From positions 1-62,305 of IMG/VR virus record IMGVR_UViG_3300020183_000076: a DNA stretch of 62,305 nucleotides; one strand, given 5' to 3'. Position 1 is the first letter of the stretch, and every line of letters starts with the position of its first letter. Source of the stretch: a virus. The notes beneath the pieces are model-generated. The model had not been told where the DNA came from. It made no database searches and worked only from the letters and a program-made list of their open reading frames with translations. Below are positions 1 through 62,305 of the stretch, in pieces. Position numbers and translations under genes: made by a program.

Positions 1-22
1 CTCCCCCTCGGGCGAGGGGGGG
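1..22 (+). terminator. GC-rich hairpin at left edge
   Basis: A C-rich arm pairs with a G-rich arm around a GGGC loop and is followed by AACCCCC. The same hairpin plus AACCCCC tail follows most genes of the array to the right, so this is probably the terminator of a preceding module cut by the window edge. There is no T-run. Confidence 0.5.
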
Positions 23-86
23 AACCCCCGCCGTTCTGACGGTGCTTCCTTATAGATTGAGTATACACAAGGATCACTTCACATCG

Positions 87-143
87 GTTGGTGTGCAAGT
101 TGGTTCACTGACTTAAACACCAACCTTGTTAGGTATGCCTAAC
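87..143 (+). repeat. Module A inverted repeats (IR1 + IR2)
   Basis: IR1 (87-124) has outer arms GTTGGTGT and ACACCAAC around an interior ending CACTGACTTAAAC. IR2 (128-143) is GTTAGGTATGCCTAAC. Both lie immediately upstream of the promoter block at 153. The arrangement recurs upstream of most genes in this array, which suggests protein operators or RNA/DNA hairpins. Confidence 0.85.
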
Positions 144-152
144 GGTCTCTTT

Positions 153-182
153 GAGTGCGTTTCTATGGCGATGTGCTATTGT
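153..182 (+). promoter_or_regulatory. Module A promoter block
   Basis: GAGTGCGTTT is followed, at a fixed distance, by an extended -10 TGCTATTGT (hexamer 177-182). The 30-nt spacing from GAGTGC to the end of TATTGT is identical in all seven copies. The start codon is about 45 nt downstream. Confidence 0.8.
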
Positions 183-226
183 AAGAGTGTCGGGAGAACC
201 CCAAGTACCTCGACGGAAAGGAAATC

Positions 227-622
227 ATGGGCGTCGTCATTGAGCCGGACTACCAGCGTCAACGCAGGGACAAGGTGATCGTGCCTTGCGAGTGCGGTGC
301 CTCCGTGGAGGTCAACTACGAAGACTGGTATGCAGACCAGTCGGCATGGTGCCAGTCAGGACAGCACTACTTCTACATCAGCGAGGACGAGTGGTACATC
401 AATCCGCATGGAGTGGAGTGGCATGAGGTCCACATCACGATGGGGCGCTGGGACTGGATTCACCGGGCAATGGGGCTCGGACCCGGCAGTTGGGTTGGGT
501 TCATGCACCCCGACATCCTCGGCGCTCTCCTGCCCCGTGCCAGCAGCGACCCGTTCTACGATGCTCTGATGAGTGTCGTGGACACCGCCCAGACTCTGAA
601 CGTCATGGTCAAGTGGTCCTGA
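227..622 (+). CDS. Early-region protein, unknown function
   Basis: A 131-residue protein I do not recognise. It has a CEC pair near residues 21-23 and another Cys near 42, so a small metal site is possible, and it is rich in Trp and Tyr. An AAAGGAAA ribosome site sits just upstream of ATG. Reading all codons, it contains no AAA, ATA or TTA, unlike the leftward genes. It has its own promoter module upstream and hairpin terminator downstream, so it is probably a monocistronic early gene. Confidence 0.75.
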   Translation: MGVVIEPDYQRQRRDKVIVPCECGASVEVNYEDWYADQSAWCQSGQHYFYISEDEWYINPHGVEWHEVHITMGRWDWIHRAMGLGPGSWVGFMHPDILGALLPRASSDPFYDALMSVVDTAQTLNVMVKWS

Positions 623-628
623 AAATCT

Positions 629-658
629 CCCCCCGCCCGAACCCCCTCGGGCGGGGGG
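629..658 (+). terminator. GC-rich hairpin terminator
   Basis: A perfect 12-bp stem of CCCCCCGCCCGA with its complement lies 7 nt after the stop codon. It is followed by AACCCCC rather than a T-run, as seen in some high-GC actinobacterial terminators. Confidence 0.7.
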
Positions 659-717
659 AACCCCCACCGATCTATACATACTGTCTGTGATATTTAATAC
701 GCAGTCTCTCTCTATCA

Positions 718-772
718 GCTGGCGTGCAAGTTGGTTCACTGACTTAAACGCCAGCGTATTAGGTATGCCTAA
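718..772 (+). repeat. Module B inverted repeats (IR1 + IR2)
   Basis: IR1 (718-755) has arms GCTGGCGT and ACGCCAGC; the interior is nearly identical to module A. IR2 (759-772) is TTAGG-TATG-CCTAA. Confidence 0.85.
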
Positions 773-783
773 CTGGTCTCTTT

Positions 784-813
784 GAGTGCGTTTTCGTGCT
801 CGTGTGCTATTGT
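784..813 (+). promoter_or_regulatory. Module B promoter block
   Basis: GAGTGCGTTT, then TGTGCTATTGT with the -10 hexamer at 808-813, in the same 30-nt frame as the other copies. Confidence 0.8.
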
Positions 814-854
814 AAGTCTGTCGGGGGGACGGTCCCCACGACGGAAAGGAAAGC

Positions 855-1166
855 ATGGGCAAGCGCTACAACTCAACGGCGGTCATGGAGGTGTTGGTGG
901 TGATCACCAGTAGGCTCTACTTCACCGGCACACCATTCTCGGAGGAGGACTTCGACGAGTGGCAGTCCCGCCTGCTCGGTCTCGTCCGCGAGATGAGCGA
1001 CCAACTGGACAAGGAGGATGTCGCGGACGCCATCAATGCCGAGATCGTCCTCAAGAACGGAATGCGGTCCTACGAGGACTTGCTGCACGAGTTCAGCGAG
1101 CTCGTCAGGACTGGCATTCCCACCTGGAGAGTCGGGCTGCGTCAGATGTCTCGCTCCCCCAACTGA
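855..1166 (+). CDS. Early-region protein, unknown function
   Basis: A 103-residue, mostly helical, acidic protein with no recognisable domain. ATG follows a GGAAAGGAAAGC ribosome site. Its codons are GC-ending and include no AAA, ATA or TTA. It is framed by its own promoter module and hairpin terminator, which supports a real single-gene transcription unit. Confidence 0.75.
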   Translation: MGKRYNSTAVMEVLVVITSRLYFTGTPFSEEDFDEWQSRLLGLVREMSDQLDKEDVADAINAEIVLKNGMRSYEDLLHEFSELVRTGIPTWRVGLRQMSRSPN

Positions 1167-1191
1167 CCGAATGAGCCATCACTCTCCCCCG

Positions 1192-1217
1192 CCCCCCTCG
1201 CCCTCGGGCGAGGGGGG
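1192..1217 (+). terminator. GC-rich hairpin terminator
   Basis: An 11-bp stem of CCCCCCTCGCC with its complement around a CTCG loop, followed by AACCCCC. Confidence 0.7.
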
Positions 1218-1277
1218 AACCCCCACCGGTTCAGGCAGACATCCATGTTGATTTAATATACGTTTTCTCCCTGTAAG

Positions 1278-1332
1278 CTGGTGTGCAAGTTGGTTTACAA
1301 ACTGAAACACCAGTTCGTTAGGGCAACCTAAC
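1278..1332 (+). repeat. Module C inverted repeats (IR1 + IR2)
   Basis: IR1 (1278-1313) has arms CTGGTGT and ACACCAG. IR2 (1317-1332) is GTTAGG-GCAA-CCTAAC. Confidence 0.85.
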
Positions 1333-1340
1333 ATGAAATT

Positions 1341-1370
1341 GAGTGCGTTTCCACGGTCTTATGCTATTGT
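1341..1370 (+). promoter_or_regulatory. Module C promoter block
   Basis: GAGTGCGTTT and TATGCTATTGT with conserved 30-nt spacing; -10 hexamer at 1365-1370. Confidence 0.8.
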
Positions 1371-1411
1371 AAGTGTGTCGGAGGGACGGTCTCTCCGACA
1401 GGAAGGAAACC

Positions 1412-1594
1412 ATGCCAATACAATTGACCTGTCCGTACTGCGACAGGACATTCACATACGACACCGTGACATTCATCGGTGCGAGCAAGAAGATGTCCAC
1501 GCACAAGGCTCGTTGCCCGAAGAAACGATACCTCGGCGGTGACTTGGAGATCGGAACAGCCGAGGATGCCCGTGAACTGCTGGAGGGGGAGTGA
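1412..1594 (+). CDS. C2HC zinc-finger microprotein
   Basis: A 60-residue protein with CPYC near residues 7-10 and H...RC near 31-35, a C2HC zinc-knuckle arrangement that suggests nucleic-acid or protein binding. The start is the ATG after GGAAGGAAACC; the longer upstream frame runs through the promoter leader and is rejected. It overlaps the next ORF by one base (TGATG), so the two are probably translated together from module C, the only two-gene module here. Confidence 0.8.
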   Translation: MPIQLTCPYCDRTFTYDTVTFIGASKKMSTHKARCPKKRYLGGDLEIGTAEDARELLEGE

Positions 1595-1824
1595 TGACCT
1601 ACGAAGACTTTGAGAGGCTCGTCCAGTCATCGTTCCCCAATGACGGCAACATCCGGTACGGACAGCATTGGTTCAACACCCTGTATTCGGTGAGGCCCGG
1701 GGTGGCTAACCTCATCAGGGGGACACTCCACGATCCTTTCCACCGAGAGAAGGTTTCAGAGCAGACGCAAGGCTATGCCCGTGCGCTCTGGAGCGACCTT
1801 CGTGCTCACGACACGGTGAACTGA
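1594..1824 (+). CDS. Early-region protein, unknown function
   Basis: A 76-residue protein with no recognised domain. ATG overlaps the upstream stop as TGATG, and a GGAGGGGGAG ribosome site lies inside the end of the zinc-finger gene, so translation is likely coupled. An in-frame GTG three bases earlier is the alternative start. A hairpin terminator follows directly. Confidence 0.7.
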   Translation: MTYEDFERLVQSSFPNDGNIRYGQHWFNTLYSVRPGVANLIRGTLHDPFHREKVSEQTQGYARALWSDLRAHDTVN

Positions 1825-1829
1825 ATCCT

Positions 1830-1851
1830 CCCCCCGCCCTCGGGCGGGGGG
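1830..1851 (+). terminator. GC-rich hairpin terminator
   Basis: A perfect 10-bp stem, CCCCCCGCCC against GGGCGGGGGG, with a two-base loop, followed by AACCCCC. Confidence 0.7.
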
Positions 1852-1916
1852 AACCCCCATCCGTTCAGACAGACATCTATACTTATTTAATATATATATC
1901 TCTCTGTCTACACGCA

Positions 1917-1972
1917 GCTGGCGTGCGGGTGAGTTTACAAACTTAAACGCCAGTCCGTTAGGTTAGCCTAAC
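1917..1972 (+). repeat. Module D inverted repeats (IR1 + IR2)
   Basis: IR1 (1917-1953) has arms CTGGCGT and ACGCCAG. IR2 (1957-1972) is the fully symmetric GTTAGG-TTAG-CCTAAC. Confidence 0.85.
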
Positions 1973-1981
1973 AGTCTCTTT

Positions 1982-2011
1982 GAGTGCGTTTCTGTGCTCG
2001 TGTGCTATTGT
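1982..2011 (+). promoter_or_regulatory. Module D promoter block
   Basis: GAGTGCGTTT and TGTGCTATTGT with conserved 30-nt spacing; -10 hexamer at 2006-2011. Confidence 0.8.
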
Positions 2012-2049
2012 AAAGATGTCGGGGAGACTCCCCGACGGAAAGGAAAGCA

Positions 2050-2226
2050 ATGAGTAACAGACTGAGAAACGTACTCGCTAGGGTGTATTGGTACCTAACG
2101 ACATTCAGGGCGCTGAAAGGATCGCACCAACCGTGTCGCCACTGCTACTTCCGTTGGCTGAACGAGAAGCGCAACCGTTGGTTGTGGTTGTGGTGCGACA
2201 ACGACTGCAACTGGGGCAACGAGTAG
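2050..2226 (+). CDS. Trp-rich C4-type microprotein
   Basis: A 58-residue basic protein with CRHC near residues 29-32 and a later Cys pair (CDNDC), a likely zinc ribbon, and a very Trp-rich tail (RWLWLW). ATG follows GGAAAGGAAAGCA in the same leader context as its neighbours. Frames of 71-82 residues overlap this stretch on both strands but lack the module-associated start, so this shorter ORF is preferred. Function unknown. Confidence 0.7.
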   Translation: MSNRLRNVLARVYWYLTTFRALKGSHQPCRHCYFRWLNEKRNRWLWLWCDNDCNWGNE

Positions 2227-2249
2227 CCCCAACACTCGGACCAAGATCT

Positions 2250-2286
2250 CCCCCCCTCGCCCCCCTCTCCCTCGGGCGAGGGGGGG
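2250..2286 (+). terminator. GC-rich hairpin terminator
   Basis: A 13-bp perfect stem (CCCCCCCTCGCCC with its complement) around an 11-nt pyrimidine loop, followed by AACCCCG. Confidence 0.7.
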
Positions 2287-2345
2287 AACCCCGACCGGTC
2301 TAGGCAGTCTGTCTATAATGTTTAATATACAGCCTTCCTTCATCA

Positions 2346-2401
2346 GCTGGCGTGCGAGTTAGTTCACTGACTTAAACGCCAGCCTGTTAGGGGCACCTAA
2401 C
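2346..2401 (+). repeat. Module E inverted repeats (IR1 + IR2)
   Basis: IR1 (2346-2383) has arms GCTGGCGT and ACGCCAGC. IR2 (2386-2401) is GTTAGG-GGCA-CCTAAC. Confidence 0.85.
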
Positions 2402-2410
2402 GGTCTCTTT

Positions 2411-2440
2411 GAGTGCGTTTCTGTGCCGGTGTGCTATTGT
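2411..2440 (+). promoter_or_regulatory. Module E promoter block
   Basis: GAGTGCGTTT and TGTGCTATTGT with conserved 30-nt spacing; -10 hexamer at 2435-2440. Confidence 0.8.
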
Positions 2441-2480
2441 AAGTGTGTCGGCGGGACGGTCCCGCCGACAGAAAGGCACC

Positions 2481-2816
2481 ATGAACAAGGTGAAAATCAA
2501 CGGGCGATGGGTGAGCGCAAGCAACCCTCCCACAATAAGCGAAGTGTGGCACCTAGTGCTACCGGCGAAGCACGATGCGATCCGGACACTTACCAACCTC
2601 ATCGCCGGACTGGAGACCCTGGTGGTGGCGTTGGAAGCCCTGCTCGCTGAACACCCATACGAGATCCAGGACCCCAGGACAGCCTTGCTATGGGAGAAGC
2701 ACCACGCCCGGATCACTCGGGAAATCGGCAAGAACCAACGAGAGCGGAACGCCGCCAAGTTGCGCTACCGGCAGATGGTCCAAGTGCTGGAGTGGTACGA
2801 CAACAGCGTGTCCTGA
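2481..2816 (+). CDS. Early-region helical protein, unknown function
   Basis: A 111-residue protein with long amphipathic helices; the C-terminal half is rich in Arg and Lys (RITREIGKNQRERNAAK) and could form a coiled coil or bind nucleic acid. ATG follows a GAAAGGCACC ribosome site at the usual distance from the module E promoter. The longer upstream frame includes promoter DNA and is rejected. Confidence 0.75.
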   Translation: MNKVKINGRWVSASNPPTISEVWHLVLPAKHDAIRTLTNLIAGLETLVVALEALLAEHPYEIQDPRTALLWEKHHARITREIGKNQRERNAAKLRYRQMVQVLEWYDNSVS

Positions 2817-2829
2817 ACACGCCCCCTGC

Positions 2830-2857
2830 CCCCCCCTCGCCTTCGGGCGAGGGGGGG
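2830..2857 (+). terminator. GC-rich hairpin terminator
   Basis: A 12-bp perfect stem closed by a TTCG tetraloop, followed by AACCCCC. Confidence 0.75.
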
Positions 2858-2920
2858 AACCCCCACCGATCCAGTCACATCAACACATTAAATTGAATAT
2901 ACGGTTTCTCTCACTTCATC

Positions 2921-2957
2921 AGCTGGCGTGCAGGTCGGCTTACTGACTTAAACGCCA
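2921..2957 (+). repeat. Module F: orphan IR1, no promoter or gene
   Basis: Arms AGCTGGCGT and ACGCCAACT with the usual interior. It is not followed by IR2, a promoter or an ORF; module G begins within about 50 nt. This looks like the remnant of a deleted module or an independent site. Confidence 0.7.
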
Positions 2958-3010
2958 ACTCATACAGACAGGCCAGACTCTTATATTTAATATACACTTT
3001 CTCCCTGTAA

Positions 3011-3067
3011 GCTGGTGTGTACGAGCTTTAGCGAAGTTAAACACCAGCTTTGTTAGGTTCACCTAAT
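3011..3067 (+). repeat. Module G inverted repeats (IR1 + IR2)
   Basis: IR1 (3011-3048) has arms GCTGGTGT and ACACCAGC, with a diverged interior built around AGCTTTAGC. IR2 (3052-3067) is GTTAGG-TTCA-CCTAAT. Confidence 0.85.
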
Positions 3068-3075
3068 AAAAAAAA

Positions 3076-3105
3076 GAGTGCGTTTTTGTGACGGTGTGCT
3101 ATTGT
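3076..3105 (+). promoter_or_regulatory. Module G promoter, leaderless
   Basis: GAGTGCGTTT and TGTGCTATTGT in the standard 30-nt frame; the upstream TT of other copies is replaced by AA. The -10 ends at 3105 and the ATG begins at 3112, where transcription would be expected to start. Confidence 0.8.
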
Positions 3106-3111
3106 AAGGGC

Positions 3112-3495
3112 ATGGCAAACAAGCCGGAGCCGACCGCTAAGGCGGAGGACAACAACAACAACCACAGCAAGCCGAGGAAGATCAACCTCTCCGAACTGAA
3201 AGGCACGGTGTCCCCACGGGGACGCAAGCCCTACACGGACGAGGCGTTGGTCCAGTACCTCACGGAGATGGTGCAGGACGGAGAGGGCTTCGGACTGGAC
3301 GCTCCCTACGAGGTCACCGACGACATGCGCAAGGGCACCCCACGGGGCGTGAAGGCGCAGAACCGCGAGCGTGCCAAGTGGCGCAACCGCATCGTGTCGG
3401 TGTGGACCTCCACGCTCGGCAGGGACAAGGGCGAGATCACCGTCGGGTGGACCTCGGAGCACGAGGTCACCGTCTCCCTCAGGAACAAGGCGTAG
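3112..3495 (+). CDS. Early paralogue pair member 1, basic protein
   Basis: A 127-residue basic protein clearly homologous to the next gene: both share a KINLS(E/D)LKG segment, RGRK, EGFG, a KWRNRIVS core and W(T)S/D-x-HE near the C terminus. No known domain recognised; the basic N terminus suggests nucleic-acid binding. Its ATG is 7 nt after the -10 hexamer, so the mRNA is probably leaderless, unlike the earlier modules. A double hairpin terminator follows. Confidence 0.8.
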   Translation: MANKPEPTAKAEDNNNNHSKPRKINLSELKGTVSPRGRKPYTDEALVQYLTEMVQDGEGFGLDAPYEVTDDMRKGTPRGVKAQNRERAKWRNRIVSVWTSTLGRDKGEITVGWTSEHEVTVSLRNKA

Positions 3496-3505
3496 AAAGG
3501 CGCTG

Positions 3506-3552
3506 AAAAACCGCAAGGTTTTTACCCTCCCCTTCGGGGGAGGTTTTTTTTT
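3506..3552 (+). terminator. Tandem terminator with U-tail
   Basis: A first hairpin AAAAACC-GCAA-GGTTTTT (3506-3523) is followed by CCTCCCC-TTCG-GGGGAGG (3526-3543) and nine T residues. This is a canonical intrinsic terminator. Confidence 0.9.
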
Positions 3553-3563
3553 GTCCAAAATCG

Positions 3564-3599
3564 TTGGCGTTCAAGATGCTGAAGCATCTTGAACGCCAA
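3564..3599. repeat. Stand-alone perfect IR1-like hairpin, copy 1
   Basis: A 16-bp perfect inverted repeat, TTGGCGTTCAAGATGC with its complement around TGAA. It lies in a 57-nt block (3544-3600) repeated without mismatch at 4153-4209. The outer bases match the IR1 arms. Confidence 0.9.
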
Positions 3600-3655
3600 T
3601 CCGTACAAGGCAACGCTCTCTTCCCTTGAATACATTTTCCTAACTTACTTGAGAA

Positions 3656-3712
3656 GCTGGTGTTCAATAGCTTTAGCTAAATTGAACACCAGCGATGTTA
3701 GGCTGACCTAAT
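3656..3712 (+). repeat. Module H inverted repeats (IR1 + IR2)
   Basis: IR1 (3656-3693) is a perfect 13-bp inverted repeat, GCTGGTGTTCAAT with its complement, around AGCTTTAGCTAA. IR2 (3697-3712) is GTTAGG-CTGA-CCTAAT. Confidence 0.9.
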
Positions 3713-3720
3713 AAGAAAAT

Positions 3721-3750
3721 GAGTGCGTTTTCGTGCCGGTGTGCTATTGT
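3721..3750 (+). promoter_or_regulatory. Module H promoter, leaderless
   Basis: GAGTGCGTTT and TGTGCTATTGT in the standard 30-nt frame. The -10 ends at 3750 and ATG begins at 3758, leaving essentially no 5' leader. Confidence 0.8.
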
Positions 3751-3757
3751 AGGAGTC

Positions 3758-4105
3758 ATGGCAACCAATGCCGGTGACCGCAATAGCGGAACCAACCCAA
3801 AGAAAATCAACCTGTCCGACCTGAAAGGTAAGACTTCCCAACGGGGGCGCAAGCGGTACGCAAACGCCACCCTCACGGAATACCTGAGGGAAATGGTGAG
3901 CACACGGGAAGGCTTCGGTGTTCCCGAACTCTTGACCGTGACTCCCAAGACAACGGAGAAGCAAATCCAGACCCAAAAAGCAAAGTGGCGCAACCGCATT
4001 GTGTCATTGTTTGAGGAACTGAACTTCCCGGGACACCGCATCAGTATTTCGTGGACGGACGCTCACGAAATGGTCGTGGAAATGGTTGAGACCACCGAAG
4101 GCTGA
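3758..4105 (+). CDS. Early paralogue pair member 2, basic protein
   Basis: A 115-residue homologue of the preceding gene with the same block order (KINLSDLKG, QRGRK, EGFG, KWRNRIVS, SWTDAHE). The ATG directly follows the -10 region; an AGGAG just before it is too close for a normal ribosome site, supporting leaderless translation. Codon use is less GC-biased than in the first genes (several AAA) but still lacks ATA and TTA. Last rightward gene of the window. Confidence 0.8.
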   Translation: MATNAGDRNSGTNPKKINLSDLKGKTSQRGRKRYANATLTEYLREMVSTREGFGVPELLTVTPKTTEKQIQTQKAKWRNRIVSLFEELNFPGHRISISWTDAHEMVVEMVETTEG

Positions 4106-4116
4106 GGAACCTTCAT

Positions 4117-4161
4117 AAAAAACGAAAGTTTTTTGACTCCGCTTCGGCGGAGTTTTTTTTT
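4117..4161 (+). terminator. Tandem terminator with U-tail
   Basis: AAAAAAC-GAAA-GTTTTTT (4117-4134) followed by ACTCCGC-TTCG-GCGGAGT (4136-4153) and a run of T. It closes the rightward early region. Confidence 0.9.
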
Positions 4162-4172
4162 GTCCAAAATCG

Positions 4173-4208
4173 TTGGCGTTCAAGATGCTGAAGCATCTTG
4201 AACGCCAA
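4173..4208. repeat. Stand-alone perfect IR1-like hairpin, copy 2
   Basis: Identical to the copy at 3564-3599 (16-bp stem, TGAA loop) and, like it, directly downstream of a U-tailed terminator. Confidence 0.9.
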
Positions 4209-4287
4209 TACTTTTATCCTTATATTCATACTAATTGAGTATACTTACTTGGCAAGGTTAGACCCTCCTTATATATTCTCTTTTTTT

Positions 4288-4331
4288 AATTGGTGGTCGT
4301 TTAAGAAATGCATTTCTTAAACACACCAATT
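4288..4331. repeat. AT-rich IR1-like inverted repeat
   Basis: AATTGGTG ... TTTAAGAAATGCATTTCTTAAA ... CACCAATT: the outer arms echo the TTGGTGT/ACACCAA arms of IR1, with a near-palindromic centre. Last recognisable member of the series. Confidence 0.75.
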
Positions 4332-4757
4332 AAATTAAATTTATTCTTTCCATTATGTTTAGTATTTTCTAATCGCATAGTCATCGCGTTGTCCTTTCAA
4401 TTGCATTTCCTAATTGATTTGCGGGTGCCAATGGCTCACCAGTTCCCTTGGTAAATTCCCTCCTAATAGCCTGGGTGAATAGGTCACTCAAACCCCCCCT
4501 CAATTTACTCAACAAGAATAAAATTCATGGATCTGGATATAGATAGGGTTAGGAGCATAGGAATAGTCTCTTCATATAGCCGCCTTCCCCAAATTCATAT
4601 TAAAAATCGGGTTAAAAGCCCTCTATTCAACCTATATAAGAGGTATAAGAATAAACTTAATGGAAAATAGGCAAAATTTTTTTGTTTTTAATTAAAAGTT
4701 GACTATTTTAATCAACTTTTATTAAGTTTTAGAATAAAATCAACCGCTTTTTGGCAC
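4332..4757. other. Gene-free convergent zone
   Basis: AT-rich DNA between the last rightward gene and the leftward terminator. I see no convincing ORF, tRNA or promoter here. It separates converging transcription units. Confidence 0.5.
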
Positions 4758-4806
4758 AAAAAAAAGCCTTAAAAATAAGATTTCTCTTACTTCTAAGGCT
4801 TTCTTT
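4758..4806 (-). terminator. Terminator of the leftward gene block
   Basis: Arms AAGCCTTA (4764-4771) and TAAGGCTT (4794-4801) with a second inner stem TAAG/CTTA. Read on the minus strand it ends in a run of eight T, so it terminates transcription arriving from 5 kb. Confidence 0.85.
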
Positions 4807-4940
4807 GCTTAATTACAATGGATTCGGGGGTACACCATAGTAATTAATAAATATTGACGCAAATTGTCGTGCGTGTCGTCTCTTTATAATACTTTTGAAG
4901 CATATATCTTTTAAATATTTGCTTCTTGTTTTAGGGCTTC

Positions 4941-5102
4941 CTAAGACTCCTGGAGATCTTCCTCTATATCTCTAAAGAACTCTTCATTAGCCCAATCCCA
5001 TTTTTCTTTTTCCCGCTCATACCAAACAACATAACAACCCCAGCACATTGGGTTTGCCATATCTGATATATCACAGCATAAATCTTGCTTATGATCTATC
5101 AT
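4941..5102 (-). CDS. Cys-containing small acidic protein
   Basis: A 53-residue ORF: CC near residues 9-10, CWGC near 20-23, then a Trp/Glu-rich helix. Possible metal-binding microprotein. Its ATG overlaps the upstream stop as ATGA, so it is probably translationally coupled. It is the last gene of the leftward block, before the terminator near 4.8 kb. Confidence 0.65.
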   Translation of the reverse strand: MIDHKQDLCCDISDMANPMCWGCYVVWYEREKEKWDWANEEFFRDIEEDLQES

Positions 5103-5305
5103 TCCTTGTCTTCCTTTAAATAAGGGAATTCGTATTCAAAATTGTCAATCACTTGGCGGATTACATCCAATTCCATTTCCAGCCATGTAACATCATTTTG
5201 ATCCATATAGGGAATGTCCTGAGAGATCTTATTATAATAGTATTTTAAAGCGGCCACCGTATATTTGACCTCTTTGCCACTATAAAAAGTAACGCTCCCG
5301 CTCAT
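5099..5305 (-). CDS. Hypothetical protein
   Basis: A 68-residue acidic protein starting MSGSVTF, chosen because AGAGGAAATT precedes that ATG; an upstream ATG 11 codons earlier lacks a clear ribosome site. No recognised domain; the C-terminal half looks helical. Confidence 0.65.
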   Translation of the reverse strand: MSGSVTFYSGKEVKYTVAALKYYYNKISQDIPYMDQNDVTWLEMELDVIRQVIDNFEYEFPYLKEDKE

Positions 5306-5324
5306 AATTTCCTCTTTTTTTCTA

Positions 5325-5435
5325 TTATTCACAGTCATGCCCGTATTGATATTCCTCTAAGGGAATATCCTTATTACACTCAGGGCAAGTAACAAGCCAA
5401 CCAATATTCTCTAGAATTTCTTCTTCCTCATCCAT
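5325..5435 (-). CDS. 36-residue zinc-ribbon-like microprotein
   Basis: An acidic N terminus is followed by TCPEC and a late H-x-x-C (GHDC), a CxxC...HxxC pattern. The start overlaps the upstream stop as TGATG. It resembles the many other tiny Cys-pair proteins in this block. Confidence 0.6.
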   Translation of the reverse strand: MDEEEEILENIGWLVTCPECNKDIPLEEYQYGHDCE

Positions 5436-5809
5436 CACGTAAGCCTGTAACTTCTATCTTTTGAATAGTTTCCATCACCGTCAAATACCATCATAGCAAG
5501 ATACTTTTCCCATTCCTCTGGAAAATAGGAATCATGAAGGAATTGCAAATCCCCAAGCATTTTAAAAGAAGTAGGACCCATGTCCCACTCAGGATTACTC
5601 TTCTGGATAGCTTCTACAATGTAATCTCTATCATAAGGCTCCCCCTCAAAAAATGCCCTGTAATTATTATCGTGTATAAGAACACCTACGGCACACTTTT
5701 TATTTTTGCTACCGCGATAACCGCACCCCCATTCATCATTCAGGCACTTTTCATTCTGCTGCAAGAGGTGATCTTTCACAATTTTAAAGATGTCTTGATC
5801 GTTCATCAT
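5435..5809 (-). CDS. Paralogue family A member (YRG/KCA-G protein)
   Basis: A 124-residue protein of unknown function. It shares with the genes at 8755 and 21739 an ordered motif set: C-x-YRG, N-x-KCA-x-G, an acidic middle, SNP-x-W, then L-x-x-LQ-x-LHDS. ATG-ATG start after GGAAAGAAAAC. A perfect palindrome (5821-5838) lies just upstream in the leader, so this and the following small genes may form a separately controlled group. Confidence 0.8.
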   Translation of the reverse strand: MMNDQDIFKIVKDHLLQQNEKCLNDEWGCGYRGSKNKKCAVGVLIHDNNYRAFFEGEPYDRDYIVEAIQKSNPEWDMGPTSFKMLGDLQFLHDSYFPEEWEKYLAMMVFDGDGNYSKDRSYRLT

Positions 5810-5820
5810 GTTTTCTTTCC

Positions 5821-5838
5821 GTGTACACAAGTGTACAC
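5821..5838 (-). promoter_or_regulatory. Palindromic operator candidate
   Basis: GTGTACAC-AA-GTGTACAC: each half is itself a palindrome, and the two form an 18-bp inverted repeat. It sits between a possible -10 (TACAAT on the minus strand near 5848) and the ribosome site of the gene below, a typical repressor position. Confidence 0.6.
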
Positions 5839-5886
5839 ATTTGATATATTGTACTTAGGATAATTGGTATTAAATATTAGGTTTAT

Positions 5887-5910
5887 TTTACAAGCCACCA
5901 AGCTTGTAAA
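5887..5910 (-). terminator. Intergenic hairpin
   Basis: TTTACAAGC and GCTTGTAAA form a 9-bp stem with a six-base loop between the gene ending at 5934 and the operator region. There is no T-run on the minus strand, so it may be a weak terminator or an mRNA end stabiliser. Confidence 0.4.
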
Positions 5911-5933
5911 TCTTAATTTCTTTTTTAAATAAC

Positions 5934-6194
5934 TTATAAAATTGGATAACCAGTGTTGTCATGGCAAGTATTAATATCGTTAAAGTTAATCTTTTTAACC
6001 AAGATTGCACCATCATCGTCCTCTATGTCAGAAATAAAAAGTTGTAAGGTATCAATAAAATCATCAAGATCACCCTCACGGAATGTACCGTTTGTTATGG
6101 CAAAATCATGCAATTTTTGGTCATTTGCAAAACAAGCCAAACCGACAATGATAGTCCCAATATTTTGTTTACTTAAAAAAATGTTGTCAATCAT
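5934..6194 (-). CDS. Hypothetical protein
   Basis: An 86-residue acidic protein with no recognised domain. ATG follows GGAGTAATTA and overlaps the stop of the preceding gene. The C-terminal part is rich in Asp. Confidence 0.65.
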   Translation of the reverse strand: MIDNIFLSKQNIGTIIVGLACFANDQKLHDFAITNGTFREGDLDDFIDTLQLFISDIEDDDGAILVKKINFNDINTCHDNTGYPIL

Positions 6195-6408
6195 TAATTA
6201 CTCCAAGTCTTGATGCTTTTTCGTATAAAAAATTGTATTTATTTCTAAAGTGTGTGATCTTTGCGCTAAAAAGATTGCGCTCTTCTTCGCTCAAAAGATT
6301 TATTGATTCCTCCAGGGTACTGTCTAGTTGTTTAAGACTAGCTTGAAAAAGCTTAAGTTGTTGTCTTGCCTCTGTTTTTAAATTTTCTTGAGCATCACCC
6401 TTCTCCAT
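6187..6408 (-). CDS. Small coiled-coil protein
   Basis: A 73-residue, strongly helical protein starting MEKGDAQ, rich in Leu, Gln, Glu and Lys with heptad-like spacing. The longer open frame upstream is out-of-frame overlap with the 6395-6664 gene, so the start inside that gene's last codons is preferred. Function unknown. Confidence 0.6.
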   Translation of the reverse strand: MEKGDAQENLKTEARQQLKLFQASLKQLDSTLEESINLLSEEERNLFSAKITHFRNKYNFLYEKASRLGVIND

Positions 6409-6664
6409 CAGCAAGCATTCCTTCCTCAAGAGGAGTAATACTGATAGCGTTTCCCGTTTTGGTAATTCCAAACAAAGAGCCTGGACCATTACCCTCAGGA
6501 TCACAAGAAGCATAAACTTTGCTACCATCACTAAATTCTAATACTGCTGTATTATTCCAACGAATATCATCCCAGCCTTCGTTTAGTGCTTCTTCTTCTG
6601 AAAGCCATCTCACATTCGTACACTTAAGGCCAACTGGATGCGCTACCTTTTTACTTTTCATCAT
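6395..6664 (-). CDS. Hypothetical protein
   Basis: An 89-residue protein of unknown function with a compact beta-rich look (W-N-N-T-A-V-L-E-F-S-D-G-S-K-V). Starts ATG-ATG after TTGAGTAAAAT; overlaps the next gene by 14 nt. Confidence 0.65.
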   Translation of the reverse strand: MMKSKKVAHPVGLKCTNVRWLSEEEALNEGWDDIRWNNTAVLEFSDGSKVYASCDPEGNGPGSLFGITKTGNAISITPLEEGMLADGEG

Positions 6665-6671
6665 ATTTTAC

Positions 6672-6842
6672 TCAATTCTTAAATGTTTCTTCAAATTTAT
6701 TTATTAAAACTTCTATTGTATTTCTTGCATTATCATTCTTAGACAACCAATAATCTAACAATTGGTCGTCAAGTATAAGATTATGCAACCCAGACAATAA
6801 AATCTTGACTTCTTCTTTGTTTAAATCAACAACACTTCTCAC
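6672..6842 (-). CDS. Small helical protein, GTG start
   Basis: A 56-residue ORF starting GTG, preceded by AAGGAATCTCT and overlapping the upstream stop as GTGA. Leu/Asn/Glu-rich and helical; no recognised domain. It fills what would otherwise be a gap in a gap-free block. Confidence 0.55.
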   Translation of the reverse strand: MRSVVDLNKEEVKILLSGLHNLILDDQLLDYWLSKNDNARNTIEVLINKFEETFKN

Positions 6843-7051
6843 AGAGATTCCTTTGGAATACAGCGCCTAGTGCAGTATCCCAAATTATTTTCTTCGTAAA
6901 AGATACCGCGAATAAAACTTTTGTTACACATTGCACAAACAAAAGGATTCGCCCCCTTAGACCCATAAAATAAAGCTGCCTTACCAAGCAACTTTGGTCC
7001 TTTATCCCTATTTTGTCCAGCAATGGGTTTTGCTGGCTTCTTACTAGCCAT
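6839..7051 (-). CDS. Zinc-finger-like basic protein
   Basis: A 70-residue protein: basic Lys/Pro N terminus, then VCAMCNKSF and, about 20 residues later, YCTRRC, a C2...C2 zinc-binding arrangement. AGAGGAAATAA precedes ATG. Nucleic-acid binding is plausible but not shown. Confidence 0.7.
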   Translation of the reverse strand: MASKKPAKPIAGQNRDKGPKLLGKAALFYGSKGANPFVCAMCNKSFIRGIFYEENNLGYCTRRCIPKESL

Positions 7052-7532
7052 TTATTTCCTCTTTCTTTTTAATTGATAGCAATGACTCTTCAAATTCATT
7101 AGAAAACTGCTTATGAAATTTTCCAAGATTTGCTGGGGTCAAGTGCTTTAGGTCTTCTATATTTTTCCAACTACGGATCATTGAATTTATCCAGTCTGTC
7201 TTTTTACGCTCGGAAGCGTTTGTTGTAAGACCAAGATGTTGCATAACAACTTCAGGTGTCAAATACACATAAACCAAATCTGAATCTTTCACTTTGTAAT
7301 AAAGATAAGTGTTTTCAAACTTTTCTAAAATCTTCCAACGAGCATAAAAATCTGCTGCAGTAGAAAACTTAATATTACCAATACAAACAGCCATACTGCC
7401 GAATACTAAAGATTTAGTTATAGCATTTAAATCTGAGTATTCTTCGGGTGTATCTTGATTGTAGATTGTGAACAATTCGTTGGGGTTATCGTTAAAATAT
7501 TTAACCCTTTCGGCATTCCAAACTAGCGGCAT
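7044..7532 (-). CDS. Conserved-type hypothetical protein
   Basis: A 162-residue mixed alpha/beta protein, no recognised domain, with a Lys/Glu-rich end overlapping the next gene by 8 nt. Good ribosome site (AGAAAGGAAAATCA). Confidence 0.7.
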   Translation of the reverse strand: MPLVWNAERVKYFNDNPNELFTIYNQDTPEEYSDLNAITKSLVFGSMAVCIGNIKFSTAADFYARWKILEKFENTYLYYKVKDSDLVYVYLTPEVVMQHLGLTTNASERKKTDWINSMIRSWKNIEDLKHLTPANLGKFHKQFSNEFEESLLSIKKKEEING

Positions 7533-7554
7533 TGATTTTCCTTTCTATTTTTAA

Positions 7555-7758
7555 TTATTCCTTGGGTTCTTCATAAAGGATATTATCAGAACGATACATT
7601 CTCTCAGCTGCGTCCATAACAGGCTTGTAATAATACCAAATTTCTTCGTCTCCATTTGCAACACTCGGAGGAATAAGACCTTCCTCGTACAAATCATCAT
7701 ATGCCATTTGTAGATAAAGCATTTGTGTTGCCTCGTCAGCATCGTCAAAGCGATTCAT
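7555..7758 (-). CDS. Small acidic protein
   Basis: A 67-residue, very acidic, Tyr-rich protein (theoretical DNA-mimic-like charge, inference only). AAGGAAACAAT precedes ATG. No recognised domain. Confidence 0.65.
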   Translation of the reverse strand: MNRFDDADEATQMLYLQMAYDDLYEEGLIPPSVANGDEEIWYYYKPVMDAAERMYRSDNILYEEPKE

Positions 7759-7767
7759 ATTGTTTCC

Positions 7768-8124
7768 TTACAGTTTTAATTTTTCTTTATATTGTAAAAT
7801 AAGTTGTATCAAAGTATTTGGAACAGAAGTATCATAACCCTCTTCATCAACATCACCAATAAAAACCACATCACCGGCAATATAATCCCCAAGAAGAATT
7901 TTTTCCCCTGAGTCATACCACAAAGCTGTTGCAATTTTATTTTCTGGCAAATCGATTAATTTACCCTCATCATTTATATATGCAACAAATCGGAGATTTC
8001 CAAAACGCACAACATCAAAGAATCCACCTACTGCTTCATTCATTTCCTGTGAAGTCCAAGTGCTTGTTATTTCTTCAATATCACCGCTTGCTGATACAGT
8101 GATTGCTTTTTTATTTATTAACAT
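7768..8124 (-). CDS. Hypothetical protein
   Basis: A 118-residue acidic, beta-rich protein of unknown function. The ribosome site is weak. Sits between small unknown genes of the same strand. Confidence 0.65.
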   Translation of the reverse strand: MLINKKAITVSASGDIEEITSTWTSQEMNEAVGGFFDVVRFGNLRFVAYINDEGKLIDLPENKIATALWYDSGEKILLGDYIAGDVVFIGDVDEEGYDTSVPNTLIQLILQYKEKLKL

Positions 8125-8130
8125 AGTTAA

Positions 8131-8544
8131 TTAGTACAACCCGTACTCTTCTCTTTCTTCTTCTGTGACTATAGTAACAGTGCTATTGCTTCCCATTGGA
8201 GCATCATGATGACTAAGAGAATAAGTGATTCTATCTTCTTCAATAAATCCCCGCATTATCCACTCGCTTTTGACACTCATTCCCCTGATCAAATCAATAG
8301 GTTTGCGTGCATGAACAAAACCACTATGATTTCCATCCCATAAACGCAAATTAGAGATTTTCCAAAAACCTGTCTCGTTTTTGTCAAAAAGTTGAGAAGT
8401 AATATCAGTAAAAGCAAATATTGCTTCTTCCCAGCAACCAAAACAATCTTCTGAAGGAACAGATTCGTCTGTTTCTTCATCAAATGTAGTACATGTACAT
8501 ACATTTGTAATCTCAAATGGAACTATTACGCTAAACATTGACAT
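8131..8544 (-). CDS. Hypothetical protein with Cys cluster
   Basis: A 137-residue protein. The N-terminal part carries CTC followed by CFGC near residues 17-40, possibly a metal site. I start it at MSMFSV because the preceding 17 codons overlap the neighbour and lack a ribosome site. Its first residues (FSVIV) resemble those of the neighbour at 8564 (FSIIV), hinting at relatedness. Confidence 0.6.
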   Translation of the reverse strand: MSMFSVIVPFEITNVCTCTTFDEETDESVPSEDCFGCWEEAIFAFTDITSQLFDKNETGFWKISNLRLWDGNHSGFVHARKPIDLIRGMSVKSEWIMRGFIEEDRITYSLSHHDAPMGSNSTVTIVTEEEREEYGLY

Positions 8545-8563
8545 ATCTAATAATCTTTCTTTT

Positions 8564-8749
8564 CTAATCGTCTTGAATTGTTCTATGATGCCCATTAATG
8601 GGAATTAAAGATGCAACTTCACCAGTACCAAGAATGTCTGAAAATTTCTTATTGCCGAGAGCTGCTTCGTAAACTTGATCTATAGCATCAGTTACATCTT
8701 TTCCAATAACAAAATAAGTTGCTGTAACTATTATGCTAAACTTTGGCAT
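8564..8749 (-). CDS. Hypothetical small protein
   Basis: A 61-residue protein starting MPKFSIIV; ribosome site AAAGGAAAGAG upstream. No recognised domain. Confidence 0.6.
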   Translation of the reverse strand: MPKFSIIVTATYFVIGKDVTDAIDQVYEAALGNKKFSDILGTGEVASLIPINGHHRTIQDD

Positions 8750-8754
8750 ATATG

Positions 8755-9315
8755 TTACTCTTTCCTTTCTAAAGTTTCATCTATTAATTCATTCAAAGTT
8801 TCATCATGGGCTACGACGAATGAACCATTATCATCAAATCTATCTTGCAGTGCAGCAAATTTCATTGGCCAATCTTCAACCTGATAGGTATCGTGAACAA
8901 GTTGCATTAACCTAAGAAACATTAAAGAGTTTCTACTAATTTTCCAATTAGGATTTGATTTCTGAATTACCTCAATAATTTCAACACTACCAACACTTTC
9001 TCCTTCTATTTCCTGGGTATAGTGAGTAGAATCAATAAGATGACCAATTGCACATTTCAAATTATAAGGAACGCTAAGGCACAAATCTCTGTAAATATCA
9101 GAGATTACTGCGTATTTTTCTTCCTCATCTGAATAAAAATGATCTTTTTCACATTGTTTCTCAGCTTCGTTATAACAATTTTCAAACACAGAATTGTTTC
9201 CACCTCTGTATCTGCATTCGCCATTTTCATCTGTTGACCTTGCGGCTTGCTCAGTCAAAGATTTAACTATGTGTTGATACGCATCTTTATCTGTTTCGAT
9301 ATGGTAATCTTTCAT
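8755..9315 (-). CDS. Paralogue family A member (large)
   Basis: A 186-residue member of the family seen at 5435 and 21739: YRG-G-N, KCAIG-x-L-I-D, SNP-x-W and Q-L-V-H-D-T in the same order, with about 35 extra residues after YRG. Start chosen at MKDYHIE, after AAGGAAAAC, because it aligns with the starts of both paralogues; an ATG ten codons earlier overlaps the upstream stop and is the alternative. Confidence 0.75.
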   Translation of the reverse strand: MKDYHIETDKDAYQHIVKSLTEQAARSTDENGECRYRGGNNSVFENCYNEAEKQCEKDHFYSDEEEKYAVISDIYRDLCLSVPYNLKCAIGHLIDSTHYTQEIEGESVGSVEIIEVIQKSNPNWKISRNSLMFLRLMQLVHDTYQVEDWPMKFAALQDRFDDNGSFVVAHDETLNELIDETLERKE

Positions 9316-9344
9316 GTTTTCCTTATAAGAATCTGTGCTTGACA

Positions 9345-9968
9345 TTATTCCTCGTCCGAAGCCTCATGTATTCTATTTAAAACAATTTCTCCGTTAACAA
9401 TTCTTCTCAATACATCTGCTACAACTTTGGGATGAATTGACCAAGTTGCGTTCAAAGTTGAATTAAAATTCAAACCATACTCAAGTTTAACCCGATCCCA
9501 AACGGAACGATCTGTACAATAGAATAAATCCTGTGCCTCTGCTTCAGCCAAACCAAGATAATCTTTAGCCCAATTTCTCATCCAGCCAGAGTTAATAATT
9601 GAATTAAGTTCTCCTAAATCATCAGCCAATGGTGCTTCTGCATAATAGTAACCATTCCATTTTGTGCGAGGCTCAACAATTTTATCTGTTGATTGTGAAA
9701 AATATGCATCAAGCAAAGCCCAACCTGCAAGGCAAGCAGTTGTGCCACAATTCAATTTTTCTAAATTAGCGTCACAAATTTCGTCTAAAGTATCAGCCAA
9801 TGATGCTTCTGCATAAATTTGATCAGCATTGATTGGAAATTCTTCTTGAAGTTCATATGTTTCGTCTTCTTCAAGAACTCTTCCAAACCAAGCACCCATG
9901 TGAAAATTTTCTGGGCTTGCGTTTTCAATTCTATTTGCTAATTGCAGCATTCTTTCTTTATTCATCAT
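9345..9968 (-). CDS. Paralogue family B member
   Basis: A 207-residue protein of unknown function, homologous to the gene at 21085. Shared elements: FHMG-x-WFGR near residue 25, C-x-TTAC-x-AGWA near 80-90, FC/YC-T/E before a W-D motif, and V-x-VLRRI-x-NG near the C terminus. The TTAC-AGWA centre suggests a conserved buried or catalytic Cys, unproven. Start after GAGGATA. Confidence 0.75.
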   Translation of the reverse strand: MMNKERMLQLANRIENASPENFHMGAWFGRVLEEDETYELQEEFPINADQIYAEASLADTLDEICDANLEKLNCGTTACLAGWALLDAYFSQSTDKIVEPRTKWNGYYYAEAPLADDLGELNSIINSGWMRNWAKDYLGLAEAEAQDLFYCTDRSVWDRVKLEYGLNFNSTLNATWSIHPKVVADVLRRIVNGEIVLNRIHEASDEE

Positions 9969-10131
9969 TATCCTCAATTTCTTCAATATCTGTGCTTCTA
10001 CCGGACCATTGAACTACTTTCATTATCAATGCCCAGTCTTCATTATCTATTTCTTCTTGTCTAAGAATTTGTGCTATCCAATCCATTGCCCCTTTGTCGT
10101 CTAAATTATCTGTACGATGAAACATTGCCAT
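9958..10131 (-). CDS. Small acidic protein
   Basis: A 57-residue Trp- and Asp/Glu-rich protein starting MAMFHRT after GGAAATCAT; it overlaps the next gene by 11 nt. No recognised domain. Confidence 0.6.
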   Translation of the reverse strand: MAMFHRTDNLDDKGAMDWIAQILRQEEIDNEDWALIMKVVQWSGRSTDIEEIEDNDE

Positions 10132-10139
10132 ATGATTTC

Positions 10140-10547
10140 CTATATCTGTCTTGTATCAAAAGTATTTGATAAGGAAAAATTTAAGGTGAATGTATATAAA
10201 CTGTCATCAATTGGTTTTTGACATTGAGTTATATTCAACCACCAACCTTTGTCTTGAACAGTAATTTGCGTACTATCAGGAAGATCTGCAATCACCTTTT
10301 TTAATTCTCCAACAGTGATTGTTGGACTATATCTAGTTATTCCACATATCCATTTTTCATAAAGATTGTTTTTCCATGTTAAAAACTCTTCAAACCATTC
10401 ATCATAGCTTATACCAAAAGGATATTTTTCAGATGTATCTAAGTTAGAATCAAAATCTAATTCTCCATAAGTTTTTAAAAGTTGCGATAAAGGATTTGTT
10501 AAATCCTCAACACATTGATAAAACTTTTTTTGTTTCTCTGTTGTCAT
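10140..10547 (-). CDS. Hypothetical protein
   Basis: A 135-residue protein: helical first half, then ITVGELKKVIADLPDS followed by beta-type sequence, a segment common in small phage proteins of unknown role. Ribosome site AGAAAGAGAAAA. Confidence 0.65.
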   Translation of the reverse strand: MTTEKQKKFYQCVEDLTNPLSQLLKTYGELDFDSNLDTSEKYPFGISYDEWFEEFLTWKNNLYEKWICGITRYSPTITVGELKKVIADLPDSTQITVQDKGWWLNITQCQKPIDDSLYTFTLNFSLSNTFDTRQI

Positions 10548-10565
10548 TTTTTCTCTTTCTGAAAT

Positions 10566-10853
10566 TTATTCAGTTGTGATTATTCCTGTCAGTTCGCTTA
10601 GCTTTTCAGTCCAATACCTACGAAATCCGTCAGGTACCGATTTGCTATAAAAACTTTGAGATGTAATATTGAAAAATGCGGTTAGCAATTTATTATAATT
10701 TATTTCATTCCATTCATATTGCTGAATCATTTCTACTGTTTGTTTAACCTGCTTCTCTCCATTTAGAAAAACACGATAGTCGTCGCTTTGATGATATTGC
10801 CAGTCTGTTTTGTTAATTATTATTGCTAACTCTATAATTTCTTCATTATTCAT
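10566..10853 (-). CDS. Hypothetical protein
   Basis: A 95-residue helical protein starting MNNEEII after an AAGGAGAGCAA ribosome site. The first gene downstream of the tRNA-like element at 10871. No recognised domain. Confidence 0.65.
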   Translation of the reverse strand: MNNEEIIELAIIINKTDWQYHQSDDYRVFLNGEKQVKQTVEMIQQYEWNEINYNKLLTAFFNITSQSFYSKSVPDGFRRYWTEKLSELTGIITTE

Positions 10854-10870
10854 TTGCTCTCCTTGTTTAG

Positions 10871-10984
10871 TGGGAATGGTGAGAGTCGAACTCACTATAC
10901 AGTCTTTAGACTAACAGTTATCAACTTACCCTAGACAACAAAAGAAGACTGATAGTCGTACTATATACTCCGGCATACATTCCC
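10871..10984 (-). ncRNA. tRNA-like RNA, 114 nt
   Basis: On the minus strand the 5' end GGGAATG pairs perfectly with the 3' end CATTCCC-A, and a textbook T arm (GTGAG-TTCGACT-CTCAC) precedes the 3' acceptor strand. The centre does not fold as a normal D arm plus anticodon arm: it contains AGTC-TAAA-GACT and ATAGT-ACG-ACTAT hairpins. It could be a class II tRNA with an insertion, a degenerate tRNA or a tRNA mimic. No anticodon can be assigned. Confidence 0.5.
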
Positions 10985-11086
10985 GTGGTGCATATTAATT
11001 AGACTTTGCTCATACATATGCAAGATATGAGATAACCTCAACCGGTAAGGTTTATTAATTAACAGGCTCTAATCAAACCTGTATCA
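10985..11086 (-). ncRNA. Structured leader upstream of the tRNA-like RNA
   Basis: No ORF. Minus-strand hairpins include ACAGG/CCTGT, AACCT/AGGTT and CTCATA/TATGAG in succession, leading into the tRNA-like element. It may be part of one longer RNA. Confidence 0.35.
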
Positions 11087-11788
11087 TTATGGCGTTTCAA
11101 TAGAAGGTATTTGGAAAGGATTATACTTTCTATATTCAGCCATAATAACATGTCGATATTTAGTGAAAAACTTGTTATAGTATTTATCAGTGACCGGTCC
11201 AAAATAACCGTCAACACCTACGCCTATAATTTTCTGTATTTGATAAACGTATTTGTTTTTATCTCCAAGTTTATATTCTCTAAATAAGATCTTTGTAGGA
11301 AATTTCTTAAAAAGAACTGGGTTCCCTACATTCTTTTTACATCCCCAGCCACCAAAACCAACAGCATCTCTAAAGAAAGGTTTTTTAGTTAACTTGTCTT
11401 TAAGAGTTATAAATTCATTTTTAGTTTGATATCCCTGAGTTGATATCCTGTTTGCAACAGTAATTTGCTCTTCAACCGTTGCTAATTCTGGCTTTTTAGC
11501 GAACTCTAATCCGCCAAAGTTAATCCATGTCTGAGTATATATGCCCAATCCACCGGACCATTTTCCTTTGTCTTTCCAGTCACCACCTGTTTCGCATTGG
11601 GCCATCCTATGCCAATACAAATTCAATGCTCTGGGTTTTCCCCGCTCACTAAAAGCAGGGACGTTATTATTAATTTTAATTTCCTGTGTATTTGTTTCAG
11701 CCTCAACAGGAACTGGCTGATAATAAAAATAGCCGTTCGTGAGAACGGTTAAAAGTAAAAATCTTAATATAAGATGTTTAGTTTTCAT
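11087..11788 (-). CDS. Secreted Rpf-like muralytic enzyme with PG-binding domain
   Basis: A 233-residue protein. Residues 1-30 form a signal peptide (MKTKHL then a Leu-rich core). Residues about 55-130 match the resuscitation-promoting-factor/transglycosylase-like fold: W-H-R-M-AQCE-TGG with the expected catalytic Glu, then a GGLGIY...W-x-x-F-GG segment. Near residues 170-200 a repeat ending VGVDGYFGPVT matches peptidoglycan-binding domain 1. Family role: cutting cell-wall glycan in actinobacteria. In a phage it could act in release or entry. Start chosen after AAGGAGCGAAAA; 12 extra upstream codons are rejected. Confidence 0.85.
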   Translation of the reverse strand: MKTKHLILRFLLLTVLTNGYFYYQPVPVEAETNTQEIKINNNVPAFSERGKPRALNLYWHRMAQCETGGDWKDKGKWSGGLGIYTQTWINFGGLEFAKKPELATVEEQITVANRISTQGYQTKNEFITLKDKLTKKPFFRDAVGFGGWGCKKNVGNPVLFKKFPTKILFREYKLGDKNKYVYQIQKIIGVGVDGYFGPVTDKYYNKFFTKYRHVIMAEYRKYNPFQIPSIETP

Positions 11789-11831
11789 TTTTCGCTCCTT
11801 AAAACTATTGGTTTTACGGAACATTAATATA

Positions 11832-11938
11832 GCCTACAAACTACATAACATTTCCGTATTAGCATACTGCTAAGGTTGCGAAACAAGATCACTGCACATT
11901 AATAATGCTACTTGTTCCACAAGATTACTCTTATAGGC
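11832..11938 (-). ncRNA. Branched structured RNA below tRNA-Ile
   Basis: On the minus strand an 8-bp closing stem (11931-11938 with 11832-11839, including a G-U pair that only forms in minus-strand RNA) encloses CTTGT-GGA-ACAAG and TTAGCA-GTA-TGCTAA hairpins. It lies between tRNA-Ile and the Rpf-like gene. No gene-sized ORF. Confidence 0.4.
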
Positions 11939-11983
11939 ATCACCTCCAAATACATAATTATAATTATATCAGATCTTAACTGG

Positions 11984-12057
11984 TACCGCATATGGGAATT
12001 GAACCCATCAATGGATGTTTATAAGACATCTGTGTTCAACCAGCTCACCCATGCGGC
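11984..12057 (-). tRNA. tRNA-Ile (anticodon UAU)
   Basis: A 74-nt cloverleaf: acceptor GCCGCAT/ATGCGGT, anticodon arm GATGT-CTTATAA-ACATC with anticodon UAU, T arm GGG-TTCAATT-CCC, discriminator A. It reads AUA, a codon rare in GC-rich actinobacteria and common in this phage's leftward genes. Confidence 0.93.
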
Positions 12058-12064
12058 TAGTTTA

Positions 12065-12427
12065 TTAGAACTCTAAATCTTCCTCTGGAAGACTAGCAAT
12101 CAGATCACTAGCATATTCAGGTCTATTGCCAAGCATCTTCGCCAAGTTGATTCTTTTTTCGCTGTACTTTGAAACATACTCATCTATTGCTTCTCCCATC
12201 GGAACACCTTTTTCTTGTGCAATTTCTTGCATCATTAAAAACATATGAATCATACTTCCATAAACCAAACCTGGCAGGAAAACCGGATTTTTAGCGTCAT
12301 CTTCTAGGGATGAGATAAGGAAAGTTATCATCTCTTGACTGTTTTCGGAACAGTGAGCATTGAAAAGTTGCATTATATAATCTGTAAAAAGAACATCTTG
12401 ATACTCTTTGAATGGCCGGATTTCCAT
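12065..12427 (-). CDS. Hypothetical helical protein
   Basis: A 120-residue all-helical acidic protein with a Met-rich middle (MIHMFLMMQEIAQ). No recognised domain. Lies directly upstream of tRNA-Ile on the same strand. Confidence 0.65.
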   Translation of the reverse strand: MEIRPFKEYQDVLFTDYIMQLFNAHCSENSQEMITFLISSLEDDAKNPVFLPGLVYGSMIHMFLMMQEIAQEKGVPMGEAIDEYVSKYSEKRINLAKMLGNRPEYASDLIASLPEEDLEF

Positions 12428-12439
12428 GATCCAATTATA

Positions 12440-12508
12440 TCACCCGTTCAGGTATAATAAAAGTAAACCTATCGCAGATAATACAGTTATCAAGAATAAT
12501 TCTCTCAT
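12440..12508 (-). CDS. 22-residue membrane peptide
   Basis: MRELFLITV...LLLLYLNG: one hydrophobic helix with a charged N terminus. An AGAGGTGAGTGAAA ribosome site precedes ATG and lies over the end of the next-upstream peptide gene. The good site argues for translation despite the size. Confidence 0.55.
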   Translation of the reverse strand: MRELFLITVLSAIGLLLLYLNG

Positions 12509-12510
12509 TT

Positions 12511-12594
12511 TCACTCACCTCTTTGGGCAAGCAAGTGAGAGGCGATAATCGTTATTATTGTAATTGCTCCATAACCCATTATAAATTTGATCAT
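12511..12594 (-). CDS. 27-residue membrane peptide
   Basis: MIKFIMGYGAITIITIIASHLLAQRGE: one transmembrane helix with a charged C terminus. GTGAGG lies about 7 nt before ATG. It is paired with the 22-residue membrane peptide directly downstream. Both sit near the muralytic enzyme gene, so small holin- or antiholin-like roles are conceivable but unproven. Confidence 0.55.
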   Translation of the reverse strand: MIKFIMGYGAITIITIIASHLLAQRGE

Positions 12595-12656
12595 TATGAT
12601 TAACCTCACGCCCGTTGATTTATTTTTATTCTTAGCGCATTTTGAATACGCAATAG

Positions 12657-12728
12657 TAGGCCTATAGGGAATCGAACCCTACTCCACAGATTAAAAGTCT
12701 GTTGCTTCACCATCAAAGCTTTAGGCCT
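12657..12728 (-). tRNA. tRNA-Lys (anticodon UUU)
   Basis: A 72-nt cloverleaf: acceptor AGGCCTA/TAGGCCT, anticodon arm ACAGA-CTTTTAA-TCTGT with anticodon UUU, T arm AGGG-TTCGATT-CCCT, discriminator A. It reads AAA. Confidence 0.93.
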
Positions 12729-12763
12729 TTAGACACGCATTCCCCTACAAAAAGATCTAACTG

Positions 12764-13000
12764 GACAATATATACTACTTGTAAGAACCGTCGTATATAT
12801 TGTCGGATTAATATAATTTCTTATATTACGGGTTCACAGTCATCTACCGTATAAGCCAAAATCTTATACACAAGTCAAAGCTACAGGCTATTAGCTAGTT
12901 GTGTATTGCAGTTAGTTTTTACAAATAGTGTTTCTATGGACTAAAAGCAGTCCGTTCTGGGATCTCCCCAGACACTCATGCTATTTGTGAGATAACTAAC
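12764..13000 (-). ncRNA. Highly structured RNA upstream of tRNA-Lys
   Basis: Six stems in 237 nt without an ORF. On the minus strand, in order: GTTAGTT/AACTAAC and ACAAATAG/CTATTTGT enclosing TCTGGG/CCCAGA and GGACT/AGTCC; then an AGCTA/TAGCT arm; GTATAAG/CTTATAC; TAATATAA-GAAA-TTATATTA with a GNRA loop; and a perfect 12-bp stem GACAATATATAC with its complement. It leads directly into tRNA-Lys. Not matched to any known RNA family by me. Confidence 0.55.
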
Positions 13001-13019
13001 AACTTAGACTTTCCCCTAA

Positions 13020-13217
13020 CTACTCTTCTCGCCAAATCGGATTTTGCAAGATAATAGGTTTATTTTGAACAGGTACAGGTTCAGAATTATTGGAAAATAA
13101 ACAAGGTTCAGACTCCATCATTAGTTTAATTAAAAGAGCTGGTTGAATATTTGTACCTTTAAGTTCTTCAGCCAGTTCTTTCTCATAAGCCTCTATATCG
13201 TGAGTGTCTCTATTCAT
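13020..13217 (-). CDS. Small hypothetical protein
   Basis: A 65-residue protein: acidic helical N terminus, Pro/Gln-rich C terminus. GAGGAACACTAA precedes ATG. No recognised domain. First gene upstream of the structured RNA. Confidence 0.65.
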   Translation of the reverse strand: MNRDTHDIEAYEKELAEELKGTNIQPALLIKLMMESEPCLFSNNSEPVPVQNKPIILQNPIWREE

Positions 13218-13251
13218 TTAGTGTTCCTCATAATTGTGAAAATTTGCATAA

Positions 13252-13629
13252 CTAATCATGAATAATTTTCCATCTGTCAACGCCTGGAATGAGACCTAAT
13301 TTAGATCCATCATCCCAGGTGACAAATACTGTACCAGTATCATCTATATAATCTATTGTACCAAGATCACCATACTGAAGTTTGGTATATTCATCATTGG
13401 TGCTAATAAGTTGAATTCTTTTACTAAGACAATGAAAAGATTGTTTTTCAATTTCAAATGGGTCCATTGTTACTCTTGCATCATTAAGAATCATTTGATC
13501 AGTTAATTCAGAGTATTTAAGAATCTGCAGACCACCATAGTTCTCATCCATGAATTGCTTGCAATTTTCAAGCGATCCAGAATAAAGAACAAACTGATCT
13601 CCTATGTCAACTACGTAATAAATGCTCAT
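13252..13629 (-). CDS. DUF4314-like domain protein
   Basis: A 125-residue protein. From about residue 68 to the end it carries KRIQLIS...Y-x-x-L-x-x-GDLGTI-DYIDDTGT-x-x-V-x-WDDGS-x-LGLIPG-x-D, matching the DUF4314 pattern, a short SH3-like domain common in phages and plasmids with unknown function. The first half is unrecognised. Its start overlaps the stop of the membrane protein upstream. Confidence 0.75.
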   Translation of the reverse strand: MSIYYVVDIGDQFVLYSGSLENCKQFMDENYGGLQILKYSELTDQMILNDARVTMDPFEIEKQSFHCLSKRIQLISTNDEYTKLQYGDLGTIDYIDDTGTVFVTWDDGSKLGLIPGVDRWKIIHD

Positions 13630-13820
13630 TTCGTGCTAGCTTTATCTGAATTTGTAATCATTCCATTTAAAGAAACTTGCCAAGCCTTTTTGGTTTGTGG
13701 TTTTGTTTGCTTTAAATATTCCTGTTCAGTAGCGGACATTCCATATAAGATTGCTCCTGTGAACGCAATAAGAAAAATTACCGCTCCAAGGCAAAACAAA
13801 GTTGTTTCAGACACAATCAC
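13626..13820 (-). CDS. Single-pass membrane protein, GTG start
   Basis: A 64-residue protein with one transmembrane helix near residues 7-28 (LFCLGAVIFLIAFTGAILYG) and a basic, Gln/Lys-rich cytosol-type tail. GTG start overlaps the previous stop as GTGA. Part of a two-gene membrane pair. Confidence 0.65.
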   Translation of the reverse strand: MIVSETTLFCLGAVIFLIAFTGAILYGMSATEQEYLKQTKPQTKKAWQVSLNGMITNSDKASTK

Positions 13821-14008
13821 CAATCTCTATCTTTAAGCGCTATCATAAAAGAGCCAAGAGCAAGAATAGAAGGTACCCAAATACCAACATATATTCCATT
13901 GAGCTTGTCTAATTCAGTATCACCGCCAAAGAAAAGCGAGATGCTAAGAACAAGACCAATAAAGGCTGATAGGATTGTTGTTGATTTAAGAATTTTTAAT
14001 GGTTTCAT
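13817..14008 (-). CDS. Two-pass small membrane protein
   Basis: A 63-residue protein with two hydrophobic helices (about residues 10-28 and 40-57) separated by a short acidic loop, and a basic N terminus. Its size and topology are compatible with a holin, but nothing in the sequence proves it. Confidence 0.65.
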   Translation of the reverse strand: MKPLKILKSTTILSAFIGLVLSISLFFGGDTELDKLNGIYVGIWVPSILALGSFMIALKDRDW

Positions 14009-14056
14009 AGTTGTATCTTTTCTGTTATTGATTTTATAGGACAGGACACGGAAATA

Positions 14057-14620
14057 TTACTCAGCAGTTTCGTCAATTTCCCCCTCTAAATAGATTTTTA
14101 AATTTTCAATTTCTTGTTGAAGAAGTGTATCAACCGGAGATGGTTTTCCAAACTCATGAGTGTACTCATCAACAAAATTAACTTCAACATAACCGTTCTG
14201 ATAAACCATATCTTTGTCAGTAAAGACATATCTCCAGTAAGTGCCATCTTCACCTTGGTAAGTAATGTAAGAGCCAGGTTCAATGTACCCCGAAAAACAA
14301 GTCAAAAAATAATCTTCGTTACCGATTTTGTCAGAATATATAAGATCAACAAGATTGCCATCTATATCAAGACGATACTCAAATCCAAGCGCAGTAAGGA
14401 TTGCAAACATATCGCTACAAGTTTCTGGGTAGTTATAATCCATCCAAGAGAACCAAACATTTGGATTATAGCGAGTAGTATACTCTTCAGTTTTAGGATG
14501 CCTACCACCTCGCTTTAAATCATCATGATCGTTCAGTTCACACATTCTTTCGTAGACAGAATTAAAATGCTTTTTATCCAAAAAGATTTTAGTTTCAGCT
14601 GTGTTGACATAGTAACCCAT
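14057..14620 (-). CDS. Hypothetical protein
   Basis: A 187-residue acidic, Tyr/Trp-rich protein. A central W-F-S-W-M-D-Y segment is followed by a LxALGFEYR motif, a style seen in phage proteins of unknown function. Strong ribosome site AGAAAGGTAAAAAT. It is the first gene below tRNA-Leu. Confidence 0.7.
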   Translation of the reverse strand: MGYYVNTAETKIFLDKKHFNSVYERMCELNDHDDLKRGGRHPKTEEYTTRYNPNVWFSWMDYNYPETCSDMFAILTALGFEYRLDIDGNLVDLIYSDKIGNEDYFLTCFSGYIEPGSYITYQGEDGTYWRYVFTDKDMVYQNGYVEVNFVDEYTHEFGKPSPVDTLLQQEIENLKIYLEGEIDETAE

Positions 14621-14650
14621 ATTTTTACCTTTCTGTTGTTACTTATGTTG

Positions 14651-14723
14651 TGGGTATAATGGGATTCGAACCCATACTTTAAAGATTTTAAGTCTTTTGC
14701 CTCTGCCGTTGGGCTACATACCC
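14651..14723 (-). tRNA. tRNA-Leu (anticodon UAA), short variable loop
   Basis: A 73-nt cloverleaf: acceptor GGGTATG/TATACCC (with a G-U pair), D arm GCC...GGC, anticodon arm AAAGA-CTTAAAA-TCTTT with anticodon UAA, T arm ATGGG-TTCGAAT-CCCAT, discriminator A. The variable loop is only about five bases, whereas bacterial tRNA-Leu normally has a long variable arm. It should read UUA. Confidence 0.88.
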
Positions 14724-14737
14724 GTTTTAACTTTTAC

Positions 14738-15178
14738 TTACAAGATTGTATCCCGGCCAGTATAGTTAAAAAATTGTTCTGTGTAGTTTTCCCATCCAGT
14801 TTGATGGACTTTGTTATGACAATTCATACAAAGCAAAATTAGGTTTGAATCATCATCATCGCCACCATTTGCAACAGGTATTATGTGATGAACTTGAAAC
14901 CTAGAATAACCAGATTTAGTCAAGCAACTTTGACAAACATTATTGTCACGAACCTTGATTCTTTCTCTGGTTATTGGATCAACACCATGTCTAAAAGTAC
15001 CCTTTTTGATTTTCTTTTGTGCTTTTTTATAATTGGAATGTTTAACTTTATTATCAATTGTAATTTTGCACAAGTCATTACCACACCATCTTTTATTTCT
15101 ATAAAAAACTGTTTTGTTAGCAAAAAACTTGTTATTACAACCAGCACAAATTACTTTACGCTGAATCTCCATGTTCAT
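14738..15178 (-). CDS. HNH endonuclease
   Basis: A 146-residue protein. Residues about 7-40 hold an N-terminal CAGC...C-x-x-x-x-C zinc site. The HNH core follows near 85-125: CQSC, F-QVHHI-x-P, NGG-x-D-D-x-x-N-L-x-LLC-x-x-CHN, with the second CxxC of the zinc-bound HNH fold. Probably a mobile (homing-type) or packaging-associated nuclease; the former fits its position beside tRNA-Leu. Start set at MNMEIQ; nine upstream codons overlap the neighbour. Confidence 0.85.
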   Translation of the reverse strand: MNMEIQRKVICAGCNNKFFANKTVFYRNKRWCGNDLCKITIDNKVKHSNYKKAQKKIKKGTFRHGVDPITRERIKVRDNNVCQSCLTKSGYSRFQVHHIIPVANGGDDDDSNLILLCMNCHNKVHQTGWENYTEQFFNYTGRDTIL

Positions 15179-15539
15179 TCTTGTTGATGTCAATTTTGTA
15201 CTCATCGCCTATGCTGACTTTACTAATCAAAGTTTCATAATCATGAAGATCCTCAATAGATAAATTGTGATGATTTAATTCATTAAATAAATTAATATTC
15301 TTTACAATTTCTCTATAGGTAGAAGAGTTTGGATTATAAAAATATTCTTTTGATAACCCTGGTGATTTGCTTCTTGTTGAATATTCAAAAATTCTTGCAA
15401 ACCAGTTTGTTGGCTTAAAACCGTGAACTCTTTCACATATTCTATTAGCTTTAGAAACTGCCTCTGCTACAGATGAAACATCTTCTATTATTACTGGAAA
15501 ACGAAACTCCACTACAAAATAATTTTCATATTTTGGCAT
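15156..15539 (-). CDS. Hypothetical protein
   Basis: A 127-residue protein with no recognised domain. ATG overlaps the stop of the membrane peptide upstream (TAATG), and its end overlaps the HNH gene. Confidence 0.65.
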   Translation of the reverse strand: MPKYENYFVVEFRFPVIIEDVSSVAEAVSKANRICERVHGFKPTNWFARIFEYSTRSKSPGLSKEYFYNPNSSTYREIVKNINLFNELNHHNLSIEDLHDYETLISKVSIGDEYKIDINKNEHGDSA

Positions 15540-15655
15540 TATTTACCGCTTATCGCAAACATAAATAAAGCAAGGAATACAATAATTGCTATTGGGAACA
15601 ATATTATTATTGCACAAACAGTAAAAATTTTGCTTAGCGTTGATACTTGTAGCAT
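15539..15655 (-). CDS. 38-residue membrane peptide
   Basis: MLQVSTLSK then a continuous hydrophobic stretch of about 25 residues ending SGK. A perfect AAGGAGGT ribosome site lies 6 nt before ATG, one of the strongest in the window, so expression is likely. A single transmembrane helix; function unknown. Confidence 0.7.
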   Translation of the reverse strand: MLQVSTLSKIFTVCAIIILFPIAIIVFLALFMFAISGK

Positions 15656-15729
15656 TTTCAACCTCCTTATAGGTTGTGAAATGCTACCATAGTTGAGTCT
15701 TATTAACTTTGATTCCTGAGTAAAATTTG

Positions 15730-17214
15730 TCAGTTTCCTTCCTTGTTAGAGAGCCAAAGTCTGTAGATCAATTCACCAATTCTATCGTCTGCTAAATTTC
15801 TAAACATCCTGCCCTCGTAATTTCCATCACCAATGCTGGATGTAAAATGATCCCATTCGTGGACAATAACTGCAATAATTTCTTGGATAGAAGAATTCTC
15901 AACATCTGTGTTGAGAAAAATTAACTTCTCTTTCTTTCCAGTTTCATCATTTTGAATACAGGTTGTCATACCTAGAGCCATAGACTCTTGTTCTTCATCT
16001 ACAAAGGTGCAAATAGAAGGAAGAATTGTTTCAAACTGCTCTCCGTAAATTTCTTGTAAAATATTTGCAGCCTGTGCAATTTGTGGATAAGAAGCAAAAC
16101 CTTTTGACCACTTATAAATAAAGCTTTCGTCAAAAAGATTTTTTGCTGTTGGAATGCCAGTCTTTTCCAAGAAGTTATATGCAGATTCTGTATAAACAAC
16201 CGCTGGGGAGTAGCCTTTTGACCTAATAAACTCACAATGGTTAATTGTAGCCAACTCTTCTGAGGTTATGACAGATTTGCCATGAGTGCTTTCAAAACAA
16301 CTATTCCAAATATTGCTTTTGGAGTCATTAAAACCATTCCAAACTGCACTACCCGCAACAACAACATAGTTTGGAATATTGACTAATTCGTAATAAGTCT
16401 CCACATCATCTGGATTCTCAACAAACAAATCAAGGACTCTCTGAATATGCTCAGAATCTTTAAGATTGGCGAGAGTTCTCATAATTGAAACATTCATGTC
16501 ATACTCAGAGTTGACTTTGCGCTCTTCATTAAGTTTAAGATTATCTAATTCGTAATCAAAAATACCTTGTAATGGAGCACCTGACCAAGCAGCAGCTGTA
16601 TTTGCAGAAGAATAAACCAACATGCCCTTACAATAAACTCTTATTGAATCATCCAATGGTTCATAGAGTTTAATTTTATGACCTTGCCAGTAATCTTCGT
16701 AAATAGGCGTTCTATTCACCGAAAAATAACGGTCAAAATTATGGTGGATTTCCAGCATTTCAAGTGTTGCTCCAATAAAAACAGAAAACTCACCAGGAAT
16801 TGAATTAATTTGATCATCATTAACCAAACAAACTGTCCAATCAGTATTGGACAATTTGGATTCGTCTATTGCATTGGCGATAACTTCTCGGTAAATCTGA
16901 TATTCAGTTTCCCAAGAAAGAGAACCCGCTTCCACAGTAAAAGAAGAAGGCTTTTCATAATTTTCATATTCATAGTAAATAGACGGGATACCATCCTCGT
17001 CTTTTACTGTATAGCGCAAAATATACGGCCCCTTATCATCAGAGCCAGTAAAGACAAAAGGAATGCCTTTCCTAAGTGCTGAAATTGGAGCAAACTTAAT
17101 ACCTGAACCAAATTGACCAATTGTTGAGGCATCATCTCTTTTAGTAGAAAAACCAAGTTTCTCCAACTTCAAACGATTAACATTTTGACATTGATTTGTA
17201 ATTTTAATATACAT
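15730..17214 (-). CDS. GHKL-ATPase-like protein with HExxH motif
   Basis: A 494-residue protein. The N terminus carries GQFGSGIK-x-A near residues 33-41, like the GxFGxGxK lid motif of GHKL ATPases, and REVIANAIDE near 110, like their Asn-containing helix but displaced. Near residue 454 an HEWDH motif (HExxH) is followed by a downstream Asp-rich segment, as in zinc metallopeptidases. I infer an ATP-binding, possibly proteolytic protein; both assignments are motif-level only. A GAAA-capped 12-bp hairpin lies in its leader. Confidence 0.6.
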   Translation of the reverse strand: MYIKITNQCQNVNRLKLEKLGFSTKRDDASTIGQFGSGIKFAPISALRKGIPFVFTGSDDKGPYILRYTVKDEDGIPSIYYEYENYEKPSSFTVEAGSLSWETEYQIYREVIANAIDESKLSNTDWTVCLVNDDQINSIPGEFSVFIGATLEMLEIHHNFDRYFSVNRTPIYEDYWQGHKIKLYEPLDDSIRVYCKGMLVYSSANTAAAWSGAPLQGIFDYELDNLKLNEERKVNSEYDMNVSIMRTLANLKDSEHIQRVLDLFVENPDDVETYYELVNIPNYVVVAGSAVWNGFNDSKSNIWNSCFESTHGKSVITSEELATINHCEFIRSKGYSPAVVYTESAYNFLEKTGIPTAKNLFDESFIYKWSKGFASYPQIAQAANILQEIYGEQFETILPSICTFVDEEQESMALGMTTCIQNDETGKKEKLIFLNTDVENSSIQEIIAVIVHEWDHFTSSIGDGNYEGRMFRNLADDRIGELIYRLWLSNKEGN

Positions 17215-17237
17215 ATGATATTACCTTTCATTACGAC

Positions 17238-17265
17238 GCGGGGAGGCAGTTTCCTGCCTCCCCGC
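17238..17265 (-). promoter_or_regulatory. GC-rich GAAA-capped hairpin in leader
   Basis: A perfect 12-bp stem GCGGGGAGGCAG with its complement, loop GAAA on the minus strand. It ends 23 nt before the start of the GHKL-like gene. There is no T-run, so an mRNA processing, stability or attenuator role is more likely than termination. Confidence 0.6.
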
Positions 17266-17286
17266 ATCATTGTTATTGTTTGTAAA

Positions 17287-17808
17287 TTAAATTATTGCTT
17301 CTGGATTATTGCCAAGAGCAGGATTATTTGCAGGAACAGCGAGACCAAAAGACTCCGCGATCATCTCTTGTAAAATTGGCTTGATCTTATCCTTCAAGTT
17401 TTTGAACTCTTGATCAAGAACAAGTTTAACCGAATCACTGATTTCTGTTTTGACAAGATAAGACAACTCCGCCTTAGTAAGCGAGGTCAAGTTTATCCTT
17501 GATTCATCAACGAGATATTTGAAACCCGACTCAATAGCCTCAGTAAAAGCTTCGCCAGTACGACAAGCATTTCCTGGGCTATACATTTCCAACAGCCTCC
17601 GTGCTTCGTAAAGATAATCAACATCAAGATCGTTTGAATAATCTGATATATCAAAATTATTACGGAACCAAGACTCAATGTAACTGTCAAGGTTTGATTC
17701 AACCCAGTTTTCAATTTCGCTGTGGTTGCTATCTGTTTCAAAGATCTTGGTAGCAAGATCATCAATGTCAACATCAATAGTTAACTTTGCGTTGGTTGTA
17801 ATTTCCAT
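17287..17808 (-). CDS. Hypothetical acidic protein
   Basis: A 173-residue acidic, helical protein; the C terminus is Asn/Pro/Ala-rich (PANNPALGNNP). No recognised domain. It shares its first base with the stop region of the next-upstream gene, so coupling is likely. Confidence 0.7.
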   Translation of the reverse strand: MEITTNAKLTIDVDIDDLATKIFETDSNHSEIENWVESNLDSYIESWFRNNFDISDYSNDLDVDYLYEARRLLEMYSPGNACRTGEAFTEAIESGFKYLVDESRINLTSLTKAELSYLVKTEISDSVKLVLDQEFKNLKDKIKPILQEMIAESFGLAVPANNPALGNNPEAII

Positions 17809-18158
17809 TACAGGTATCCTTGTTCTAATAATGATTCACACCAGTTATAGAGAGGTGATGTTTCTGATATTTTTCTTTTAGCATGATCAAACCAATCTGA
17901 AAAATGATAGTACATTTCTAAAATTTCTGAATCATCACACCAAACTTCTACCCAATCTGCTGGGCCACCAGTTGACAATAGAATTGTAATTACTTTTTTT
18001 GAATTAATATCTAGTGGCAAACTGTTAAGTTCATCCAAAGCATCTTCATCATCTTTTTTTAGCCAGCGCTCAGATAACTCTTCAATTTGAGTTTCTCTTT
18101 CAGCAAGCTCATCGTAAATACGAGCAGCACAACTTGCTTTTTCTTCAGTCACGATCAT
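17808..18158 (-). CDS. Hypothetical protein
   Basis: A 116-residue acidic protein. The middle (KVITILLSTGGPADWVEV) resembles a short beta-sheet protein seen in some phages. Overlaps both neighbours. Confidence 0.65.
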   Translation of the reverse strand: MIVTEEKASCAARIYDELAERETQIEELSERWLKKDDEDALDELNSLPLDINSKKVITILLSTGGPADWVEVWCDDSEILEMYYHFSDWFDHAKRKISETSPLYNWCESLLEQGYL

Positions 18159-18522
18159 CTATCCAATCTTGATATTCTTCACCACATTGATCACACTGCC
18201 ACCAGATTTCTCCACGATAAGATTGTTTTTCTGCACCAATGTTATTGCAAGTATATGAAATAATAGTTGGCTCTCCTTTGGTTGCATTAATAATCTCATT
18301 TCTTAATCTAGCTAAATGAGAAGCGAGATTTTTAGATATAATTTCATATCTAACTTCATCTGTATATGATGATAGAAAGTATTCAATCTTTTTAAAAACA
18401 TCCAATGGCAATTGTACTTCCTGAATTTGATTTTTACAAATCCAACTGTCGTCATACCATTCTGCATCGGGTCCAGCAATCTCATATTCATTGCCAGTAA
18501 CACCTGGCGGATAGTTACTCAT
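18145..18522 (-). CDS. Zinc-ribbon-containing hypothetical protein
   Basis: A 125-residue protein ending in WWQCDQCGEEY, a single CxxC knuckle, with an earlier Cys near residue 92. Start at ATG (MSNYPP) just after the ParB-like gene's stop. Confidence 0.65.
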   Translation of the reverse strand: MSNYPPGVTGNEYEIAGPDAEWYDDSWICKNQIQEVQLPLDVFKKIEYFLSSYTDEVRYEIISKNLASHLARLRNEIINATKGEPTIISYTCNNIGAEKQSYRGEIWWQCDQCGEEYQDWIDDRD

Positions 18523-18524
18523 AT

Positions 18525-19442
18525 TCACCACAAAATCTTTTCATCAAGGCGATTGGTCTTTAACTTCTTGTTGTAATCACGAATTGCAACGATTGCCATT
18601 CCAATAGAACGATCTTTCACCTTAAGCTGATTTGAAACAATAGAGCCACTGTTTGACCAATGACTAATGCTTCCAAACAACTTCAAAGCATTAATCAGTC
18701 TATTCCTATCCATATTGGGATAAATGCTAACCATATTGGAAACAGAAACAAGAGCAAAATCAGTAAACGATGAGGAATGATTGCCAAAAGCAAGTTTTAG
18801 AATTTCAATTGTCTTATCAACATTTGTAGAGCCGTTTTTCTTATACAAATTACTGACAGTGCCAACTGCTCTAATAAGGTTAGCACCTGCCTGATTTGAA
18901 GTAGAAAGATTGTGCTTTTTGAAAATCTTATCAATTTCAACTGCGCTTGAATCATGTGCAACAACTTTTGCCTTAAACAAATCTTGTGTCTTTGGCTTGG
19001 TCCGATTGTCATTGATCAAGTTAAAAAGATTTGCTTCCTCAGGGATAGTGAGTCCGAAATAAACTAGGCAATCAACAAATTGGTCGTCAAGCTTCATCAT
19101 TCTCATTGCAGCAATGCGATGGCCACCGTCAAGAATAACGATAGTGCCATCTTCTCTAGCTGAGCAAATGATAACACCAAGGGCACCCTTATCAAAATTC
19201 TTGACAATCTTGTTAACTTTTGTTTCATTGGGATATCTCTGGTATGAAAGATCCAAAACAAGATCTTTCACCAAAATCTCTGAAGAGAGAGTGGACTCAT
19301 TTCCAATAGATTTGCTCCGGTTAATGACAGTATTGGTTTTTTGTCTGATAACCGGAACAATGAGGTTTGCATTCACTTCTTTCGGTGTTGTTGTGTTGTC
19401 AAAGGACAACTCTTGGTTTTTATTTGCCTTTTTGGTAGCCAT
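18525..19442 (-). CDS. ParB-like nuclease-fold protein
   Basis: A 305-residue protein. Residues about 55-140 form a ParB/sulfiredoxin-type N-terminal domain: V-x-D-LSYQR, then ILDGGHRIAAM carrying the GxHR box. The C-terminal part is helical and unrecognised. Proteins of this kind act as DNA-binding partition factors, nucleases or CTP-dependent switches; no ParA partner is present here, so partition is unlikely. Strong GGAGGCTAAT ribosome site. Confidence 0.75.
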   Translation of the reverse strand: MATKKANKNQELSFDNTTTPKEVNANLIVPVIRQKTNTVINRSKSIGNESTLSSEILVKDLVLDLSYQRYPNETKVNKIVKNFDKGALGVIICSAREDGTIVILDGGHRIAAMRMMKLDDQFVDCLVYFGLTIPEEANLFNLINDNRTKPKTQDLFKAKVVAHDSSAVEIDKIFKKHNLSTSNQAGANLIRAVGTVSNLYKKNGSTNVDKTIEILKLAFGNHSSSFTDFALVSVSNMVSIYPNMDRNRLINALKLFGSISHWSNSGSIVSNQLKVKDRSIGMAIVAIRDYNKKLKTNRLDEKILW

Positions 19443-19443
19443 A

Positions 19444-19776
19444 TTAGCCTCCGTGATTTTTGATTAGGATTTGTGCTTTGATTGATTTGATTTCTTTATT
19501 CACCAGCATTTTGCAGAGATCAATGCTGAACTCTTCTACTGGATAAAGATTTGTTAATGCGTAGCGTTCTTTAGTAGAGAATGAACCCCAAATACCGAAT
19601 GCCTCATCGTTCTCAATTGCATAATGCAAACACTCTGCAGCAACTTGACACTTACTACAAAACATTTTTGCCATTGCTTCATTCTTTCGGTTCAGTTTGC
19701 TGTCGCCAGTTTCTGAATAGAAAAAAAGAATATTAGTGCTTTTACATTCTGCTCTATCTTGCCATTGGTCAGTCAA
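19444..19776 (-). CDS. WhiB-family iron-sulfur protein 1
   Basis: A 110-residue protein from a TTG start placed 5 nt after GGAGA. Cys at 11, 40, 43 (C-x-x-C) and 49 match the four cluster ligands of WhiB proteins, followed by the GIWG turn. The family is restricted to actinobacteria and their phages and modulates sigma factor activity. The insertion between the first two Cys is somewhat long. Likely a phage transcription modulator. Confidence 0.88.
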   Translation of the reverse strand: MTDQWQDRAECKSTNILFFYSETGDSKLNRKNEAMAKMFCSKCQVAAECLHYAIENDEAFGIWGSFSTKERYALTNLYPVEEFSIDLCKMLVNKEIKSIKAQILIKNHGG

Positions 19777-20116
19777 TATTGTCTCCAATCATTGGTCTAA
19801 TTATTACATTGTCAAAATAATTAAAATACGATTCTTTGTTATCACAGGTCATAAGCAAAGCAAAAACATGTGAAACAAGACCCATAATGATATTCAATGC
19901 CTCCTCGTTTGAATCGTTAAACTCAAGACCAGTCATGTTGAAAATTTTCATCATCAGATGATGACCACCTTTTAGAGTGGAATCATAATCAATATTTTTC
20001 AACGCATTAGTGATCATCATAAGCGATGAGGGAAAATTACCCATATCCACTTTTTCGTCAAAGAACCTGTTTTGATAAAATAAACCGTCTTCCTCAAAAT
20101 CTTCAAAATTAAACAT
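19769..20116 (-). CDS. Hypothetical protein
   Basis: A 115-residue helical protein starting MFNFEDF immediately after the previous stop. The longer hydrophobic frame upstream is out-of-frame overlap. No recognised domain. Confidence 0.65.
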   Translation of the reverse strand: MFNFEDFEEDGLFYQNRFFDEKVDMGNFPSSLMMITNALKNIDYDSTLKGGHHLMMKIFNMTGLEFNDSNEEALNIIMGLVSHVFALLMTCDNKESYFNYFDNVIIRPMIGDNID

Positions 20117-20117
20117 T

Positions 20118-20552
20118 TTATAAAAGCAAATTTCTAATAGCATCCTTAAGAGGACCAGTTGCATTATCATGATCAAAAAGAAGATTGTCGGGGTCGTCAG
20201 AAAACTCAATAACACTCGCAATATCTTTATCATTCACATCAACAGTTATAATCAATCTGACCCTTCGTCTTTGAGGGTCAACAGATGGTCTATTTTTAAC
20301 CTCACCATTTTCATCTAAAGGTGCTGCCCAACCAGTTGTGATAACTGCATAATAATCATAATTACTGATATTCATAATTCGATCTTGTTGGAGGTTATCA
20401 ATCATTGAATAAATGTCAGGATGTTGAGCCAATTTTTTAAATGTAAGTCCATCATCAAGATACGTAATGCCGTAAAATTCAGCTGCTTCCATTTTTTCTT
20501 TACTTGGCAAAACGCCATGGATTTCTGTAAGAATTTTTTCATTAATAGTCAT
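20118..20552 (-). CDS. Hypothetical protein
   Basis: A 144-residue protein, alpha/beta, with a basic strand (PQRRRVRLIITVDV). Ribosome site GGAAATAAAACA. No recognised domain. Confidence 0.65.
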   Translation of the reverse strand: MTINEKILTEIHGVLPSKEKMEAAEFYGITYLDDGLTFKKLAQHPDIYSMIDNLQQDRIMNISNYDYYAVITTGWAAPLDENGEVKNRPSVDPQRRRVRLIITVDVNDKDIASVIEFSDDPDNLLFDHDNATGPLKDAIRNLLL

Positions 20553-20564
20553 TGTTTTATTTCC

Positions 20565-21101
20565 TTAGTTGTTTCCAATGTACTCTTCATATAGATGTTG
20601 TTCATCAAAATACTTGCTTATTAGATCTCCCGACTCTGATTGTTGCTTTTCTCCTTTTGCCCAAACATCTGAACCACAAAACCCCATACCTGGCTCTTCG
20701 TAATAAAGGCAAAACAATAAATTTGGATAGTCTTGGCTAATTTTATCAAATGCTTCAATAGGCGGTGCCCAAGGAGTATCAAAATTAAAAGCAATTACTG
20801 ATGTTCCATCACCATTGTTGGTATAATCTTGACCTACAGATAAATCAGATTCTGGCCACTTACAGCCCCATTTAGCAATTCTCCAGTCATACCAGCTTTT
20901 GTATCCATAATTTGTTAGATTGTCAAGTTGTTTTTCGTCTGGAATTATTGAGGCATCACCTATCATCAATTCTATAGGGGTCGGATAAAGGGATTCTAAA
21001 AGCATATAGTCATCTTCCCCAATCCTAATGACATCCAAAATATTTTGCATATCATCATCTGGTCCATAAATGGACAAGTGATTTTCACACCAATTCGGCA
21101 T
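20565..21101 (-). CDS. YubB/Api92-like ferredoxin-fold protein
   Basis: A 178-residue protein starting MPNWCEN, the hallmark opening of YubB-like (DUF1281) proteins of phages and plasmids. Later segments agree with the family: KWG-x-KW...D, then FDTPWAPP and a C-terminal acidic part. Function unknown in the family. The start is inside the end of the upstream gene. Confidence 0.8.
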   Translation of the reverse strand: MPNWCENHLSIYGPDDDMQNILDVIRIGEDDYMLLESLYPTPIELMIGDASIIPDEKQLDNLTNYGYKSWYDWRIAKWGCKWPESDLSVGQDYTNNGDGTSVIAFNFDTPWAPPIEAFDKISQDYPNLLFCLYYEEPGMGFCGSDVWAKGEKQQSESGDLISKYFDEQHLYEEYIGNN

Positions 21102-21660
21102 CGTCATCCTCACACTCTTCGTCATCCACATACTCTTCATGAAGTTTTAGGTCACCATTTGCAATTCTTCTCAGAACGCTAGCCACCATAATATTAGGCA
21201 AATCCCAAGTTTCTGGATGATCTCTGTCATAATCAAATTCATATTCATGTGCAACTTCATCCCAAATTGAACCCTCTTCGCAAAAGAAAAGTCTTTTTGA
21301 TTCAAGCCAGGATAGATCAAGAATTTCTGATGCTTCAGTCTGAACCTGACCAAATTTCCTATCCTTGTCTTGCAGCCAAGCATTAAACACAGCCCAACCA
21401 GCAATACATGCCGTAGTATCACACTTCAAGCTATTCTGGAAATCTTGATCAACAATATCCTCCATGTTTAGCCAAGAAGAATAAGTGGAGACATTTACTT
21501 TATCACCTGGACCGAAACCTAAACCTTCCATTTCATATTGAGCATCATCGTCAAGATCGTCAAATTCAGTATTTCTACCAAACCAACTTCCCATATGAAA
21601 ACTCTTTGCATCTGATCTTTGAATCAGATCTGCAATTTCAAGCATTGCTTTTTTGTTCAT
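21085..21660 (-). CDS. Paralogue family B member
   Basis: A 191-residue protein homologous to the one at 9345: FHMGSWFGR, C-DTTAC-IAGWA, FFCEEGS-x-WD and ASVLRRIANGD in the same order. An acidic C-terminal tail overlaps the next gene. Function unknown. Ribosome site GAAAGAAAAAACA. Confidence 0.75.
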   Translation of the reverse strand: MNKKAMLEIADLIQRSDAKSFHMGSWFGRNTEFDDLDDDAQYEMEGLGFGPGDKVNVSTYSSWLNMEDIVDQDFQNSLKCDTTACIAGWAVFNAWLQDKDRKFGQVQTEASEILDLSWLESKRLFFCEEGSIWDEVAHEYEFDYDRDHPETWDLPNIMVASVLRRIANGDLKLHEEYVDDEECEDDDAELV

Positions 21661-21738
21661 TGTTTTTTCTTTCTTTGATAATTATTTTTATAAGTTAAAT
21701 TATTTTTTAATTGTAAGTATGTTTATTTATTTTTGATC

Positions 21739-22137
21739 TTAATATCTCCAGATGTTATTTAAAAAATGGCCTTCTGCAGAAAATTTAAATCTGCCAAGAA
21801 AATATTCCCAAGAAAAAGGAAGTTCTGAATCATGCAGATTTTGAAGTTCAGATAAAAGACGGTGTGATGAATTACTCACTTCCCAGTCTGGATTGCTCAA
21901 CAATATTGCATTAAAAATATCCGCATCATCACAACCTTTGCGCTCAAAAGATGAATCATAAAATTGATCAGATATGATAGCACCTATAGCACATTTTGTA
22001 TTTTCTTTACCGCGATAGGCACAACTTAATGCTTTTTTCCCGTCAAGATAAAAGTATTCCTGCATTGATCTACACCTTTGTCTCAACAAATGATTTGCGA
22101 CAACTTCAAAGATGTCTCTGTCTGTTTTAATTATCAT
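21739..22137 (-). CDS. Paralogue family A member
   Basis: A 132-residue homologue of the genes at 5435 and 8755: D-IF near the start, CAYRG, N-x-KCAIG, SNP-DW, L-x-LQ-x-LHDS. Start MIIKTD after GAGGAAAGCA. The three copies are 3-13 kb apart, suggesting old duplication or repeated acquisition. Function unknown. Confidence 0.75.
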   Translation of the reverse strand: MIIKTDRDIFEVVANHLLRQRCRSMQEYFYLDGKKALSCAYRGKENTKCAIGAIISDQFYDSSFERKGCDDADIFNAILLSNPDWEVSNSSHRLLSELQNLHDSELPFSWEYFLGRFKFSAEGHFLNNIWRY

Positions 22138-22834
22138 TGCTTTCCTCAAATAGTTTAAGTTGGTTTAGATTGTTATTGATTTTTTTAAATTTGATTGTTG
22201 CCCAATTTCTATCATTGCACCACTTATCCCACTCCTCTGTTTTTTCTTCATTAAACAGGTTTGCATGATAAACGGCTTCTAAGATTTCTCCATCTTTTGG
22301 CCACAAATCTGCGTCTGGTACAATTTCAACATTCATATAATTAACAAGTTCACTATAAACTTTGAACACCCACTCTGGGTCAGAAGTATCAATCATTTCC
22401 AATAAATACGCTGGTAATTGATTAAAACTTTCTTGAATTGCTTCAAATTCTATATCATAATAATGCGACTCATCTGCAATTGGATACATTAATAGATTAT
22501 TATGCCAATCTATTACAGCCTTAAAAGCTTCGGTAATGTTTTCATTAACAAAACCATTTCGTTCACTATGTAGAATATGACAAACTAAACGATTAACATG
22601 ACCAACAGCCCAATGACGATAGCACTCTATTCTAAAATCATCAGGAAAACGATCCATTAAATCTTTGCTGATGACTTCAAAATTAGAAAGGTCAACTAAA
22701 CTAGAATTTCCGTAACGATCAATTCCGGTAAAACCCCAAGTGACAAACATATCGTCAGAACCCCAATAAGAAAAATAGTCAGGCTTTTGTAAAGCATGAC
22801 GAGCGTAATCTGGGATTTTCTCTATTTCAATCAT
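22127..22834 (-). CDS. Hypothetical protein
   Basis: A 235-residue acidic protein with many aromatic residues and no recognised domain. Start MIEIEK follows GGGAAAAAGATA; the extra upstream frame overlaps the neighbour and is rejected. Confidence 0.7.
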   Translation of the reverse strand: MIEIEKIPDYARHALQKPDYFSYWGSDDMFVTWGFTGIDRYGNSSLVDLSNFEVISKDLMDRFPDDFRIECYRHWAVGHVNRLVCHILHSERNGFVNENITEAFKAVIDWHNNLLMYPIADESHYYDIEFEAIQESFNQLPAYLLEMIDTSDPEWVFKVYSELVNYMNVEIVPDADLWPKDGEILEAVYHANLFNEEKTEEWDKWCNDRNWATIKFKKINNNLNQLKLFEESNDN

Positions 22835-23063
22835 TATCTTTTTCCCAATCCAAGAAGTATTGCGGATCTCCAAGCCAAAACGCACCGGTTCCGTTTGCGT
22901 TGTCCAACCACTCATCCAAAGCAGCATGCAAAAACTCTCTGTAATTGCTGCTCATCTCCTTATTCGGATCTGATTTCGGATTGCAATTGTGACAGATATC
23001 GGAATGCACCAAGTCTTCGTTATCCAATCCCTTATTGTAGAGGATTTCTCCACAGAATCTCAT
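22827..23063 (-). CDS. Small Cys-containing protein
   Basis: A 78-residue protein starting MRFCGE with a later HSDICHNC segment (Cys/His cluster near residues 20-27). Ribosome site AAAGGAAAATCA. Function unknown. Confidence 0.65.
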   Translation of the reverse strand: MRFCGEILYNKGLDNEDLVHSDICHNCNPKSDPNKEMSSNYREFLHAALDEWLDNANGTGAFWLGDPQYFLDWEKDND

Positions 23064-23386
23064 TGATTTTCCTTTCCTATTTCTTTTAGAGCTTCATCAT
23101 CCCATTTTTCAGGGAGTCGCCATTCAATGTCTAAAGCTTTTCTTGTTGATTCTTGATCTGCAGCATCATAAACAGCAATCACTTCTCCATAGGTTCCAAA
23201 ATCATGGGTTTCCCATTTAATTTTAAAACTAACATTGAATTGATCAACATCAGCAAATGTCCGATACAGTTGAGCAATATAAGCATTCATTTCTTTTATT
23301 GCTAATGATCTATAACCATCTTGTCCAACTTGAGCACAAGTTTCATCACAAGGCGTTGGACCAAGATACATATAATCTATTTCCAT
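23060..23386 (-). CDS. Hypothetical protein
   Basis: A 108-residue alpha/beta protein. ATG chosen over an in-frame GTG two codons earlier because GGGAAAGTGACA gives it better spacing. No recognised domain. Confidence 0.65.
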   Translation of the reverse strand: MEIDYMYLGPTPCDETCAQVGQDGYRSLAIKEMNAYIAQLYRTFADVDQFNVSFKIKWETHDFGTYGEVIAVYDAADQESTRKALDIEWRLPEKWDDEALKEIGKENQ

Positions 23387-23519
23387 TGTCACTTTCCCAT
23401 TTTGCAGTTAGAAAATTTACATTTACCCATTTGTCTTCCGGCATAGTTCTAAAACAATCATCACAAAATGAAATGTCATCTTCTAAAACAGCACAGCACA
23501 TTTCACAAAGAAATGTCAT
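23346..23519 (-). CDS. Zinc-ribbon microprotein
   Basis: A 57-residue ORF: LCEMCC near residues 4-9 and FCDDC near 18-22, a two-knuckle zinc ribbon. Its 3' end overlaps the next gene by 41 nt in another frame, an unusually long overlap. Confidence 0.6.
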   Translation of the reverse strand: MTFLCEMCCAVLEDDISFCDDCFRTMPEDKWVNVNFLTAKWESDNGNRLYVSWSNAL

Positions 23520-23635
23520 TAGTTAACCCTTTCATCTCTTTCTTTTACAACACTTTGCTCATAGCAAATTGTACAGATTCTTTCTTCCGGTTCTTCATCA
23601 TAAACCGCTTCACAATTTATACACTTATACGCCAC
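23519..23635 (-). CDS. Zinc-ribbon microprotein, GTG start
   Basis: A 38-residue ORF MAYKCINCEA...RICTICYE: a compact double-CxxC zinc ribbon followed by a charged tail. The GTG start lies within the last codons of the upstream gene, so it would rely on coupling. Confidence 0.6.
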   Translation of the reverse strand: MAYKCINCEAVYDEEPEERICTICYEQSVVKERDERVN

Positions 23636-23942
23636 GATCAAGCATATCCGTCCAGAAAAGAAGAAAATTAATTTCATTCAGATTTGCGTTCATTTCATCA
23701 ACTCTTTCGTGACTAATAAGTCCTTTATTCATAAGAGATTTCAAGTATTTTTGGATATCTCTAACTGAACGCCTTGCTTTGACACAAAGCATTTCAGTTT
23801 CATCCCGAAATCTTTCTCCGTTCTCATCTACGACAGAATTCATTAACCATTCAAATTCTGATTTGAATTCATCAAAACAAAAATCACAGATGAACTTTTC
23901 TTTGTGATCTCTTTCACAAGTGCATTCTTCAGTTGCGTACAT
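23625..23942 (-). CDS. Cys-rich N-terminal hypothetical protein
   Basis: A 105-residue protein: EECTC and FICDFC in the first 25 residues make a likely zinc site, followed by a helical region. ATG follows AAGGAATGACA. Confidence 0.65.
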   Translation of the reverse strand: MYATEECTCERDHKEKFICDFCFDEFKSEFEWLMNSVVDENGERFRDETEMLCVKARRSVRDIQKYLKSLMNKGLISHERVDEMNANLNEINFLLFWTDMLDRGV

Positions 23943-23954
23943 TGTCATTCCTTT

Positions 23955-24128
23955 CTAAAGTTTTCCTAAATATTCCAATTCCCAAATGGCAAAATCTTGG
24001 TTATGCTCTATATCTAAAGCCCAATCATAAACCACTATATTTTCTCTTTTTGGATAATCCAAGAGAAAATGAACTTGTTTTATGCACAATTCTTTAATTG
24101 TGTCATTGATCAAATTATTAAGATTCAT
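23955..24128 (-). CDS. Small acidic protein
   Basis: A 57-residue protein starting MNLNNL after AGAAGATCAG, within the end of the upstream gene. No recognised domain. Confidence 0.55.
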   Translation of the reverse strand: MNLNNLINDTIKELCIKQVHFLLDYPKRENIVVYDWALDIEHNQDFAIWELEYLGKL

Positions 24129-24321
24129 CTGATCTTCTGGCGCGATCATTGAAGACTGCCCAGCCCAATTCATAAGTCAACTTCTTGCTGAGTTGAACAA
24201 TTTGATCAATTTCATCTTTTTTAAGCAACTCGGAACTTCCATTTTCACGGATTTGATCAATCAATCTTTCAAGTGTTAATGAAAGAACGGCTGCTTCTTG
24301 TAAGGTTGGTTTTTTACTCAT
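24118..24321 (-). CDS. Small helical protein
   Basis: A 67-residue protein starting MSKKPTL; mostly one or two helices rich in Leu and Glu. AAAGGAAAAC lies slightly far upstream. Confidence 0.6.
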   Translation of the reverse strand: MSKKPTLQEAAVLSLTLERLIDQIRENGSSELLKKDEIDQIVQLSKKLTYELGWAVFNDRARRSDES

Positions 24322-24598
24322 TGTTGTTGTTTTCCTTTTTGCAAGGGTCTTTTCTAATATCATTTATATCACCATGCCCAGCCAATAAATCAGACCGAAC
24401 ATTAAGTAATTGCAATTGATCTCGTCTAGTCCAAAAGTAATTACACTTATGAAGTAAAGCTGGAATGTAGATTTTTCTGAACTCTGCTGTCTTTTCAGCA
24501 AGTCCTTTGTTAGCACAATCTCCAACCATACAATAATCGTAACCAGCTTCTAAACGCTCATCTGAAAATTCAGAGTTACAATATTTGCAAATTGCCAT
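24314..24598 (-). CDS. Zinc-knuckle protein
   Basis: A 94-residue protein opening MAICKYCNSEF, with two more Cys near residues 23-28: a C2...C2 site at the N terminus, then a basic helical segment and Asn-rich tail. Start after AAAGGAAAAACA. Confidence 0.65.
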   Translation of the reverse strand: MAICKYCNSEFSDERLEAGYDYCMVGDCANKGLAEKTAEFRKIYIPALLHKCNYFWTRRDQLQLLNVRSDLLAGHGDINDIRKDPCKKENNNNE

Positions 24599-24609
24599 TG
24601 TTTTTCCTT

Positions 24610-24804
24610 TCAGAAACAAGTATCGCAAGTGCAATGATTTCTACCACCCGGATAAGACCTACAAAAAGAAAAAGCTTCGTGCGACGGAAATACTATGTTT
24701 CCTTTTGCCCTTTCTCGGTCGCAATAAATACATTCTCCAACCGGAGCAATTTGTCCACGCTTTTCCATTTCGTAGTAAATTTCTTCTATTGTCTTCGCTG
24801 TCAT
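24610..24804 (-). CDS. Zinc-ribbon microprotein
   Basis: A 64-residue protein with CIYC near residues 25-28, another Cys mid-way, and a closing CTCDTC. Ribosome site AAGGAAATAACA. Likely metal-binding; function unknown. Confidence 0.65.
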   Translation of the reverse strand: MTAKTIEEIYYEMEKRGQIAPVGECIYCDRERAKGNIVFPSHEAFSFCRSYPGGRNHCTCDTCF

Positions 24805-24820
24805 TGTTATTTCCTTATGA

Positions 24821-25060
24821 TTAGTAATCTATTTTAACTTTAATTTTTGTTTTGTCGTCTAACTTTGTTACTTTTGCATCATTAATGCAATTATAAAAAA
24901 GAGATTTTTTAATTGCTTTTAAAATTTCTTTGATATCAGTATCGACATCAATGATAATTTCTTCACCATATTTTATTGTAGATATGATACGGTGAATCTT
25001 TTTTTCTAATTCCGTATTAAAACGGAGGTTTGCTTTTTTTGAATTAATCATAATATCCAT
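24821..25060 (-). CDS. Small basic protein
   Basis: A 79-residue Lys/Ile-rich protein with no recognised domain, directly downstream of a strong intrinsic terminator, so it may have its own promoter in the short gap or depend on read-through. Confidence 0.6.
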   Translation of the reverse strand: MDIMINSKKANLRFNTELEKKIHRIISTIKYGEEIIIDVDTDIKEILKAIKKSLFYNCINDAKVTKLDDKTKIKVKIDY

Positions 25061-25084
25061 ATAGTTACCTTACTTTTTTAGTTA

Positions 25085-25115
25085 ACAAAAAAGGTCAAGG
25101 CATTGCCTTGACCTT
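25085..25115 (-). terminator. Intrinsic terminator
   Basis: A perfect 11-bp stem AAGGTCAAGGC with its complement, 3-nt loop, followed on the minus strand by six T. It ends the two-gene group at 25145-25974. Confidence 0.9.
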
Positions 25116-25144
25116 ATTCATTGTTTTGTTTTGTCTTGCTCTAA

Positions 25145-25549
25145 TCAGATTAGAGTAAAAGTATATTTGGCTGCTGTTTCGTCAAAATCTACGACCATAA
25201 AATGCTCAGTATCAGGAGTCATAAATTCTTTGATTCCATCTGTTGCGAATAAGATAGTCATATAATGGAACTCATACTCACGGAGATTATCACGGTCTGC
25301 CTTTGACAATTTTGAAACTCTATCGTCAGATAGAAAATCATACATATGGCCAAGGTTCAGAGAAAATCTAATGTCTGGTCTAACTTGACCCTTAATGATT
25401 TCACTACCTGGATCATTACCCCAATAGGTTTTTTCAACAGATGGCGCATCATAAAGAGATGGAGTCATCTTTCTTTTTGTATTACGCCGCGAAACTAATC
25501 TTGTCTTAGCTTTATTGTATTCCGCAGCACTTAGTTTTCTAATTTCCAT
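25145..25549 (-). CDS. Hypothetical protein
   Basis: A 134-residue protein with a basic N terminus (RLVSRRNTKRKM) and acidic C-terminal half. Its start shares a base with the upstream stop, so the pair is probably co-translated. Confidence 0.65.
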   Translation of the reverse strand: MEIRKLSAAEYNKAKTRLVSRRNTKRKMTPSLYDAPSVEKTYWGNDPGSEIIKGQVRPDIRFSLNLGHMYDFLSDDRVSKLSKADRDNLREYEFHYMTILFATDGIKEFMTPDTEHFMVVDFDETAAKYTFTLI

Positions 25550-25974
25550 TACTGAATCCTTTCCGGGAAACTATCATTGCTAGTTACAGTTGTTGTAATA
25601 TTAATTGATTCGTTATTGATTCTGGCAATCGTATCAATACGGCCAGTCATTTGTGCTGACTTACTGTGAGCTTTTGGTCTAGCACGAACCTGAGTATTTG
25701 AGAAATTGTTTTCGGGATCCAAAATCTCAATGTTTGGATCATTGTTGCTATTACGCTGATCTTGAGCTTTAGTCATACGATTTACCGCAGCTACAAGATT
25801 AAGAAGAAGACCAGCATTAAACTGAAAGCCTTTGGTTGTGTAACAGATAAAGTTAGAATCAACTTGCTCAATACGGCAAACCACGCCATAATCGTTATCT
25901 TCATCCTCAATCTCCAAGCCCATCAATTTATCATCAATAAGCTCTGCCTTTGACTTGTTGTCAGGTATGAACAT
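25549..25974 (-). CDS. Hypothetical protein
   Basis: A 141-residue protein with a beta-rich first half and Asn/Thr-rich tail. ATG (MFIPD) chosen over a GTG three codons earlier because AGGTGATT gives it correct spacing. No recognised domain. Confidence 0.65.
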   Translation of the reverse strand: MFIPDNKSKAELIDDKLMGLEIEDEDNDYGVVCRIEQVDSNFICYTTKGFQFNAGLLLNLVAAVNRMTKAQDQRNSNNDPNIEILDPENNFSNTQVRARPKAHSKSAQMTGRIDTIARINNESINITTTVTSNDSFPERIQ

Positions 25975-25983
25975 ACTAATCAC

Positions 25984-26331
25984 CTATCGCTTTCATTAAA
26001 CTTATCATTAGACTTATTCGCTGACTCATGGGGTCACCCATTGGGACAGCCTATCAGACAGAAAATTCATACACTACACATAGAACACATTTTTTTTTGG
26101 CTGACGGAATCGGCCGCTAAACAGCGAATTCTTTATGAAAGCCTAAAAAGAAGAGATCGCACAAAGCTGCCGCAAAGCCTGCCGCGAAGCTTGCACAAAG
26201 ACTGCGATCAAGCCGGGAATAAATCATCAATTAAATAATTAACGCCCCGTGATTTTATTTAAAATTATCCTAAAATTGAGTATGCGTTTCTTGGGGTATC
26301 GCAGCGTTTTGCTTTTTTCCCGATTTCCAAA
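25984..26331. other. 348-bp non-coding gap with GC-rich repeat island
   Basis: Largest gap inside the leftward block. At 26155-26209, inverted arms GATCGCA and TGCGATC flank four imperfect repeats of about 12 nt (GCAAAGCnTGCC-like). The island is far more GC-rich than its surroundings. An origin, regulator site or decayed Lys/Ala-rich coding tail are all possible. ATTGAGTATGCGTTTCT near 26276 resembles part of the early promoter block but lacks its -10. Confidence 0.45.
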
Positions 26332-27150
26332 CTAATCTGGCTTAACGATATTGCGCTCTAGCCAGTTAGCCATTACGCCTTCATATCTCATACGACCCCA
26401 ATGAGTCATTTCAATAGATGGATCTGTCCAAACTTTACCGCCAATTTCTTGCCAGTATCTACAGAATCCATAATCCTCTGATAAGAATCTGTGCTTGACA
26501 TCATCAACATAAGAATTAAAGAAAGCGTATGTCCATTCACCTTCTTCTTTTGTAAGACCGCCTGTATCATCAACATATTTCAAATGGGGGTATGCTTCTA
26601 TAAGTTTGAAAATAGTTTCTCTTTTTATGAGCATAAAACCAGTACCGGCATCATAAACAGAAATAGCACCCTTATCAACCTCAACACGGTTATTGACAGG
26701 ATCTGCAATAGCATTAACAACATATCTCAAACCGTGCTCTAATAACTTATCTGGCTCCACGCCATTTTTTGCAGCCAAAGCAACAGCTTCCCAGTTTACA
26801 TTTTTAATTGGATAAGACCCGGTAACAACATCTTTATCATGCCATAAAAGTTTTATAATGTCATCAGGAATAAAAGCAAGGTCACAGTCAATAAACATGA
26901 TATGAGTGAACTCTTCATTGGCCATAAACTTGGCAACCATCTGGTTTCTTGATCTAGAAATTAAAGAGTCAGAAAGCGTGCAAACTGAAAATTTTAAGCC
27001 GACTTCTTTAAAAGCCATGGCTGTTCTAATTAAAGACATAACAGTAGGCTCAGATATTAATTGGTCATAACATGGTAAAGCTAACATTGGATACCACTCA
27101 GCAATTTGCTCAGCGTTAATCTCAATGGTTTCTTCTTGGAAAATTGTCAT
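26332..27150 (-). CDS. Glycosyltransferase, GT-A-like
   Basis: A 272-residue protein. SRSRNQMVAKF near residue 70 followed by THIMFIDCDLAF near 85-95 gives the DxD-type metal/nucleotide-sugar site of GT-A enzymes, with a later conserved D-x-G-x-GF. It probably transfers a sugar to phage DNA, a virion protein or the host surface. ATG lies 7-8 nt after a TATAAT box with no ribosome site, so the mRNA is probably leaderless. It follows an intrinsic terminator. Confidence 0.75.
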   Translation of the reverse strand: MTIFQEETIEINAEQIAEWYPMLALPCYDQLISEPTVMSLIRTAMAFKEVGLKFSVCTLSDSLISRSRNQMVAKFMANEEFTHIMFIDCDLAFIPDDIIKLLWHDKDVVTGSYPIKNVNWEAVALAAKNGVEPDKLLEHGLRYVVNAIADPVNNRVEVDKGAISVYDAGTGFMLIKRETIFKLIEAYPHLKYVDDTGGLTKEEGEWTYAFFNSYVDDVKHRFLSEDYGFCRYWQEIGGKVWTDPSIEMTHWGRMRYEGVMANWLERNIVKPD

Positions 27151-27157
27151 ATAGAAA

Positions 27158-27163
27158 ATTATA
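27158..27163 (-). promoter_or_regulatory. -10 element of leaderless glycosyltransferase mRNA
   Basis: TATAAT on the minus strand, 7 nt before the ATG and directly after the T-run of the terminator at 27164-27199. The -35 would fall inside the terminator stem. Confidence 0.6.
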
Positions 27164-27199
27164 CAAAAAAAAATGGGCCTGGGAGTTACCCAAGCCCAT
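27164..27199 (-). terminator. Intrinsic terminator
   Basis: ATGGGCTTGGG-TAACT-CCCAGGCCCAT forms 11 bp (one G-U) followed by nine T on the minus strand. Confidence 0.92.
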
Positions 27200-27225
27200 T
27201 TTTTTTAATTTTGTTTACAAATTAA

Positions 27226-27576
27226 TTAGGCATTATTCCTGGAAGAAGTCTTGACAGACTTAACATCCTTAGCCGTAACACTGCTCTTTGCATTCTCTGA
27301 GTTATTTTCAGCAACAGTTGGGCAGCGGTAGAACAGTTTGTTTTCGTTCCGATCAAAGTGAATCGTAACTTTCATGTCAAGTTTCTTGGCTTGAGCACGA
27401 ATTCTCTGCTGTAAAGAATTAAACTTCTTACCAGGCTCAACATTTGCGATCATCTTAACCGCTCCCGTCTTGCTGGAATCAATCAAAGAATCAATGATTG
27501 ACTGAAGTTCTGCCGATGTTCTACCCGACCGAGTGATCTGGGGAAAACTATCAACATTCTGGATACTGATGTTCAT
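27226..27576 (-). CDS. Hypothetical protein
   Basis: A 116-residue protein starting MNISIQN after AAGGAAATGACA. Middle region basic, with a Q-x-R-I-R-A-Q-A-K-K helix and a strand containing HFDRNE; the tail is Ser/Lys-rich. Possibly nucleic-acid binding. A GAGAGCA/TGCTCTC hairpin (27598-27614) lies in its leader. It is followed by a strong terminator. Confidence 0.65.
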   Translation of the reverse strand: MNISIQNVDSFPQITRSGRTSAELQSIIDSLIDSSKTGAVKMIANVEPGKKFNSLQQRIRAQAKKLDMKVTIHFDRNENKLFYRCPTVAENNSENAKSSVTAKDVKSVKTSSRNNA

Positions 27577-27597
27577 TGTCATTTCCTTATTTTTGCG

Positions 27598-27614
27598 AGA
27601 GCACCTTGCTCTCT
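27598..27614 (-). promoter_or_regulatory. Leader hairpin
   Basis: A perfect 7-bp stem GAGAGCA/TGCTCTC with a 3-nt loop just upstream of the ribosome site of the gene ending at 27226. No T-run. Confidence 0.45.
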
Positions 27615-27726
27615 GTTGAACGTCATCGTAGCAGTCACCCAACTGAATTGTCGGTTGTTTCTCAATGAATTATAAAATTCTTTGTTTGCCCAAAAGACTG
27701 GTGCCGGTTGGTTTCGGAAAAGACCG

Positions 27727-29472
27727 TTAGATAATCTCTAACCATTTTTTATTTTCTTCACTATTTAATTCATGCTTGCTATACCCATCAACAAAGGTTT
27801 TAATATCAGAGTTATAAACTGTCACAGTTCCATAATCTTCCATGTCTTCTAAATCCTCAACCGCTCTTGGATCTTCAACACCATATATTTCAACTTCAAG
27901 TTCTAACTCTACGGCCATGTTGTCAATAGAATTAAAAACAGAACCGGCCAAAGCATCAGCCAAATCCTTACTTCCAGAATTGGGATGGTCAATTTTATTA
28001 TTGGAAAAAAGTCTTAATTTCAACAATTCTTCCTCAACAAGAAGTTCATTCCAATACCCCCTCAGTCTTGTGTCATAAATTGAAGTCATCAAGGTGTCAT
28101 AGTCTGTCTTCTTAACGCTATGGAAATCTGCATTAATGCCTTGAGCCCTTAAGCTTTGGATCATTTCAATTGATTGCCAACGGTCAAAAGTCACCTTAGC
28201 AACATCAAATTTTCTACACAAATCTATAATCATTTGTCGCACAGAAGCAAAGTTAATTTCGGCACCGGGGCTTGCTTCCCAAGCATGAACAAAATCAACA
28301 TTAATGATCGGCAACTTTTCAATCCCCATTGAAGTTTTGACTTCTTTAAAGCCAGAACAGTGAGTCATACATAAAGCCGATCTGTCTCGTTTTAATCCAA
28401 GGTCAACATGGATAAATCTCCTGTGTCCATCTTTATTGTTGAACCAGGGCTTATAAACTCCGTCTTCATCAACAGGGTTATCGCTGTGCATAAAAGCTTT
28501 TCTTACAAGATCTGCATCTCTAAAGTAAGCATCTTCCATGTTAGGTGGCTCACACTCAAAGCGAGCCTTTGCCTCAATTGGATTTCTGATGTATTCGGAC
28601 TCAAGTTGCTCTCTTTGGATAGTAGGGTTAACTTCCCAAGTTGCAGCTTTAATTGACCAAGTTTTAGGTTCTCCTTTCTCAATTGAGCCGAAGTACCTTT
28701 GCTGAATAAAGTCTCCTTTATATCTTGGGAACGAAAGTAGAATAACTTTGCCGACTTCGGGGAAACGAGACATAACGGATAACTTACTCATGTTATAAAT
28801 CGCTGAGGCTGAGCCTTTTGCTCGGATTTCACCTTTAACTTCTGCGTCCGTCTTAAAAGCTGATATTTCATCCAACACAACGGTTAAAACTTCATAACCT
28901 TCCCAACCTTCACTTTCAGAGTGACCAGAGAAACATCTTACAGGTCTGCTAAAGAAAAAAATCTCAGAGACTCTGGGTTCAAAACCAACTTGATTAAAAA
29001 ACGGAGAACTCAACAAAAGGTTTTTGAGAGGTTCAAAGAAAACACGCTGAGCTTGTTGCGCATTAACGGCCAGGTTGAGCAAATCTATATACACACCGTT
29101 GGCTTTACCGTAATAACCAAGCGGGTCCTTTAAGCAATGTAATAAATAAGAAGTATATGCAATTGAGATCCTTGAGCAGTGGTCTTTTCCGCTACCCTTA
29201 CCCAACATGCAAATCACTTCATTATCTGTATATTTCTTATAATAATCACTACCAGCTTTTGTACCCATTATCTTTTGTAATGTTTTTTCTTTAAAAATTT
29301 GCGTACTATGACGGACAATTTCTGATTGAATTGGCGACAAATTAGGGAGACCAAGATATTTTTTATCAGTAACAAAAACGTCAATAGAAACTGGTTCTTC
29401 AACCAGTTCATCTTGATTCAACAATTTATCAAAATCTTCATAATTAAGATTGACACCAATAAAGTCAGACAT
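27727..29472 (-). CDS. terL: Terminase large subunit
   Basis: A 581-residue ATPase-nuclease that packages DNA. Residues about 70-80 carry a Walker-A variant (LGKGSGKD), and near 190-195 a Walker B VVLDE follows strand LT. The C-terminal nuclease has HVDLGLKRDRSA, a TFDRW strand, and a final D-LADALAGS helix, all typical of terminase RNase H-like nucleases. Start set at ATG (MSDF) two codons after an in-frame GTG. A candidate small subunit precedes it. Confidence 0.93.
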   Translation of the reverse strand: MSDFIGVNLNYEDFDKLLNQDELVEEPVSIDVFVTDKKYLGLPNLSPIQSEIVRHSTQIFKEKTLQKIMGTKAGSDYYKKYTDNEVICMLGKGSGKDHCSRISIAYTSYLLHCLKDPLGYYGKANGVYIDLLNLAVNAQQAQRVFFEPLKNLLLSSPFFNQVGFEPRVSEIFFFSRPVRCFSGHSESEGWEGYEVLTVVLDEISAFKTDAEVKGEIRAKGSASAIYNMSKLSVMSRFPEVGKVILLSFPRYKGDFIQQRYFGSIEKGEPKTWSIKAATWEVNPTIQREQLESEYIRNPIEAKARFECEPPNMEDAYFRDADLVRKAFMHSDNPVDEDGVYKPWFNNKDGHRRFIHVDLGLKRDRSALCMTHCSGFKEVKTSMGIEKLPIINVDFVHAWEASPGAEINFASVRQMIIDLCRKFDVAKVTFDRWQSIEMIQSLRAQGINADFHSVKKTDYDTLMTSIYDTRLRGYWNELLVEEELLKLRLFSNNKIDHPNSGSKDLADALAGSVFNSIDNMAVELELEVEIYGVEDPRAVEDLEDMEDYGTVTVYNSDIKTFVDGYSKHELNSEENKKWLEII

Positions 29473-29549
29473 AAACACCTGGGTTGGGGCAGTTTGAAGG
29501 GTCTCTTTGTATAAGCGTAATGTCTAAAATTACAGTCTCTTGGTATAAA

Positions 29550-30140
29550 TTATTTTTCAATTTCAGCCTCTTCAATTTCTTCTGTATCAATAACATCTTC
29601 TTTGTCCATAATCTCAAATGCTATTGCAAGTTCCTTCCTAACAGCGTCTGCAATCTCTGGATATTTTGAAATAACATCTCTGAGAACTCTTGATAAGATT
29701 TGGTTCACACTTTCTGCCTTCTGCATTCTTGAAATATAATCACTATCAGAAGTGTTCATGCCCAATAGTTTATGCAACTGTGCTTTTTTGGTAGCTAACT
29801 CACCCGCTAATTTGATTGCCTGAATTCTCGCTGGCACCATGCCATGATCTGTAGCAATATTGATTGTTTCCCATGCTTCTTTGCTTAACTGGTCAAACTC
29901 TTGTAAAGCTTTGATTGTATTAAACTGAACTCTTTCAAGAAAGTAAGGGTCTTCGTCCACCTGTTTAGAAAGTATTTTTTTATACTCTTCTATGTAGTCT
30001 TTGACTTCGCCGGGTTTTAATGACATTAAAGATGATATTTCATGTATAGAATAACCTTTTACATGAAGTTGGCCTACATCTTCAACATCTTTTAATTTTT
30101 CAATTAAAGTTTGACTTTTTGCTCTTTCAATATCTGGCAT
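29550..30140 (-). CDS. terS: Putative terminase small subunit
   Basis: A 196-residue, all-helical acidic protein. Residues about 15-55 (V-K-G-Y-S-I-H-EISS-LM-S-L-x-x-G-EV) look like a DNA-binding HTH, followed by a long helical oligomerisation region. Position directly upstream of terL is the usual place for terS. No direct domain proof. Its start overlaps the glycosyltransferase gene by 37 nt. Confidence 0.6.
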   Translation of the reverse strand: MPDIERAKSQTLIEKLKDVEDVGQLHVKGYSIHEISSLMSLKPGEVKDYIEEYKKILSKQVDEDPYFLERVQFNTIKALQEFDQLSKEAWETINIATDHGMVPARIQAIKLAGELATKKAQLHKLLGMNTSDSDYISRMQKAESVNQILSRVLRDVISKYPEIADAVRKELAIAFEIMDKEDVIDTEEIEEAEIEK

Positions 30141-31183
30141 ATTCTATTACCGTAATCTTTCACTGCAGACTCCCAAATCATTTCATCATATACTTTTACA
30201 ACATTTTGGTATGTCTTGGCAGAAACTTCTTCATAAGAAGAAATTACATATAACATTTTATCACATAAATCTTGGAAATTTGGCTCTGCCCATTGCCCAT
30301 GCCCTTCATATATACCATTCATGTTGGCTGTTCCCATTTTATAATCCAAAGCAACTGACAGCTCTGCATACTCCGTACATGCCGTAGCGTTAGTGCATAT
30401 TGTTGGAATTGCTTTTGCCAAAGATTGATAAGGCAATAAACCCCAACCCTCCCCGCTTGTTGGATATATTAAGCAGTCAACTTGATCGTAAATTAAACTT
30501 AATTCGTTTGCTGGCAAATCTACATCAACAACTGTTATGTTAGGCTGATTGTATACACTCTTCATTTCTCCATTTTTAAAAATTCTTGCATCTGGAGAAT
30601 CAACGCTTTTATAAAGAAGATGAACATCGTCTCTCTCGCCAAACAATTTTAAAAAAGCATTGACAGCAATCTGACTGTTTTTTCTTATTGAAGGAGAACC
30701 TATGCTTAAAAATGTAAAAGGTCGGTGTGGATACTTTTTCAAACTTGGGCTGTACAGGTTTTTATCTACCCCCAGTTTAAAATTGAATACAGGCACTTCT
30801 ACGCCCGAATCAATAAACACATTCTTTGCCCACCGCGAAGTCGTCCAAATCTCATCCATTTTGTTCATGTGCTCAACCCATTCTTTAGGCAAAGCATTTG
30901 TTTCCCAATACGAAAATCCGATATTGTACCCATTGCAATAAGAATAATCATTTGGAAGACGATTATTAATTAAAATATCACAATCAACATTTATACCTTG
31001 TGATTGATATTGAATACCAATACCAGATGTAGTTAAAATTTGGACATCACTTGGTATTAAACATGTTTTTTCTATTTCAAACTCAAAAGAAGCAAGATGG
31101 TTGAAAATATTATCTTCGGCGTTCTTATATCCTTCATTTCTTTCTTGAGCTAAACTTGTTCCATTCCAAACAATTTTTGTCAT
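30104..31183 (-). CDS. GT4-type glycosyltransferase
   Basis: A 359-residue protein with a GT-B fold signature: an F-x-FLSIGSP-x-RKN segment near 175, then YPTSGEGWGLLPYQSLA near 260-275, which carries the E-x7-E type motif of family 4 enzymes. Starts MTKIVWNG just after the YkgJ-like gene. It resembles the enzyme at 38159 in its central motifs. Target unknown. Confidence 0.82.
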   Translation of the reverse strand: MTKIVWNGTSLAQERNEGYKNAEDNIFNHLASFEFEIEKTCLIPSDVQILTTSGIGIQYQSQGINVDCDILINNRLPNDYSYCNGYNIGFSYWETNALPKEWVEHMNKMDEIWTTSRWAKNVFIDSGVEVPVFNFKLGVDKNLYSPSLKKYPHRPFTFLSIGSPSIRKNSQIAVNAFLKLFGERDDVHLLYKSVDSPDARIFKNGEMKSVYNQPNITVVDVDLPANELSLIYDQVDCLIYPTSGEGWGLLPYQSLAKAIPTICTNATACTEYAELSVALDYKMGTANMNGIYEGHGQWAEPNFQDLCDKMLYVISSYEEVSAKTYQNVVKVYDEMIWESAVKDYGNRICQILKEQKVKL

Positions 31184-31184
31184 A

Positions 31185-31940
31185 TTATTCTTCTGGGTCA
31201 AATGCAAGTTCTCTACCAGAATTGTTAGCGGCTTTCTTTAATTCTACAAGCGAATAACCGTGTAGTTTTGTATATTGCACCCTGTAGTTGTACCAGCCAG
31301 ATGTTCCTACCCAAAACTTTGGGTCTGTATCTTTTGCTAATTTTTCTAGTTCCTCTGCTTCAAGTAAGAAACTTAAAACACCCAAAGGCATATACACTGT
31401 CATGTCGTAATTTTCATGTTTTTCTTTTGCATATTCAGCCAAAAGGTCTTGGTACATTTTAATAATTCGCTTTACCGGCTCACCAGTAAAATGATCAATC
31501 TCTCCATTGGCATTTCTAATTCTGGGGCAGTAACTGTCTACAGTTGTAATGGTTCCAAAAGTTCTACACACCATCGGGCGGTATTTATAAATAGTGCATC
31601 CGTTTTTGTAGAAAGCACAAAGCCTTTTGGATTCACCACCTGGTTGCCAACTTTCATCATACATGGCATCAATCAGGGCATTTTTAATACCATCAAACCA
31701 TTCATCAGCAGCTTCTTGTCCCTTATCCTCTAATACCAAATAATAATTTTGATTTAAATTATAAGCTATATTGGCACACTCAGTCATTGGAATAACAAGA
31801 CCAATGTGACAGCACTTACCAGAGCCTAAGCACTTGTATTCGGTTGTGTTCTGCTTTGCCTCAATTACTCTAATTTGGTTATACACCATATCTAATTTTG
31901 CAAAAGTTGTAATATCTCTTGCTGTTACACTTCTTTTCAT
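31185..31940 (-). CDS. YkgJ-family Cys-cluster protein
   Basis: A 251-residue protein with the family pattern C-x6-CC near residues 37-45, then C-x-x-Y...C...RP-x-x-CR-x-FG near 110-130 and a later Cys. YkgJ/UPF0153 proteins bind zinc or iron-sulfur; their reaction is generally unknown. Overlaps the glycosyltransferase start by a few bases context. Confidence 0.78.
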   Translation of the reverse strand: MKRSVTARDITTFAKLDMVYNQIRVIEAKQNTTEYKCLGSGKCCHIGLVIPMTECANIAYNLNQNYYLVLEDKGQEAADEWFDGIKNALIDAMYDESWQPGGESKRLCAFYKNGCTIYKYRPMVCRTFGTITTVDSYCPRIRNANGEIDHFTGEPVKRIIKMYQDLLAEYAKEKHENYDMTVYMPLGVLSFLLEAEELEKLAKDTDPKFWVGTSGWYNYRVQYTKLHGYSLVELKKAANNSGRELAFDPEE

Positions 31941-32233
31941 TTTCCTAATCCCTTTCTTCTTTTTCTATTCTCTTTTGCTCTTTGTCTTCTTCTTCTTTCA
32001 ACCTCTAACTGCATTGCTGATTTTGGTTTTCTTAAAGAAGTGGCGGCCAGGTTTCTTCCTTTGCCTCTAAATTTAAGCAAATCATATTTTTTTACCCAGT
32101 TATATAAGGCCTGGGGAGTTATAGTTATACCATAACTTTGCTTTAAAATTTTGCAAATATCCGTCAAGTTCATTCTTTTTTTGACATAATGTTCGTAAAG
32201 CCAGGTTTGATCTTTGTAGGGTTCGTTTGCCAT
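31937..32233 (-). CDS. Helix-turn-helix DNA-binding protein
   Basis: A 98-residue protein. Residues about 10-50 contain a homeodomain-like HTH (LTDICKIL-x-x-SYG-ITIT-x-x-ALYNWVKK), followed by a very basic tail (RRRRQRAKENRKRRK). Could be a regulator or a terminase-associated protein. Start MANEPY after GGAAAGTCAAATA. Confidence 0.7.
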   Translation of the reverse strand: MANEPYKDQTWLYEHYVKKRMNLTDICKILKQSYGITITPQALYNWVKKYDLLKFRGKGRNLAATSLRKPKSAMQLEVERRRRQRAKENRKRRKGLGK

Positions 32234-32799
32234 TATTTGACTTTCCAATACCAAAGGGAAATTCCCATTGCATCAACAATGTCATCGTCTTCTAAATTTG
32301 GAGTTTGTAAACCAAAACTTACACCGACAATTTCACGAACTCTTTGCTTTCTTTCATTTTTCATTTTAACCTGCAGAGATCCTTTTTGACCATTCTTTGC
32401 TAAATTTGCAGAGTCTTGCTTTGACAAATTTTTATAGCCGATGGCTGGCTTCCAAACAAGAGGGCTTACATCCTCTATCGTGGAACATTTGTCTGACAGC
32501 ACCCCCCAAACAAACCCAATGATATATGAAAGAATCCTGCTGGTCTGAAAATTTTGAATATAGACAGACTGTTCTATAACAGCACAATCTGGCTTGTATT
32601 CTTCAACAACCAACAGGAGTTCTTTTTTAATTTTTCTGAATTTATCTGACTGATCTTTATCTTTTACTAGATCAATTTTTCCATTTGCGATAAAGTTTTT
32701 TTCTCTGTCAACTATAGCCCAAGCAAGAGAATGAGAAGCTGGGTCAAGGGCAATAACCCTTGACCACTCATGTTTGCCAACTATATTTTTTAAACTCAC
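32233..32799 (-). CDS. RuvC-like Holliday junction resolvase
   Basis: A 188-residue RNase H-fold nuclease. VIALDPASHSLAWAIVD gives the first catalytic Asp, CAVIEQ the Glu, and EDDDIVDAMG the C-terminal acidic pair. It should cut four-way junctions before packaging. The start is uncertain: I use the GTG just after the upstream stop; a TTG 18 codons earlier would overlap the upstream gene. Confidence 0.85.
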   Translation of the reverse strand: MSLKNIVGKHEWSRVIALDPASHSLAWAIVDREKNFIANGKIDLVKDKDQSDKFRKIKKELLLVVEEYKPDCAVIEQSVYIQNFQTSRILSYIIGFVWGVLSDKCSTIEDVSPLVWKPAIGYKNLSKQDSANLAKNGQKGSLQVKMKNERKQRVREIVGVSFGLQTPNLEDDDIVDAMGISLWYWKVK

Positions 32800-32806
32800 A
32801 CAAATA

Positions 32807-33115
32807 TTATAACTCTTTTCTGAGCTTTTCTTCGTCCCAACCCCAAGAAACAAGTCGTTGTATAAATCTTTCTATTTTGCATTGTTCACAAAGATTTTCT
32901 TTATTATATTTTGACAATACAGTTGTACAAGTTTTTGTTTTACAAATTCTTTTGTTGTTTTTATTTTTTTTATTTTCGTGATATTTTGCTAAAGTTTTTT
33001 GATTAGTTACAATTTTTCTACACTCACTGGAACAATAAGTTGCATTGTATACTTTAGCAATAAAAATTTTTAAACAATCTTGGTTTGTGCATACCCGCTC
33101 TTCTTCTCCGAACAT
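32807..33115 (-). CDS. Double zinc-finger protein
   Basis: A 102-residue Lys-rich protein. First finger: C-x4-C ... YCSSECR; second: C-x4-C ... LCEQC. Strong CCGGAGGACG ribosome site before MFGEEE. It sits between the resolvase and a RecB/Cas4-like nuclease, so a nucleic-acid role is likely. Confidence 0.7.
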   Translation of the reverse strand: MFGEEERVCTNQDCLKIFIAKVYNATYCSSECRKIVTNQKTLAKYHENKKNKNNKRICKTKTCTTVLSKYNKENLCEQCKIERFIQRLVSWGWDEEKLRKEL

Positions 33116-33125
33116 CGTCCTCCGG

Positions 33126-33866
33126 TTAAAAGGGGTCTTCAACCCCCGGCGCATCCTCTGACCAGCACATCTTGGCTAAATCGCAGTTTTGACAATTTGC
33201 CGAGGTTCTCTTGTAAGGGTGCTTTGGCTTATTACCATCAACAAAATCTTGGTAGATCTTGTTGTATTTTTTAAATAACTTGTCAATAAAATCATCATCT
33301 TTTTCTATAAATATTGGCAAGATCTCTTGGTTATTTTTATTTTCGTAAATTACATATCCACTATTTAAATTCAAACATTTCATATATATTTGAGCTTGCC
33401 TGTAGTGTTCATCTTTTGGCTTGTTGTAGAGTTGTCTGTAGTGGAAGCCTTCTGAACTTATTGACTTTAGCTCAATTAATTTATGACCGTACCAGTCAAT
33501 TATACCATCGGCAGTGCCTTCAATCGAAGGATTAGAATAACTTACAGGAATCTCCTCTGCAACTAAGATCCCAATATTATTAAAATATTTATAAAGACGA
33601 TCATGCACAGCATGCCCATTGTCAAATATCCTATGCGTTTGTGCGCTGAAGGATGTCTCCAAAACAACGCCCTCAAATAAATAATACCAATATCTAGCGC
33701 ACTGGTTGGTATAACTGGGGTGGAAGCCACCTACTTTTTTAAATTCAGGTTTGTTCCTCTCATTTAAACTGCTGTCTATCTTTAATAACAACTCTTCGGT
33801 TATTTCAGCATCAGTCCTTGGAGCCTTTACCTCTTTGGGTGCCTTTAATACTTTTAAAGATTTCAA
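33126..33866 (-). CDS. Cas4/RecB-like PD-(D/E)XK exonuclease with Fe-S cysteines
   Basis: A 246-residue protein starting TTG after AAGGAGCGAATAA. An early NQCARYW provides the first Cys; the nuclease core has an EGTADG-x-ID strand, then KLIELKS (the ExK part) and QAQIYM; three further Cys close the protein (CQNC...MCW). This four-Cys arrangement is that of Cas4/AddB-type iron-sulfur nucleases. No CRISPR genes are nearby, so replication or recombination is the likely context. Confidence 0.85.
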   Translation of the reverse strand: MKSLKVLKAPKEVKAPRTDAEITEELLLKIDSSLNERNKPEFKKVGGFHPSYTNQCARYWYYLFEGVVLETSFSAQTHRIFDNGHAVHDRLYKYFNNIGILVAEEIPVSYSNPSIEGTADGIIDWYGHKLIELKSISSEGFHYRQLYNKPKDEHYRQAQIYMKCLNLNSGYVIYENKNNQEILPIFIEKDDDFIDKLFKKYNKIYQDFVDGNKPKHPYKRTSANCQNCDLAKMCWSEDAPGVEDPF

Positions 33867-34183
33867 TTATTCGCTCCTTTTGCGGCAATTTTTAGTACAT
33901 TTATATTTTCAGATAAAGCTTCATACATTGTTTTCCAAATGTCATTTACAAGTTTGTCTTGTTCACTCATCATAGTAGACTTTCTTTTAAAAGCCTGCGA
34001 CTTAATAATCATTTGAGTTCTATAGGCAGCCAAAACATTGGCATATTTAATTGCTTGGACACCATGATAATCACTAGGATTATCAACAATATCTTGCACT
34101 ACCCTCATACACTCTAAAAACTCACGAGCTCTATCTCCCATAAGTTTTCCAATTAATTCTACATCGACAACAATGTCCGTCAC
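33863..34183 (-). CDS. Hypothetical helical protein, GTG start
   Basis: A 106-residue helical protein between the Cas4-like nuclease and the deoxyribosyltransferase. GTG overlaps the upstream stop (GTGA). No recognised domain. Confidence 0.65.
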   Translation of the reverse strand: MTDIVVDVELIGKLMGDRAREFLECMRVVQDIVDNPSDYHGVQAIKYANVLAAYRTQMIIKSQAFKRKSTMMSEQDKLVNDIWKTMYEALSENINVLKIAAKGANN

Positions 34184-34713
34184 AGCAATTTGTCTCTTTC
34201 AGTTTTGTCAGCCCAGCCAGACGCTCGGGAGATTGCACCCAGTATATCGGGTAAAATTTCTGTGCAACTGTTTATTATCATGAGATTATCCATTATGTTG
34301 AAATCTTCAATTTTGGGATACAGTTCAGATCTAAGCCATTCTGGTCTATCATGGTAAACCTTCTGTAGATACTCGTTCACTCGGTCAATATATTCACCTG
34401 GTAAATAACCGTTGTAATGCCCGTACACTTTTTTATTTAAGGCTCTAGCGTACCCAACCTCAACACAAACACCAGGGTCGGCAGAAGGTCCACGGAAAGG
34501 TTGTAAGTTTGCCACAATGCAATCTGCCATATTAATTTTTGCAAGATTGATTTCATATATCTCTTCGTGTTTTACAACTTTTTCGCCCTGGTATCCGTTG
34601 TCTATGGGTAAAATTGGTTCAACATTATAGTTTTCACAAATAGATGCTATGAAATCAAACCAGCCCTGATCGTATTTTCTTAACACATCAGGTCCAGCAA
34701 AATAAATTTTCAT
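34180..34713 (-). CDS. Nucleoside 2-deoxyribosyltransferase-like
   Basis: A 177-residue protein with the family marks: YFAGPD at the N terminus, then D-x-x-VANL-x-PFRGPSADPG and VEVGYA-x-ALNK-x-VYGH. These enzymes move deoxyribose between bases or hydrolyse nucleotides. Beside a cytosine and an adenine methyltransferase, base salvage or modified-nucleotide metabolism is a reasonable inference. Good GGAGTTAAA ribosome site. Confidence 0.85.
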   Translation of the reverse strand: MKIYFAGPDVLRKYDQGWFDFIASICENYNVEPILPIDNGYQGEKVVKHEEIYEINLAKINMADCIVANLQPFRGPSADPGVCVEVGYARALNKKVYGHYNGYLPGEYIDRVNEYLQKVYHDRPEWLRSELYPKIEDFNIMDNLMIINSCTEILPDILGAISRASGWADKTERDKLL

Positions 34714-34714
34714 T

Positions 34715-36037
34715 TTAACTCCTAATTAATTTATGAAGTTCGTTGCCAATCCATTCGGCAACTGGTGAGGCTATTGCATTGCCACACATTTTATACCGAT
34801 TGGTATCGGCAATTTTTTTACCATTAGAATCAAGTTGAGTGTGGTTATCAGGAAAGCCCATTAATCTTTCACATTCTAAAGGTGTTAATCTTCTTAAGAC
34901 AAGCTCTGGTGTGCATACAGCATGTTGAGATGTTGTATCAATAGTATAACTAGGATCACCAACATCACCAAATCCTTTTCCAGCTGGCCCTGCCGTGTCT
35001 GAGCGACCAATCAACGTGCCCTGTATTGGAATAGCAATTTGTTCACCAACCAAGGGTACTTGCCCTCCGCCTGTGCCCATCCTATGTTTCAAGGTTGGGA
35101 AGATTTCATCTTCATATATGCGCACATCGTTGACTCTAGTACCGTCAACAATTAAAACAGTAGCCCTGCTCTCACCACTATTATCAAAAGAATTTAAAGT
35201 AGGACTGGTTTCCTCGCTACGCCACACTTCGGCTGGCAGGTTACCTTCATCATCTCTAGCGCCCGACCTAACCACCTTGACATACGGTTCAGGAACGGAA
35301 TTCATATCAGGTCGTTCATGATTGTAGAAAGATGTGCTCACCCCTCCTTGACCGTATTTACTATATCCTGTTTTTCTACACCAGATAGGTTCACTAATGC
35401 CTGCCTCAAGGGCTCGGGCAGCCTGTTTCCTTTTCTTTCTGCCCTTTTTAATATCCCCATCGCTGTCTTTGGGGACAGATAATATTTGACCTCCACTTCG
35501 CTCAATGGCTGTAGGATCCCAACAAGCGACGAGAAAAACCCTTCTTCTTCTCTGGGCGACTCCGAACCACTGTGCATCCAACACATGCCATTCAATTGCC
35601 AATGCCCCGATGTTTGCCATTTGGTTGATGACTTCACCGAAATCTTCTCCTTTATTGCTTGTGAGGGCACCAGCGACATTTTCCCAGATTGCCCATTTTG
35701 GATATTCTCCGTTTGTTGCATCTCGCATCTCCTTTATTATTCTTACACCTTCAAAAAATAAACCAGATCTTTCTCCTCCTAGACCTGATCTTTTACCAGC
35801 AACCGATAAATCCTGGCATGGCGACCCAAAAGAAATTAGATCAACAGCAGGAAGCATCTTTGCGCTTACAGTTCTCACATCTTCGTATTTGATTACACCA
35901 GGCCAATGTCTTTTTAAAATTTCTTGACAATTTTTATCCCATTCAACTTGGAATTTACAATCCCAACCTGCTGCATCAAAACCTAAGTCAAATCCACCGA
36001 CACCGGCAAATAAACTTCCATAAGTTAATTGTTTCAT
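34715..36037 (-). CDS. DNA (cytosine-5) methyltransferase
   Basis: A 440-residue enzyme with the canonical motif order: SLFAGVGGFDLG (I), D-LISFGSPCQDLS with the catalytic Cys (IV), ENV (VI), QRRRR-VF (VIII), and a long variable region for target recognition before the C-terminal LTPLECERLMGFP and GNAI (IX-X). Cofactor is S-adenosylmethionine. No partner restriction enzyme is visible, so it is probably a protective orphan methylase. Confidence 0.93.
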   Translation of the reverse strand: MKQLTYGSLFAGVGGFDLGFDAAGWDCKFQVEWDKNCQEILKRHWPGVIKYEDVRTVSAKMLPAVDLISFGSPCQDLSVAGKRSGLGGERSGLFFEGVRIIKEMRDATNGEYPKWAIWENVAGALTSNKGEDFGEVINQMANIGALAIEWHVLDAQWFGVAQRRRRVFLVACWDPTAIERSGGQILSVPKDSDGDIKKGRKKRKQAARALEAGISEPIWCRKTGYSKYGQGGVSTSFYNHERPDMNSVPEPYVKVVRSGARDDEGNLPAEVWRSEETSPTLNSFDNSGESRATVLIVDGTRVNDVRIYEDEIFPTLKHRMGTGGGQVPLVGEQIAIPIQGTLIGRSDTAGPAGKGFGDVGDPSYTIDTTSQHAVCTPELVLRRLTPLECERLMGFPDNHTQLDSNGKKIADTNRYKMCGNAIASPVAEWIGNELHKLIRS

Positions 36038-36038
36038 T

Positions 36039-36434
36039 TTATTTTCCTTTAAATATAATTAGAGCAGAAGGGAATGGTGCGGGGTTCTTCTGGTCGTCAA
36101 ACTTTAGTCTACCCTTGATAAAACGAATTTCATCAGAATTCATGACAAAGTTATGCCACCACCGAGTATCGGTACGACTAGGAATAAGAAAAACTGAAGT
36201 CTTCCCTTTTGCCTGTTCCTCAACAGCTTTTTCTAACCACTTGGCAATAACATTGCCATAAGGAGGGTTAACGAAATTACAGTTACCCCATTCAACTTCC
36301 AAACCATCAAACTGAGGATTAGGAGGACAAGGATCAAAATCAAAATTAAATTCTTCATTAAGTTTCTCATAAAATGCCTTTGGTGTTTTCCAGTTATCTC
36401 TTGCAGCAGTAAAATGTACTTTACTCTTATTCAT
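36039..36434 (-). CDS. Phage N6-adenine DNA methyltransferase
   Basis: A 131-residue protein of the short phage Dam type: F-x-PCPP, then NFVNPPYG (catalytic NPPY) and W-x-x-KA-x-E-x-x-x-G-x-x-x-V-x-L-IP. It overlaps the start of the zinc microprotein upstream by 8 nt and precedes the cytosine methylase, so both DNA marks may be made together. Confidence 0.9.
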   Translation of the reverse strand: MNKSKVHFTAARDNWKTPKAFYEKLNEEFNFDFDPCPPNPQFDGLEVEWGNCNFVNPPYGNVIAKWLEKAVEEQAKGKTSVFLIPSRTDTRWWHNFVMNSDEIRFIKGRLKFDDQKNPAPFPSALIIFKGK

Positions 36435-36588
36435 CCCATTTTTTCCCTATAATAATTTTTGGTGTTTCATGGCATATTCCACATCTACCCCAACTACCAT
36501 TGCCCCAGTGAGTTTTCCACTCACGACAGCATTTAATTACTATTTCAGGACCGTACCGCTGCACTAATTTTTTTCTACCTTCATTCAT
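36427..36588 (-). CDS. Zinc-knuckle microprotein
   Basis: A 53-residue ORF: CC near residues 20-21, Trp-rich middle, RCGIC near 36-39. It overlaps both neighbours by 8 nt, filling the gap between the nuclease and the Dam-type gene. Confidence 0.6.
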   Translation of the reverse strand: MNEGRKKLVQRYGPEIVIKCCREWKTHWGNGSWGRCGICHETPKIIIGKKWDE

Positions 36589-36880
36589 AATCACTGTCTC
36601 GTATTAATTCTTTAAAGACATGCCATTCAACTATTGCAACTTTTACATCTGAATCTTCTCCAAATACAACCGAGATACAAGGATGTTTATGATTTTGCTT
36701 CCAAGCATCTCGACGCATTTTAATCCAGGCTGTTCTGGATAAAGTGAATGACGCGCCATTATGTTTATAGTCAACGAGGAATTCATGAAATTCAGCATCC
36801 CCTTTTTTAAAACCCCTGCCAGAGTTTTTAACTGGTTTTGCACCATCTCTTTTCGCTTCTTGTTTTTCATTTCTTTTCAT
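36581..36880 (-). CDS. Putative PD-(D/E)XK nuclease
   Basis: A 99-residue basic protein. KGD-x-x-x-x-x-FLVDYK near residues 25-40 looks like the D...DxK catalytic strand, and W-x-K-M-RRDAW...HPCISVVF resembles the following helix-strand of small Hjc/VRR-type nucleases. An AAGGAGG ribosome site precedes ATG. Family assignment is by pattern only. Confidence 0.6.
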   Translation of the reverse strand: MKRNEKQEAKRDGAKPVKNSGRGFKKGDAEFHEFLVDYKHNGASFTLSRTAWIKMRRDAWKQNHKHPCISVVFGEDSDVKVAIVEWHVFKELIRDSDYE

Positions 36881-37031
36881 CTAAAGCCTCCTTACATAAA
36901 CGACATGTAAATTTTTCTTTATTTTTTGTTACATAATACTTTCCACCAGTTAAACCGCAAGGAGTTTCGTAAAAATCCTGACCGTATTTACCGATTGAGT
37001 AATGAATTGTTATGTCGTCTTCAATTTTCAT
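36867..37031 (-). CDS. Cys-pair microprotein
   Basis: A 54-residue ORF with a Pro-Cys-Gly turn near residue 25 and FTCRLC near 41-46. Its end overlaps the nuclease start and carries that gene's ribosome site. Confidence 0.6.
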   Translation of the reverse strand: MKIEDDITIHYSIGKYGQDFYETPCGLTGGKYYVTKNKEKFTCRLCKEALDEKK

Positions 37032-37110
37032 ATTACTATTCTACTGGTTTGGAAGGCACAGCATAGTCGTCACCACGGCATGCACACGGGCATTTGGATT
37101 GATTTTAAAA

Positions 37111-37236
37111 TTACTCCCAAGGTCTTGATTTGTCATGTTTGTCTTCCATCCTTTGCACAGCAGCCATAAAGAAAACAATACACAATCCCAAAGCAAAACC
37201 AACAGGATCACAAATAAAAGTTTTAATCTTGTTCAT
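37111..37236 (-). CDS. 41-residue membrane peptide
   Basis: One hydrophobic helix (VGFALGLCIVFFMAAV) followed by a charged tail. The start overlaps the end of the RecA-like gene. About 80 nt of unexplained sequence separate it from the next gene. Confidence 0.5.
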   Translation of the reverse strand: MNKIKTFICDPVGFALGLCIVFFMAAVQRMEDKHDKSRPWE

Positions 37237-38149
37237 TAGATATAATCCTAGCAGATATATCGGCTATCTGCTTTTCATCTAGTTCAATCTTACTAATTCC
37301 GTTCCACTTTTCTTCTTTATAAAAGAACCAAGCTCCCCTCCTTTCAATAATGTTCATCTCAACAGCAATATCAAGGAGTTCACGATACTTGTCCAAGATA
37401 CCTTCTTGGGGAAGGACATAGTAATGACCACTTGTCCCGATGCTTGGAATTTGCTTTGTCTTTTCAATTGTCCAAGTGACTCGCTGTGAAGTAATCATGT
37501 TTGTGTCATCCCTTTCCATTTCCTTAGAAGACATTGACAAAAACAGTTTAACAATATTGTGCATGTTGTGATGAACAGTGTTGCCCATTTTTGCTTTTGT
37601 AACTGCATACATACCAGAAAGATCAATAGTTTGATGAGCAATAAACATCATCATATTTCTTTCTTTATGTAGATAGTTGACTAATTTTTGAAGCAGGAAA
37701 CCTTGAGATCTAGACTGCAGACCCATTGCTTTGCCACCTTCAGGCTTGTCGTAAAACTCTTCCTTAATAATATTTGAGAGAGAGTCAAATAAAAAAATAT
37801 GTTTTTCTTCTTCATGAGTCAAATACGGATAGACATTCTTAAGAATATCTTCTGCAACTGTTGATTGAATGACAACAATGTCATCAATATCAATACCACA
37901 CTTGGCAGCATACCCTTCGTTAAAAGAATATTCAGAATCAACAATAACTGGTCGGAATCCTCTTGCTTGTGCCTCGGATAAAATCCTAAAGGCCATCGTG
38001 GACTTGCCCACTGATGGCGTACCCCAAAATAAATGTGTTGCACCTGTGTTCAAACCTCCACCCAATGCTCTATTTAATCCAACGCTGGGCGTAGGAATAA
38101 CCTCATGAACTGGCATGGTGTCACCCTTGCGCTTATCAACTATTAACAT
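37223..38149 (-). CDS. RecA/RadA-like recombinase ATPase
   Basis: A 308-residue protein: LNRALGGGLNTGATHLFWG-TPSVGKST gives a RecA-type Walker A near residues 40-52, HIFLFDSLSN a Walker B near 120, and MFIAHQT a sensor strand. The lack of RecA's C-terminal domain fits phage UvsX/Sak4-type proteins. It should pair homologous strands in recombination-dependent replication. The start may be MPVHEV twelve codons later, which also has a ribosome site. Confidence 0.85.
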   Translation of the reverse strand: MLIVDKRKGDTMPVHEVIPTPSVGLNRALGGGLNTGATHLFWGTPSVGKSTMAFRILSEAQARGFRPVIVDSEYSFNEGYAAKCGIDIDDIVVIQSTVAEDILKNVYPYLTHEEEKHIFLFDSLSNIIKEEFYDKPEGGKAMGLQSRSQGFLLQKLVNYLHKERNMMMFIAHQTIDLSGMYAVTKAKMGNTVHHNMHNIVKLFLSMSSKEMERDDTNMITSQRVTWTIEKTKQIPSIGTSGHYYVLPQEGILDKYRELLDIAVEMNIIERRGAWFFYKEEKWNGISKIELDEKQIADISARIISNEQD

Positions 38150-38158
38150 TTTTTATTC

Positions 38159-39211
38159 CTATCTAAAAAAATCTGTTCCGAGTCTTTTTACAACTGATTT
38201 CAAGAACTCATCACAGCGAGTTTTCCAATTATAGTTGGCGTAAACAGCCGGTGCCTGACCAAAATAGTATTTTATTTCGGTATCAAAGTTGTCTACAACT
38301 TTTCGCATAAGATACACTAATGAATCAACATTTGGCAGAACAACTTCTCCCTGGGTGTATCCTGTGTGTTGTGTCGGCCCAATTGTTGATTCAACAACAT
38401 TTGACCCCAAATAATTTTCATAAGAACACCATACACCTGTTGATATCACAGGCATCCCTGTCGCAAGAGCTTGAAGCGGTATAAAACCAAATCCTTCACC
38501 TTCACTTGGGTATACCAAAACATCATGATCATAGTAAAGTTGCACCATTTTTTCTTTGGTATACGTTTCATAAATATATTTAATACCTTCGTGTGGCGAC
38601 ACCAAGAATGATGAGTGACCAAAGCCCTTTGCTTCTTCATGACCGTGATATTTCAATGTCAAAGAAACATCCGCTCTATGACGAAAAGCCTTTAAAAAAG
38701 CCTCCTGAGCCAGATCAGCACGCTTACGGGGGCTTCCAGAATCAATATGCAGGAATTTTATTTGACGATTGTTGCCTCTTTTTTTAGGTTTCCACACATC
38801 ATCAATACCCATCTCAAAAACATATGTTGGAGTTTTAATATTAGAATTTAATACAGATTGTTGAGCAAAAAAGTTGCCAACCCAAATTTCATTAACAGAA
38901 TTCATAGCATCAATCCAATGATCCCAAACTTTAGTTGCTTCTAAATGCACCCCTTGTATTTTGTATTGATGATCGTAAAATTTTTTAAAATCTGGAGAGC
39001 GCAAATTTTGCATGTTATGCAAGTTATACCACTCTGGTTCCATATAGAATAATTGAGTATTTGCATCTGGTGAATTTTCCAAAACTTGCATTTTTTTGTT
39101 TCTATATGAAAATTTTGGAAAATGTTCCAAAAATTTATAATAACTGTATGAGTAACCCGAAGCGCCATTTGCATCTTTAATATGCTGGTCTGTATGCAGA
39201 GATATTTTCAT
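38159..39211 (-). CDS. GT4-type glycosyltransferase
   Basis: A 350-residue GT-B enzyme: F-L-H-IDSGSPRKRAD near 155 and YPSEGEGFGFIPLQALATG near 245-262, the nucleotide-sugar site of family 4. Related in layout to the gene at 30104. It forms a group with two methyltransferase-like genes upstream, suggesting production of a decorated glycan or sugar-modified target. Confidence 0.82.
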   Translation of the reverse strand: MKISLHTDQHIKDANGASGYSYSYYKFLEHFPKFSYRNKKMQVLENSPDANTQLFYMEPEWYNLHNMQNLRSPDFKKFYDHQYKIQGVHLEATKVWDHWIDAMNSVNEIWVGNFFAQQSVLNSNIKTPTYVFEMGIDDVWKPKKRGNNRQIKFLHIDSGSPRKRADLAQEAFLKAFRHRADVSLTLKYHGHEEAKGFGHSSFLVSPHEGIKYIYETYTKEKMVQLYYDHDVLVYPSEGEGFGFIPLQALATGMPVISTGVWCSYENYLGSNVVESTIGPTQHTGYTQGEVVLPNVDSLVYLMRKVVDNFDTEIKYYFGQAPAVYANYNWKTRCDEFLKSVVKRLGTDFFR

Positions 39212-39696
39212 TGTAAAACAACAAGTCTTCTTGTTGAATGAGGAATGAACCCGGGGGTATCAACATGACAAAACTTCATATCTATTGATGCAACAAGAGT
39301 CTTTTTTGTATTTTTCATTATTAATTCAAATTGATCAACACTCGGTTGATGTTCTATTGAGTGTTCAATTATGGTAATTTTTGATTCCTCAACAATCTTA
39401 AAAAATGAATCCCATTCATCTTTCTCGCCTTCAATTTCCAGACCGAGCGCCATGACACCAAAATTATCATCCAACAAATCACCATGTTCGTTAACCCATG
39501 CTGAAACTGTTCCATGATAGGAATCAACCATTGTTTTTAAAGGATCAATTGGTATTACATTATATGGGTACGCGCCCCCAATTGTTCTTTTATAAGCACC
39601 AACATCAATAATAAAACTTACATCAGATAAAAAATATTCTGCAATGTGATGTCTCAAAAGATACTCTTTTGATATTAAATATTCCCATCTGTCCAC
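39208..39696 (-). CDS. Methyltransferase-like protein
   Basis: A 162-residue protein. SFIIDVGAYK near the N terminus and NVIPIDPL after it resemble the SAM-binding strand and acidic loop of class I methyltransferases (FkbM-like). A canonical GxGxG is not present, so the call is tentative. The GTG start overlaps the upstream stop (TAGTG). Confidence 0.5.
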   Translation of the reverse strand: MDRWEYLISKEYLLRHHIAEYFLSDVSFIIDVGAYKRTIGGAYPYNVIPIDPLKTMVDSYHGTVSAWVNEHGDLLDDNFGVMALGLEIEGEKDEWDSFFKIVEESKITIIEHSIEHQPSVDQFELIMKNTKKTLVASIDMKFCHVDTPGFIPHSTRRLVVLQ

Positions 39697-40301
39697 TACT
39701 TGCCAACTCTCGGCATTATTAAAGCAGTTCCACACCCAACCGCAAAATTCACCATATCATGACCGTTTTCTTTTGCCCAATCAACAGCGGCGTAGTAAGA
39801 GCCAATGGTCGGATGATCCCCATCAGAGCTATTGTTTGTATCATGAACAGTTATAGCCCAAACCTTATGTTTGTTCATATTTCCACCATAATTATTTAAA
39901 TCTTTATATACCTGTTCGTATGAATGGTCTGCATCAACATGTAAATAATCAATTGAAGGGAATAAACCGTAACACTCATCTGTTGTATTGACAATCAGAT
40001 TTATTTCTGGATAGCCCTCTATGCCTGTCTCTGTGTACACGGGCAACCCCCAGGGACCAATATTTGCATCAATTAAATTAATATTAAACTGGCCGAGAAG
40101 ACCTTCTTCAATTAATGTTCTTTGCGCCTCTACCATTAACTTTGGAACAAAGCCAGCCCCCGAACCCAAGCACACAACACTACTGGCTCTTAACGAGTAG
40201 GGTAATGTGTAATAAAAAGATCCCATGCCTAAATGATTACCAACAGAACCGTGTGATTCTGACCATTTAGATGTTTTGATTATCTCCTCAAACCTTGACA
40301 T
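39696..40301 (-). CDS. Class I SAM methyltransferase
   Basis: A 201-residue protein: VVCLGSGAGFVPKLM near 40-55 is motif I, and IDYLHVDADHSYEQVYKDL near 115-135 is the signature of the Methyltransf_24 group, often acting on sugars or small molecules. It overlaps the polymerase end by 14 nt. AGGAAGATT ribosome site. Confidence 0.75.
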   Translation of the reverse strand: MSRFEEIIKTSKWSESHGSVGNHLGMGSFYYTLPYSLRASSVVCLGSGAGFVPKLMVEAQRTLIEEGLLGQFNINLIDANIGPWGLPVYTETGIEGYPEINLIVNTTDECYGLFPSIDYLHVDADHSYEQVYKDLNNYGGNMNKHKVWAITVHDTNNSSDGDHPTIGSYYAAVDWAKENGHDMVNFAVGCGTALIMPRVGK

Positions 40302-43300
40302 AATCTTCCTTTTTAAGAGATTTTCTTTCTATGTAATTGTCAATAGAAATTATACCATTCTCGTTTTCAATTTTGTATGAATCTAAGCGAGTTAATGTTT
40401 TTTGGTCCTCAATTTTATTGAGTCTAACAGCATACCAATTTCCAACCGAGACAACATGTCTAAGTTTTTTAAAAATTACAGGGAAAATAACAACCTTGAA
40501 GATTGAGTCTCCGTCCCAGCAGTAAAGGTTGGACATGTCTGTGCCTTTTGATGTGGTAAATGTCCTCTGATGGAATACATACATCAATGTCTTTTCATCA
40601 TTTACCAAACCCAAACCAGTGTTATACAACCACTCTTGTTCATGTTGCTTGCCTTTTGATATTTTCATCATTAGGTTGTATAAAGGAGTGCCGTGGTATT
40701 CATATGCATCACAAAAAGCATGCAGTGTCCTGTCACCTATTAATGCATAAACAAAATCTCTTGTTGCAAGTTCAGTATTTCTTTCTGCAAAAACTGTTGT
40801 TGAGCCTGAATGATCTTCAAATTCAATCCGCAAATACTGAGGTGTCTTTTTTGTAGACCGGACCACCGCTTTTACAAGAGTGAGAGGAGAATTTGTTTCA
40901 TGGAAATCAACAATCTCTCCCACAAGAGTGTCAATTTCGTTTGCCCCTCCAGTTTGCTTGAGAGAGAAACCCAAGATGGGCAAGTAATACTTTTCATGGT
41001 CATACTGAGAAGCATGACCGATTTCAGAAAACGCACCAACCTTGTCAAAGTTTTCTCTCAGTGTGCTCTTAACAGCTGTCTTGCGACATTTATTTGTGAA
41101 CTCTTCATAAGAATTAAAAGGTCTCTTTGCAAAAATTTCTTCAATAGCAGCTTTACCACAAGAAGCAACATTTGAAAGACCAAAACGAATTGCGTCACGA
41201 TCAATTGTGAACAACTCACCTGAGATATTAATATCTGGAGGTAATATCGTGATACCCATTCTCTGCGCTTCCATCAAGTATGCAGTAATCTTGTCAGTCG
41301 CAGTTTCGTTATACAGCAAAGCCCAAACAAACTCAACAGGGTAATGTATTTTTAACCACATCGTTTGGTATGAAAGCATTGAATAAGAAACCGCATGAGA
41401 TTTATTAAACATGTACAAGGCTGCCAGTTCAAACTCAGACCAAATTTTCTTTGCTGCAGTCTTTGTAATATAAGGATTGTTAATAAACTTCTCCTTAAAC
41501 TCATCAAAACCGGCAACATCCCTTTTCTTACCAATGATCTTCCTCAACTTGTCTGCTTCGGCCCATGTAAAACCAGCAATAAGCACCGCCATCTGCATCA
41601 GTTGCTCTTGGAAAATAACTGTTCCATAAGTTTCTGCAAGGACTTCTTTCACAACCTCATGAGGGTATGAAGGTTTAGCGTTGCCCTTCTTGCAGTCAAT
41701 GTATTTCTGCCCCTGCGAAAGAAGAGCGCCTGGCCTAACAAGGGCGTTGGAAACAACTAGGTCATTGAAATTGTCAATGCCCATTCTTTCAATTAAATTT
41801 CTATAAGCAGCGGCATCTGCTTGGAATACACCTACAGTATTACCAGAATTAAAATTCTCAAAAATTAAAGGGTCGTCTAGGGTTAGCGATGCCTTTCGTG
41901 TATCAATTCCCCTTGTTTCCTTAATCTTGTTTATGCAATCTTTAATCACAGAAACAGTCTTGAGACCAAGAATATCAATTTTAATTAGACCGACAGCCTC
42001 GGCATCTTCCATATCAAAAGCCGTAACAACCGATCTTTCACCGGTTGCCGAATCTTTACGGGTTTCAACAGGGCAAACTTCACTTAACGGTAACGAGGAA
42101 ACCACCATGCCAGCAGCGTGGACTCCAGCATTTCTAATCCGACCTTCAAGCATCCTTGCAGTTGTCGGAATATCTGGATATTTCCGACAGAAGATTTTAC
42201 CCTTCTCTGTTGCAACCAGTTCATCAATGGTTTCAAAGTATGGGGTAATAGCATTGATTTCTTGATACGGAACCTGAAAGACTCTAGCAACATCCTTAAC
42301 TGCTGACTTTGGTTTGAACTCTCCATATGTCGTGATAGCTGCAACATTATCTGCACCCCAACGCTCTCTTAAATAATTACGGACCTCACCACGGCGCTTG
42401 TCCTCAAAATCAAGGTCAATATCTGGGTAGTCGTTTCTTTCCGGATTGATGAATCTAGAGAACAGAAGCCCATACTTAATGGGGTCTACAAGAGTAATAT
42501 CCAAAAGGAATGCCAAAACAGAACCACCGACAGAACCACGACCAGGGCCGCGACCAATACCGTTATTGTCTGCCCATTTAACAAGATCCCAAACAATCAA
42601 GAAATAATCAGAGAACCCAAGATTGTTGATAATTGACAATTCTTCTTCAAGCCGAACCTTGTATTGTTCACCAAGACTCCTGTTCTTGATTGCAAACTCT
42701 GCAATTTCACGCAGATAATTGTTTGATTCAAGAACCTTGGAATATTTGGGAAGAAGATTGCGTTTTGTGACAACCTCGGCTGAACACTTCTCAGCAATCT
42801 CCATTGTATTTTCAAGGTATAGCACATTATCATAGCCAACCTCCCTAAACCAAGAATGAACCGTTTGGGCATCTGCAATATAAGGATTAATCTCATCAAA
42901 TCTTAAAAACCTCTGAGGATACATTGCATTTATCTTGTCCACAAGGTCATGCTTGTGGTCGCTTACTGAGGTAATATTGGCTTGGGCAATTCTAATATCT
43001 GCAGCACTTAATGAAGGGTACTGAGACACCATTAGAAGAACCTCTTCGGCTCCACGGTGGCTGTGCGTTGGAAAATGGCAGTCAGCCGTAGCAACAACCT
43101 TTTTGTTATAGGTGTTGGCCAGTTTGATTAGATTGTCATTGAGGTTTTTTGAGTTCCATGCTTGGATTTCGTAATAAAAGTCATCTCCAAAGATTTTGAT
43201 AAATCTCTCGGACAATTCTTCAGCCCTGGCATAATTACCAGCCTCAATTGCCTTTGAAATTGCACTGGCCATACAACCAGAAAGGGCAACAATATCGCCC

Positions 43301-43683
43301 CTGACCATCTGCTCTAGAAGAGCAAAATCAATGCGTGGTTTATAATAAAAGTTTTTGGTCCAACCCAATTGAGACATTTTGAAAAGTTTGTTTAAGCCCT
43401 CATTATTCTTTGCAAGAAGGATGAGATGAAAACGCTCGTACTTTGTTTGTTCGTCTTGACCAATTGAGGGGACAAAATAAGCTTCAATGCCAAAAAGGGG
43501 TTTTACATTATTCTTACGACACGCATCCTGAAATTTAAGAACTCCACCCATCGTGCCGTGGTCTGTAATTGCCGAAGCAAATTGACCGTTTGTACTTGTA
43601 ATCTGTGCAATTTCATTTGGCGTAGACATACCATCTAGCAATGAATATTCGCTGTGACAGTGCAAATGCACAAAGTCAATCAT
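40288..43683 (-). CDS. dnaE: DNA polymerase III alpha subunit (DnaE-type)
   Basis: A 1131-residue C-family polymerase. The N-terminal PHP domain opens FVHLHCHSEYSLLDG. The palm carries PGRGS-x-GGS near 390 and YPDIDLDFED near 425-435 with the catalytic Asp pair; a GVFQ and a KSHAVSYSMLSYQT-x-W-x-K segment follow, as in bacterial DnaE. The C-terminal region has an OB-like domain. It is close to cellular length, unusual for phages, and would replace the host replicase. Confidence 0.92.
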   Translation of the reverse strand: MIDFVHLHCHSEYSLLDGMSTPNEIAQITSTNGQFASAITDHGTMGGVLKFQDACRKNNVKPLFGIEAYFVPSIGQDEQTKYERFHLILLAKNNEGLNKLFKMSQLGWTKNFYYKPRIDFALLEQMVRGDIVALSGCMASAISKAIEAGNYARAEELSERFIKIFGDDFYYEIQAWNSKNLNDNLIKLANTYNKKVVATADCHFPTHSHRGAEEVLLMVSQYPSLSAADIRIAQANITSVSDHKHDLVDKINAMYPQRFLRFDEINPYIADAQTVHSWFREVGYDNVLYLENTMEIAEKCSAEVVTKRNLLPKYSKVLESNNYLREIAEFAIKNRSLGEQYKVRLEEELSIINNLGFSDYFLIVWDLVKWADNNGIGRGPGRGSVGGSVLAFLLDITLVDPIKYGLLFSRFINPERNDYPDIDLDFEDKRRGEVRNYLRERWGADNVAAITTYGEFKPKSAVKDVARVFQVPYQEINAITPYFETIDELVATEKGKIFCRKYPDIPTTARMLEGRIRNAGVHAAGMVVSSLPLSEVCPVETRKDSATGERSVVTAFDMEDAEAVGLIKIDILGLKTVSVIKDCINKIKETRGIDTRKASLTLDDPLIFENFNSGNTVGVFQADAAAYRNLIERMGIDNFNDLVVSNALVRPGALLSQGQKYIDCKKGNAKPSYPHEVVKEVLAETYGTVIFQEQLMQMAVLIAGFTWAEADKLRKIIGKKRDVAGFDEFKEKFINNPYITKTAAKKIWSEFELAALYMFNKSHAVSYSMLSYQTMWLKIHYPVEFVWALLYNETATDKITAYLMEAQRMGITILPPDINISGELFTIDRDAIRFGLSNVASCGKAAIEEIFAKRPFNSYEEFTNKCRKTAVKSTLRENFDKVGAFSEIGHASQYDHEKYYLPILGFSLKQTGGANEIDTLVGEIVDFHETNSPLTLVKAVVRSTKKTPQYLRIEFEDHSGSTTVFAERNTELATRDFVYALIGDRTLHAFCDAYEYHGTPLYNLMMKISKGKQHEQEWLYNTGLGLVNDEKTLMYVFHQRTFTTSKGTDMSNLYCWDGDSIFKVVIFPVIFKKLRHVVSVGNWYAVRLNKIEDQKTLTRLDSYKIENENGIISIDNYIERKSLKKEDYVKV

Positions 43684-44208
43684 TTAGTTCCAATCTAAAT
43701 CGTAAAGTGTTTCTATTGTTGGAAATTCGTTCCAGTGCGGCTCATTGTACCACTGCTTTCTCAGGTAAGCATTTACACCTTCATTCAAAAGAATTCTTAC
43801 TTCGTTCGGATTATCTTCAACAACAAAAGCCGGATTCAATTTTTCAATCACGCCGTGCTTCTCATGTATGTTTGTAAAAGAAACACTGGATGCTCCAACT
43901 CTCCATGTGTCCAGCCATTCATGAGTCGTCTTCATTGCAGCACTACAGCGCCTTGCTGTCACAATATGTATATCAATATTTTGGCTAAACCAGTAGTTGA
44001 TCTGGTGCCATGCGTCCGCGTATGGCTTTAAATTTTTCCAAAATATTGTGTTGTTGAATACGTTCATTGCCTCTGGATCATTTGAATCACTAATCAACCA
44101 ATGTGAATAGTCATAATCGGCCACGCCTTTTGCCATGAATATCTGGGATATGGGCGTATCAATGTCGGCAATAACGCCATCTAAATCTAAAACAATATTT
44201 TTCTTCAT
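43684..44208 (-). CDS. HAD-superfamily phosphatase / 5'-nucleotidase-like
   Basis: A 174-residue protein starting MKKNIVLDLDGVIAD, the DxDG HAD nucleophile motif. IHIVTARR supplies the motif-II Thr region and VVEDNPNEV the acidic motif IV. Nucleotide or polynucleotide 3'/5' dephosphorylation is plausible. The longer frame would start inside the GC hairpin upstream and is rejected. Confidence 0.78.
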   Translation of the reverse strand: MKKNIVLDLDGVIADIDTPISQIFMAKGVADYDYSHWLISDSNDPEAMNVFNNTIFWKNLKPYADAWHQINYWFSQNIDIHIVTARRCSAAMKTTHEWLDTWRVGASSVSFTNIHEKHGVIEKLNPAFVVEDNPNEVRILLNEGVNAYLRKQWYNEPHWNEFPTIETLYDLDWN

Positions 44209-44227
44209 AATTTTGGACAAGCAAATA

Positions 44228-44247
44228 GGGAGCCCCGAAGGGCTCCC
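44228..44247 (-). terminator. UUCG-capped hairpin
   Basis: A perfect 8-bp stem GGGAGCCC with its complement around TTCG (minus strand), in the gap between the candidate SSB and HAD genes. No T-run follows, so it may be a partial terminator or 3'-end stabiliser for the SSB transcript. Confidence 0.6.
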
Positions 44248-44261
44248 CATCGCCATTCACC

Positions 44262-44906
44262 TCACCAAGTGTCTTTTTCAATTTCTCCGGTTGTATAAAA
44301 CTTCTCCTGCTTCTCATAAGGAAGAGTTAAATACATATTTGTAAGATCATGATATGGCAAATTCTTAATTGAATCTGGCATTTCAGAAACCTCAAGAGGG
44401 ATCAGGCTGTAGTTTGTATCTGATGCACCTGAGCCAGTTCTAGAAATCTTATAGAACCGGTCTGTGATCGTACCAAACTCCTTGGCATACTCAATCAGAG
44501 TAAGACCAACATGGCGCTGATTAAAAGTCGTGTCAAGAACTCTCGGCTCCCAAACACCCGGCTCTGTCTCAACAGCAATGTTGATCAGAAGATGAGGCTT
44601 TGGTCTCCAAGCTTTATCAACAGTAGACTTCTCAGCAGCCCAGCAACGATAGTTGTACTTTTCTAAACCGGCAGTAGAGGCAGCCCTCCACTTCCAATTA
44701 ATTGGCGATGTAACAACCGGCACATTAATTGCAGTACCAGACTCATCGTCATAATTCTTAGCGTCCTCCGTCATTTCCTGACGGAATCTGATCCGGTACG
44801 ACTCTCCTGCCGACACCGTGAAATATTTCTTAACAGATGATTTTCCACCTTGTGGTGTGACCACCTGCTTTTCTAATTCATTTAAAGTTTTCATTGATTT
44901 AAACAT
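44262..44906 (-). CDS. Putative single-stranded DNA-binding protein
   Basis: A 214-residue protein with an alternating beta/aromatic pattern (YRIRF, W-K-W, Y-N-Y-R-CW) and an acidic-aromatic end. Position between DnaG-type primase and DnaE-type polymerase is where phages encode SSB. No zinc motif or classic OB signature can be confirmed by eye, so this rests largely on context. Good GGAGAACAAC ribosome site. Confidence 0.5.
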   Translation of the reverse strand: MFKSMKTLNELEKQVVTPQGGKSSVKKYFTVSAGESYRIRFRQEMTEDAKNYDDESGTAINVPVVTSPINWKWRAASTAGLEKYNYRCWAAEKSTVDKAWRPKPHLLINIAVETEPGVWEPRVLDTTFNQRHVGLTLIEYAKEFGTITDRFYKISRTGSGASDTNYSLIPLEVSEMPDSIKNLPYHDLTNMYLTLPYEKQEKFYTTGEIEKDTW

Positions 44907-44915
44907 GTTGTTCTC

Positions 44916-45848
44916 CTATATTGTAAGTTTTTTGTTTTCAATTATGTTTTGTATTTGTTGTTTGTTCATCTCACCTGGGTCTTTAAGCCCAGTTGAGTTT
45001 TCCACCGTGTAAATCTCTTTACCACGGCAGAGATCTATTATAGCACATTTCATTGCCTCCCCTGCCTCGTCGTTATCAGAAAAAATTATGATTGAATCAA
45101 AATACCTTTTCATCATCTTGACTTGGCTGGATGTTACTTGTGCTCCAAGAGTTGACACAACATTTGGATAACCGGATTGATGAATTGCCATAGCATCAAC
45201 ACTGCCTTCTGTAATTATACAACTGTTAAAGGATTTGGCGTTCTGGAGATTGAAAAGGTAATCAGCCCTACGAAAACCACGGTTATAAAGATATCTAGGT
45301 TCTTGATCCTCACGAATTGCCCTGCCGATGTAACCGACCAGTTTATAAGACTGATCCCTTACTGGTATTACGATTCTTTCTTTAACTCTGGAAAAGCCGA
45401 CCTCAAAGTATTCAAGGGTTTCAAGAGTAATGCCTCGATTTGTGATCCCCTGCAATAACACAACATCTTCTTCTTTTGAAAAATCAATTTCAATATCAAC
45501 AATGTCCAAGTCTTCTGTATGCTCTTTTTTGAAAAAACCTTTTTCTATCTCTTTCTTAAGAGCAATCGGATCTAACTTGATATCTTTACCGTATGGCTTG
45601 CCAGTTAATGCTTTGTAAAGTTGTCGGAAATTTCCTTTCTTGCCACAAGATGGGTTGAAGCATTGCCAAAGCCCAGTTTTCCTATTGATATAGAACGCAG
45701 GACTATTTCTGTTTTTGTGAAAAGGACAAAACAAATTAAACTCTTGTGATGTTTGAGATTCAATGCTAATAGAAAGTTTCTCTAACAACTCAAGAATCTG
45801 TGATTCCATATCAAATATTGAAAATGATTTGAAATTTGAAGATTTCAT
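44916..45848 (-). CDS. DnaG-type primase
   Basis: A 310-residue primase. Zinc-binding CHC2 module near residues 40-75 (FCPFHK ... WQCFNPSCG). TOPRIM domain: the ITEGSVDAMA box with catalytic Glu, then STLGAQ and IIIFSDNDEAG with the DxD pair. Shorter than host DnaG because the C-terminal helicase-binding domain is missing. It should make primers for the helicase and polymerase encoded nearby. Confidence 0.9.
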   Translation of the reverse strand: MKSSNFKSFSIFDMESQILELLEKLSISIESQTSQEFNLFCPFHKNRNSPAFYINRKTGLWQCFNPSCGKKGNFRQLYKALTGKPYGKDIKLDPIALKKEIEKGFFKKEHTEDLDIVDIEIDFSKEEDVVLLQGITNRGITLETLEYFEVGFSRVKERIVIPVRDQSYKLVGYIGRAIREDQEPRYLYNRGFRRADYLFNLQNAKSFNSCIITEGSVDAMAIHQSGYPNVVSTLGAQVTSSQVKMMKRYFDSIIIFSDNDEAGEAMKCAIIDLCRGKEIYTVENSTGLKDPGEMNKQQIQNIIENKKLTI

Positions 45849-46011
45849 TTTTTCTGTCGTAGTCTGTTTTCAGCACAGTGTTTTTAAATTCTCCGTGCTG
45901 AGAGCGCCATTCATCCTCAATCCAAGGTCTAAGCCTTATAATAGTTTCAATATCTTCGGCTTCACCTGAAATTGCTTTCTTAGGTATTAAATATCCCATT
46001 CTTCCTGCCAT
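45811..46011 (-). CDS. Small hypothetical protein
   Basis: A 66-residue basic/acidic mixed protein bridging helicase and primase genes, overlapping both. A second ATG four codons in (MGYLIP) has an equally plausible ribosome site. No recognised domain. Confidence 0.55.
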   Translation of the reverse strand: MAGRMGYLIPKKAISGEAEDIETIIRLRPWIEDEWRSQHGEFKNTVLKTDYDRKNEIFKFQIIFNI

Positions 46012-47204
46012 TTCCCTGTTTCAAGGTTCCATCTTAAAAAGAAACCAAATTGTGTTGATCTTCTGACTTTTCTAGATACGATCTGGAACAGGTCGGAATT
46101 ATATTCACGGTGGATAGCAAGCACTAAGTCAGCGTCGTAAGCTAACTGCTTGCTCCAAGCAACCTCTTCTAATTCCGGTGGTCTTTCGGAGTGACCATCG
46201 CTCATTGTTACAGCAGCAACATCAACAATTGGCACACCATTCTTGACTGCCATTCTTTTAAAAGCTTTAGATAAATTTTTGGCTTTCTCTGTCTCATTGC
46301 GAGCACCAGAAGCGTCATCAAATAGACCGTGATAATCAAGAATAACAATGTCTGGTTTATACTGATCTATTTTTGCCTGCACCATATTCTGGTCTGCTGT
46401 TTCAAGACCCTCAGATGTGACAAGATGAATAGCGTGCTTACCATCAAAAGTCTCCTCAGCCCATTTCTCATAAGGCTCAACAACAGTTGGATTGGCCCTT
46501 ACAAGATCTGTATTAGTAAATACACCACTGCCGTTTGTAAGTAAAGTGTCTAGCCTGTGGCCTTCCTGCTGTTTATTCATTTCTAATGAAATAATTAAAG
46601 GTCTGTAGCCTGCGCGCCATGCGTTTACTGCGAACAGTCTTGCAATAAAAGACTTACCAACTCCAGTCCATCCCAGCAGGACAATAAAATCACCCGGTTG
46701 CCAACCGCCAAATTGCTTATCAATAACATTGATACCACTAGGGATACCCTGCAATTCGTTATTGCCCCTCTTGGCTCGCTCTCTTAAATCAACAACCCTG
46801 TCCTTCCACTCACCAGCAAGATCAGTATCTTTGAGGTTGCTGGAGAATTTATAAAGTTGTAATGTGTTCTCCATAAGATACGCCAGCGCCTCTTTGGGAC
46901 CAAGATCACCAAGAAGCGCATTTGCTCTAGAGACAATAACCCTAGTTTGATAAGACAAAGACTCTTTCTTTGCCTCATCTATATAATATTTTAGTGGTTC
47001 TGGAGTTGCATAAAACTCAAACTCAGGATGGTGCTGTTTTACAGTTTCTTTTGACGGAACTTTTTTGTGCTCATCATAATGATTGGTAATAAAATTCCAA
47101 ACATCTCTATACTCTATAAAGACATTTTCAATGCCTTCGTTTACTGCCGTAACATAATCATTTGTTTGCATTAAAGAATTCAACAAACGTACTTCGTAAT
47201 TCAT
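45987..47204 (-). CDS. DnaB-type replicative helicase
   Basis: A 405-residue protein. Residues about 150-180 carry GIPSGINVID-x-x-FGGWQPGDF and GWTGVGKS, the DnaB/RecA Walker A, then IISLEM, IVILDYHG (Walker B) and a C-terminal SRKVRRS arginine-rich strand. The N-terminal domain is short and helical. It should unwind DNA ahead of the DnaE-type polymerase. Confidence 0.9.
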   Translation of the reverse strand: MNYEVRLLNSLMQTNDYVTAVNEGIENVFIEYRDVWNFITNHYDEHKKVPSKETVKQHHPEFEFYATPEPLKYYIDEAKKESLSYQTRVIVSRANALLGDLGPKEALAYLMENTLQLYKFSSNLKDTDLAGEWKDRVVDLRERAKRGNNELQGIPSGINVIDKQFGGWQPGDFIVLLGWTGVGKSFIARLFAVNAWRAGYRPLIISLEMNKQQEGHRLDTLLTNGSGVFTNTDLVRANPTVVEPYEKWAEETFDGKHAIHLVTSEGLETADQNMVQAKIDQYKPDIVILDYHGLFDDASGARNETEKAKNLSKAFKRMAVKNGVPIVDVAAVTMSDGHSERPPELEEVAWSKQLAYDADLVLAIHREYNSDLFQIVSRKVRRSTQFGFFLRWNLETGKWQEEWDI

Positions 47205-47512
47205 TCTTTCATCATTCTGTCGTGAGTGTCCTTAACAATTTGCATAAACATGTTCTTAGACTCTCGTTCTTGCTTTACCTTGTCTGTAATTTTTTTAGAC
47301 TCAACCGCAAAATCAAAAATAAGAAACGGTCCTGGTCTTGATTTTACGAAATGGGTTATGGAATCAAACAACAACCCTGAGTCGTAGTGTTCGGCTAATG
47401 CTTGAGCAACAGCCTCTTGCCTCGGTGAATCTGGAATAAATAATTTATTTGATTCTCTGCAGGATTTTTCTAAGAACAGAAGAAGATCTTGTCCTGTTGT
47501 TCTGTCGCTCAT
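47201..47512 (-). CDS. Hypothetical protein upstream of helicase
   Basis: A 103-residue protein starting MSDRTT after a perfect AAGGAGGTTGAAA site that lies inside the WhiB gene. Helical, with no recognised domain. Its place just before the helicase would suit a loader or accessory factor, but nothing else supports that. Confidence 0.65.
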   Translation of the reverse strand: MSDRTTGQDLLLFLEKSCRESNKLFIPDSPRQEAVAQALAEHYDSGLLFDSITHFVKSRPGPFLIFDFAVESKKITDKVKQERESKNMFMQIVKDTHDRMMKE

Positions 47513-47750
47513 TTTCAACCTCCTTCCAAGTGTAGTTTAGATATTCAAATTCAGAAATACCACCGTAAGTTCCATAAATGTCTCCAGAATTCCATGCATA
47601 TGTAAAGCACTCTTTTCTTACTGAACATTCATTGCACACTTGAACGGCTTGTTCTATTTCTGATTTTTTGTATGAAAACCAAATACTTCTATCTTTGTGT
47701 TCAAAACACAAAGCTTTAGATTTCCAATCTTGCGTATTACTGCTTTTCAC
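47445..47750 (-). CDS. WhiB-family iron-sulfur protein 2
   Basis: A 101-residue protein. Cys at 15, 39, 42 (CNEC) and 48 match the WhiB cluster ligands, followed by GTYGGIS in place of the GVWGG turn, and a basic tail. GTG start overlapping the upstream stop. Its last 68 nt overlap the next gene in another frame. Placed in the replication block, unlike the first WhiB. Confidence 0.88.
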   Translation of the reverse strand: MKSSNTQDWKSKALCFEHKDRSIWFSYKKSEIEQAVQVCNECSVRKECFTYAWNSGDIYGTYGGISEFEYLNYTWKEVENERQNNRTRSSSVLRKILQRIK

Positions 47751-47943
47751 TGTCTAACTCTTGGAGTTTGGCTTCAATTTGGCTGTCAATTGAATCCCAA
47801 AGTCTCTTCCAAGCGTCTTCATCTTCAAGCGAAGTCGCCTTGCATTTAGCACCAGCATCAAGCCTTAGCGATTCGTAATTGCCAAGATTTTTGGTAATAC
47901 CAATGGATGCCCAAATCTCCACTTCATTTGTATTCTCTGCCAT
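47737..47943 (-). CDS. Small acidic protein
   Basis: A 68-residue protein ending in a charged helix (AWKRLWDSIDSQIEAKLQEL). No recognised domain. Start just after the MerR-like gene. Confidence 0.65.
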   Translation of the reverse strand: MAENTNEVEIWASIGITKNLGNYESLRLDAGAKCKATSLEDEDAWKRLWDSIDSQIEAKLQELDSEKQ

Positions 47944-47944
47944 G

Positions 47945-48376
47945 TCATTCCCTTGTTTTTGCTTGGACCTTCCGAGAAAGGTTTTGTATTGTGTATTTTT
48001 TTGTATTTACAACTGGTCTACCAGGTGTTCTGGTGTTGAAAAATTCAACCATGATGTAAACATCCTCCTCAGTATAGTAGCGCCAATTGCTATAACCGGG
48101 GCATCCGCCCCCAAACTTTTTTGCTTCAGGGATAAGAAATTTTTTTTCATATTTTCTAAGAGTATCAGGTCTTTTTTCCACAATCTTAGCAACTTCACCA
48201 ACAGTATAAATTCTATATAGAATTATTTCGTGACCAACAAAAGGAATTTCAATAATTTCTTTGTTATCAAGTCTTTGTACATAAATTTTATTTATCCTCT
48301 TGGATATTTTTTTTAATTTAACGATATAATTTGAATATGTATAAAATTTATTAGTAACAAGAGCATTATTAATCAT
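47945..48376 (-). CDS. MerR-like helix-turn-helix protein
   Basis: A 143-residue protein. From about residue 55, YTVGEVAKIV-x-x-RPDTLRKYEKKFLIPE is a MerR/excisionase-type winged HTH, then a wing with W-RYYTEEDV. The basic N-terminal third is unrecognised. Probably a sequence-specific regulator. AGAGGCAGAA ribosome site. Confidence 0.75.
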   Translation of the reverse strand: MINNALVTNKFYTYSNYIVKLKKISKRINKIYVQRLDNKEIIEIPFVGHEIILYRIYTVGEVAKIVEKRPDTLRKYEKKFLIPEAKKFGGGCPGYSNWRYYTEEDVYIMVEFFNTRTPGRPVVNTKKYTIQNLSRKVQAKTRE

Positions 48377-48567
48377 TTCTGCCTCTTATAACCACTATTC
48401 ATCTTAGAGACAAAATCTTTCAAAAAGGATAATTTTACATCTCTAGTATCTGCACATATGGCACATGTGATATCAATGTAATACTCACCAGCAAACCAAT
48501 ACTCTTCTCCTGCAAACTTTGGTCCACCGCATTTGGAACACTTAAACCTTAGACCTTTGATGTTCAT
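48373..48567 (-). CDS. Zinc-ribbon protein
   Basis: A 64-residue protein with FKCSKCGG near residues 9-16 and CAICAD near 36-41, a classic double CxxC ribbon, and a basic tail. ATG used; a TTG two codons earlier overlaps the upstream stop. Confidence 0.7.
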   Translation of the reverse strand: MNIKGLRFKCSKCGGPKFAGEEYWFAGEYYIDITCAICADTRDVKLSFLKDFVSKMNSGYKRQK

Positions 48568-48569
48568 AA

Positions 48570-49742
48570 TCAATCCAGCCAGCAGTTGTATTCAGCAGTA
48601 ACAATTCCCCTCTCTGGGTGAACAAACATCAAAGGCTGAGAGGCTCTGCCAACAGCAGCCAAACTCTCCATTGCATAAGTATTTGTTGACTCTGGGCTAC
48701 CCGAAATACGGCACTGAACTGTGTTAAATGTCATTTTAGTAGGAGTATGGAAATGTCCAAAATACACATCATCAAAATGTTCCGGTATAGCACCAACCTT
48801 CCAACCGTACACTTTTTTCTGGAAAGAGTAGAATGTTGAAAGACTACCGAACTGGTCCCCGTGAATTAATAAAGATGTATAGTTTCCAATCCTGTCTATT
48901 CCGTACCAGTTTCTTTCACCCCGGCCGTCTGGGATAACAAACTTAATACGCTTTTCACTTTCAAACATTAACTGCACTATTCTATACAACATTCTGTCCC
49001 CATTTGTCTCTGGGTCGTGATCTCTTCTACCTCTGCCACCAATGGCACCGTGATTTCCGATCACACCAACAAAGGTTATGTTTTCAAAATTTTCCAACAT
49101 CTTAGTAATGAACTTTTTCATTATTCTTGGACCATCGACGGTAATTTGTCTATACAAACCACCGTCAACGAGAAACGACTGGCCAGGGAAGATCAATTCC
49201 CCTTCAATAATGTCACCCAAACACCAAATGTGTAAATCCTTAACCGGATGGTCCTGCCTTTGGATTTCAGTAAGGTGTATAACCTTTTCTGCAAACTGGT
49301 CAATCCGACCTTCGCAAACCGTTGAGTTGTAATCAGGAGTAACTTTACACAACTGCCAGTCAGCGAGAACGGCAACAGCAACCTCTTCATTTTTCTTAGT
49401 AGAAAGTTTGGCAAGTTTTGGTTTGGGAACAGGAGCAATTTTGTTAGACTCAATGTCTTCCTTAACTGCACGGTAAACAGCATCAGCTAAATGGTCTTCT
49501 TTGCTCTTTAATTTTTCAAACTCCTGCAGCAGTTTTGTATAACTTATTTTTAATTCTGATTCCGACAATATCGGGGTGTCGCTCAAAGCATCTTTTGGCA
49601 TTTCAATAATTCCATTTTCTTTTCTATATTTACAAAGCCCCATAGAGTCAATAGACTTACGGCACGATGAGTCTGCATAGCGCTGATTGGCGGTATTTGG
49701 AGTGAACTCCACGCCACAGCCCTCTGCTCCACAAATTTTCAT
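48570..49742 (-). CDS. Calcineurin-like metallophosphoesterase
   Basis: A 390-residue protein. The N terminus has its own Cys site (CGAEGC ... C). The phosphoesterase core has ADWQ, GD-IIEG, GNHG, HGDQFG and GHFH in order, the metal-ligand set of Mre11/SbcD-like and related enzymes. Likely a nuclease or phosphatase for DNA repair or end processing. It is the first gene of the replication block after the tail genes. Confidence 0.87.
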   Translation of the reverse strand: MKICGAEGCGVEFTPNTANQRYADSSCRKSIDSMGLCKYRKENGIIEMPKDALSDTPILSESELKISYTKLLQEFEKLKSKEDHLADAVYRAVKEDIESNKIAPVPKPKLAKLSTKKNEEVAVAVLADWQLCKVTPDYNSTVCEGRIDQFAEKVIHLTEIQRQDHPVKDLHIWCLGDIIEGELIFPGQSFLVDGGLYRQITVDGPRIMKKFITKMLENFENITFVGVIGNHGAIGGRGRRDHDPETNGDRMLYRIVQLMFESEKRIKFVIPDGRGERNWYGIDRIGNYTSLLIHGDQFGSLSTFYSFQKKVYGWKVGAIPEHFDDVYFGHFHTPTKMTFNTVQCRISGSPESTNTYAMESLAAVGRASQPLMFVHPERGIVTAEYNCWLD

Positions 49743-49777
49743 AAGGTCAATTATATCAGATTTGGCAGGGGGCGGGT

Positions 49778-50218
49778 TTAATCATTTGGGAATTTTTTTC
49801 TCGGTGAAGGAAGCCGATTTGTAACCTTTTTTTTACCAACCCGATTTCTATCATTCATGTTCTTGCGCAACTTTTCACGGTGCTGTTCGCTTGGCCTTTT
49901 ACCTTCTCTATGAATTGCGCTGTGTTCTTTCTGTGAACATAAAAATAAATTTTCTAAACGATTATCTGTTTTTATCTCATTAATGTGGTGAATGCTTTCC
50001 CAAGCATGCAAATATCTTTCTAAATATTCCTCAAAAATAGCTCTATGTTCATAAATATAGCCCTTAATATTTGCGGGGTGATCTGGGTTGAGTATTCTTA
50101 CATAGCCTTTATCGTCTATGTATTTACCACCATTATAGTTTGGGTTGGATTCTCCGAAACCAACTTTATCAGACCACTCAACATCTTTTCTTTTGGATGC
50201 GAGTTCTCGTCTTTGCAT
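49778..50218 (-). CDS. HNH homing-type endonuclease
   Basis: A 146-residue protein: GYVRIL-x-PDHP near residue 35, EHR-x-x-x-E-x-x-L-x-R, then IHHIN-x-x-K-x-DNR-x-EN-L-x-LCS-x-x-EH, the HNH_3 layout of phage homing endonucleases. It lies at the border between tail and replication genes, so it probably arrived as a mobile gene. ATG (MQRREL) after CAGGGATAAA is preferred over a TTG six codons earlier. Confidence 0.88.
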   Translation of the reverse strand: MQRRELASKRKDVEWSDKVGFGESNPNYNGGKYIDDKGYVRILNPDHPANIKGYIYEHRAIFEEYLERYLHAWESIHHINEIKTDNRLENLFLCSQKEHSAIHREGKRPSEQHREKLRKNMNDRNRVGKKKVTNRLPSPRKKFPND

Positions 50219-50219
50219 T

Positions 50220-50879
50220 TTATCCCTGACCGCCAATGTCCTCTACATAAAATTGCATTCTATTTTCATTGCAAGGAATTGTGAAAGTTGACGGGAAGGC
50301 ATTGCTTGAACCGCTGTCTCGGTAAATTTCAACATTAAAAACTCCACTACCATTAGAACCAGCAATTCCTGCTGAAGTGGTAGTAACAAATGTGTATGTG
50401 CCAGCTCCAAAAATAATAGGAGCTGATCTTATGGTTGTATTTGCGGTAGTCGGAGCACCAGCAGCGGCATTTAAGTATGTGTGAATTGGCTGGTGGATTT
50501 TCCAATTATATATAACAGTTCCAGAAGCAGGAACATTACCAGATGTTAATCTTAAAACATATGTTGCATCTTCTTGCCCAGGGTTGGAAACTTGAATGCC
50601 GGGGAATACAAGGTTTAACCTAATATATCTGCTACCTGGTAGTGTAACTGAATTATCAACACCGCCACCTTCATTTTTAAGATTTATTATCTCATGGTAT
50701 GTGTCCATGGTTGCATGAGATATTGAAGATGTAACTTGTTTAATTTTTATTAAACCTCGCGGGTTGTCGTCAGTTGCCTCCTTTACCTGCTGTATGTTTT
50801 CAGACATCTGCTGAAGGCGCTCGGATGTGATGGGGGTACCCGCTGTCCAAGCAACCTGAGTATAATTTTCATAAGCCAT
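50220..50879 (-). CDS. Minor tail / virion protein
   Basis: A 219-residue, beta-rich, Thr/Gly/Asn-rich protein after the tail fibre gene. Its opening W-T-A-G-T-P-I-T-SERL-x-QM-x-x-NI is common at the N terminus of phage structural proteins. Possibly a fibre tip or receptor-binding component; no domain recognised. Confidence 0.6.
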   Translation of the reverse strand: MAYENYTQVAWTAGTPITSERLQQMSENIQQVKEATDDNPRGLIKIKQVTSSISHATMDTYHEIINLKNEGGGVDNSVTLPGSRYIRLNLVFPGIQVSNPGQEDATYVLRLTSGNVPASGTVIYNWKIHQPIHTYLNAAAGAPTTANTTIRSAPIIFGAGTYTFVTTTSAGIAGSNGSGVFNVEIYRDSGSSNAFPSTFTIPCNENRMQFYVEDIGGQG

Positions 50880-50888
50880 ATTATTCCA

Positions 50889-52364
50889 TTATACTCCGAT
50901 TATCTCATTTAATCTAGCCTCTAGATTTTCTACTCTTTCTATTAATTCTTTTATGGCAGAGGTTAATATGGGGACTAGCCCAGCATAATCAACCATCCAT
51001 GGACTATTTTTAACATCGTCACCGCCAACTGTGACAGGATGGGGATACGCTTTGTATAAATCTTGGGCTATAAAACCATGTGCTTCTTTATTGGGATCTT
51101 CAATCCATTTAAATGAAACTGGATTAATTTCTTTGATTATTGATAAACCGTTAGACAATATTTTAATATTTGATTTTAATCTACTGTCTGACGAGGTGAC
51201 GTACTTAACTGCCGAACTTCCATTAAATTCAATAGCACCAACAGCGTTGTTAGTATTGTAATTTACAAATCTTATGAAGTTCATGCCGTTGTCGTAACCC
51301 CTACTCATATCAAACATCTCACCAGTAGTGCTTGTCATTGTAAAATCGCAACGCCCTGTTGACCTAATACGTGCCTCAGCGCCTGATCCATTGGAGGTAA
51401 GGAAATAATCTTCAGCACTAAAACGATCAGTTCTTATGAAATCCTTAAATAACTGCGTGTTCCCTGTGCTGTTATCTGAGTTCATTATTCTTATACCGGA
51501 ACCACCCGTCCCTCTCAAAAACCCGCTTGTAGTGATTTCAATACCGTTTGTCCCATCCGAGACCATCATTGAACCGCTAAAAACACCATCTGCACCCGTT
51601 ATTGTTGCACCCGATAATGAACCTTGAAATAATCCTTCTTGTGCATATAGATATCCATTAGAATATAGAACAGCACTTCCGTTGTTGCTGGCAATATAAG
51701 TTGAAGCAATGTCCCATCCGCCAACATAACCATCATTTGCGATAACTGTTCCACGAACCAACACGTCGCTAAATTCAGCAATACCATTTGCATTGATTGC
51801 CCAACCTACACTGCCTGATATATAATTATTGCTTTTAATTATAGCATTTGTTGTAACGAAATCTGACTGCAGATCAATGATTGACATTACATTTTCAATT
51901 TGCGTGTTGCCAATTGCATTGGCTGCTATTTTAATACCAGTAATTGTCCCAGTCGCGATTTCATTGGCCGTAATAGTGTTAGCAGCTATTTGACCAGCAG
52001 TTATGGTGTTGGCAGCTATTTGACCAGCAGTTATGGTGTTAGCAGCTATTTGATTAGCAGTTATGGTGTTGGCAACAATTCTGTCTCCTTGAATTGTATT
52101 GGCGGTTATTGCTTTACCATTGAAAGTATTTGCTTCAAGCCGAATACCAGCCGGTTGTAAAACTTTAGACTGTATAGTTCTGACAATAAAGTCTTCAAAA
52201 TTAATTCTATTTTGCTCCTGACGAGTGATTCTAGTGGGGGAACCAACAGTGCTGGTTGTAAAATCAAAAACAGAATATTGGCCAACATCAATCAATGTAG
52301 AATTAATACCATTATGGCTGTGACCGCCGGTTGCTTGAAAATAAATTGAATTTTCTGATGCCAT
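50889..52364 (-). CDS. Tail fibre with S74 intramolecular chaperone
   Basis: A 491-residue fibre. Residues about 75-150 are a tandem repeat of a ten-residue unit (ANTITAGQIA). A beta-rich shaft follows. The C-terminal ~100 residues are a Peptidase_S74 domain: the SDSRLKSNI box carries the self-cleaving Ser, followed by GFIAQDLY and a coiled-coil end. Such domains trimerise the fibre and then release themselves. Ribosome site AAAGGCGGAGTA. Confidence 0.9.
   Translation of the reverse strand: MASENSIYFQATGGHSHNGINSTLIDVGQYSVFDFTTSTVGSPTRITRQEQNRINFEDFIVRTIQSKVLQPAGIRLEANTFNGKAITANTIQGDRIVANTITANQIAANTITAGQIAANTITAGQIAANTITANEIATGTITGIKIAANAIGNTQIENVMSIIDLQSDFVTTNAIIKSNNYISGSVGWAINANGIAEFSDVLVRGTVIANDGYVGGWDIASTYIASNNGSAVLYSNGYLYAQEGLFQGSLSGATITGADGVFSGSMMVSDGTNGIEITTSGFLRGTGGSGIRIMNSDNSTGNTQLFKDFIRTDRFSAEDYFLTSNGSGAEARIRSTGRCDFTMTSTTGEMFDMSRGYDNGMNFIRFVNYNTNNAVGAIEFNGSSAVKYVTSSDSRLKSNIKILSNGLSIIKEINPVSFKWIEDPNKEAHGFIAQDLYKAYPHPVTVGGDDVKNSPWMVDYAGLVPILTSAIKELIERVENLEARLNEIIGV
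51965..52095 (-). repeat. 30-bp tandem repeat in the fibre gene
   Basis: About four copies of a 30-bp unit containing AGCAGCTATTTGACCAGCAG, with few mismatches. It encodes the ANTITAGQIA protein repeats. Confidence 0.85.
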
Positions 52365-55300
52365 TACTCCGCCTTTCTTAATAAAATTTTATGTTCAATT
52401 GTGTCGCCAAAAGAAATGCTATGAGAAATAACCCAATAACTAACATTTGTAATATCCAAACTTAACAATTCAGTTATTTCAATTCTATCACCAATTTGAA
52501 TTTGCGGGATGGCAATGCTCGTAACATCCACGACAGGCATTGGTGTTGTAAATTTTGATATTAAAAAATCTGCTATGGTTTGTGCTTTTACAGGGTCCAT
52601 AATATATGGATTATTAATTACGACTTCTTTTAAACCATATCTTCTTATAGATTCAGACAAAGATGCCACTTGTTTTTTAACTTGGTTAGAACCAGATTGA
52701 CCAATCACTGGGACACCAGAGATAGATGTTGCCTCTTGCTCCCCCGTTAAAGGGTTTGTGCCCTGAATGTACGCTAGATTACCGCTAGGAAGCGCCGAGG
52801 TCGCTGATAAAACGAGTTCGGCAAAATACGGCGTTGTGTTGAATTTAGAAATTTCCAGAAGCGGTGGCGATCTAAAAGCAGCGTTTGCTGCCGTAACGAA
52901 AGGGAACAGGATATTAAAAACTGGGGCTCCTTCATATTTAATTTCATAATACCTAGATTCTCTGACAGGATCGTTTGCATAATGAGCAGATGGTGTTGTG
53001 TCAAACATCCCTCTTTCAACATTTAAAAAATTTTGTGAATCTAAATCATTATATTTAATAATTTCGTTACTTATTTTAATATAACCGCTTTGACTAAAAG
53101 GAGGAGTATTTGTTGTATTTACAGGTATGCTATTAGATGATGAAGATATATTATTTCTTAAAGTAACAGCACCAAGTGTAGAGCCCTCTGTTGCGTTCCA
53201 CACAGGTCTCCTGGATGTCAAAGCAGGAATTTCGTCTGTAACCTCAACAGTTACTTTATTAACTTGTAATTGTACATTATATTCTGCTGAAACGATGTGA
53301 GAGTTGCCTGATATTTGTTTTTGCACAGAGTAGTGTTGGTCAATTGATGGTTCATAAAATCTATAAAAATGGTAATAAGTAAATTTATTATTTTCATCAA
53401 CAAAGAATCTGCCAAAATCACCAAGTGCAATATCATCAATAATTGCCTTCACACTCTTTTCGTTTCCGTATAAATGTGGAAATTTTGTTAGTGGTTTAAT
53501 TTGTGTTGCAATATATCTATTGCGAATTTCGTCTCCATCTAAACACTTGTTATATATAATCAACTCATCAATTAAAAAATCTTTACCAGCATTAGCAATT
53601 GTGATGTCTCCCAAACCAAATGTAGAAACTATGGAGTTGCTTTCTGTGGCTTTATGTTGGCCGTTTAAATAATATTTTATAACTTTATTTTTTTTTGTTA
53701 CACAAATGTGTTGCCATTTATCAGGATCTAAGGCCGTATTTGTAGATACTATTTTATTTCCATTGCTACCATTTAATGTAAAACCATTTCCAGAGTTATT
53801 ATAAAAAAATGTATAACCATAATTAACGGAATTTGCTGTAGTTACATTTGTTATATATGTTCCGCTATTGCTAAAAGTTCCATTAGGAAATTTTACATAT
53901 AATTCAATAGTAAATTCTCCATCGTTATATTTAGAAGAATTTGTATTTTCTAAATCTAGAGATTCGTCATAAGGAATTACTATGGAAGAAGACGTTACAA
54001 CTTTTACAGATTTGCTTCCTGGCTCTGAAACAAGTCCGGTTGTTTGATTAATTTCAACAGGACCAATATACTTTCCGTCATTTCTGTAATGATTTCTGTT
54101 TTTAGAATTTTTTACAGATGTCACATTTCTTGAGCCAACAGCATCCTCTGCGACAGTTGTGTACGCAGAACTGACGGGGATCTGCACTTGACCTGACCCA
54201 GAAAGTTGGCTATATAGTTTCAATTGGAAACTGCTCCCGCTACCTTGAGCGCCAGCTCCATGGTAGAATTCAATTCTTAATTTATAAGGCACACCGGCAT
54301 CTAAATTTAAATAGAATCCCAAATATTCATAAGATGTCAAATTTCTTGTTGCAGTTGCCGTTGCATTTAAATTCCAATAATCAAGAATTATTGTATTATC
54401 TAAGTACGCCCTAATCCCCGCATTTCTTGTTGAAATATTAATAGAGTAGTCTCCACTTTGAGTAGGAACAAAATATCCGTCAACAACCCCATTAAAATAT
54501 TCACTTTGAGCTGTTGAGTTTACGCTTTGCAAAACTCCATTAATACTTGGAATAAAAGCAAAATCTGAAATGTCTAGGCACAACTGAGTGTTTGAGTTGA
54601 ATCCGTAAACGCCCGACGCAGAGGTGCTGTATGAAACATAAGAAGCAGGAATGTAAGGTTTAATTCTTAAAGCCCTGTCGTATGCTGAAAGCTCTCGGTC
54701 AAGAGCGTCAGCGACAATATCTTTAAGAGTGTTTTCTTTACCTACTTCAATTTTCCAAGCACGCAGTCTCAACCCCTGTCCTGGGGTGATTGCCACACCC
54801 GTTTTATCTGGAGAAAATTCTGAAAACGAATACAGCGCAATTGCGTTTTTTCTTCCATAATCGTTGAATGGATAGATTTGATTTGATTCTTTTTTTGAAA
54901 TATTTGTCAACATCATTAAGTTTTCAATGGCTTCTCCAACAGTTGCGTTTTGAATATGGAAACCTTTAGTAATTTGTTTTTCAGTTAAAAATTTTGTTTT
55001 ATCAATGCACTTAACAGAAACCTCCATTGAACTTCCGCCAGTCCACTCATCAATATAGAATTCTCCAAAGTCAATGTATTCAAAAGGATCAAAAGACACA
55101 ACTTCTCCAGAAGTGTGAGAAGAAGCTGTTGTCGTACCAAACCCGCGTTCTAAAATTGTCACGGTTTTATCTGTTCTTGTGGAGCACAAAACCATTTCTT
55201 CATTTAGTTTGTTTGGAGAAATTGTCAAAATAAAGTTGTTTGTTGCATTTCCATTCAAAAATCCTGCCGCGTCCAAAACTGTGAGGCTGTTTGAGGTCGT

Positions 55301-56284
55301 ATTCATGTTTGCTGTCAAAACAGTGTTAACGAGTAAAGAGTTGCTTTTTACAATTTGCCAACCGTTATATATGTTAACTTTAAGATCTTTTTTCATATAC
55401 TTGCCGTATAGTGAATTATCATTAAAAGGACTGAAATGTTTTGTTGTATTATCAAGAGTAATAGAGGCCGTGCTTGAGCCACCTCCTCCGATAGGAATGG
55501 AATTTTCATACAATTCCCCCACCCTATCCACTGAGTGACTAATTACATAGTCTGTAACATCAACCTCATAAATTGGAACAACTTCCATTATCCGAGCATT
55601 GTCTAGTTTATTTCTAGTACTTAAAATTGTAAGTTTAATTTGATAAATATCGTATGTTCCAGCAGTATCTGGAATATTATGAATTTTATAATATTCGTCT
55701 TTGCCCATTTCACCGTACTGATCATAAATTTTTGACAGTGTGTTATTGTAAGCTTCTATTCTATACCATTGAACCTTGCCGAAATATTCAGATGTTACAA
55801 TTTTTATCTTATTTATTTTTCTTTGTGTAAAAGTATACTCAACATAAGGGGATGTAGTAAACGCAAAACCGCCATCGGCATATGTTGATGATGTTGATTT
55901 AGCATTTGATCTCCAACCAAATTTAAAATTATCTTCTGTGTCTGATGGCATTGCGTACCAGTTGCCATTTGCTCTAATAACTTGACCGTGCTCATCTTTA
56001 TCATTACAGACAGCCCAAGCAAAAGTTTGGCGTTCAGAACCGCTCATTGATTGTTCCGGTTTAAAGTAAAACCCAGATTGGAGAGTGGTCCCCGCCATTT
56101 GAGTACTCCTAGTACCCCGAGATGTGTTGGAATATGTATCATTTGTTGCTATCGTAAGATTTTCTACATGTCTATTATCTAAAAATGTAATTAAAATTTT
56201 AGGTTTGACCCTTTGTGCATATGCATTCGTAGCACTAGAAAATGAGTTGGACAGCGTTTTGCCGTGCATATCTTGCGTTAGCAT
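52364..56284 (-). CDS. Large tail protein with PA14-like and LamG-like domains
   Basis: A 1306-residue virion protein. The first ~450 residues look like a baseplate/hub-type beta region. Around 580-680, YF-x-G-V-DGYF-x-P-x-x-SGDY and YLDN-x-I-ILDYW resemble a PA14 carbohydrate-binding domain. Around 780-920, FTIELYVKFP...WQHICVTKK...YYLNG matches a LamG/concanavalin fold. A tail-hub-like C-terminal part follows. It probably binds cell-wall glycans. Start after GGAGGAAGTTTA, 9 codons inside the open frame. Confidence 0.8.
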   Translation of the reverse strand: MLTQDMHGKTLSNSFSSATNAYAQRVKPKILITFLDNRHVENLTIATNDTYSNTSRGTRSTQMAGTTLQSGFYFKPEQSMSGSERQTFAWAVCNDKDEHGQVIRANGNWYAMPSDTEDNFKFGWRSNAKSTSSTYADGGFAFTTSPYVEYTFTQRKINKIKIVTSEYFGKVQWYRIEAYNNTLSKIYDQYGEMGKDEYYKIHNIPDTAGTYDIYQIKLTILSTRNKLDNARIMEVVPIYEVDVTDYVISHSVDRVGELYENSIPIGGGGSSTASITLDNTTKHFSPFNDNSLYGKYMKKDLKVNIYNGWQIVKSNSLLVNTVLTANMNTTSNSLTVLDAAGFLNGNATNNFILTISPNKLNEEMVLCSTRTDKTVTILERGFGTTTASSHTSGEVVSFDPFEYIDFGEFYIDEWTGGSSMEVSVKCIDKTKFLTEKQITKGFHIQNATVGEAIENLMMLTNISKKESNQIYPFNDYGRKNAIALYSFSEFSPDKTGVAITPGQGLRLRAWKIEVGKENTLKDIVADALDRELSAYDRALRIKPYIPASYVSYSTSASGVYGFNSNTQLCLDISDFAFIPSINGVLQSVNSTAQSEYFNGVVDGYFVPTQSGDYSINISTRNAGIRAYLDNTIILDYWNLNATATATRNLTSYEYLGFYLNLDAGVPYKLRIEFYHGAGAQGSGSSFQLKLYSQLSGSGQVQIPVSSAYTTVAEDAVGSRNVTSVKNSKNRNHYRNDGKYIGPVEINQTTGLVSEPGSKSVKVVTSSSIVIPYDESLDLENTNSSKYNDGEFTIELYVKFPNGTFSNSGTYITNVTTANSVNYGYTFFYNNSGNGFTLNGSNGNKIVSTNTALDPDKWQHICVTKKNKVIKYYLNGQHKATESNSIVSTFGLGDITIANAGKDFLIDELIIYNKCLDGDEIRNRYIATQIKPLTKFPHLYGNEKSVKAIIDDIALGDFGRFFVDENNKFTYYHFYRFYEPSIDQHYSVQKQISGNSHIVSAEYNVQLQVNKVTVEVTDEIPALTSRRPVWNATEGSTLGAVTLRNNISSSSNSIPVNTTNTPPFSQSGYIKISNEIIKYNDLDSQNFLNVERGMFDTTPSAHYANDPVRESRYYEIKYEGAPVFNILFPFVTAANAAFRSPPLLEISKFNTTPYFAELVLSATSALPSGNLAYIQGTNPLTGEQEATSISGVPVIGQSGSNQVKKQVASLSESIRRYGLKEVVINNPYIMDPVKAQTIADFLISKFTTPMPVVDVTSIAIPQIQIGDRIEITELLSLDITNVSYWVISHSISFGDTIEHKILLRKAE

Positions 56285-57285
56285 TAAACTTCCTCCAACT
56301 CTAAATCGCATTTATAAAAATAAACATTCTGAGTTAAATCTCTTCTCACAATGTCTTCTGTGTAGGACTTTACAAATACATTATAACTCGTCTCAACCGG
56401 CAAATCTTGAGGATTCGTACCGTAACTTATAATTTTCAAAATATGAGAATTCATGTCGCTTGCAATTTCTCTTATATAATCCCTGGCTTCTCTTTTATCA
56501 AAAGTTTCATATTTTTTAGATGGCAACCATTCCCAGCCAATTTTTACAACCATTTTATTTGGAGTACTTGATTTATAATATCTAGATTTTTTAGAATTCC
56601 AATTTATTTTTTCAACTTTTACTTGACCAACATCATAACTAATATTTCTATTTTGAGCGGTGAGAGGCTTGTCGTCTAAAACGATTAAAGAAACAATTGA
56701 ACCTGGGAAGCGGCTTGTTGAGGTTATTCTGAGTATGTCAGCAACAACCAGACCTGTGACTATTGACAAATTTGCTTTTAATAAAAGAATTTCGCCAGCC
56801 AGCAACACAAACAACGAAGAACCAGACAGGTTTGCACTTAAGAGTTTGATAATTTTTGCATTTATGGTTGTGTTTAAATTTGAATCAAGATTAACAGCAG
56901 CCTTTATTATTTTTAAAGATGTAATGTTTGTAGAAAGATTGCCTGTTTGCGTCGCTGGTATGGCATACCTAATGGCAAGAGAAGTTGCGCTTAGGTCCAC
57001 ACTCGCATCGGCAATTACCAAAGCTTTTAAAATGTAAATTCCAACAACGACCGTTGCGCCATCAATACTGAGTAATGAACTAACTGTTTGAATTAGACCA
57101 GCCAAAGCGGTTAGATTTGATTCAAACGACAGAGCAGAGTCTGCTTTTACAATTTTTCCTGCAACTGCTGTTTGTTCTGACTCAATAGAAAGGACGGCAG
57201 CAATTCCGATAATTGGGCCTCCGTTGTAGAACTTTTCACCAGAAGCATTTGCTGTAATCTCATATGTAAATTCTTCGTTAGACAT
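56284..57285 (-). CDS. Tail protein, duplicated C-terminal domain
   Basis: A 333-residue protein. Residues 1-220 are low-complexity alternating Ala/Ser/Leu/Ile strands that look like short beta repeats. The last ~100 residues are homologous to the neighbouring 131-residue protein: (K/R)YYKS, W-E-WLPS, R-x-ARDY, SY-E-x-x-x-RRD and a shared ending EEV. Likely a tail component next to the hub. TAATG overlaps on both sides. Confidence 0.7.
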   Translation of the reverse strand: MSNEEFTYEITANASGEKFYNGGPIIGIAAVLSIESEQTAVAGKIVKADSALSFESNLTALAGLIQTVSSLLSIDGATVVVGIYILKALVIADASVDLSATSLAIRYAIPATQTGNLSTNITSLKIIKAAVNLDSNLNTTINAKIIKLLSANLSGSSLFVLLAGEILLLKANLSIVTGLVVADILRITSTSRFPGSIVSLIVLDDKPLTAQNRNISYDVGQVKVEKINWNSKKSRYYKSSTPNKMVVKIGWEWLPSKKYETFDKREARDYIREIASDMNSHILKIISYGTNPQDLPVETSYNVFVKSYTEDIVRRDLTQNVYFYKCDLELEEV

Positions 57286-57680
57286 TACACTTCCTCAAAA
57301 ACCATGTTAACTCTATAATAATCACAACCTTGAGAAATTTCTCTTCTTATAAGAGATTCCGAATAAGATTGGAGATATACATCTATTGTTTCAGCATTCT
57401 CATCTGCTGTAATTTTTATTTTCATTGGTATTTTATTTGCAATTGCTGTAAGCGACTTTAAATAATCCCGCCCTTTTCTATTGTCTATTGTTTTTGAAGA
57501 AAGAGATGGCAAATAATCCCATTGAAAAGAAAATGTTCTTTTAATAGACCTGTAATATCTTCTTTTGGAGCCAGAGTCCAGTTCAACTTCTGAGGCATTA
57601 ATGTTTATCACATCATTTATTTGTCGGCCCTGCTCGGTAATTTCTTGATTATTTAAAGACAAAAAACTTACAATTGTCAT
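57285..57680 (-). CDS. Distal-tail-like minor tail protein
   Basis: A 131-residue protein homologous to the C-terminal domain of the gene at 56284: RYYRS, WDYLPS, RKGRDYL, SYSE-x-LIRRE, FEEV. Position directly after the tape-measure gene is where tail-completion or distal tail proteins lie. AGAGGAATGTA ribosome site. Confidence 0.65.
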   Translation of the reverse strand: MTIVSFLSLNNQEITEQGRQINDVININASEVELDSGSKRRYYRSIKRTFSFQWDYLPSLSSKTIDNRKGRDYLKSLTAIANKIPMKIKITADENAETIDVYLQSYSESLIRREISQGCDYYRVNMVFEEV

Positions 57681-60600
57681 TACATTCCTCTATTCAAGCC
57701 ATTATATGTTGTTATAACCCTTGATTCAAGACCGGCTTGTTTTTGGTTGGCTGGGACAACCTTTACATTGTATTCCCTCATCATTGAATTAAACCATTCT
57801 TTTTCACCAATAAAGTTATCAACATAGAAGTTATAATTATGAGTACTTTCAGAATTTAGACTTTGTACTCCAACTCCTCCGTTTACAATTTTTGCATATG
57901 TTGACATTGGTGGAACATACTTTGGTATTTCCGGGACAGAGATGTTGCTGACATAGCCACCGACTTTGTATTGTTTAGCCCCACTAAATATCCCTTTATT
58001 TATTCTTGAAAGGAGATCAATACCGTATTTATCAACTGATGCTTTGTTAATAACATATTCTCCGCCATGAAGAATTGCTGGCACTCCAAGGTCCGACAGA
58101 CCTGTGATCCGCCCCCCTTGGAAGCGTCCTTTTGCTCGGTACCCGTCTAAGTAAAGCTGTCTTTTTCTATAAACATCTTCTCCGCCGGGGAAAAATTCTT
58201 TTCTTGATTTTGCATCCCAATCAAGCGGGTTACGAAGTGCCTTTTCCGATCTTGGCTTCCACCCCTCAAGTCTTAATTTTTTTGATTCATTTGGTTTTGC
58301 TATAGTAGTCCAGCCCCCAAGACCTACCGAATCTTTCTTAGTGTCAGCAGTTTTCTTGGTCCAGTTTTCGTCCATAAAATTAGAGTCCCAACCAAGAGCA
58401 GCCATTCTATTAGCAACCAGCATTTGTTGCAAAGGGGACGCTTGACCTGCTGTTTGTGGATTGCCGTATAGCAATGTACCGCCAAAGTCTTTCCAAGCTT
58501 TATTATTTATACTTAAGCCACCAGTTTTTTTCTTAGAAGTATAGCCAACTTTATCCGCGTCCTCTGCCCAGCCGTGCGCTGATTCTTTTGGCTGTACCAA
58601 ATTCCACCATTTTTCGGATAAACCACCGTTTTTCTTTTGTTTTTCAAATTCAGCTCTTTCTTGTGCAACTTGTTTGTTTTCCCCTATTTGTTTTCCAAAT
58701 TCTTTTACAATTCCACCCTTAAAGAATCTTGGGATTAAACCACCAGTAAAACTTCCGTCAGGATCGGGCGGGAGACCTCTCTCGATCCGCAGCTGGTCTA
58801 GGAGTTCTTGTATCTCATCTTCTCTTGAACTTTGAATATATGCTATCTCTTCTGAACTCAAGACAAGGCGAATGTTGTTTAAGGTTCTGTTAACGTTTTC
58901 TCTCATCTCGTCCACGATCGCGGCCGTCTCTTCAATGGCTCTTCTTTCTGCTTCTCTATATGCCATTTCTGCATTTTCTAATTCAATGTCTCTCATGGAG
59001 TCTGCATGCTGCTGAGTTTCAGATGTTTCAGCTCTTCTTGTGGAATTAGTTGCTATTCTTCTTGGCAGTGGTTGTGCCCATGGAGAAGAAGCACCATCAG
59101 CGGCATCTGGATGTACTCTTGTATTTGTTGGAATCTTTTCTTGCAATGGTTTTAAGATTCCTCTAGCTTGGTTGCGATACTGCGCTAAGTGAGCAACAAC
59201 CGTTTCCACTCTTAATCTTTCATACATATCAGATAATGGATTCTTCTGTAGGGCAATATGACTGCCCCTCCAAAGGTCCAACATCTTTACTTTCCAGGGT
59301 ATATTTAACCACGTTTGCGCAATATCGTTTTGGGTACCAGCGAGATCGCCCCCAGTTATTCGCCAGTCAACACCAGGCAACATCTCACGAACAGACCGAC
59401 CAAAATTCTCAGAAAAAGGATTTGTGCTACCTGATCTGGCCATAGTTATATTCCTAGGAACAATAACCCTATCAAAAAGAAATGCCATACTTTTGAGCAT
59501 TGCTTTTAATGTAGAGCGGTTCGCCATCGGGTTCCTTGGGTCGTTTGCCGAATAGAGACCTGAAATTCCTATCTCATTCCCTCCAGTGTGATAACTCATA
59601 GAAATAAGTCTCCTAAACACTGCTTCAGACTGAGGGTCCGAAAGTAAGTTCATATCGCCCCTCGGGGCAAAGGCGGGATCCATCCTCCTCAGGAAATCTA
59701 GTATGTCTGTTCGTCTTTTTTCATCTAATAATTGAAAAACATTAAAGCCGTCAGGATCGGGGCCAAGACCAAAAACATATTCATTTCCTTTTTCTGCTTG
59801 TTTTATTATTCTTTTAATTTCATCTAAAGTCAATTCATTTGAGAACGGTATTGATCTACGAACAAATTCAGAAATTTTTTTTACAAGAACTGCGACAGGA
59901 TCTGTTTGATTTAACACATCTCTTATTCTTGTAGTAGAGTATAATTCATCAATTAATGCTCGACCTTCTTGATCTATCCGAAGACTTTCCCCGTATTCTT
60001 GCCAAGTAAGAGGAATTCTTCTAGGTATACCTGGAATATCAGCCGCAGAAAGCGTCTGATTCGCTCCAGGCAAATTAGCCGAATACATCCGGTCAAGGGT
60101 TTGTCTAATTTCAGCAAGCCTATCTGAAGTAGTCAATGGACCATGAGAGCCAATCATTATTCCTCTTTCAACTTGGGTTGCAATCCTCATGGCTTCTTCT
60201 TGTTGTCTTAGCAACAACTCTCGCTGCTCCTCTAGCGCTCGTCTTTGTGGGCTTGTTGGTCTTGCTATGGGGTTCTTTAGTGTTGGTCTCAATTCAACGG
60301 GCGTGAGGTCTCTCATCCTCCCTGGAGACAGTGGTCTATAGCCGAATGCTGGGAAACCCATCAGAGGATCTGAGCGTTGGCTGGGTGATTGCGGACGTTG
60401 ATAAATCCACCGATCAATTCCCAGATAGTCGTCCACGACGCGCCTATAATTGGAAGTTATATTTGTGTCTAATATTGGATTATTGAGACCAAAATAAGAC
60501 CTAAAATTATTTGGTATATTTTTTATATAATTAGTAAAATTAGAATATTTTTGTATTAAAAGACTGCCAAGAGTTCGGCTTACAAACCTTTCAGCAAAAA

Positions 60601-62299
60601 ACTTTTGAAGAAATGACTCATATTGTGGCGGTTCATCTGGTAAAAAAGCGTCACGAAATGATGGGGGTCTTGGGATTCGGGCGGGACCTCGGAAAAATCG
60701 ATCAATTGAGTAATTCCGATTGGCCGGTTGTGATCTCAAAAAATCAAGAAGCTCTTCCCTTCGCTCACTTGCCACTAAAGCATTGAAAATTGGGCTAGGG
60801 GGATCTCCTTGCATCTGTCCCCAAGGAGGGCGGGGAATATCAGATCCAGGTCTCAATATATCAAAGGCCGCACTTCGCCACCGAGGGGGGGAAGTTCCAT
60901 AAGAAACATTTATAAAAGTATCTTCCAACTCACGAACACTGCCAAAGTGTTCTTTGGCCATTTTCCTATAAGCCAATTGATCTTTAATAGCTTTTAAGTT
61001 CAATTTTGCTGGTTTAATAAATTTATTAATTAAAGGTTCTTTTATTTGCATTTTTGGCATTACCTGCCCTTGCATAAAAGATCCAAGCTTGCTTAATTCT
61101 GGAGTTGCATAAAGCCCCAGAGCTCCCGCAACCGATGAGGGTGTCTTTGAAAGAGAATTGCCAAGATTCATTCTTGCGTACAATTCATCGCCCCGTCCCG
61201 CAAGGGATTTAGAAATCCTAGAAACTAGATTTGGTGCAACCTTTGTGCCAACTGTTTTTGCAATTGGTTTTAATAGTTTTGCACCCGTTAGAAGAGCAAC
61301 AACAGAACCGGCAAGAATACCAACCTCTTTCAGCCTTCCCTTTCCAGATACTTTTTCACCAGTTTCAATATCTTTGCCAAAAACGACTCTTGATGCAATT
61401 GGCAATAATTCAATTGGGTTTATCAAACGAGCTCCAAAACCGAAAGCTTTCCAAGCTTTACCAAAAGTTGAGTTTTGAAAGTCTTCTCTTATTTTTGCAA
61501 GTTTTTGGTCTTTTAATGGATCTGTGTAAGAAACGCTTGGCGTTTTCGCACTCGCAGCAAATTGTGCAGGGTTGTTAACTGCATATCTGATTCTGTCTCC
61601 AATATCTTCTTTGTCTGTTTTTTTCTTTGCTTTTGTTATTGGAGTTAAACCAACTTTGCCTTTTGATTCATCAAGAATCCCGCCTTTTGCTGAGCCGACT
61701 CTTCCACCCGTAAAATAACCTTTTGTTTTATCGAATACGCCTTGATTGATATTTTGAAGCATTCCGCTACCATATTTATCAACAGCACTCTTTCTTACAA
61801 CATATTCTCCACCATGTAGAACTGCGGGAATTCCCTGATGCATTGGACCGGTCGTTGGACCGCCTCCTGAATAATTAATTGGACCTCCGTGGAAGGCTAT
61901 CGGAGTTTTACCTCTTGAACCACCAGCATTTTGTTTGAGACCACCAGCATTCTGTTTGAATTGGTTTGGGTTGATGTTTGTTGGGTATAGAGAAACCTCA
62001 ACAAGTGATGGGTTAAGATATGCCTTATTTATAAAACCACTCAACTCATGTGTAGCAACCTTTGTCCAGTCTCGCCAAGGGTCTGTTGACTTTGAACGAG
62101 TTCTTGACCAGTACAAACCCACAGCAGCATGGTGACCAGTATCGGACAATGCTCCCCGTGCGCCTGAACCTGCTCCTGGTGCGCCCGTTGTTGTTGTCGT
62201 TGTTGTTGATTCACCAGCGGCTTCAAGTTCAGCCATTGTATCTTTAATTGCTTTTTTAACCGCTTCTTTGATTGCCAGTTTTTCAAGAGATTTGTTCAT
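57680..62299 (-). CDS. Tape-measure protein, possibly 5'-truncated
   Basis: A 1539-residue open frame reaching within 6 nt of the window edge; the true start may lie outside. A helical start and Thr/Gly linker are followed by HGGEYVVRKSAVDKYG near 162-177, repeated near 1405-1420 as HGGEYVINKASVDKYG, a marker of tape-measure and related tail proteins. The centre has hydrophobic helices (SVVALLTGAKLL) and a Pro/Arg-rich region. It should set tail length and pass through the membrane. No lysozyme domain seen. Confidence 0.8.
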   Translation of the reverse strand: MNKSLEKLAIKEAVKKAIKDTMAELEAAGESTTTTTTTGAPGAGSGARGALSDTGHHAAVGLYWSRTRSKSTDPWRDWTKVATHELSGFINKAYLNPSLVEVSLYPTNINPNQFKQNAGGLKQNAGGSRGKTPIAFHGGPINYSGGGPTTGPMHQGIPAVLHGGEYVVRKSAVDKYGSGMLQNINQGVFDKTKGYFTGGRVGSAKGGILDESKGKVGLTPITKAKKKTDKEDIGDRIRYAVNNPAQFAASAKTPSVSYTDPLKDQKLAKIREDFQNSTFGKAWKAFGFGARLINPIELLPIASRVVFGKDIETGEKVSGKGRLKEVGILAGSVVALLTGAKLLKPIAKTVGTKVAPNLVSRISKSLAGRGDELYARMNLGNSLSKTPSSVAGALGLYATPELSKLGSFMQGQVMPKMQIKEPLINKFIKPAKLNLKAIKDQLAYRKMAKEHFGSVRELEDTFINVSYGTSPPRWRSAAFDILRPGSDIPRPPWGQMQGDPPSPIFNALVASERREELLDFLRSQPANRNYSIDRFFRGPARIPRPPSFRDAFLPDEPPQYESFLQKFFAERFVSRTLGSLLIQKYSNFTNYIKNIPNNFRSYFGLNNPILDTNITSNYRRVVDDYLGIDRWIYQRPQSPSQRSDPLMGFPAFGYRPLSPGRMRDLTPVELRPTLKNPIARPTSPQRRALEEQRELLLRQQEEAMRIATQVERGIMIGSHGPLTTSDRLAEIRQTLDRMYSANLPGANQTLSAADIPGIPRRIPLTWQEYGESLRIDQEGRALIDELYSTTRIRDVLNQTDPVAVLVKKISEFVRRSIPFSNELTLDEIKRIIKQAEKGNEYVFGLGPDPDGFNVFQLLDEKRRTDILDFLRRMDPAFAPRGDMNLLSDPQSEAVFRRLISMSYHTGGNEIGISGLYSANDPRNPMANRSTLKAMLKSMAFLFDRVIVPRNITMARSGSTNPFSENFGRSVREMLPGVDWRITGGDLAGTQNDIAQTWLNIPWKVKMLDLWRGSHIALQKNPLSDMYERLRVETVVAHLAQYRNQARGILKPLQEKIPTNTRVHPDAADGASSPWAQPLPRRIATNSTRRAETSETQQHADSMRDIELENAEMAYREAERRAIEETAAIVDEMRENVNRTLNNIRLVLSSEEIAYIQSSREDEIQELLDQLRIERGLPPDPDGSFTGGLIPRFFKGGIVKEFGKQIGENKQVAQERAEFEKQKKNGGLSEKWWNLVQPKESAHGWAEDADKVGYTSKKKTGGLSINNKAWKDFGGTLLYGNPQTAGQASPLQQMLVANRMAALGWDSNFMDENWTKKTADTKKDSVGLGGWTTIAKPNESKKLRLEGWKPRSEKALRNPLDWDAKSRKEFFPGGEDVYRKRQLYLDGYRAKGRFQGGRITGLSDLGVPAILHGGEYVINKASVDKYGIDLLSRINKGIFSGAKQYKVGGYVSNISVPEIPKYVPPMSTYAKIVNGGVGVQSLNSESTHNYNFYVDNFIGEKEWFNSMMREYNVKVVPANQKQAGLESRVITTYNGLNRGM

Positions 62300-62305
62300 T
62301 TTTTG

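Follow-up and report, generated by a model that had tools for sequence, protein, structure and literature searches.

What reads the control block that recurs in front of one small gene after another at the start of this viral DNA, and what is the array for? In the window (the whole stretch analysed, 62,305 nucleotides), the array probably represents an early host-takeover block of a large tailed actinophage, in which a single regulator bound to DNA would act through an operator common to the promoters. The early timing, the binding at the level of DNA and the activation rather than repression we infer from sequence. The following features, all on the + strand, were located in the array; shuffle counts give the number of shuffles of the same letters (20,000 each) that reached the observed pairing.

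86..125, +, IR1 of module W1, 15/19 symmetric pairs, 0/20,000 shuffles
129..142, +, IR2 TTAGGTATGCCTAA of W1 (pattern count)
151..182, +, promoter W1, box TTGAGTGCGTTT and extended -10 TGCTATTGT (pattern and box matrix)
227..622, +, W1 small gene, 131 aa, without a family match
632..665, +, GC hairpin resembling a terminator but lacking a T-run (by eye)
718..755, +, IR1 of W2, 14/18 pairs, 0/20,000 shuffles
759..772, +, IR2 of W2 (pattern count)
782..813, +, promoter W2 (pattern and box matrix)
855..1166, +, W2 small gene, 103 aa
1278..1313, +, IR1 of W3, 13/17 pairs, 1/20,000 shuffles
1318..1331, +, IR2 of W3 (pattern count)
1339..1370, +, promoter W3 (pattern and box matrix)
1412..1594, +, W3a small gene, 60 aa, zinc-finger-like, Pfam matches sub-threshold only
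1594..1824, +, W3b small gene, 76 aa
1918..1953, +, IR1 of W4, 11/17 pairs, 13/20,000 shuffles
1958..1971, +, IR2 of W4 (pattern count)
1980..2011, +, promoter W4 (pattern and box matrix)
2050..2226, +, W4 small gene, 58 aa
2346..2383, +, IR1 of W5, 14/18 pairs, 0/20,000 shuffles
2387..2400, +, IR2 of W5 (pattern count)
2409..2440, +, promoter W5 (pattern and box matrix)
2481..2816, +, W5 small gene, 111 aa
2922..2959, +, IR1-type palindrome without IR2 or -10, box TTTAATATAC on its 3' side, 25/20,000 shuffles for the 34-nt core
3011..3048, +, IR1 of W6, 11/18 pairs, 37/20,000 shuffles
3053..3066, +, IR2 of W6 (pattern count)
3076..3105, +, promoter W6, start codon 6 nt past the -10 (pattern)
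3112..3495, +, W6 gene, leaderless-looking, 127 aa, belongs to the conserved array family F0
3525..3552, +, terminator hairpin with T9
3564..3599, +, a-type palindrome without -10, 17 perfect pairs, box TTGAATACATTTTCCTAA at 3626
3656..3693, +, IR1 of W7, 13/18 pairs, 0/20,000 shuffles
3698..3711, +, IR2 of W7 (pattern count)
3719..3750, +, promoter W7, start codon 7 nt past the -10 (pattern)
3758..4105, +, W7 gene, leaderless-looking, 115 aa, family F0
4136..4161, +, terminator hairpin with T9
4173..4208, +, perfect a-type palindrome, second copy, box TTGAGTATAC at 4235
4290..4329, +, AT-rich palindrome at the array end (by eye), with similar end units in relatives

Each promoter block in the window consists of the palindrome IR1, a gap of about 26 nt, the box TTGAGTGCG and then TATTGT. 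The seven promoters in a fixed frame, on which the original prediction was built, were recovered as exactly seven exact copies of GAGTGCGTTT-N11-TGCTATTGTA (starting at 153, 784, 1341, 1982, 2411, 3076 and 3721), all on the + strand and all within the array, and the reversed control pattern gave 0 matches in the 62,305-base record. The distance from the IR1 end to the box was 25-26 nt, or 27-29 nt when measured from the last CC of the IR1 arm. A box matrix, the consensus of which was derived from the same arrays on which it was tested, matched 10 times in the 4.4-kb array, always on the + strand, and 8 times in the remaining 58 kb (9-13 in shuffles); the box is thus array-specific in the window. 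Moreover, a control-block model scored the seven blocks at 97-127 bits and nothing outside the array above 18.4 bits. The first six letters of the box are AAGAGT in W6, ATGAGT in W7 and TTGAGT in the other five copies; the hexamer at this position lies 20 nt from TATTGT in 7/7 copies, and the TGC of an extended -10 is present. We rejected a housekeeping sigma-70 promoter (a TTGACA-like -35 located 16-19 nt from the -10), given this 20-nt spacing throughout and the deviating boxes of W6 and W7. The genes of these two modules begin 6-7 nt 3' of the -10, as would be expected of leaderless mRNAs and in line with the start point proposed earlier. The start codon follows the IR1 end at 63-64 nt in two modules and at 96-101 nt in the other five.

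Every promoter is followed by one small gene, or by two in the third module, as had been described. The predicted hairpin terminator per module was borne out in that eight terminator-like hairpins were seen, but by eye the T-run is missing in 6/8 and present only in the last two. Likewise, a palindrome precedes the promoter in 7/7 modules, although IR1 is 36-40 nt long instead of a uniform 38 nt and its inner part is imperfect. The TTAGG-N4-CCTAA repeat (IR2) does stand at each promoter: the pattern was found eight times in the window, seven times in the array and once at 4931, where 0.02 copies are expected. In addition, we found four IR1-type palindromes without a promoter (2922-2959, 3564-3599, 4173-4208 and 4290-4329), absent from the original prediction; the pairing of the last, at this cut, was no better than in shuffles (1,454/20,000). 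Also new is the leftward continuation of the array beyond the window, with nine modules in records G001, G002 and G003. Across the nine modules of this longer copy 92.1% of the IR1 cells pair. Cells changed on both sides numbered 10, as compared to 3.2 in shuffles (0/500) and at most 5 in slid versions, and pairs changed on both sides numbered 4 versus 2.2 (34/500 shuffles reach 4). The claimed compensation of arm changes is therefore real for IR1, though modest, whereas IR2 never varies in sequence and shows none.

The same anatomy was observed in arrays of 12 further virus records, making 13 arrays with that of the window. The relatives were reached in two ways, by the control-block covariance model (G020, G025, G047 and G048) and by a distal protein family, and both routes led to the same array anatomy. 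Among the 128 palindromes that a script found across the 13 arrays, without any filter on box spacing, the best box lay 24-28 nt 3' of the palindrome in 107 (9.4% in shuffled DNA; 8/128 on the upstream side); the distance from palindrome core to box was 28-30 nt in 99 and exactly 29 nt in 62. The palindrome precedes the -10 by 50-54 nt in the 59 units with a called -10, these being the units retained by their box spacing. This comparison supports both the co-regulated array and IR1 as a conserved site. The palindrome-box spacing sought in relatives was thus kept, but IR2 had 0 copies in the 12 other arrays and occurs only in the lineage of the window, so that a role of IR2 as a general partner is not supported. 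The exact window promoter sequence, too, is lineage-specific (0/50 relatives, allowing up to 3 mismatches). The arrays hold mostly unrelated small genes, with 2-4 copies of family F0, for which no convincing relatives were found, at the array end; by crude gene calls, 51/71 module genes outside F0 had no relative in another array.

The presumed actinophage origin is supported by the terminase, which shares 42% identity with its counterpart in Streptomyces phage Coruscant; the replicative helicase is 35% identical in the Stanwilliamsviridae comparison, which rests on pairwise identities. The early, host-takeover position gains support from synteny. Coruscant and G003 both have a flanking thymidylate synthase gene, located on the same side. 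Coruscant and Tomas (Stanwilliamsviridae, relatives in cluster BE) resemble the window, the elements of which are confined to the array, in having a row of small one-direction genes and a palindrome, particular to each phage, that occurs only in the terminal repeat. In Coruscant there are 16 palindromes in each of the two repeat copies and none elsewhere in 133,697 bases, and the -10 follows at exactly 46 nt in 12/16 copies. The Tomas palindrome occurs only within 792-12014 and 122499-133721 (the direct terminal repeat), with a loose spacing of 18-55 nt (41-49 nt in 9/16). In contrast to the window, however, these palindromes are 13 bp long (GGCGCCCGGCGCC or GACCGGCCCGGTC), the Coruscant promoters look by eye like TTGnnn-17-TAAGCT, an Lsr2-like protein is encoded in the repeats, and no member of F0 turned up in those stretches of Coruscant that were read. 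We propose to group these loci as palindrome-promoter arrays of terminal repeats, with a constant distance from palindrome to -10 here (50-54 nt) and in Coruscant (46 nt).

Literature searches found no described equivalent of the array, as had been anticipated, but comparable layouts exist in these sequenced Streptomyces phages and the ESAS elements of mycobacteriophages are partly similar. In T5 and SPO1, early host-takeover genes with repeated promoters lie in the terminal repeats, and we know of no palindrome-box unit in either phage. The T4 middle promoters, in which a MotA box centred near -30 replaces the -35 ahead of a good -10, are alike in combining a box in place of the -35 with an extended -10; they differ in sequence, and the upstream palindrome has no known counterpart in T4. 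Terminal repeats of about 10-13 kb are also the point of resemblance with T5 and SPO1, to whose repeats those of BE1 have been compared (PMC5764925). As described in PMC3203893, ESAS elements of cluster K mycobacteriophages are 17-bp inverted repeats, imperfect and spaced by 4-13 bp, of unknown function and with a consensus varying by phage group, which stand before many small non-structural genes just 5' of a 13-bp SAS (GGGATAGGAGCCC) at the start codon. Both systems place inverted repeats ahead of many small actinophage genes, but ESAS is tied to the start-codon motif and IR1 to a promoter. We did not assign IR1 to ESAS/SAS, since it is a 36-40 nt palindrome with a short centre about 26 nt before the promoter box, and the SAS had 0 matches in the window at up to 2 mismatches.

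In the favoured reading, that of an early block under one DNA-bound regulator, the array would lie in or beside a terminal repeat, as synteny suggests for the phage of the window. Each gene would have its own promoter and a common upstream operator, so that a single regulator could switch all of them together; the palindromic site implies that this putative regulator is dimeric. Bound upstream at a fixed distance, with the palindrome ending about 52 nt ahead of the -10 (46 nt in Coruscant), it might touch RNA polymerase like a class I activator or keep the promoters silent at a later stage. A normal -35 would be replaced by the box TTKARTACA, located at about -38 to -21, which the same machinery would read. 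For a housekeeping sigma factor, a spacer of 20 nt following TTGAGT is long, which counts against this explanation; sigma region 2 was sought in 8 records (PF04542 only), and nothing scored above the cut-off. Repeated similar control blocks may allow single gene modules to be gained or lost, which would account for the variable gene content. More tentatively, the oriented palindrome and box could be a dedicated plug-in switch, read by a phage-coded or virion-delivered factor; any small gene with an anti-host or anti-defence role would become early once placed behind this switch. Its sequence would diverge with the factor while the geometry is kept, and F0 might belong to the system as regulator or nucleoid-like partner; if so, searches for the palindrome could uncover takeover arrays of terminal repeats in uncultivated actinophages. 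If the favoured reading is true, a phage-specific palindrome at a set promoter distance marks the early block in a group of actinophages that includes many uncultivated ones, and candidate host-takeover or anti-defence genes without database relatives could be listed directly. It would also suggest how early blocks swap content yet stay under one control, and what binds the palindrome, and whether this turns the block on or off, could be tested in cultivated Streptomyces phages.

Many units lack a -10 (28/102 by a looser test, 46/105 by a strict one), so the palindrome-box unit is more than a promoter component. The centre sequences (GCTTCAGC and GCGATTAGC in b-units, GCTGAAGC and GCTAATCGC in a-units) agree as read among b-units in 65/74 cases, and a-units agree with b as the reverse complement in 20/24; such inverted-looking centres in units without a -10 are not predicted by a symmetric dimer site. 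They suit a hairpin of single-stranded RNA or DNA, carried by read-through transcripts of the upstream module and serving in processing, in antitermination or as protein-binding RNA. The same holds for the non-Watson-Crick arm pairs (G-T 110 versus A-C 26), for the better folding of the + strand as RNA (72 versus 24) and for the inner parts alone, which fold better on the + strand in b-units (36:8) and on the - strand in a-units (9:22). However, the wobble excess falls mostly at arm positions 5, 6, 8 and 9, where a conserved right and a relaxed left arm can by themselves yield it, and the arm pair counts of a-units do not mirror those of b-units. The palindrome, moreover, keeps a set distance from a DNA promoter element and lies upstream of the promoter, behind the terminator, and we regard the hairpin as rather unlikely.

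We find it doubtful that a recombinase inserts or removes modules at the palindromes, which would then act as recombination sites of a cassette platform resembling an integron in its effect. Oriented centres and variable module genes would agree with this, as would the record L147, which has an F0-like module missing from its relative G025, the alignment being broken within the control block and a little way into the next gene. Yet homologous recombination between similar blocks explains such turnover, coupling to a box and a -10 is useless to a recombination site, and the modules bring their own promoters. Integron cassettes proper, promoterless and bounded by recombination sites, were rejected because every window module has its own promoter block. 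It is improbable that the units serve replication, injection arrest or packaging at a genome end with promoters as incidental neighbours: units without a -10, AT-rich units at the array ends (in relatives too) and the terminal-repeat location in Coruscant and Tomas would fit, but the unit is present in all seven gene-bearing window modules and the Coruscant distance to the -10 is constant in 12/16 copies. Finally, a GC-rich foreign insert or chimeric assembly with ordinary, functionless repeats, which the GC content of the window array (about 56% versus 33-42%; third-position GC 0.67-0.91 versus 0.26-0.39) might suggest, is very improbable and already contradicted by junction-spanning DNA that is the same in three other records (99.7-99.9% identity), while covariation and spacing are conserved and every array, in the other records too, is GC-richer than its own flanks.

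The predicted array of seven promoters is present: when the 62,305-base record was scanned, seven promoter blocks were found, all confined to its first 4.3 kb, and none in the rest of the window. The first 4.3 kb has a GC content of about 56% and reads rightward; the remainder has 33-42% GC and reads leftward for the most part. Third-position GC was 0.67-0.91 in 8 array genes (window 1-4200) versus 0.26-0.39 in 13 others (4500-62305), and arrays of relatives are likewise higher in GC than their flanks. Three other virus records represent the same population (99.7-99.9% identity across the shared parts), their array contains nine modules, and in one of them, G003, it begins directly after AT-rich rightward genes. 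These three further records therefore rule out that the array is an effect of a contig end or of a chimeric contig. Pattern counts and shuffle tests led us to reject chance or composition as the source of the repeats. The window also encodes a C-5 cytosine DNA methyltransferase (34715-36037) and a phage DUF6551/ParB-like protein (18525-19442).

A module consists, in order, of a terminator-like hairpin, a short AT-rich box, the palindrome IR1, a stretch of 25-26 nt, the promoter-like box TTGAGTGCGTTT, the -10 element TATTGT and the gene. In the window's lineage the 25-26 nt stretch between IR1 and TTGAGTGCGTTT holds the second repeat, IR2 (TTAGGN4CCTAA). TATTGT starts 20 nt after the TTGAGT position and is directly preceded by TGC. 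In five modules the start codon lies 38-44 nt from the -10, and the leaders contain a fold-back, recognized by eye, and an AAGG resembling a Shine-Dalgarno sequence. Five 5' leaders open with a hairpin GTCGG...CCGAC (window 183-226, 814-854, 1371-1411, 2012-2049 and 2441-2480), the stems of which, judged by eye, change in step from module to module, the first module being the least clear. In the last two modules the start codon is located 6 and 7 nt past the -10, as in leaderless mRNAs, and this position agrees with a putative transcription start about 7 nt downstream of the -10. Comparison with other arrays led us to reject IR2 as a general element of such arrays. The IR2 copy of the fourth module, TTAGGTTAGCCTAAC, resembles the DtxR/IdeR iron box, an identification countered by the free variation of the centre in the other copies. 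One more TTAGGN4CCTAA occurs outside the array at 4931-4944, in AT-rich surroundings and without a promoter block.

Thirteen arrays of the same geometry were obtained, that of the window included, some reached through the control block and others through a protein family. Eighty relatives were found via their DnaB-like helicase; 50 entered the exact-promoter search, and 31 of those 50 were analysed with a covariance model built from nine control blocks, many of these records possibly not covering the array site. The exact promoter was rejected as a family-wide signature, as none of the 50 relatives contained it even when 3 mismatches were allowed. The covariance model gave matches at E up to 1 in 11 of the 31 records, among them seven in G020 (six at 2e-5 or better), four in G025, one in G048 and a weak one in G047, and inspection of these four sequences revealed full arrays. 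Matches in G005-G008 (41 nt, about 18 bits, with a similar one at window 55717) were regarded as noise. A search with F0, the protein family at the distal end of the arrays, added eight further arrays; locus L149 was left out as a duplicate of L150. We attribute a single exact-promoter match in a Treponema genome to chance, with no IR2 and no palindrome seen in the preceding 120 nt. The promoter sequences vary between phages (TTGAGTACACATTTCC..TAAGGT, TTGAATACATATTC..TATTAT, TTTAGTGCAT..TATAGT and others) and the geometry is conserved. By eye, a similar AT-rich element, AAAATTGAGTACATAT...GTTACT, starts the array in four phages (L023 17560-17620; L131, L132 and L133). Between two G020 modules lies a tract of about 24 C, after which the sequence is G-rich (L131 2727-2768).

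Among the 128 palindromes of the 13 arrays, taken unfiltered, the best box was located 24-28 nt from the palindrome in 107, the corresponding figures being 9.4% when the flanks were shuffled and 8 of 128 on the opposite side of the palindrome, with the box consensus having been derived from the same arrays on which the box was tested. With the last CC of the arm as reference point, the distance to the box was 28-30 nt in 99 of 128 and exactly 29 in 62. A matrix built from all retained boxes produced 10 matches in the 4.4-kb array of the window, on the + strand only, and 8 in the other 58 kb on both strands, which is no excess over shuffles (9-13). Since the palindrome finder requires GG-G and C-CC near the ends, the outer letters of the palindrome are selected rather than discovered; in the longer copy of the array it missed IR1 of modules 2, 3 (W1) and 8 (W6) and also took three palindromes within genes.

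Two kinds of palindrome-box unit were distinguished: b-units, with a gene and a -10, and a-units, which have the box at the usual distance and no -10 and mostly directly follow a terminator or lie where the array ends. Units without a -10 numbered 28 of 102 by a looser test and 46 of 105 by a strict one. The 105-unit set, used for the pairing, strict -10 and inner-fold analyses, was filtered on spacing and box score, and the 23 of 128 palindromes thereby excluded include real units (G020 3367 and 5816, L143 7116). The 102 units are those left after three had been taken out; a fourth unit listed for removal did not belong to the set. The centres of a-units were nearer the reverse complement of the same phage's b centres in 20 of 24 (four AT-rich a-units being kept out), and those of b-units matched other b-units as read in 65 of 74 (two L142 units being assigned by hand); this comparison includes three units scored b that look a-type (G020 7580, G025 6966 and L147 7050) and one scored a that looks b-type (window 2924). 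As the a-unit centres look inverted relative to the b-unit centres, the palindrome may have a direction. We keep a + strand RNA hairpin as a rival reading of the palindrome but consider it improbable, even though G-T pairs outnumber A-C pairs among the non-Watson-Crick arm pairs (110 versus 26) and RNA folding was better on the + strand in 72 of 101 unique elements and on the other strand in 24, which by itself would favour such a hairpin. However, most of the G-T excess comes from a small number of arm positions with a conserved right arm and a relaxed left arm, the inner parts alone favour opposite strands in the two kinds of unit (36:8 in b-units, 9:22 in a-units), and the spacing from palindrome to promoter is set. 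For these reasons we prefer a DNA site.

In the 13 arrays 101 module genes were called, crudely, as the longest ORF after a promoter match, which yielded one only in L142; 30 of them, at or towards the distal end, belong to F0. At BLASTP E up to 1e-4 there were also eleven small families of two or three genes each, and 47 of the 101 genes lacked any relative; 51 of the 71 non-F0 genes had no relative in another array, two small families being restricted to one array. By profile, F0 is present in 13 of 13 arrays in 2-4 copies each, partly by construction because eight arrays were fetched through it, and it was found in all four arrays reached via the control block rather than F0 (G020, G025, G047 and G048). 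The F0 family, encoded in the window at 3112-3495 and 3758-4105, has an RGR/RGK motif. No convincing relatives of F0 emerged from Pfam, PHROGs, the PDB or the phage records searched: the best Pfam and PHROG matches (E 0.0096 and 0.038) each concerned one of 13 members, the PDB sequence search gave one match (E 1.1), 50,697 phage records searched with two members yielded nothing, and the structural model had no match in BFVD at E 0.001 or better. The AlphaFold model (mean pLDDT 76.6, pTM 0.59) suggests, with modest confidence, an alpha-beta fold with an unspecific likeness to several nucleic-acid-binding domains. Since the PDB structure matches reach Z 6.7 at most and are scattered over Stn1, SpoVS, IF3-C, R3H and others, no function could be assigned from them. 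G025 and L147 have flanks that are 87-90% identical, whereas their arrays differ in which genes occupy the left part and by one F0-like module; the breaks fall within the control block and a little way into the next gene.

In the literature searched we found no description of palindrome-promoter units, in line with the earlier claim of no described equivalent with both repeats. The nearest described feature found there is the ESAS of cluster K mycobacteriophages, from which the window's array departs on two defining tests. We class the array with a known kind, repeated and jointly controlled early phage promoters.

The top matches of the terminase and helicase come from Streptomyces phages of the Stanwilliamsviridae (42% and 35%). 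The terminal repeats of the cluster BE1 phages in that group are about 11 kb long; the announcement of these phages notes the repeats as well as an lsr2-like gene and says nothing of promoters or palindromes (PMC5764925). In Coruscant the palindrome GGCGCCCGGCGCC (≤2 mismatches) occurs at 16 sites in 820-11225 and again at 16 in the other copy of the repeat, 122273-132678, and is absent from the rest of the genome; in 12 of 16 cases exactly 46 nt separate it from the -10. The Tomas palindrome GACCGGCCCGGTC is likewise distributed in the terminal repeat only, but its spacing varies more (18-55 nt, with 9 of 16 falling at 41-49). These 13-bp palindromes are phage-specific and restricted to the direct terminal repeat (L153, Coruscant, 820-11225; L155, Tomas, 792-12000), and many of them precede the promoter of a small gene. 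A comparison with the Tomas palindrome gave no match in NootNoot, where one 11-mer is weakly repeated (4 copies), and one Tomas-type match in Comrade. In both Coruscant and G003 the array is flanked, on the same side in each, by a thymidylate synthase gene. Based on this flank and on the cultivated counterparts Coruscant and Tomas, we infer that the window's array is probably an early, terminal-repeat block too.
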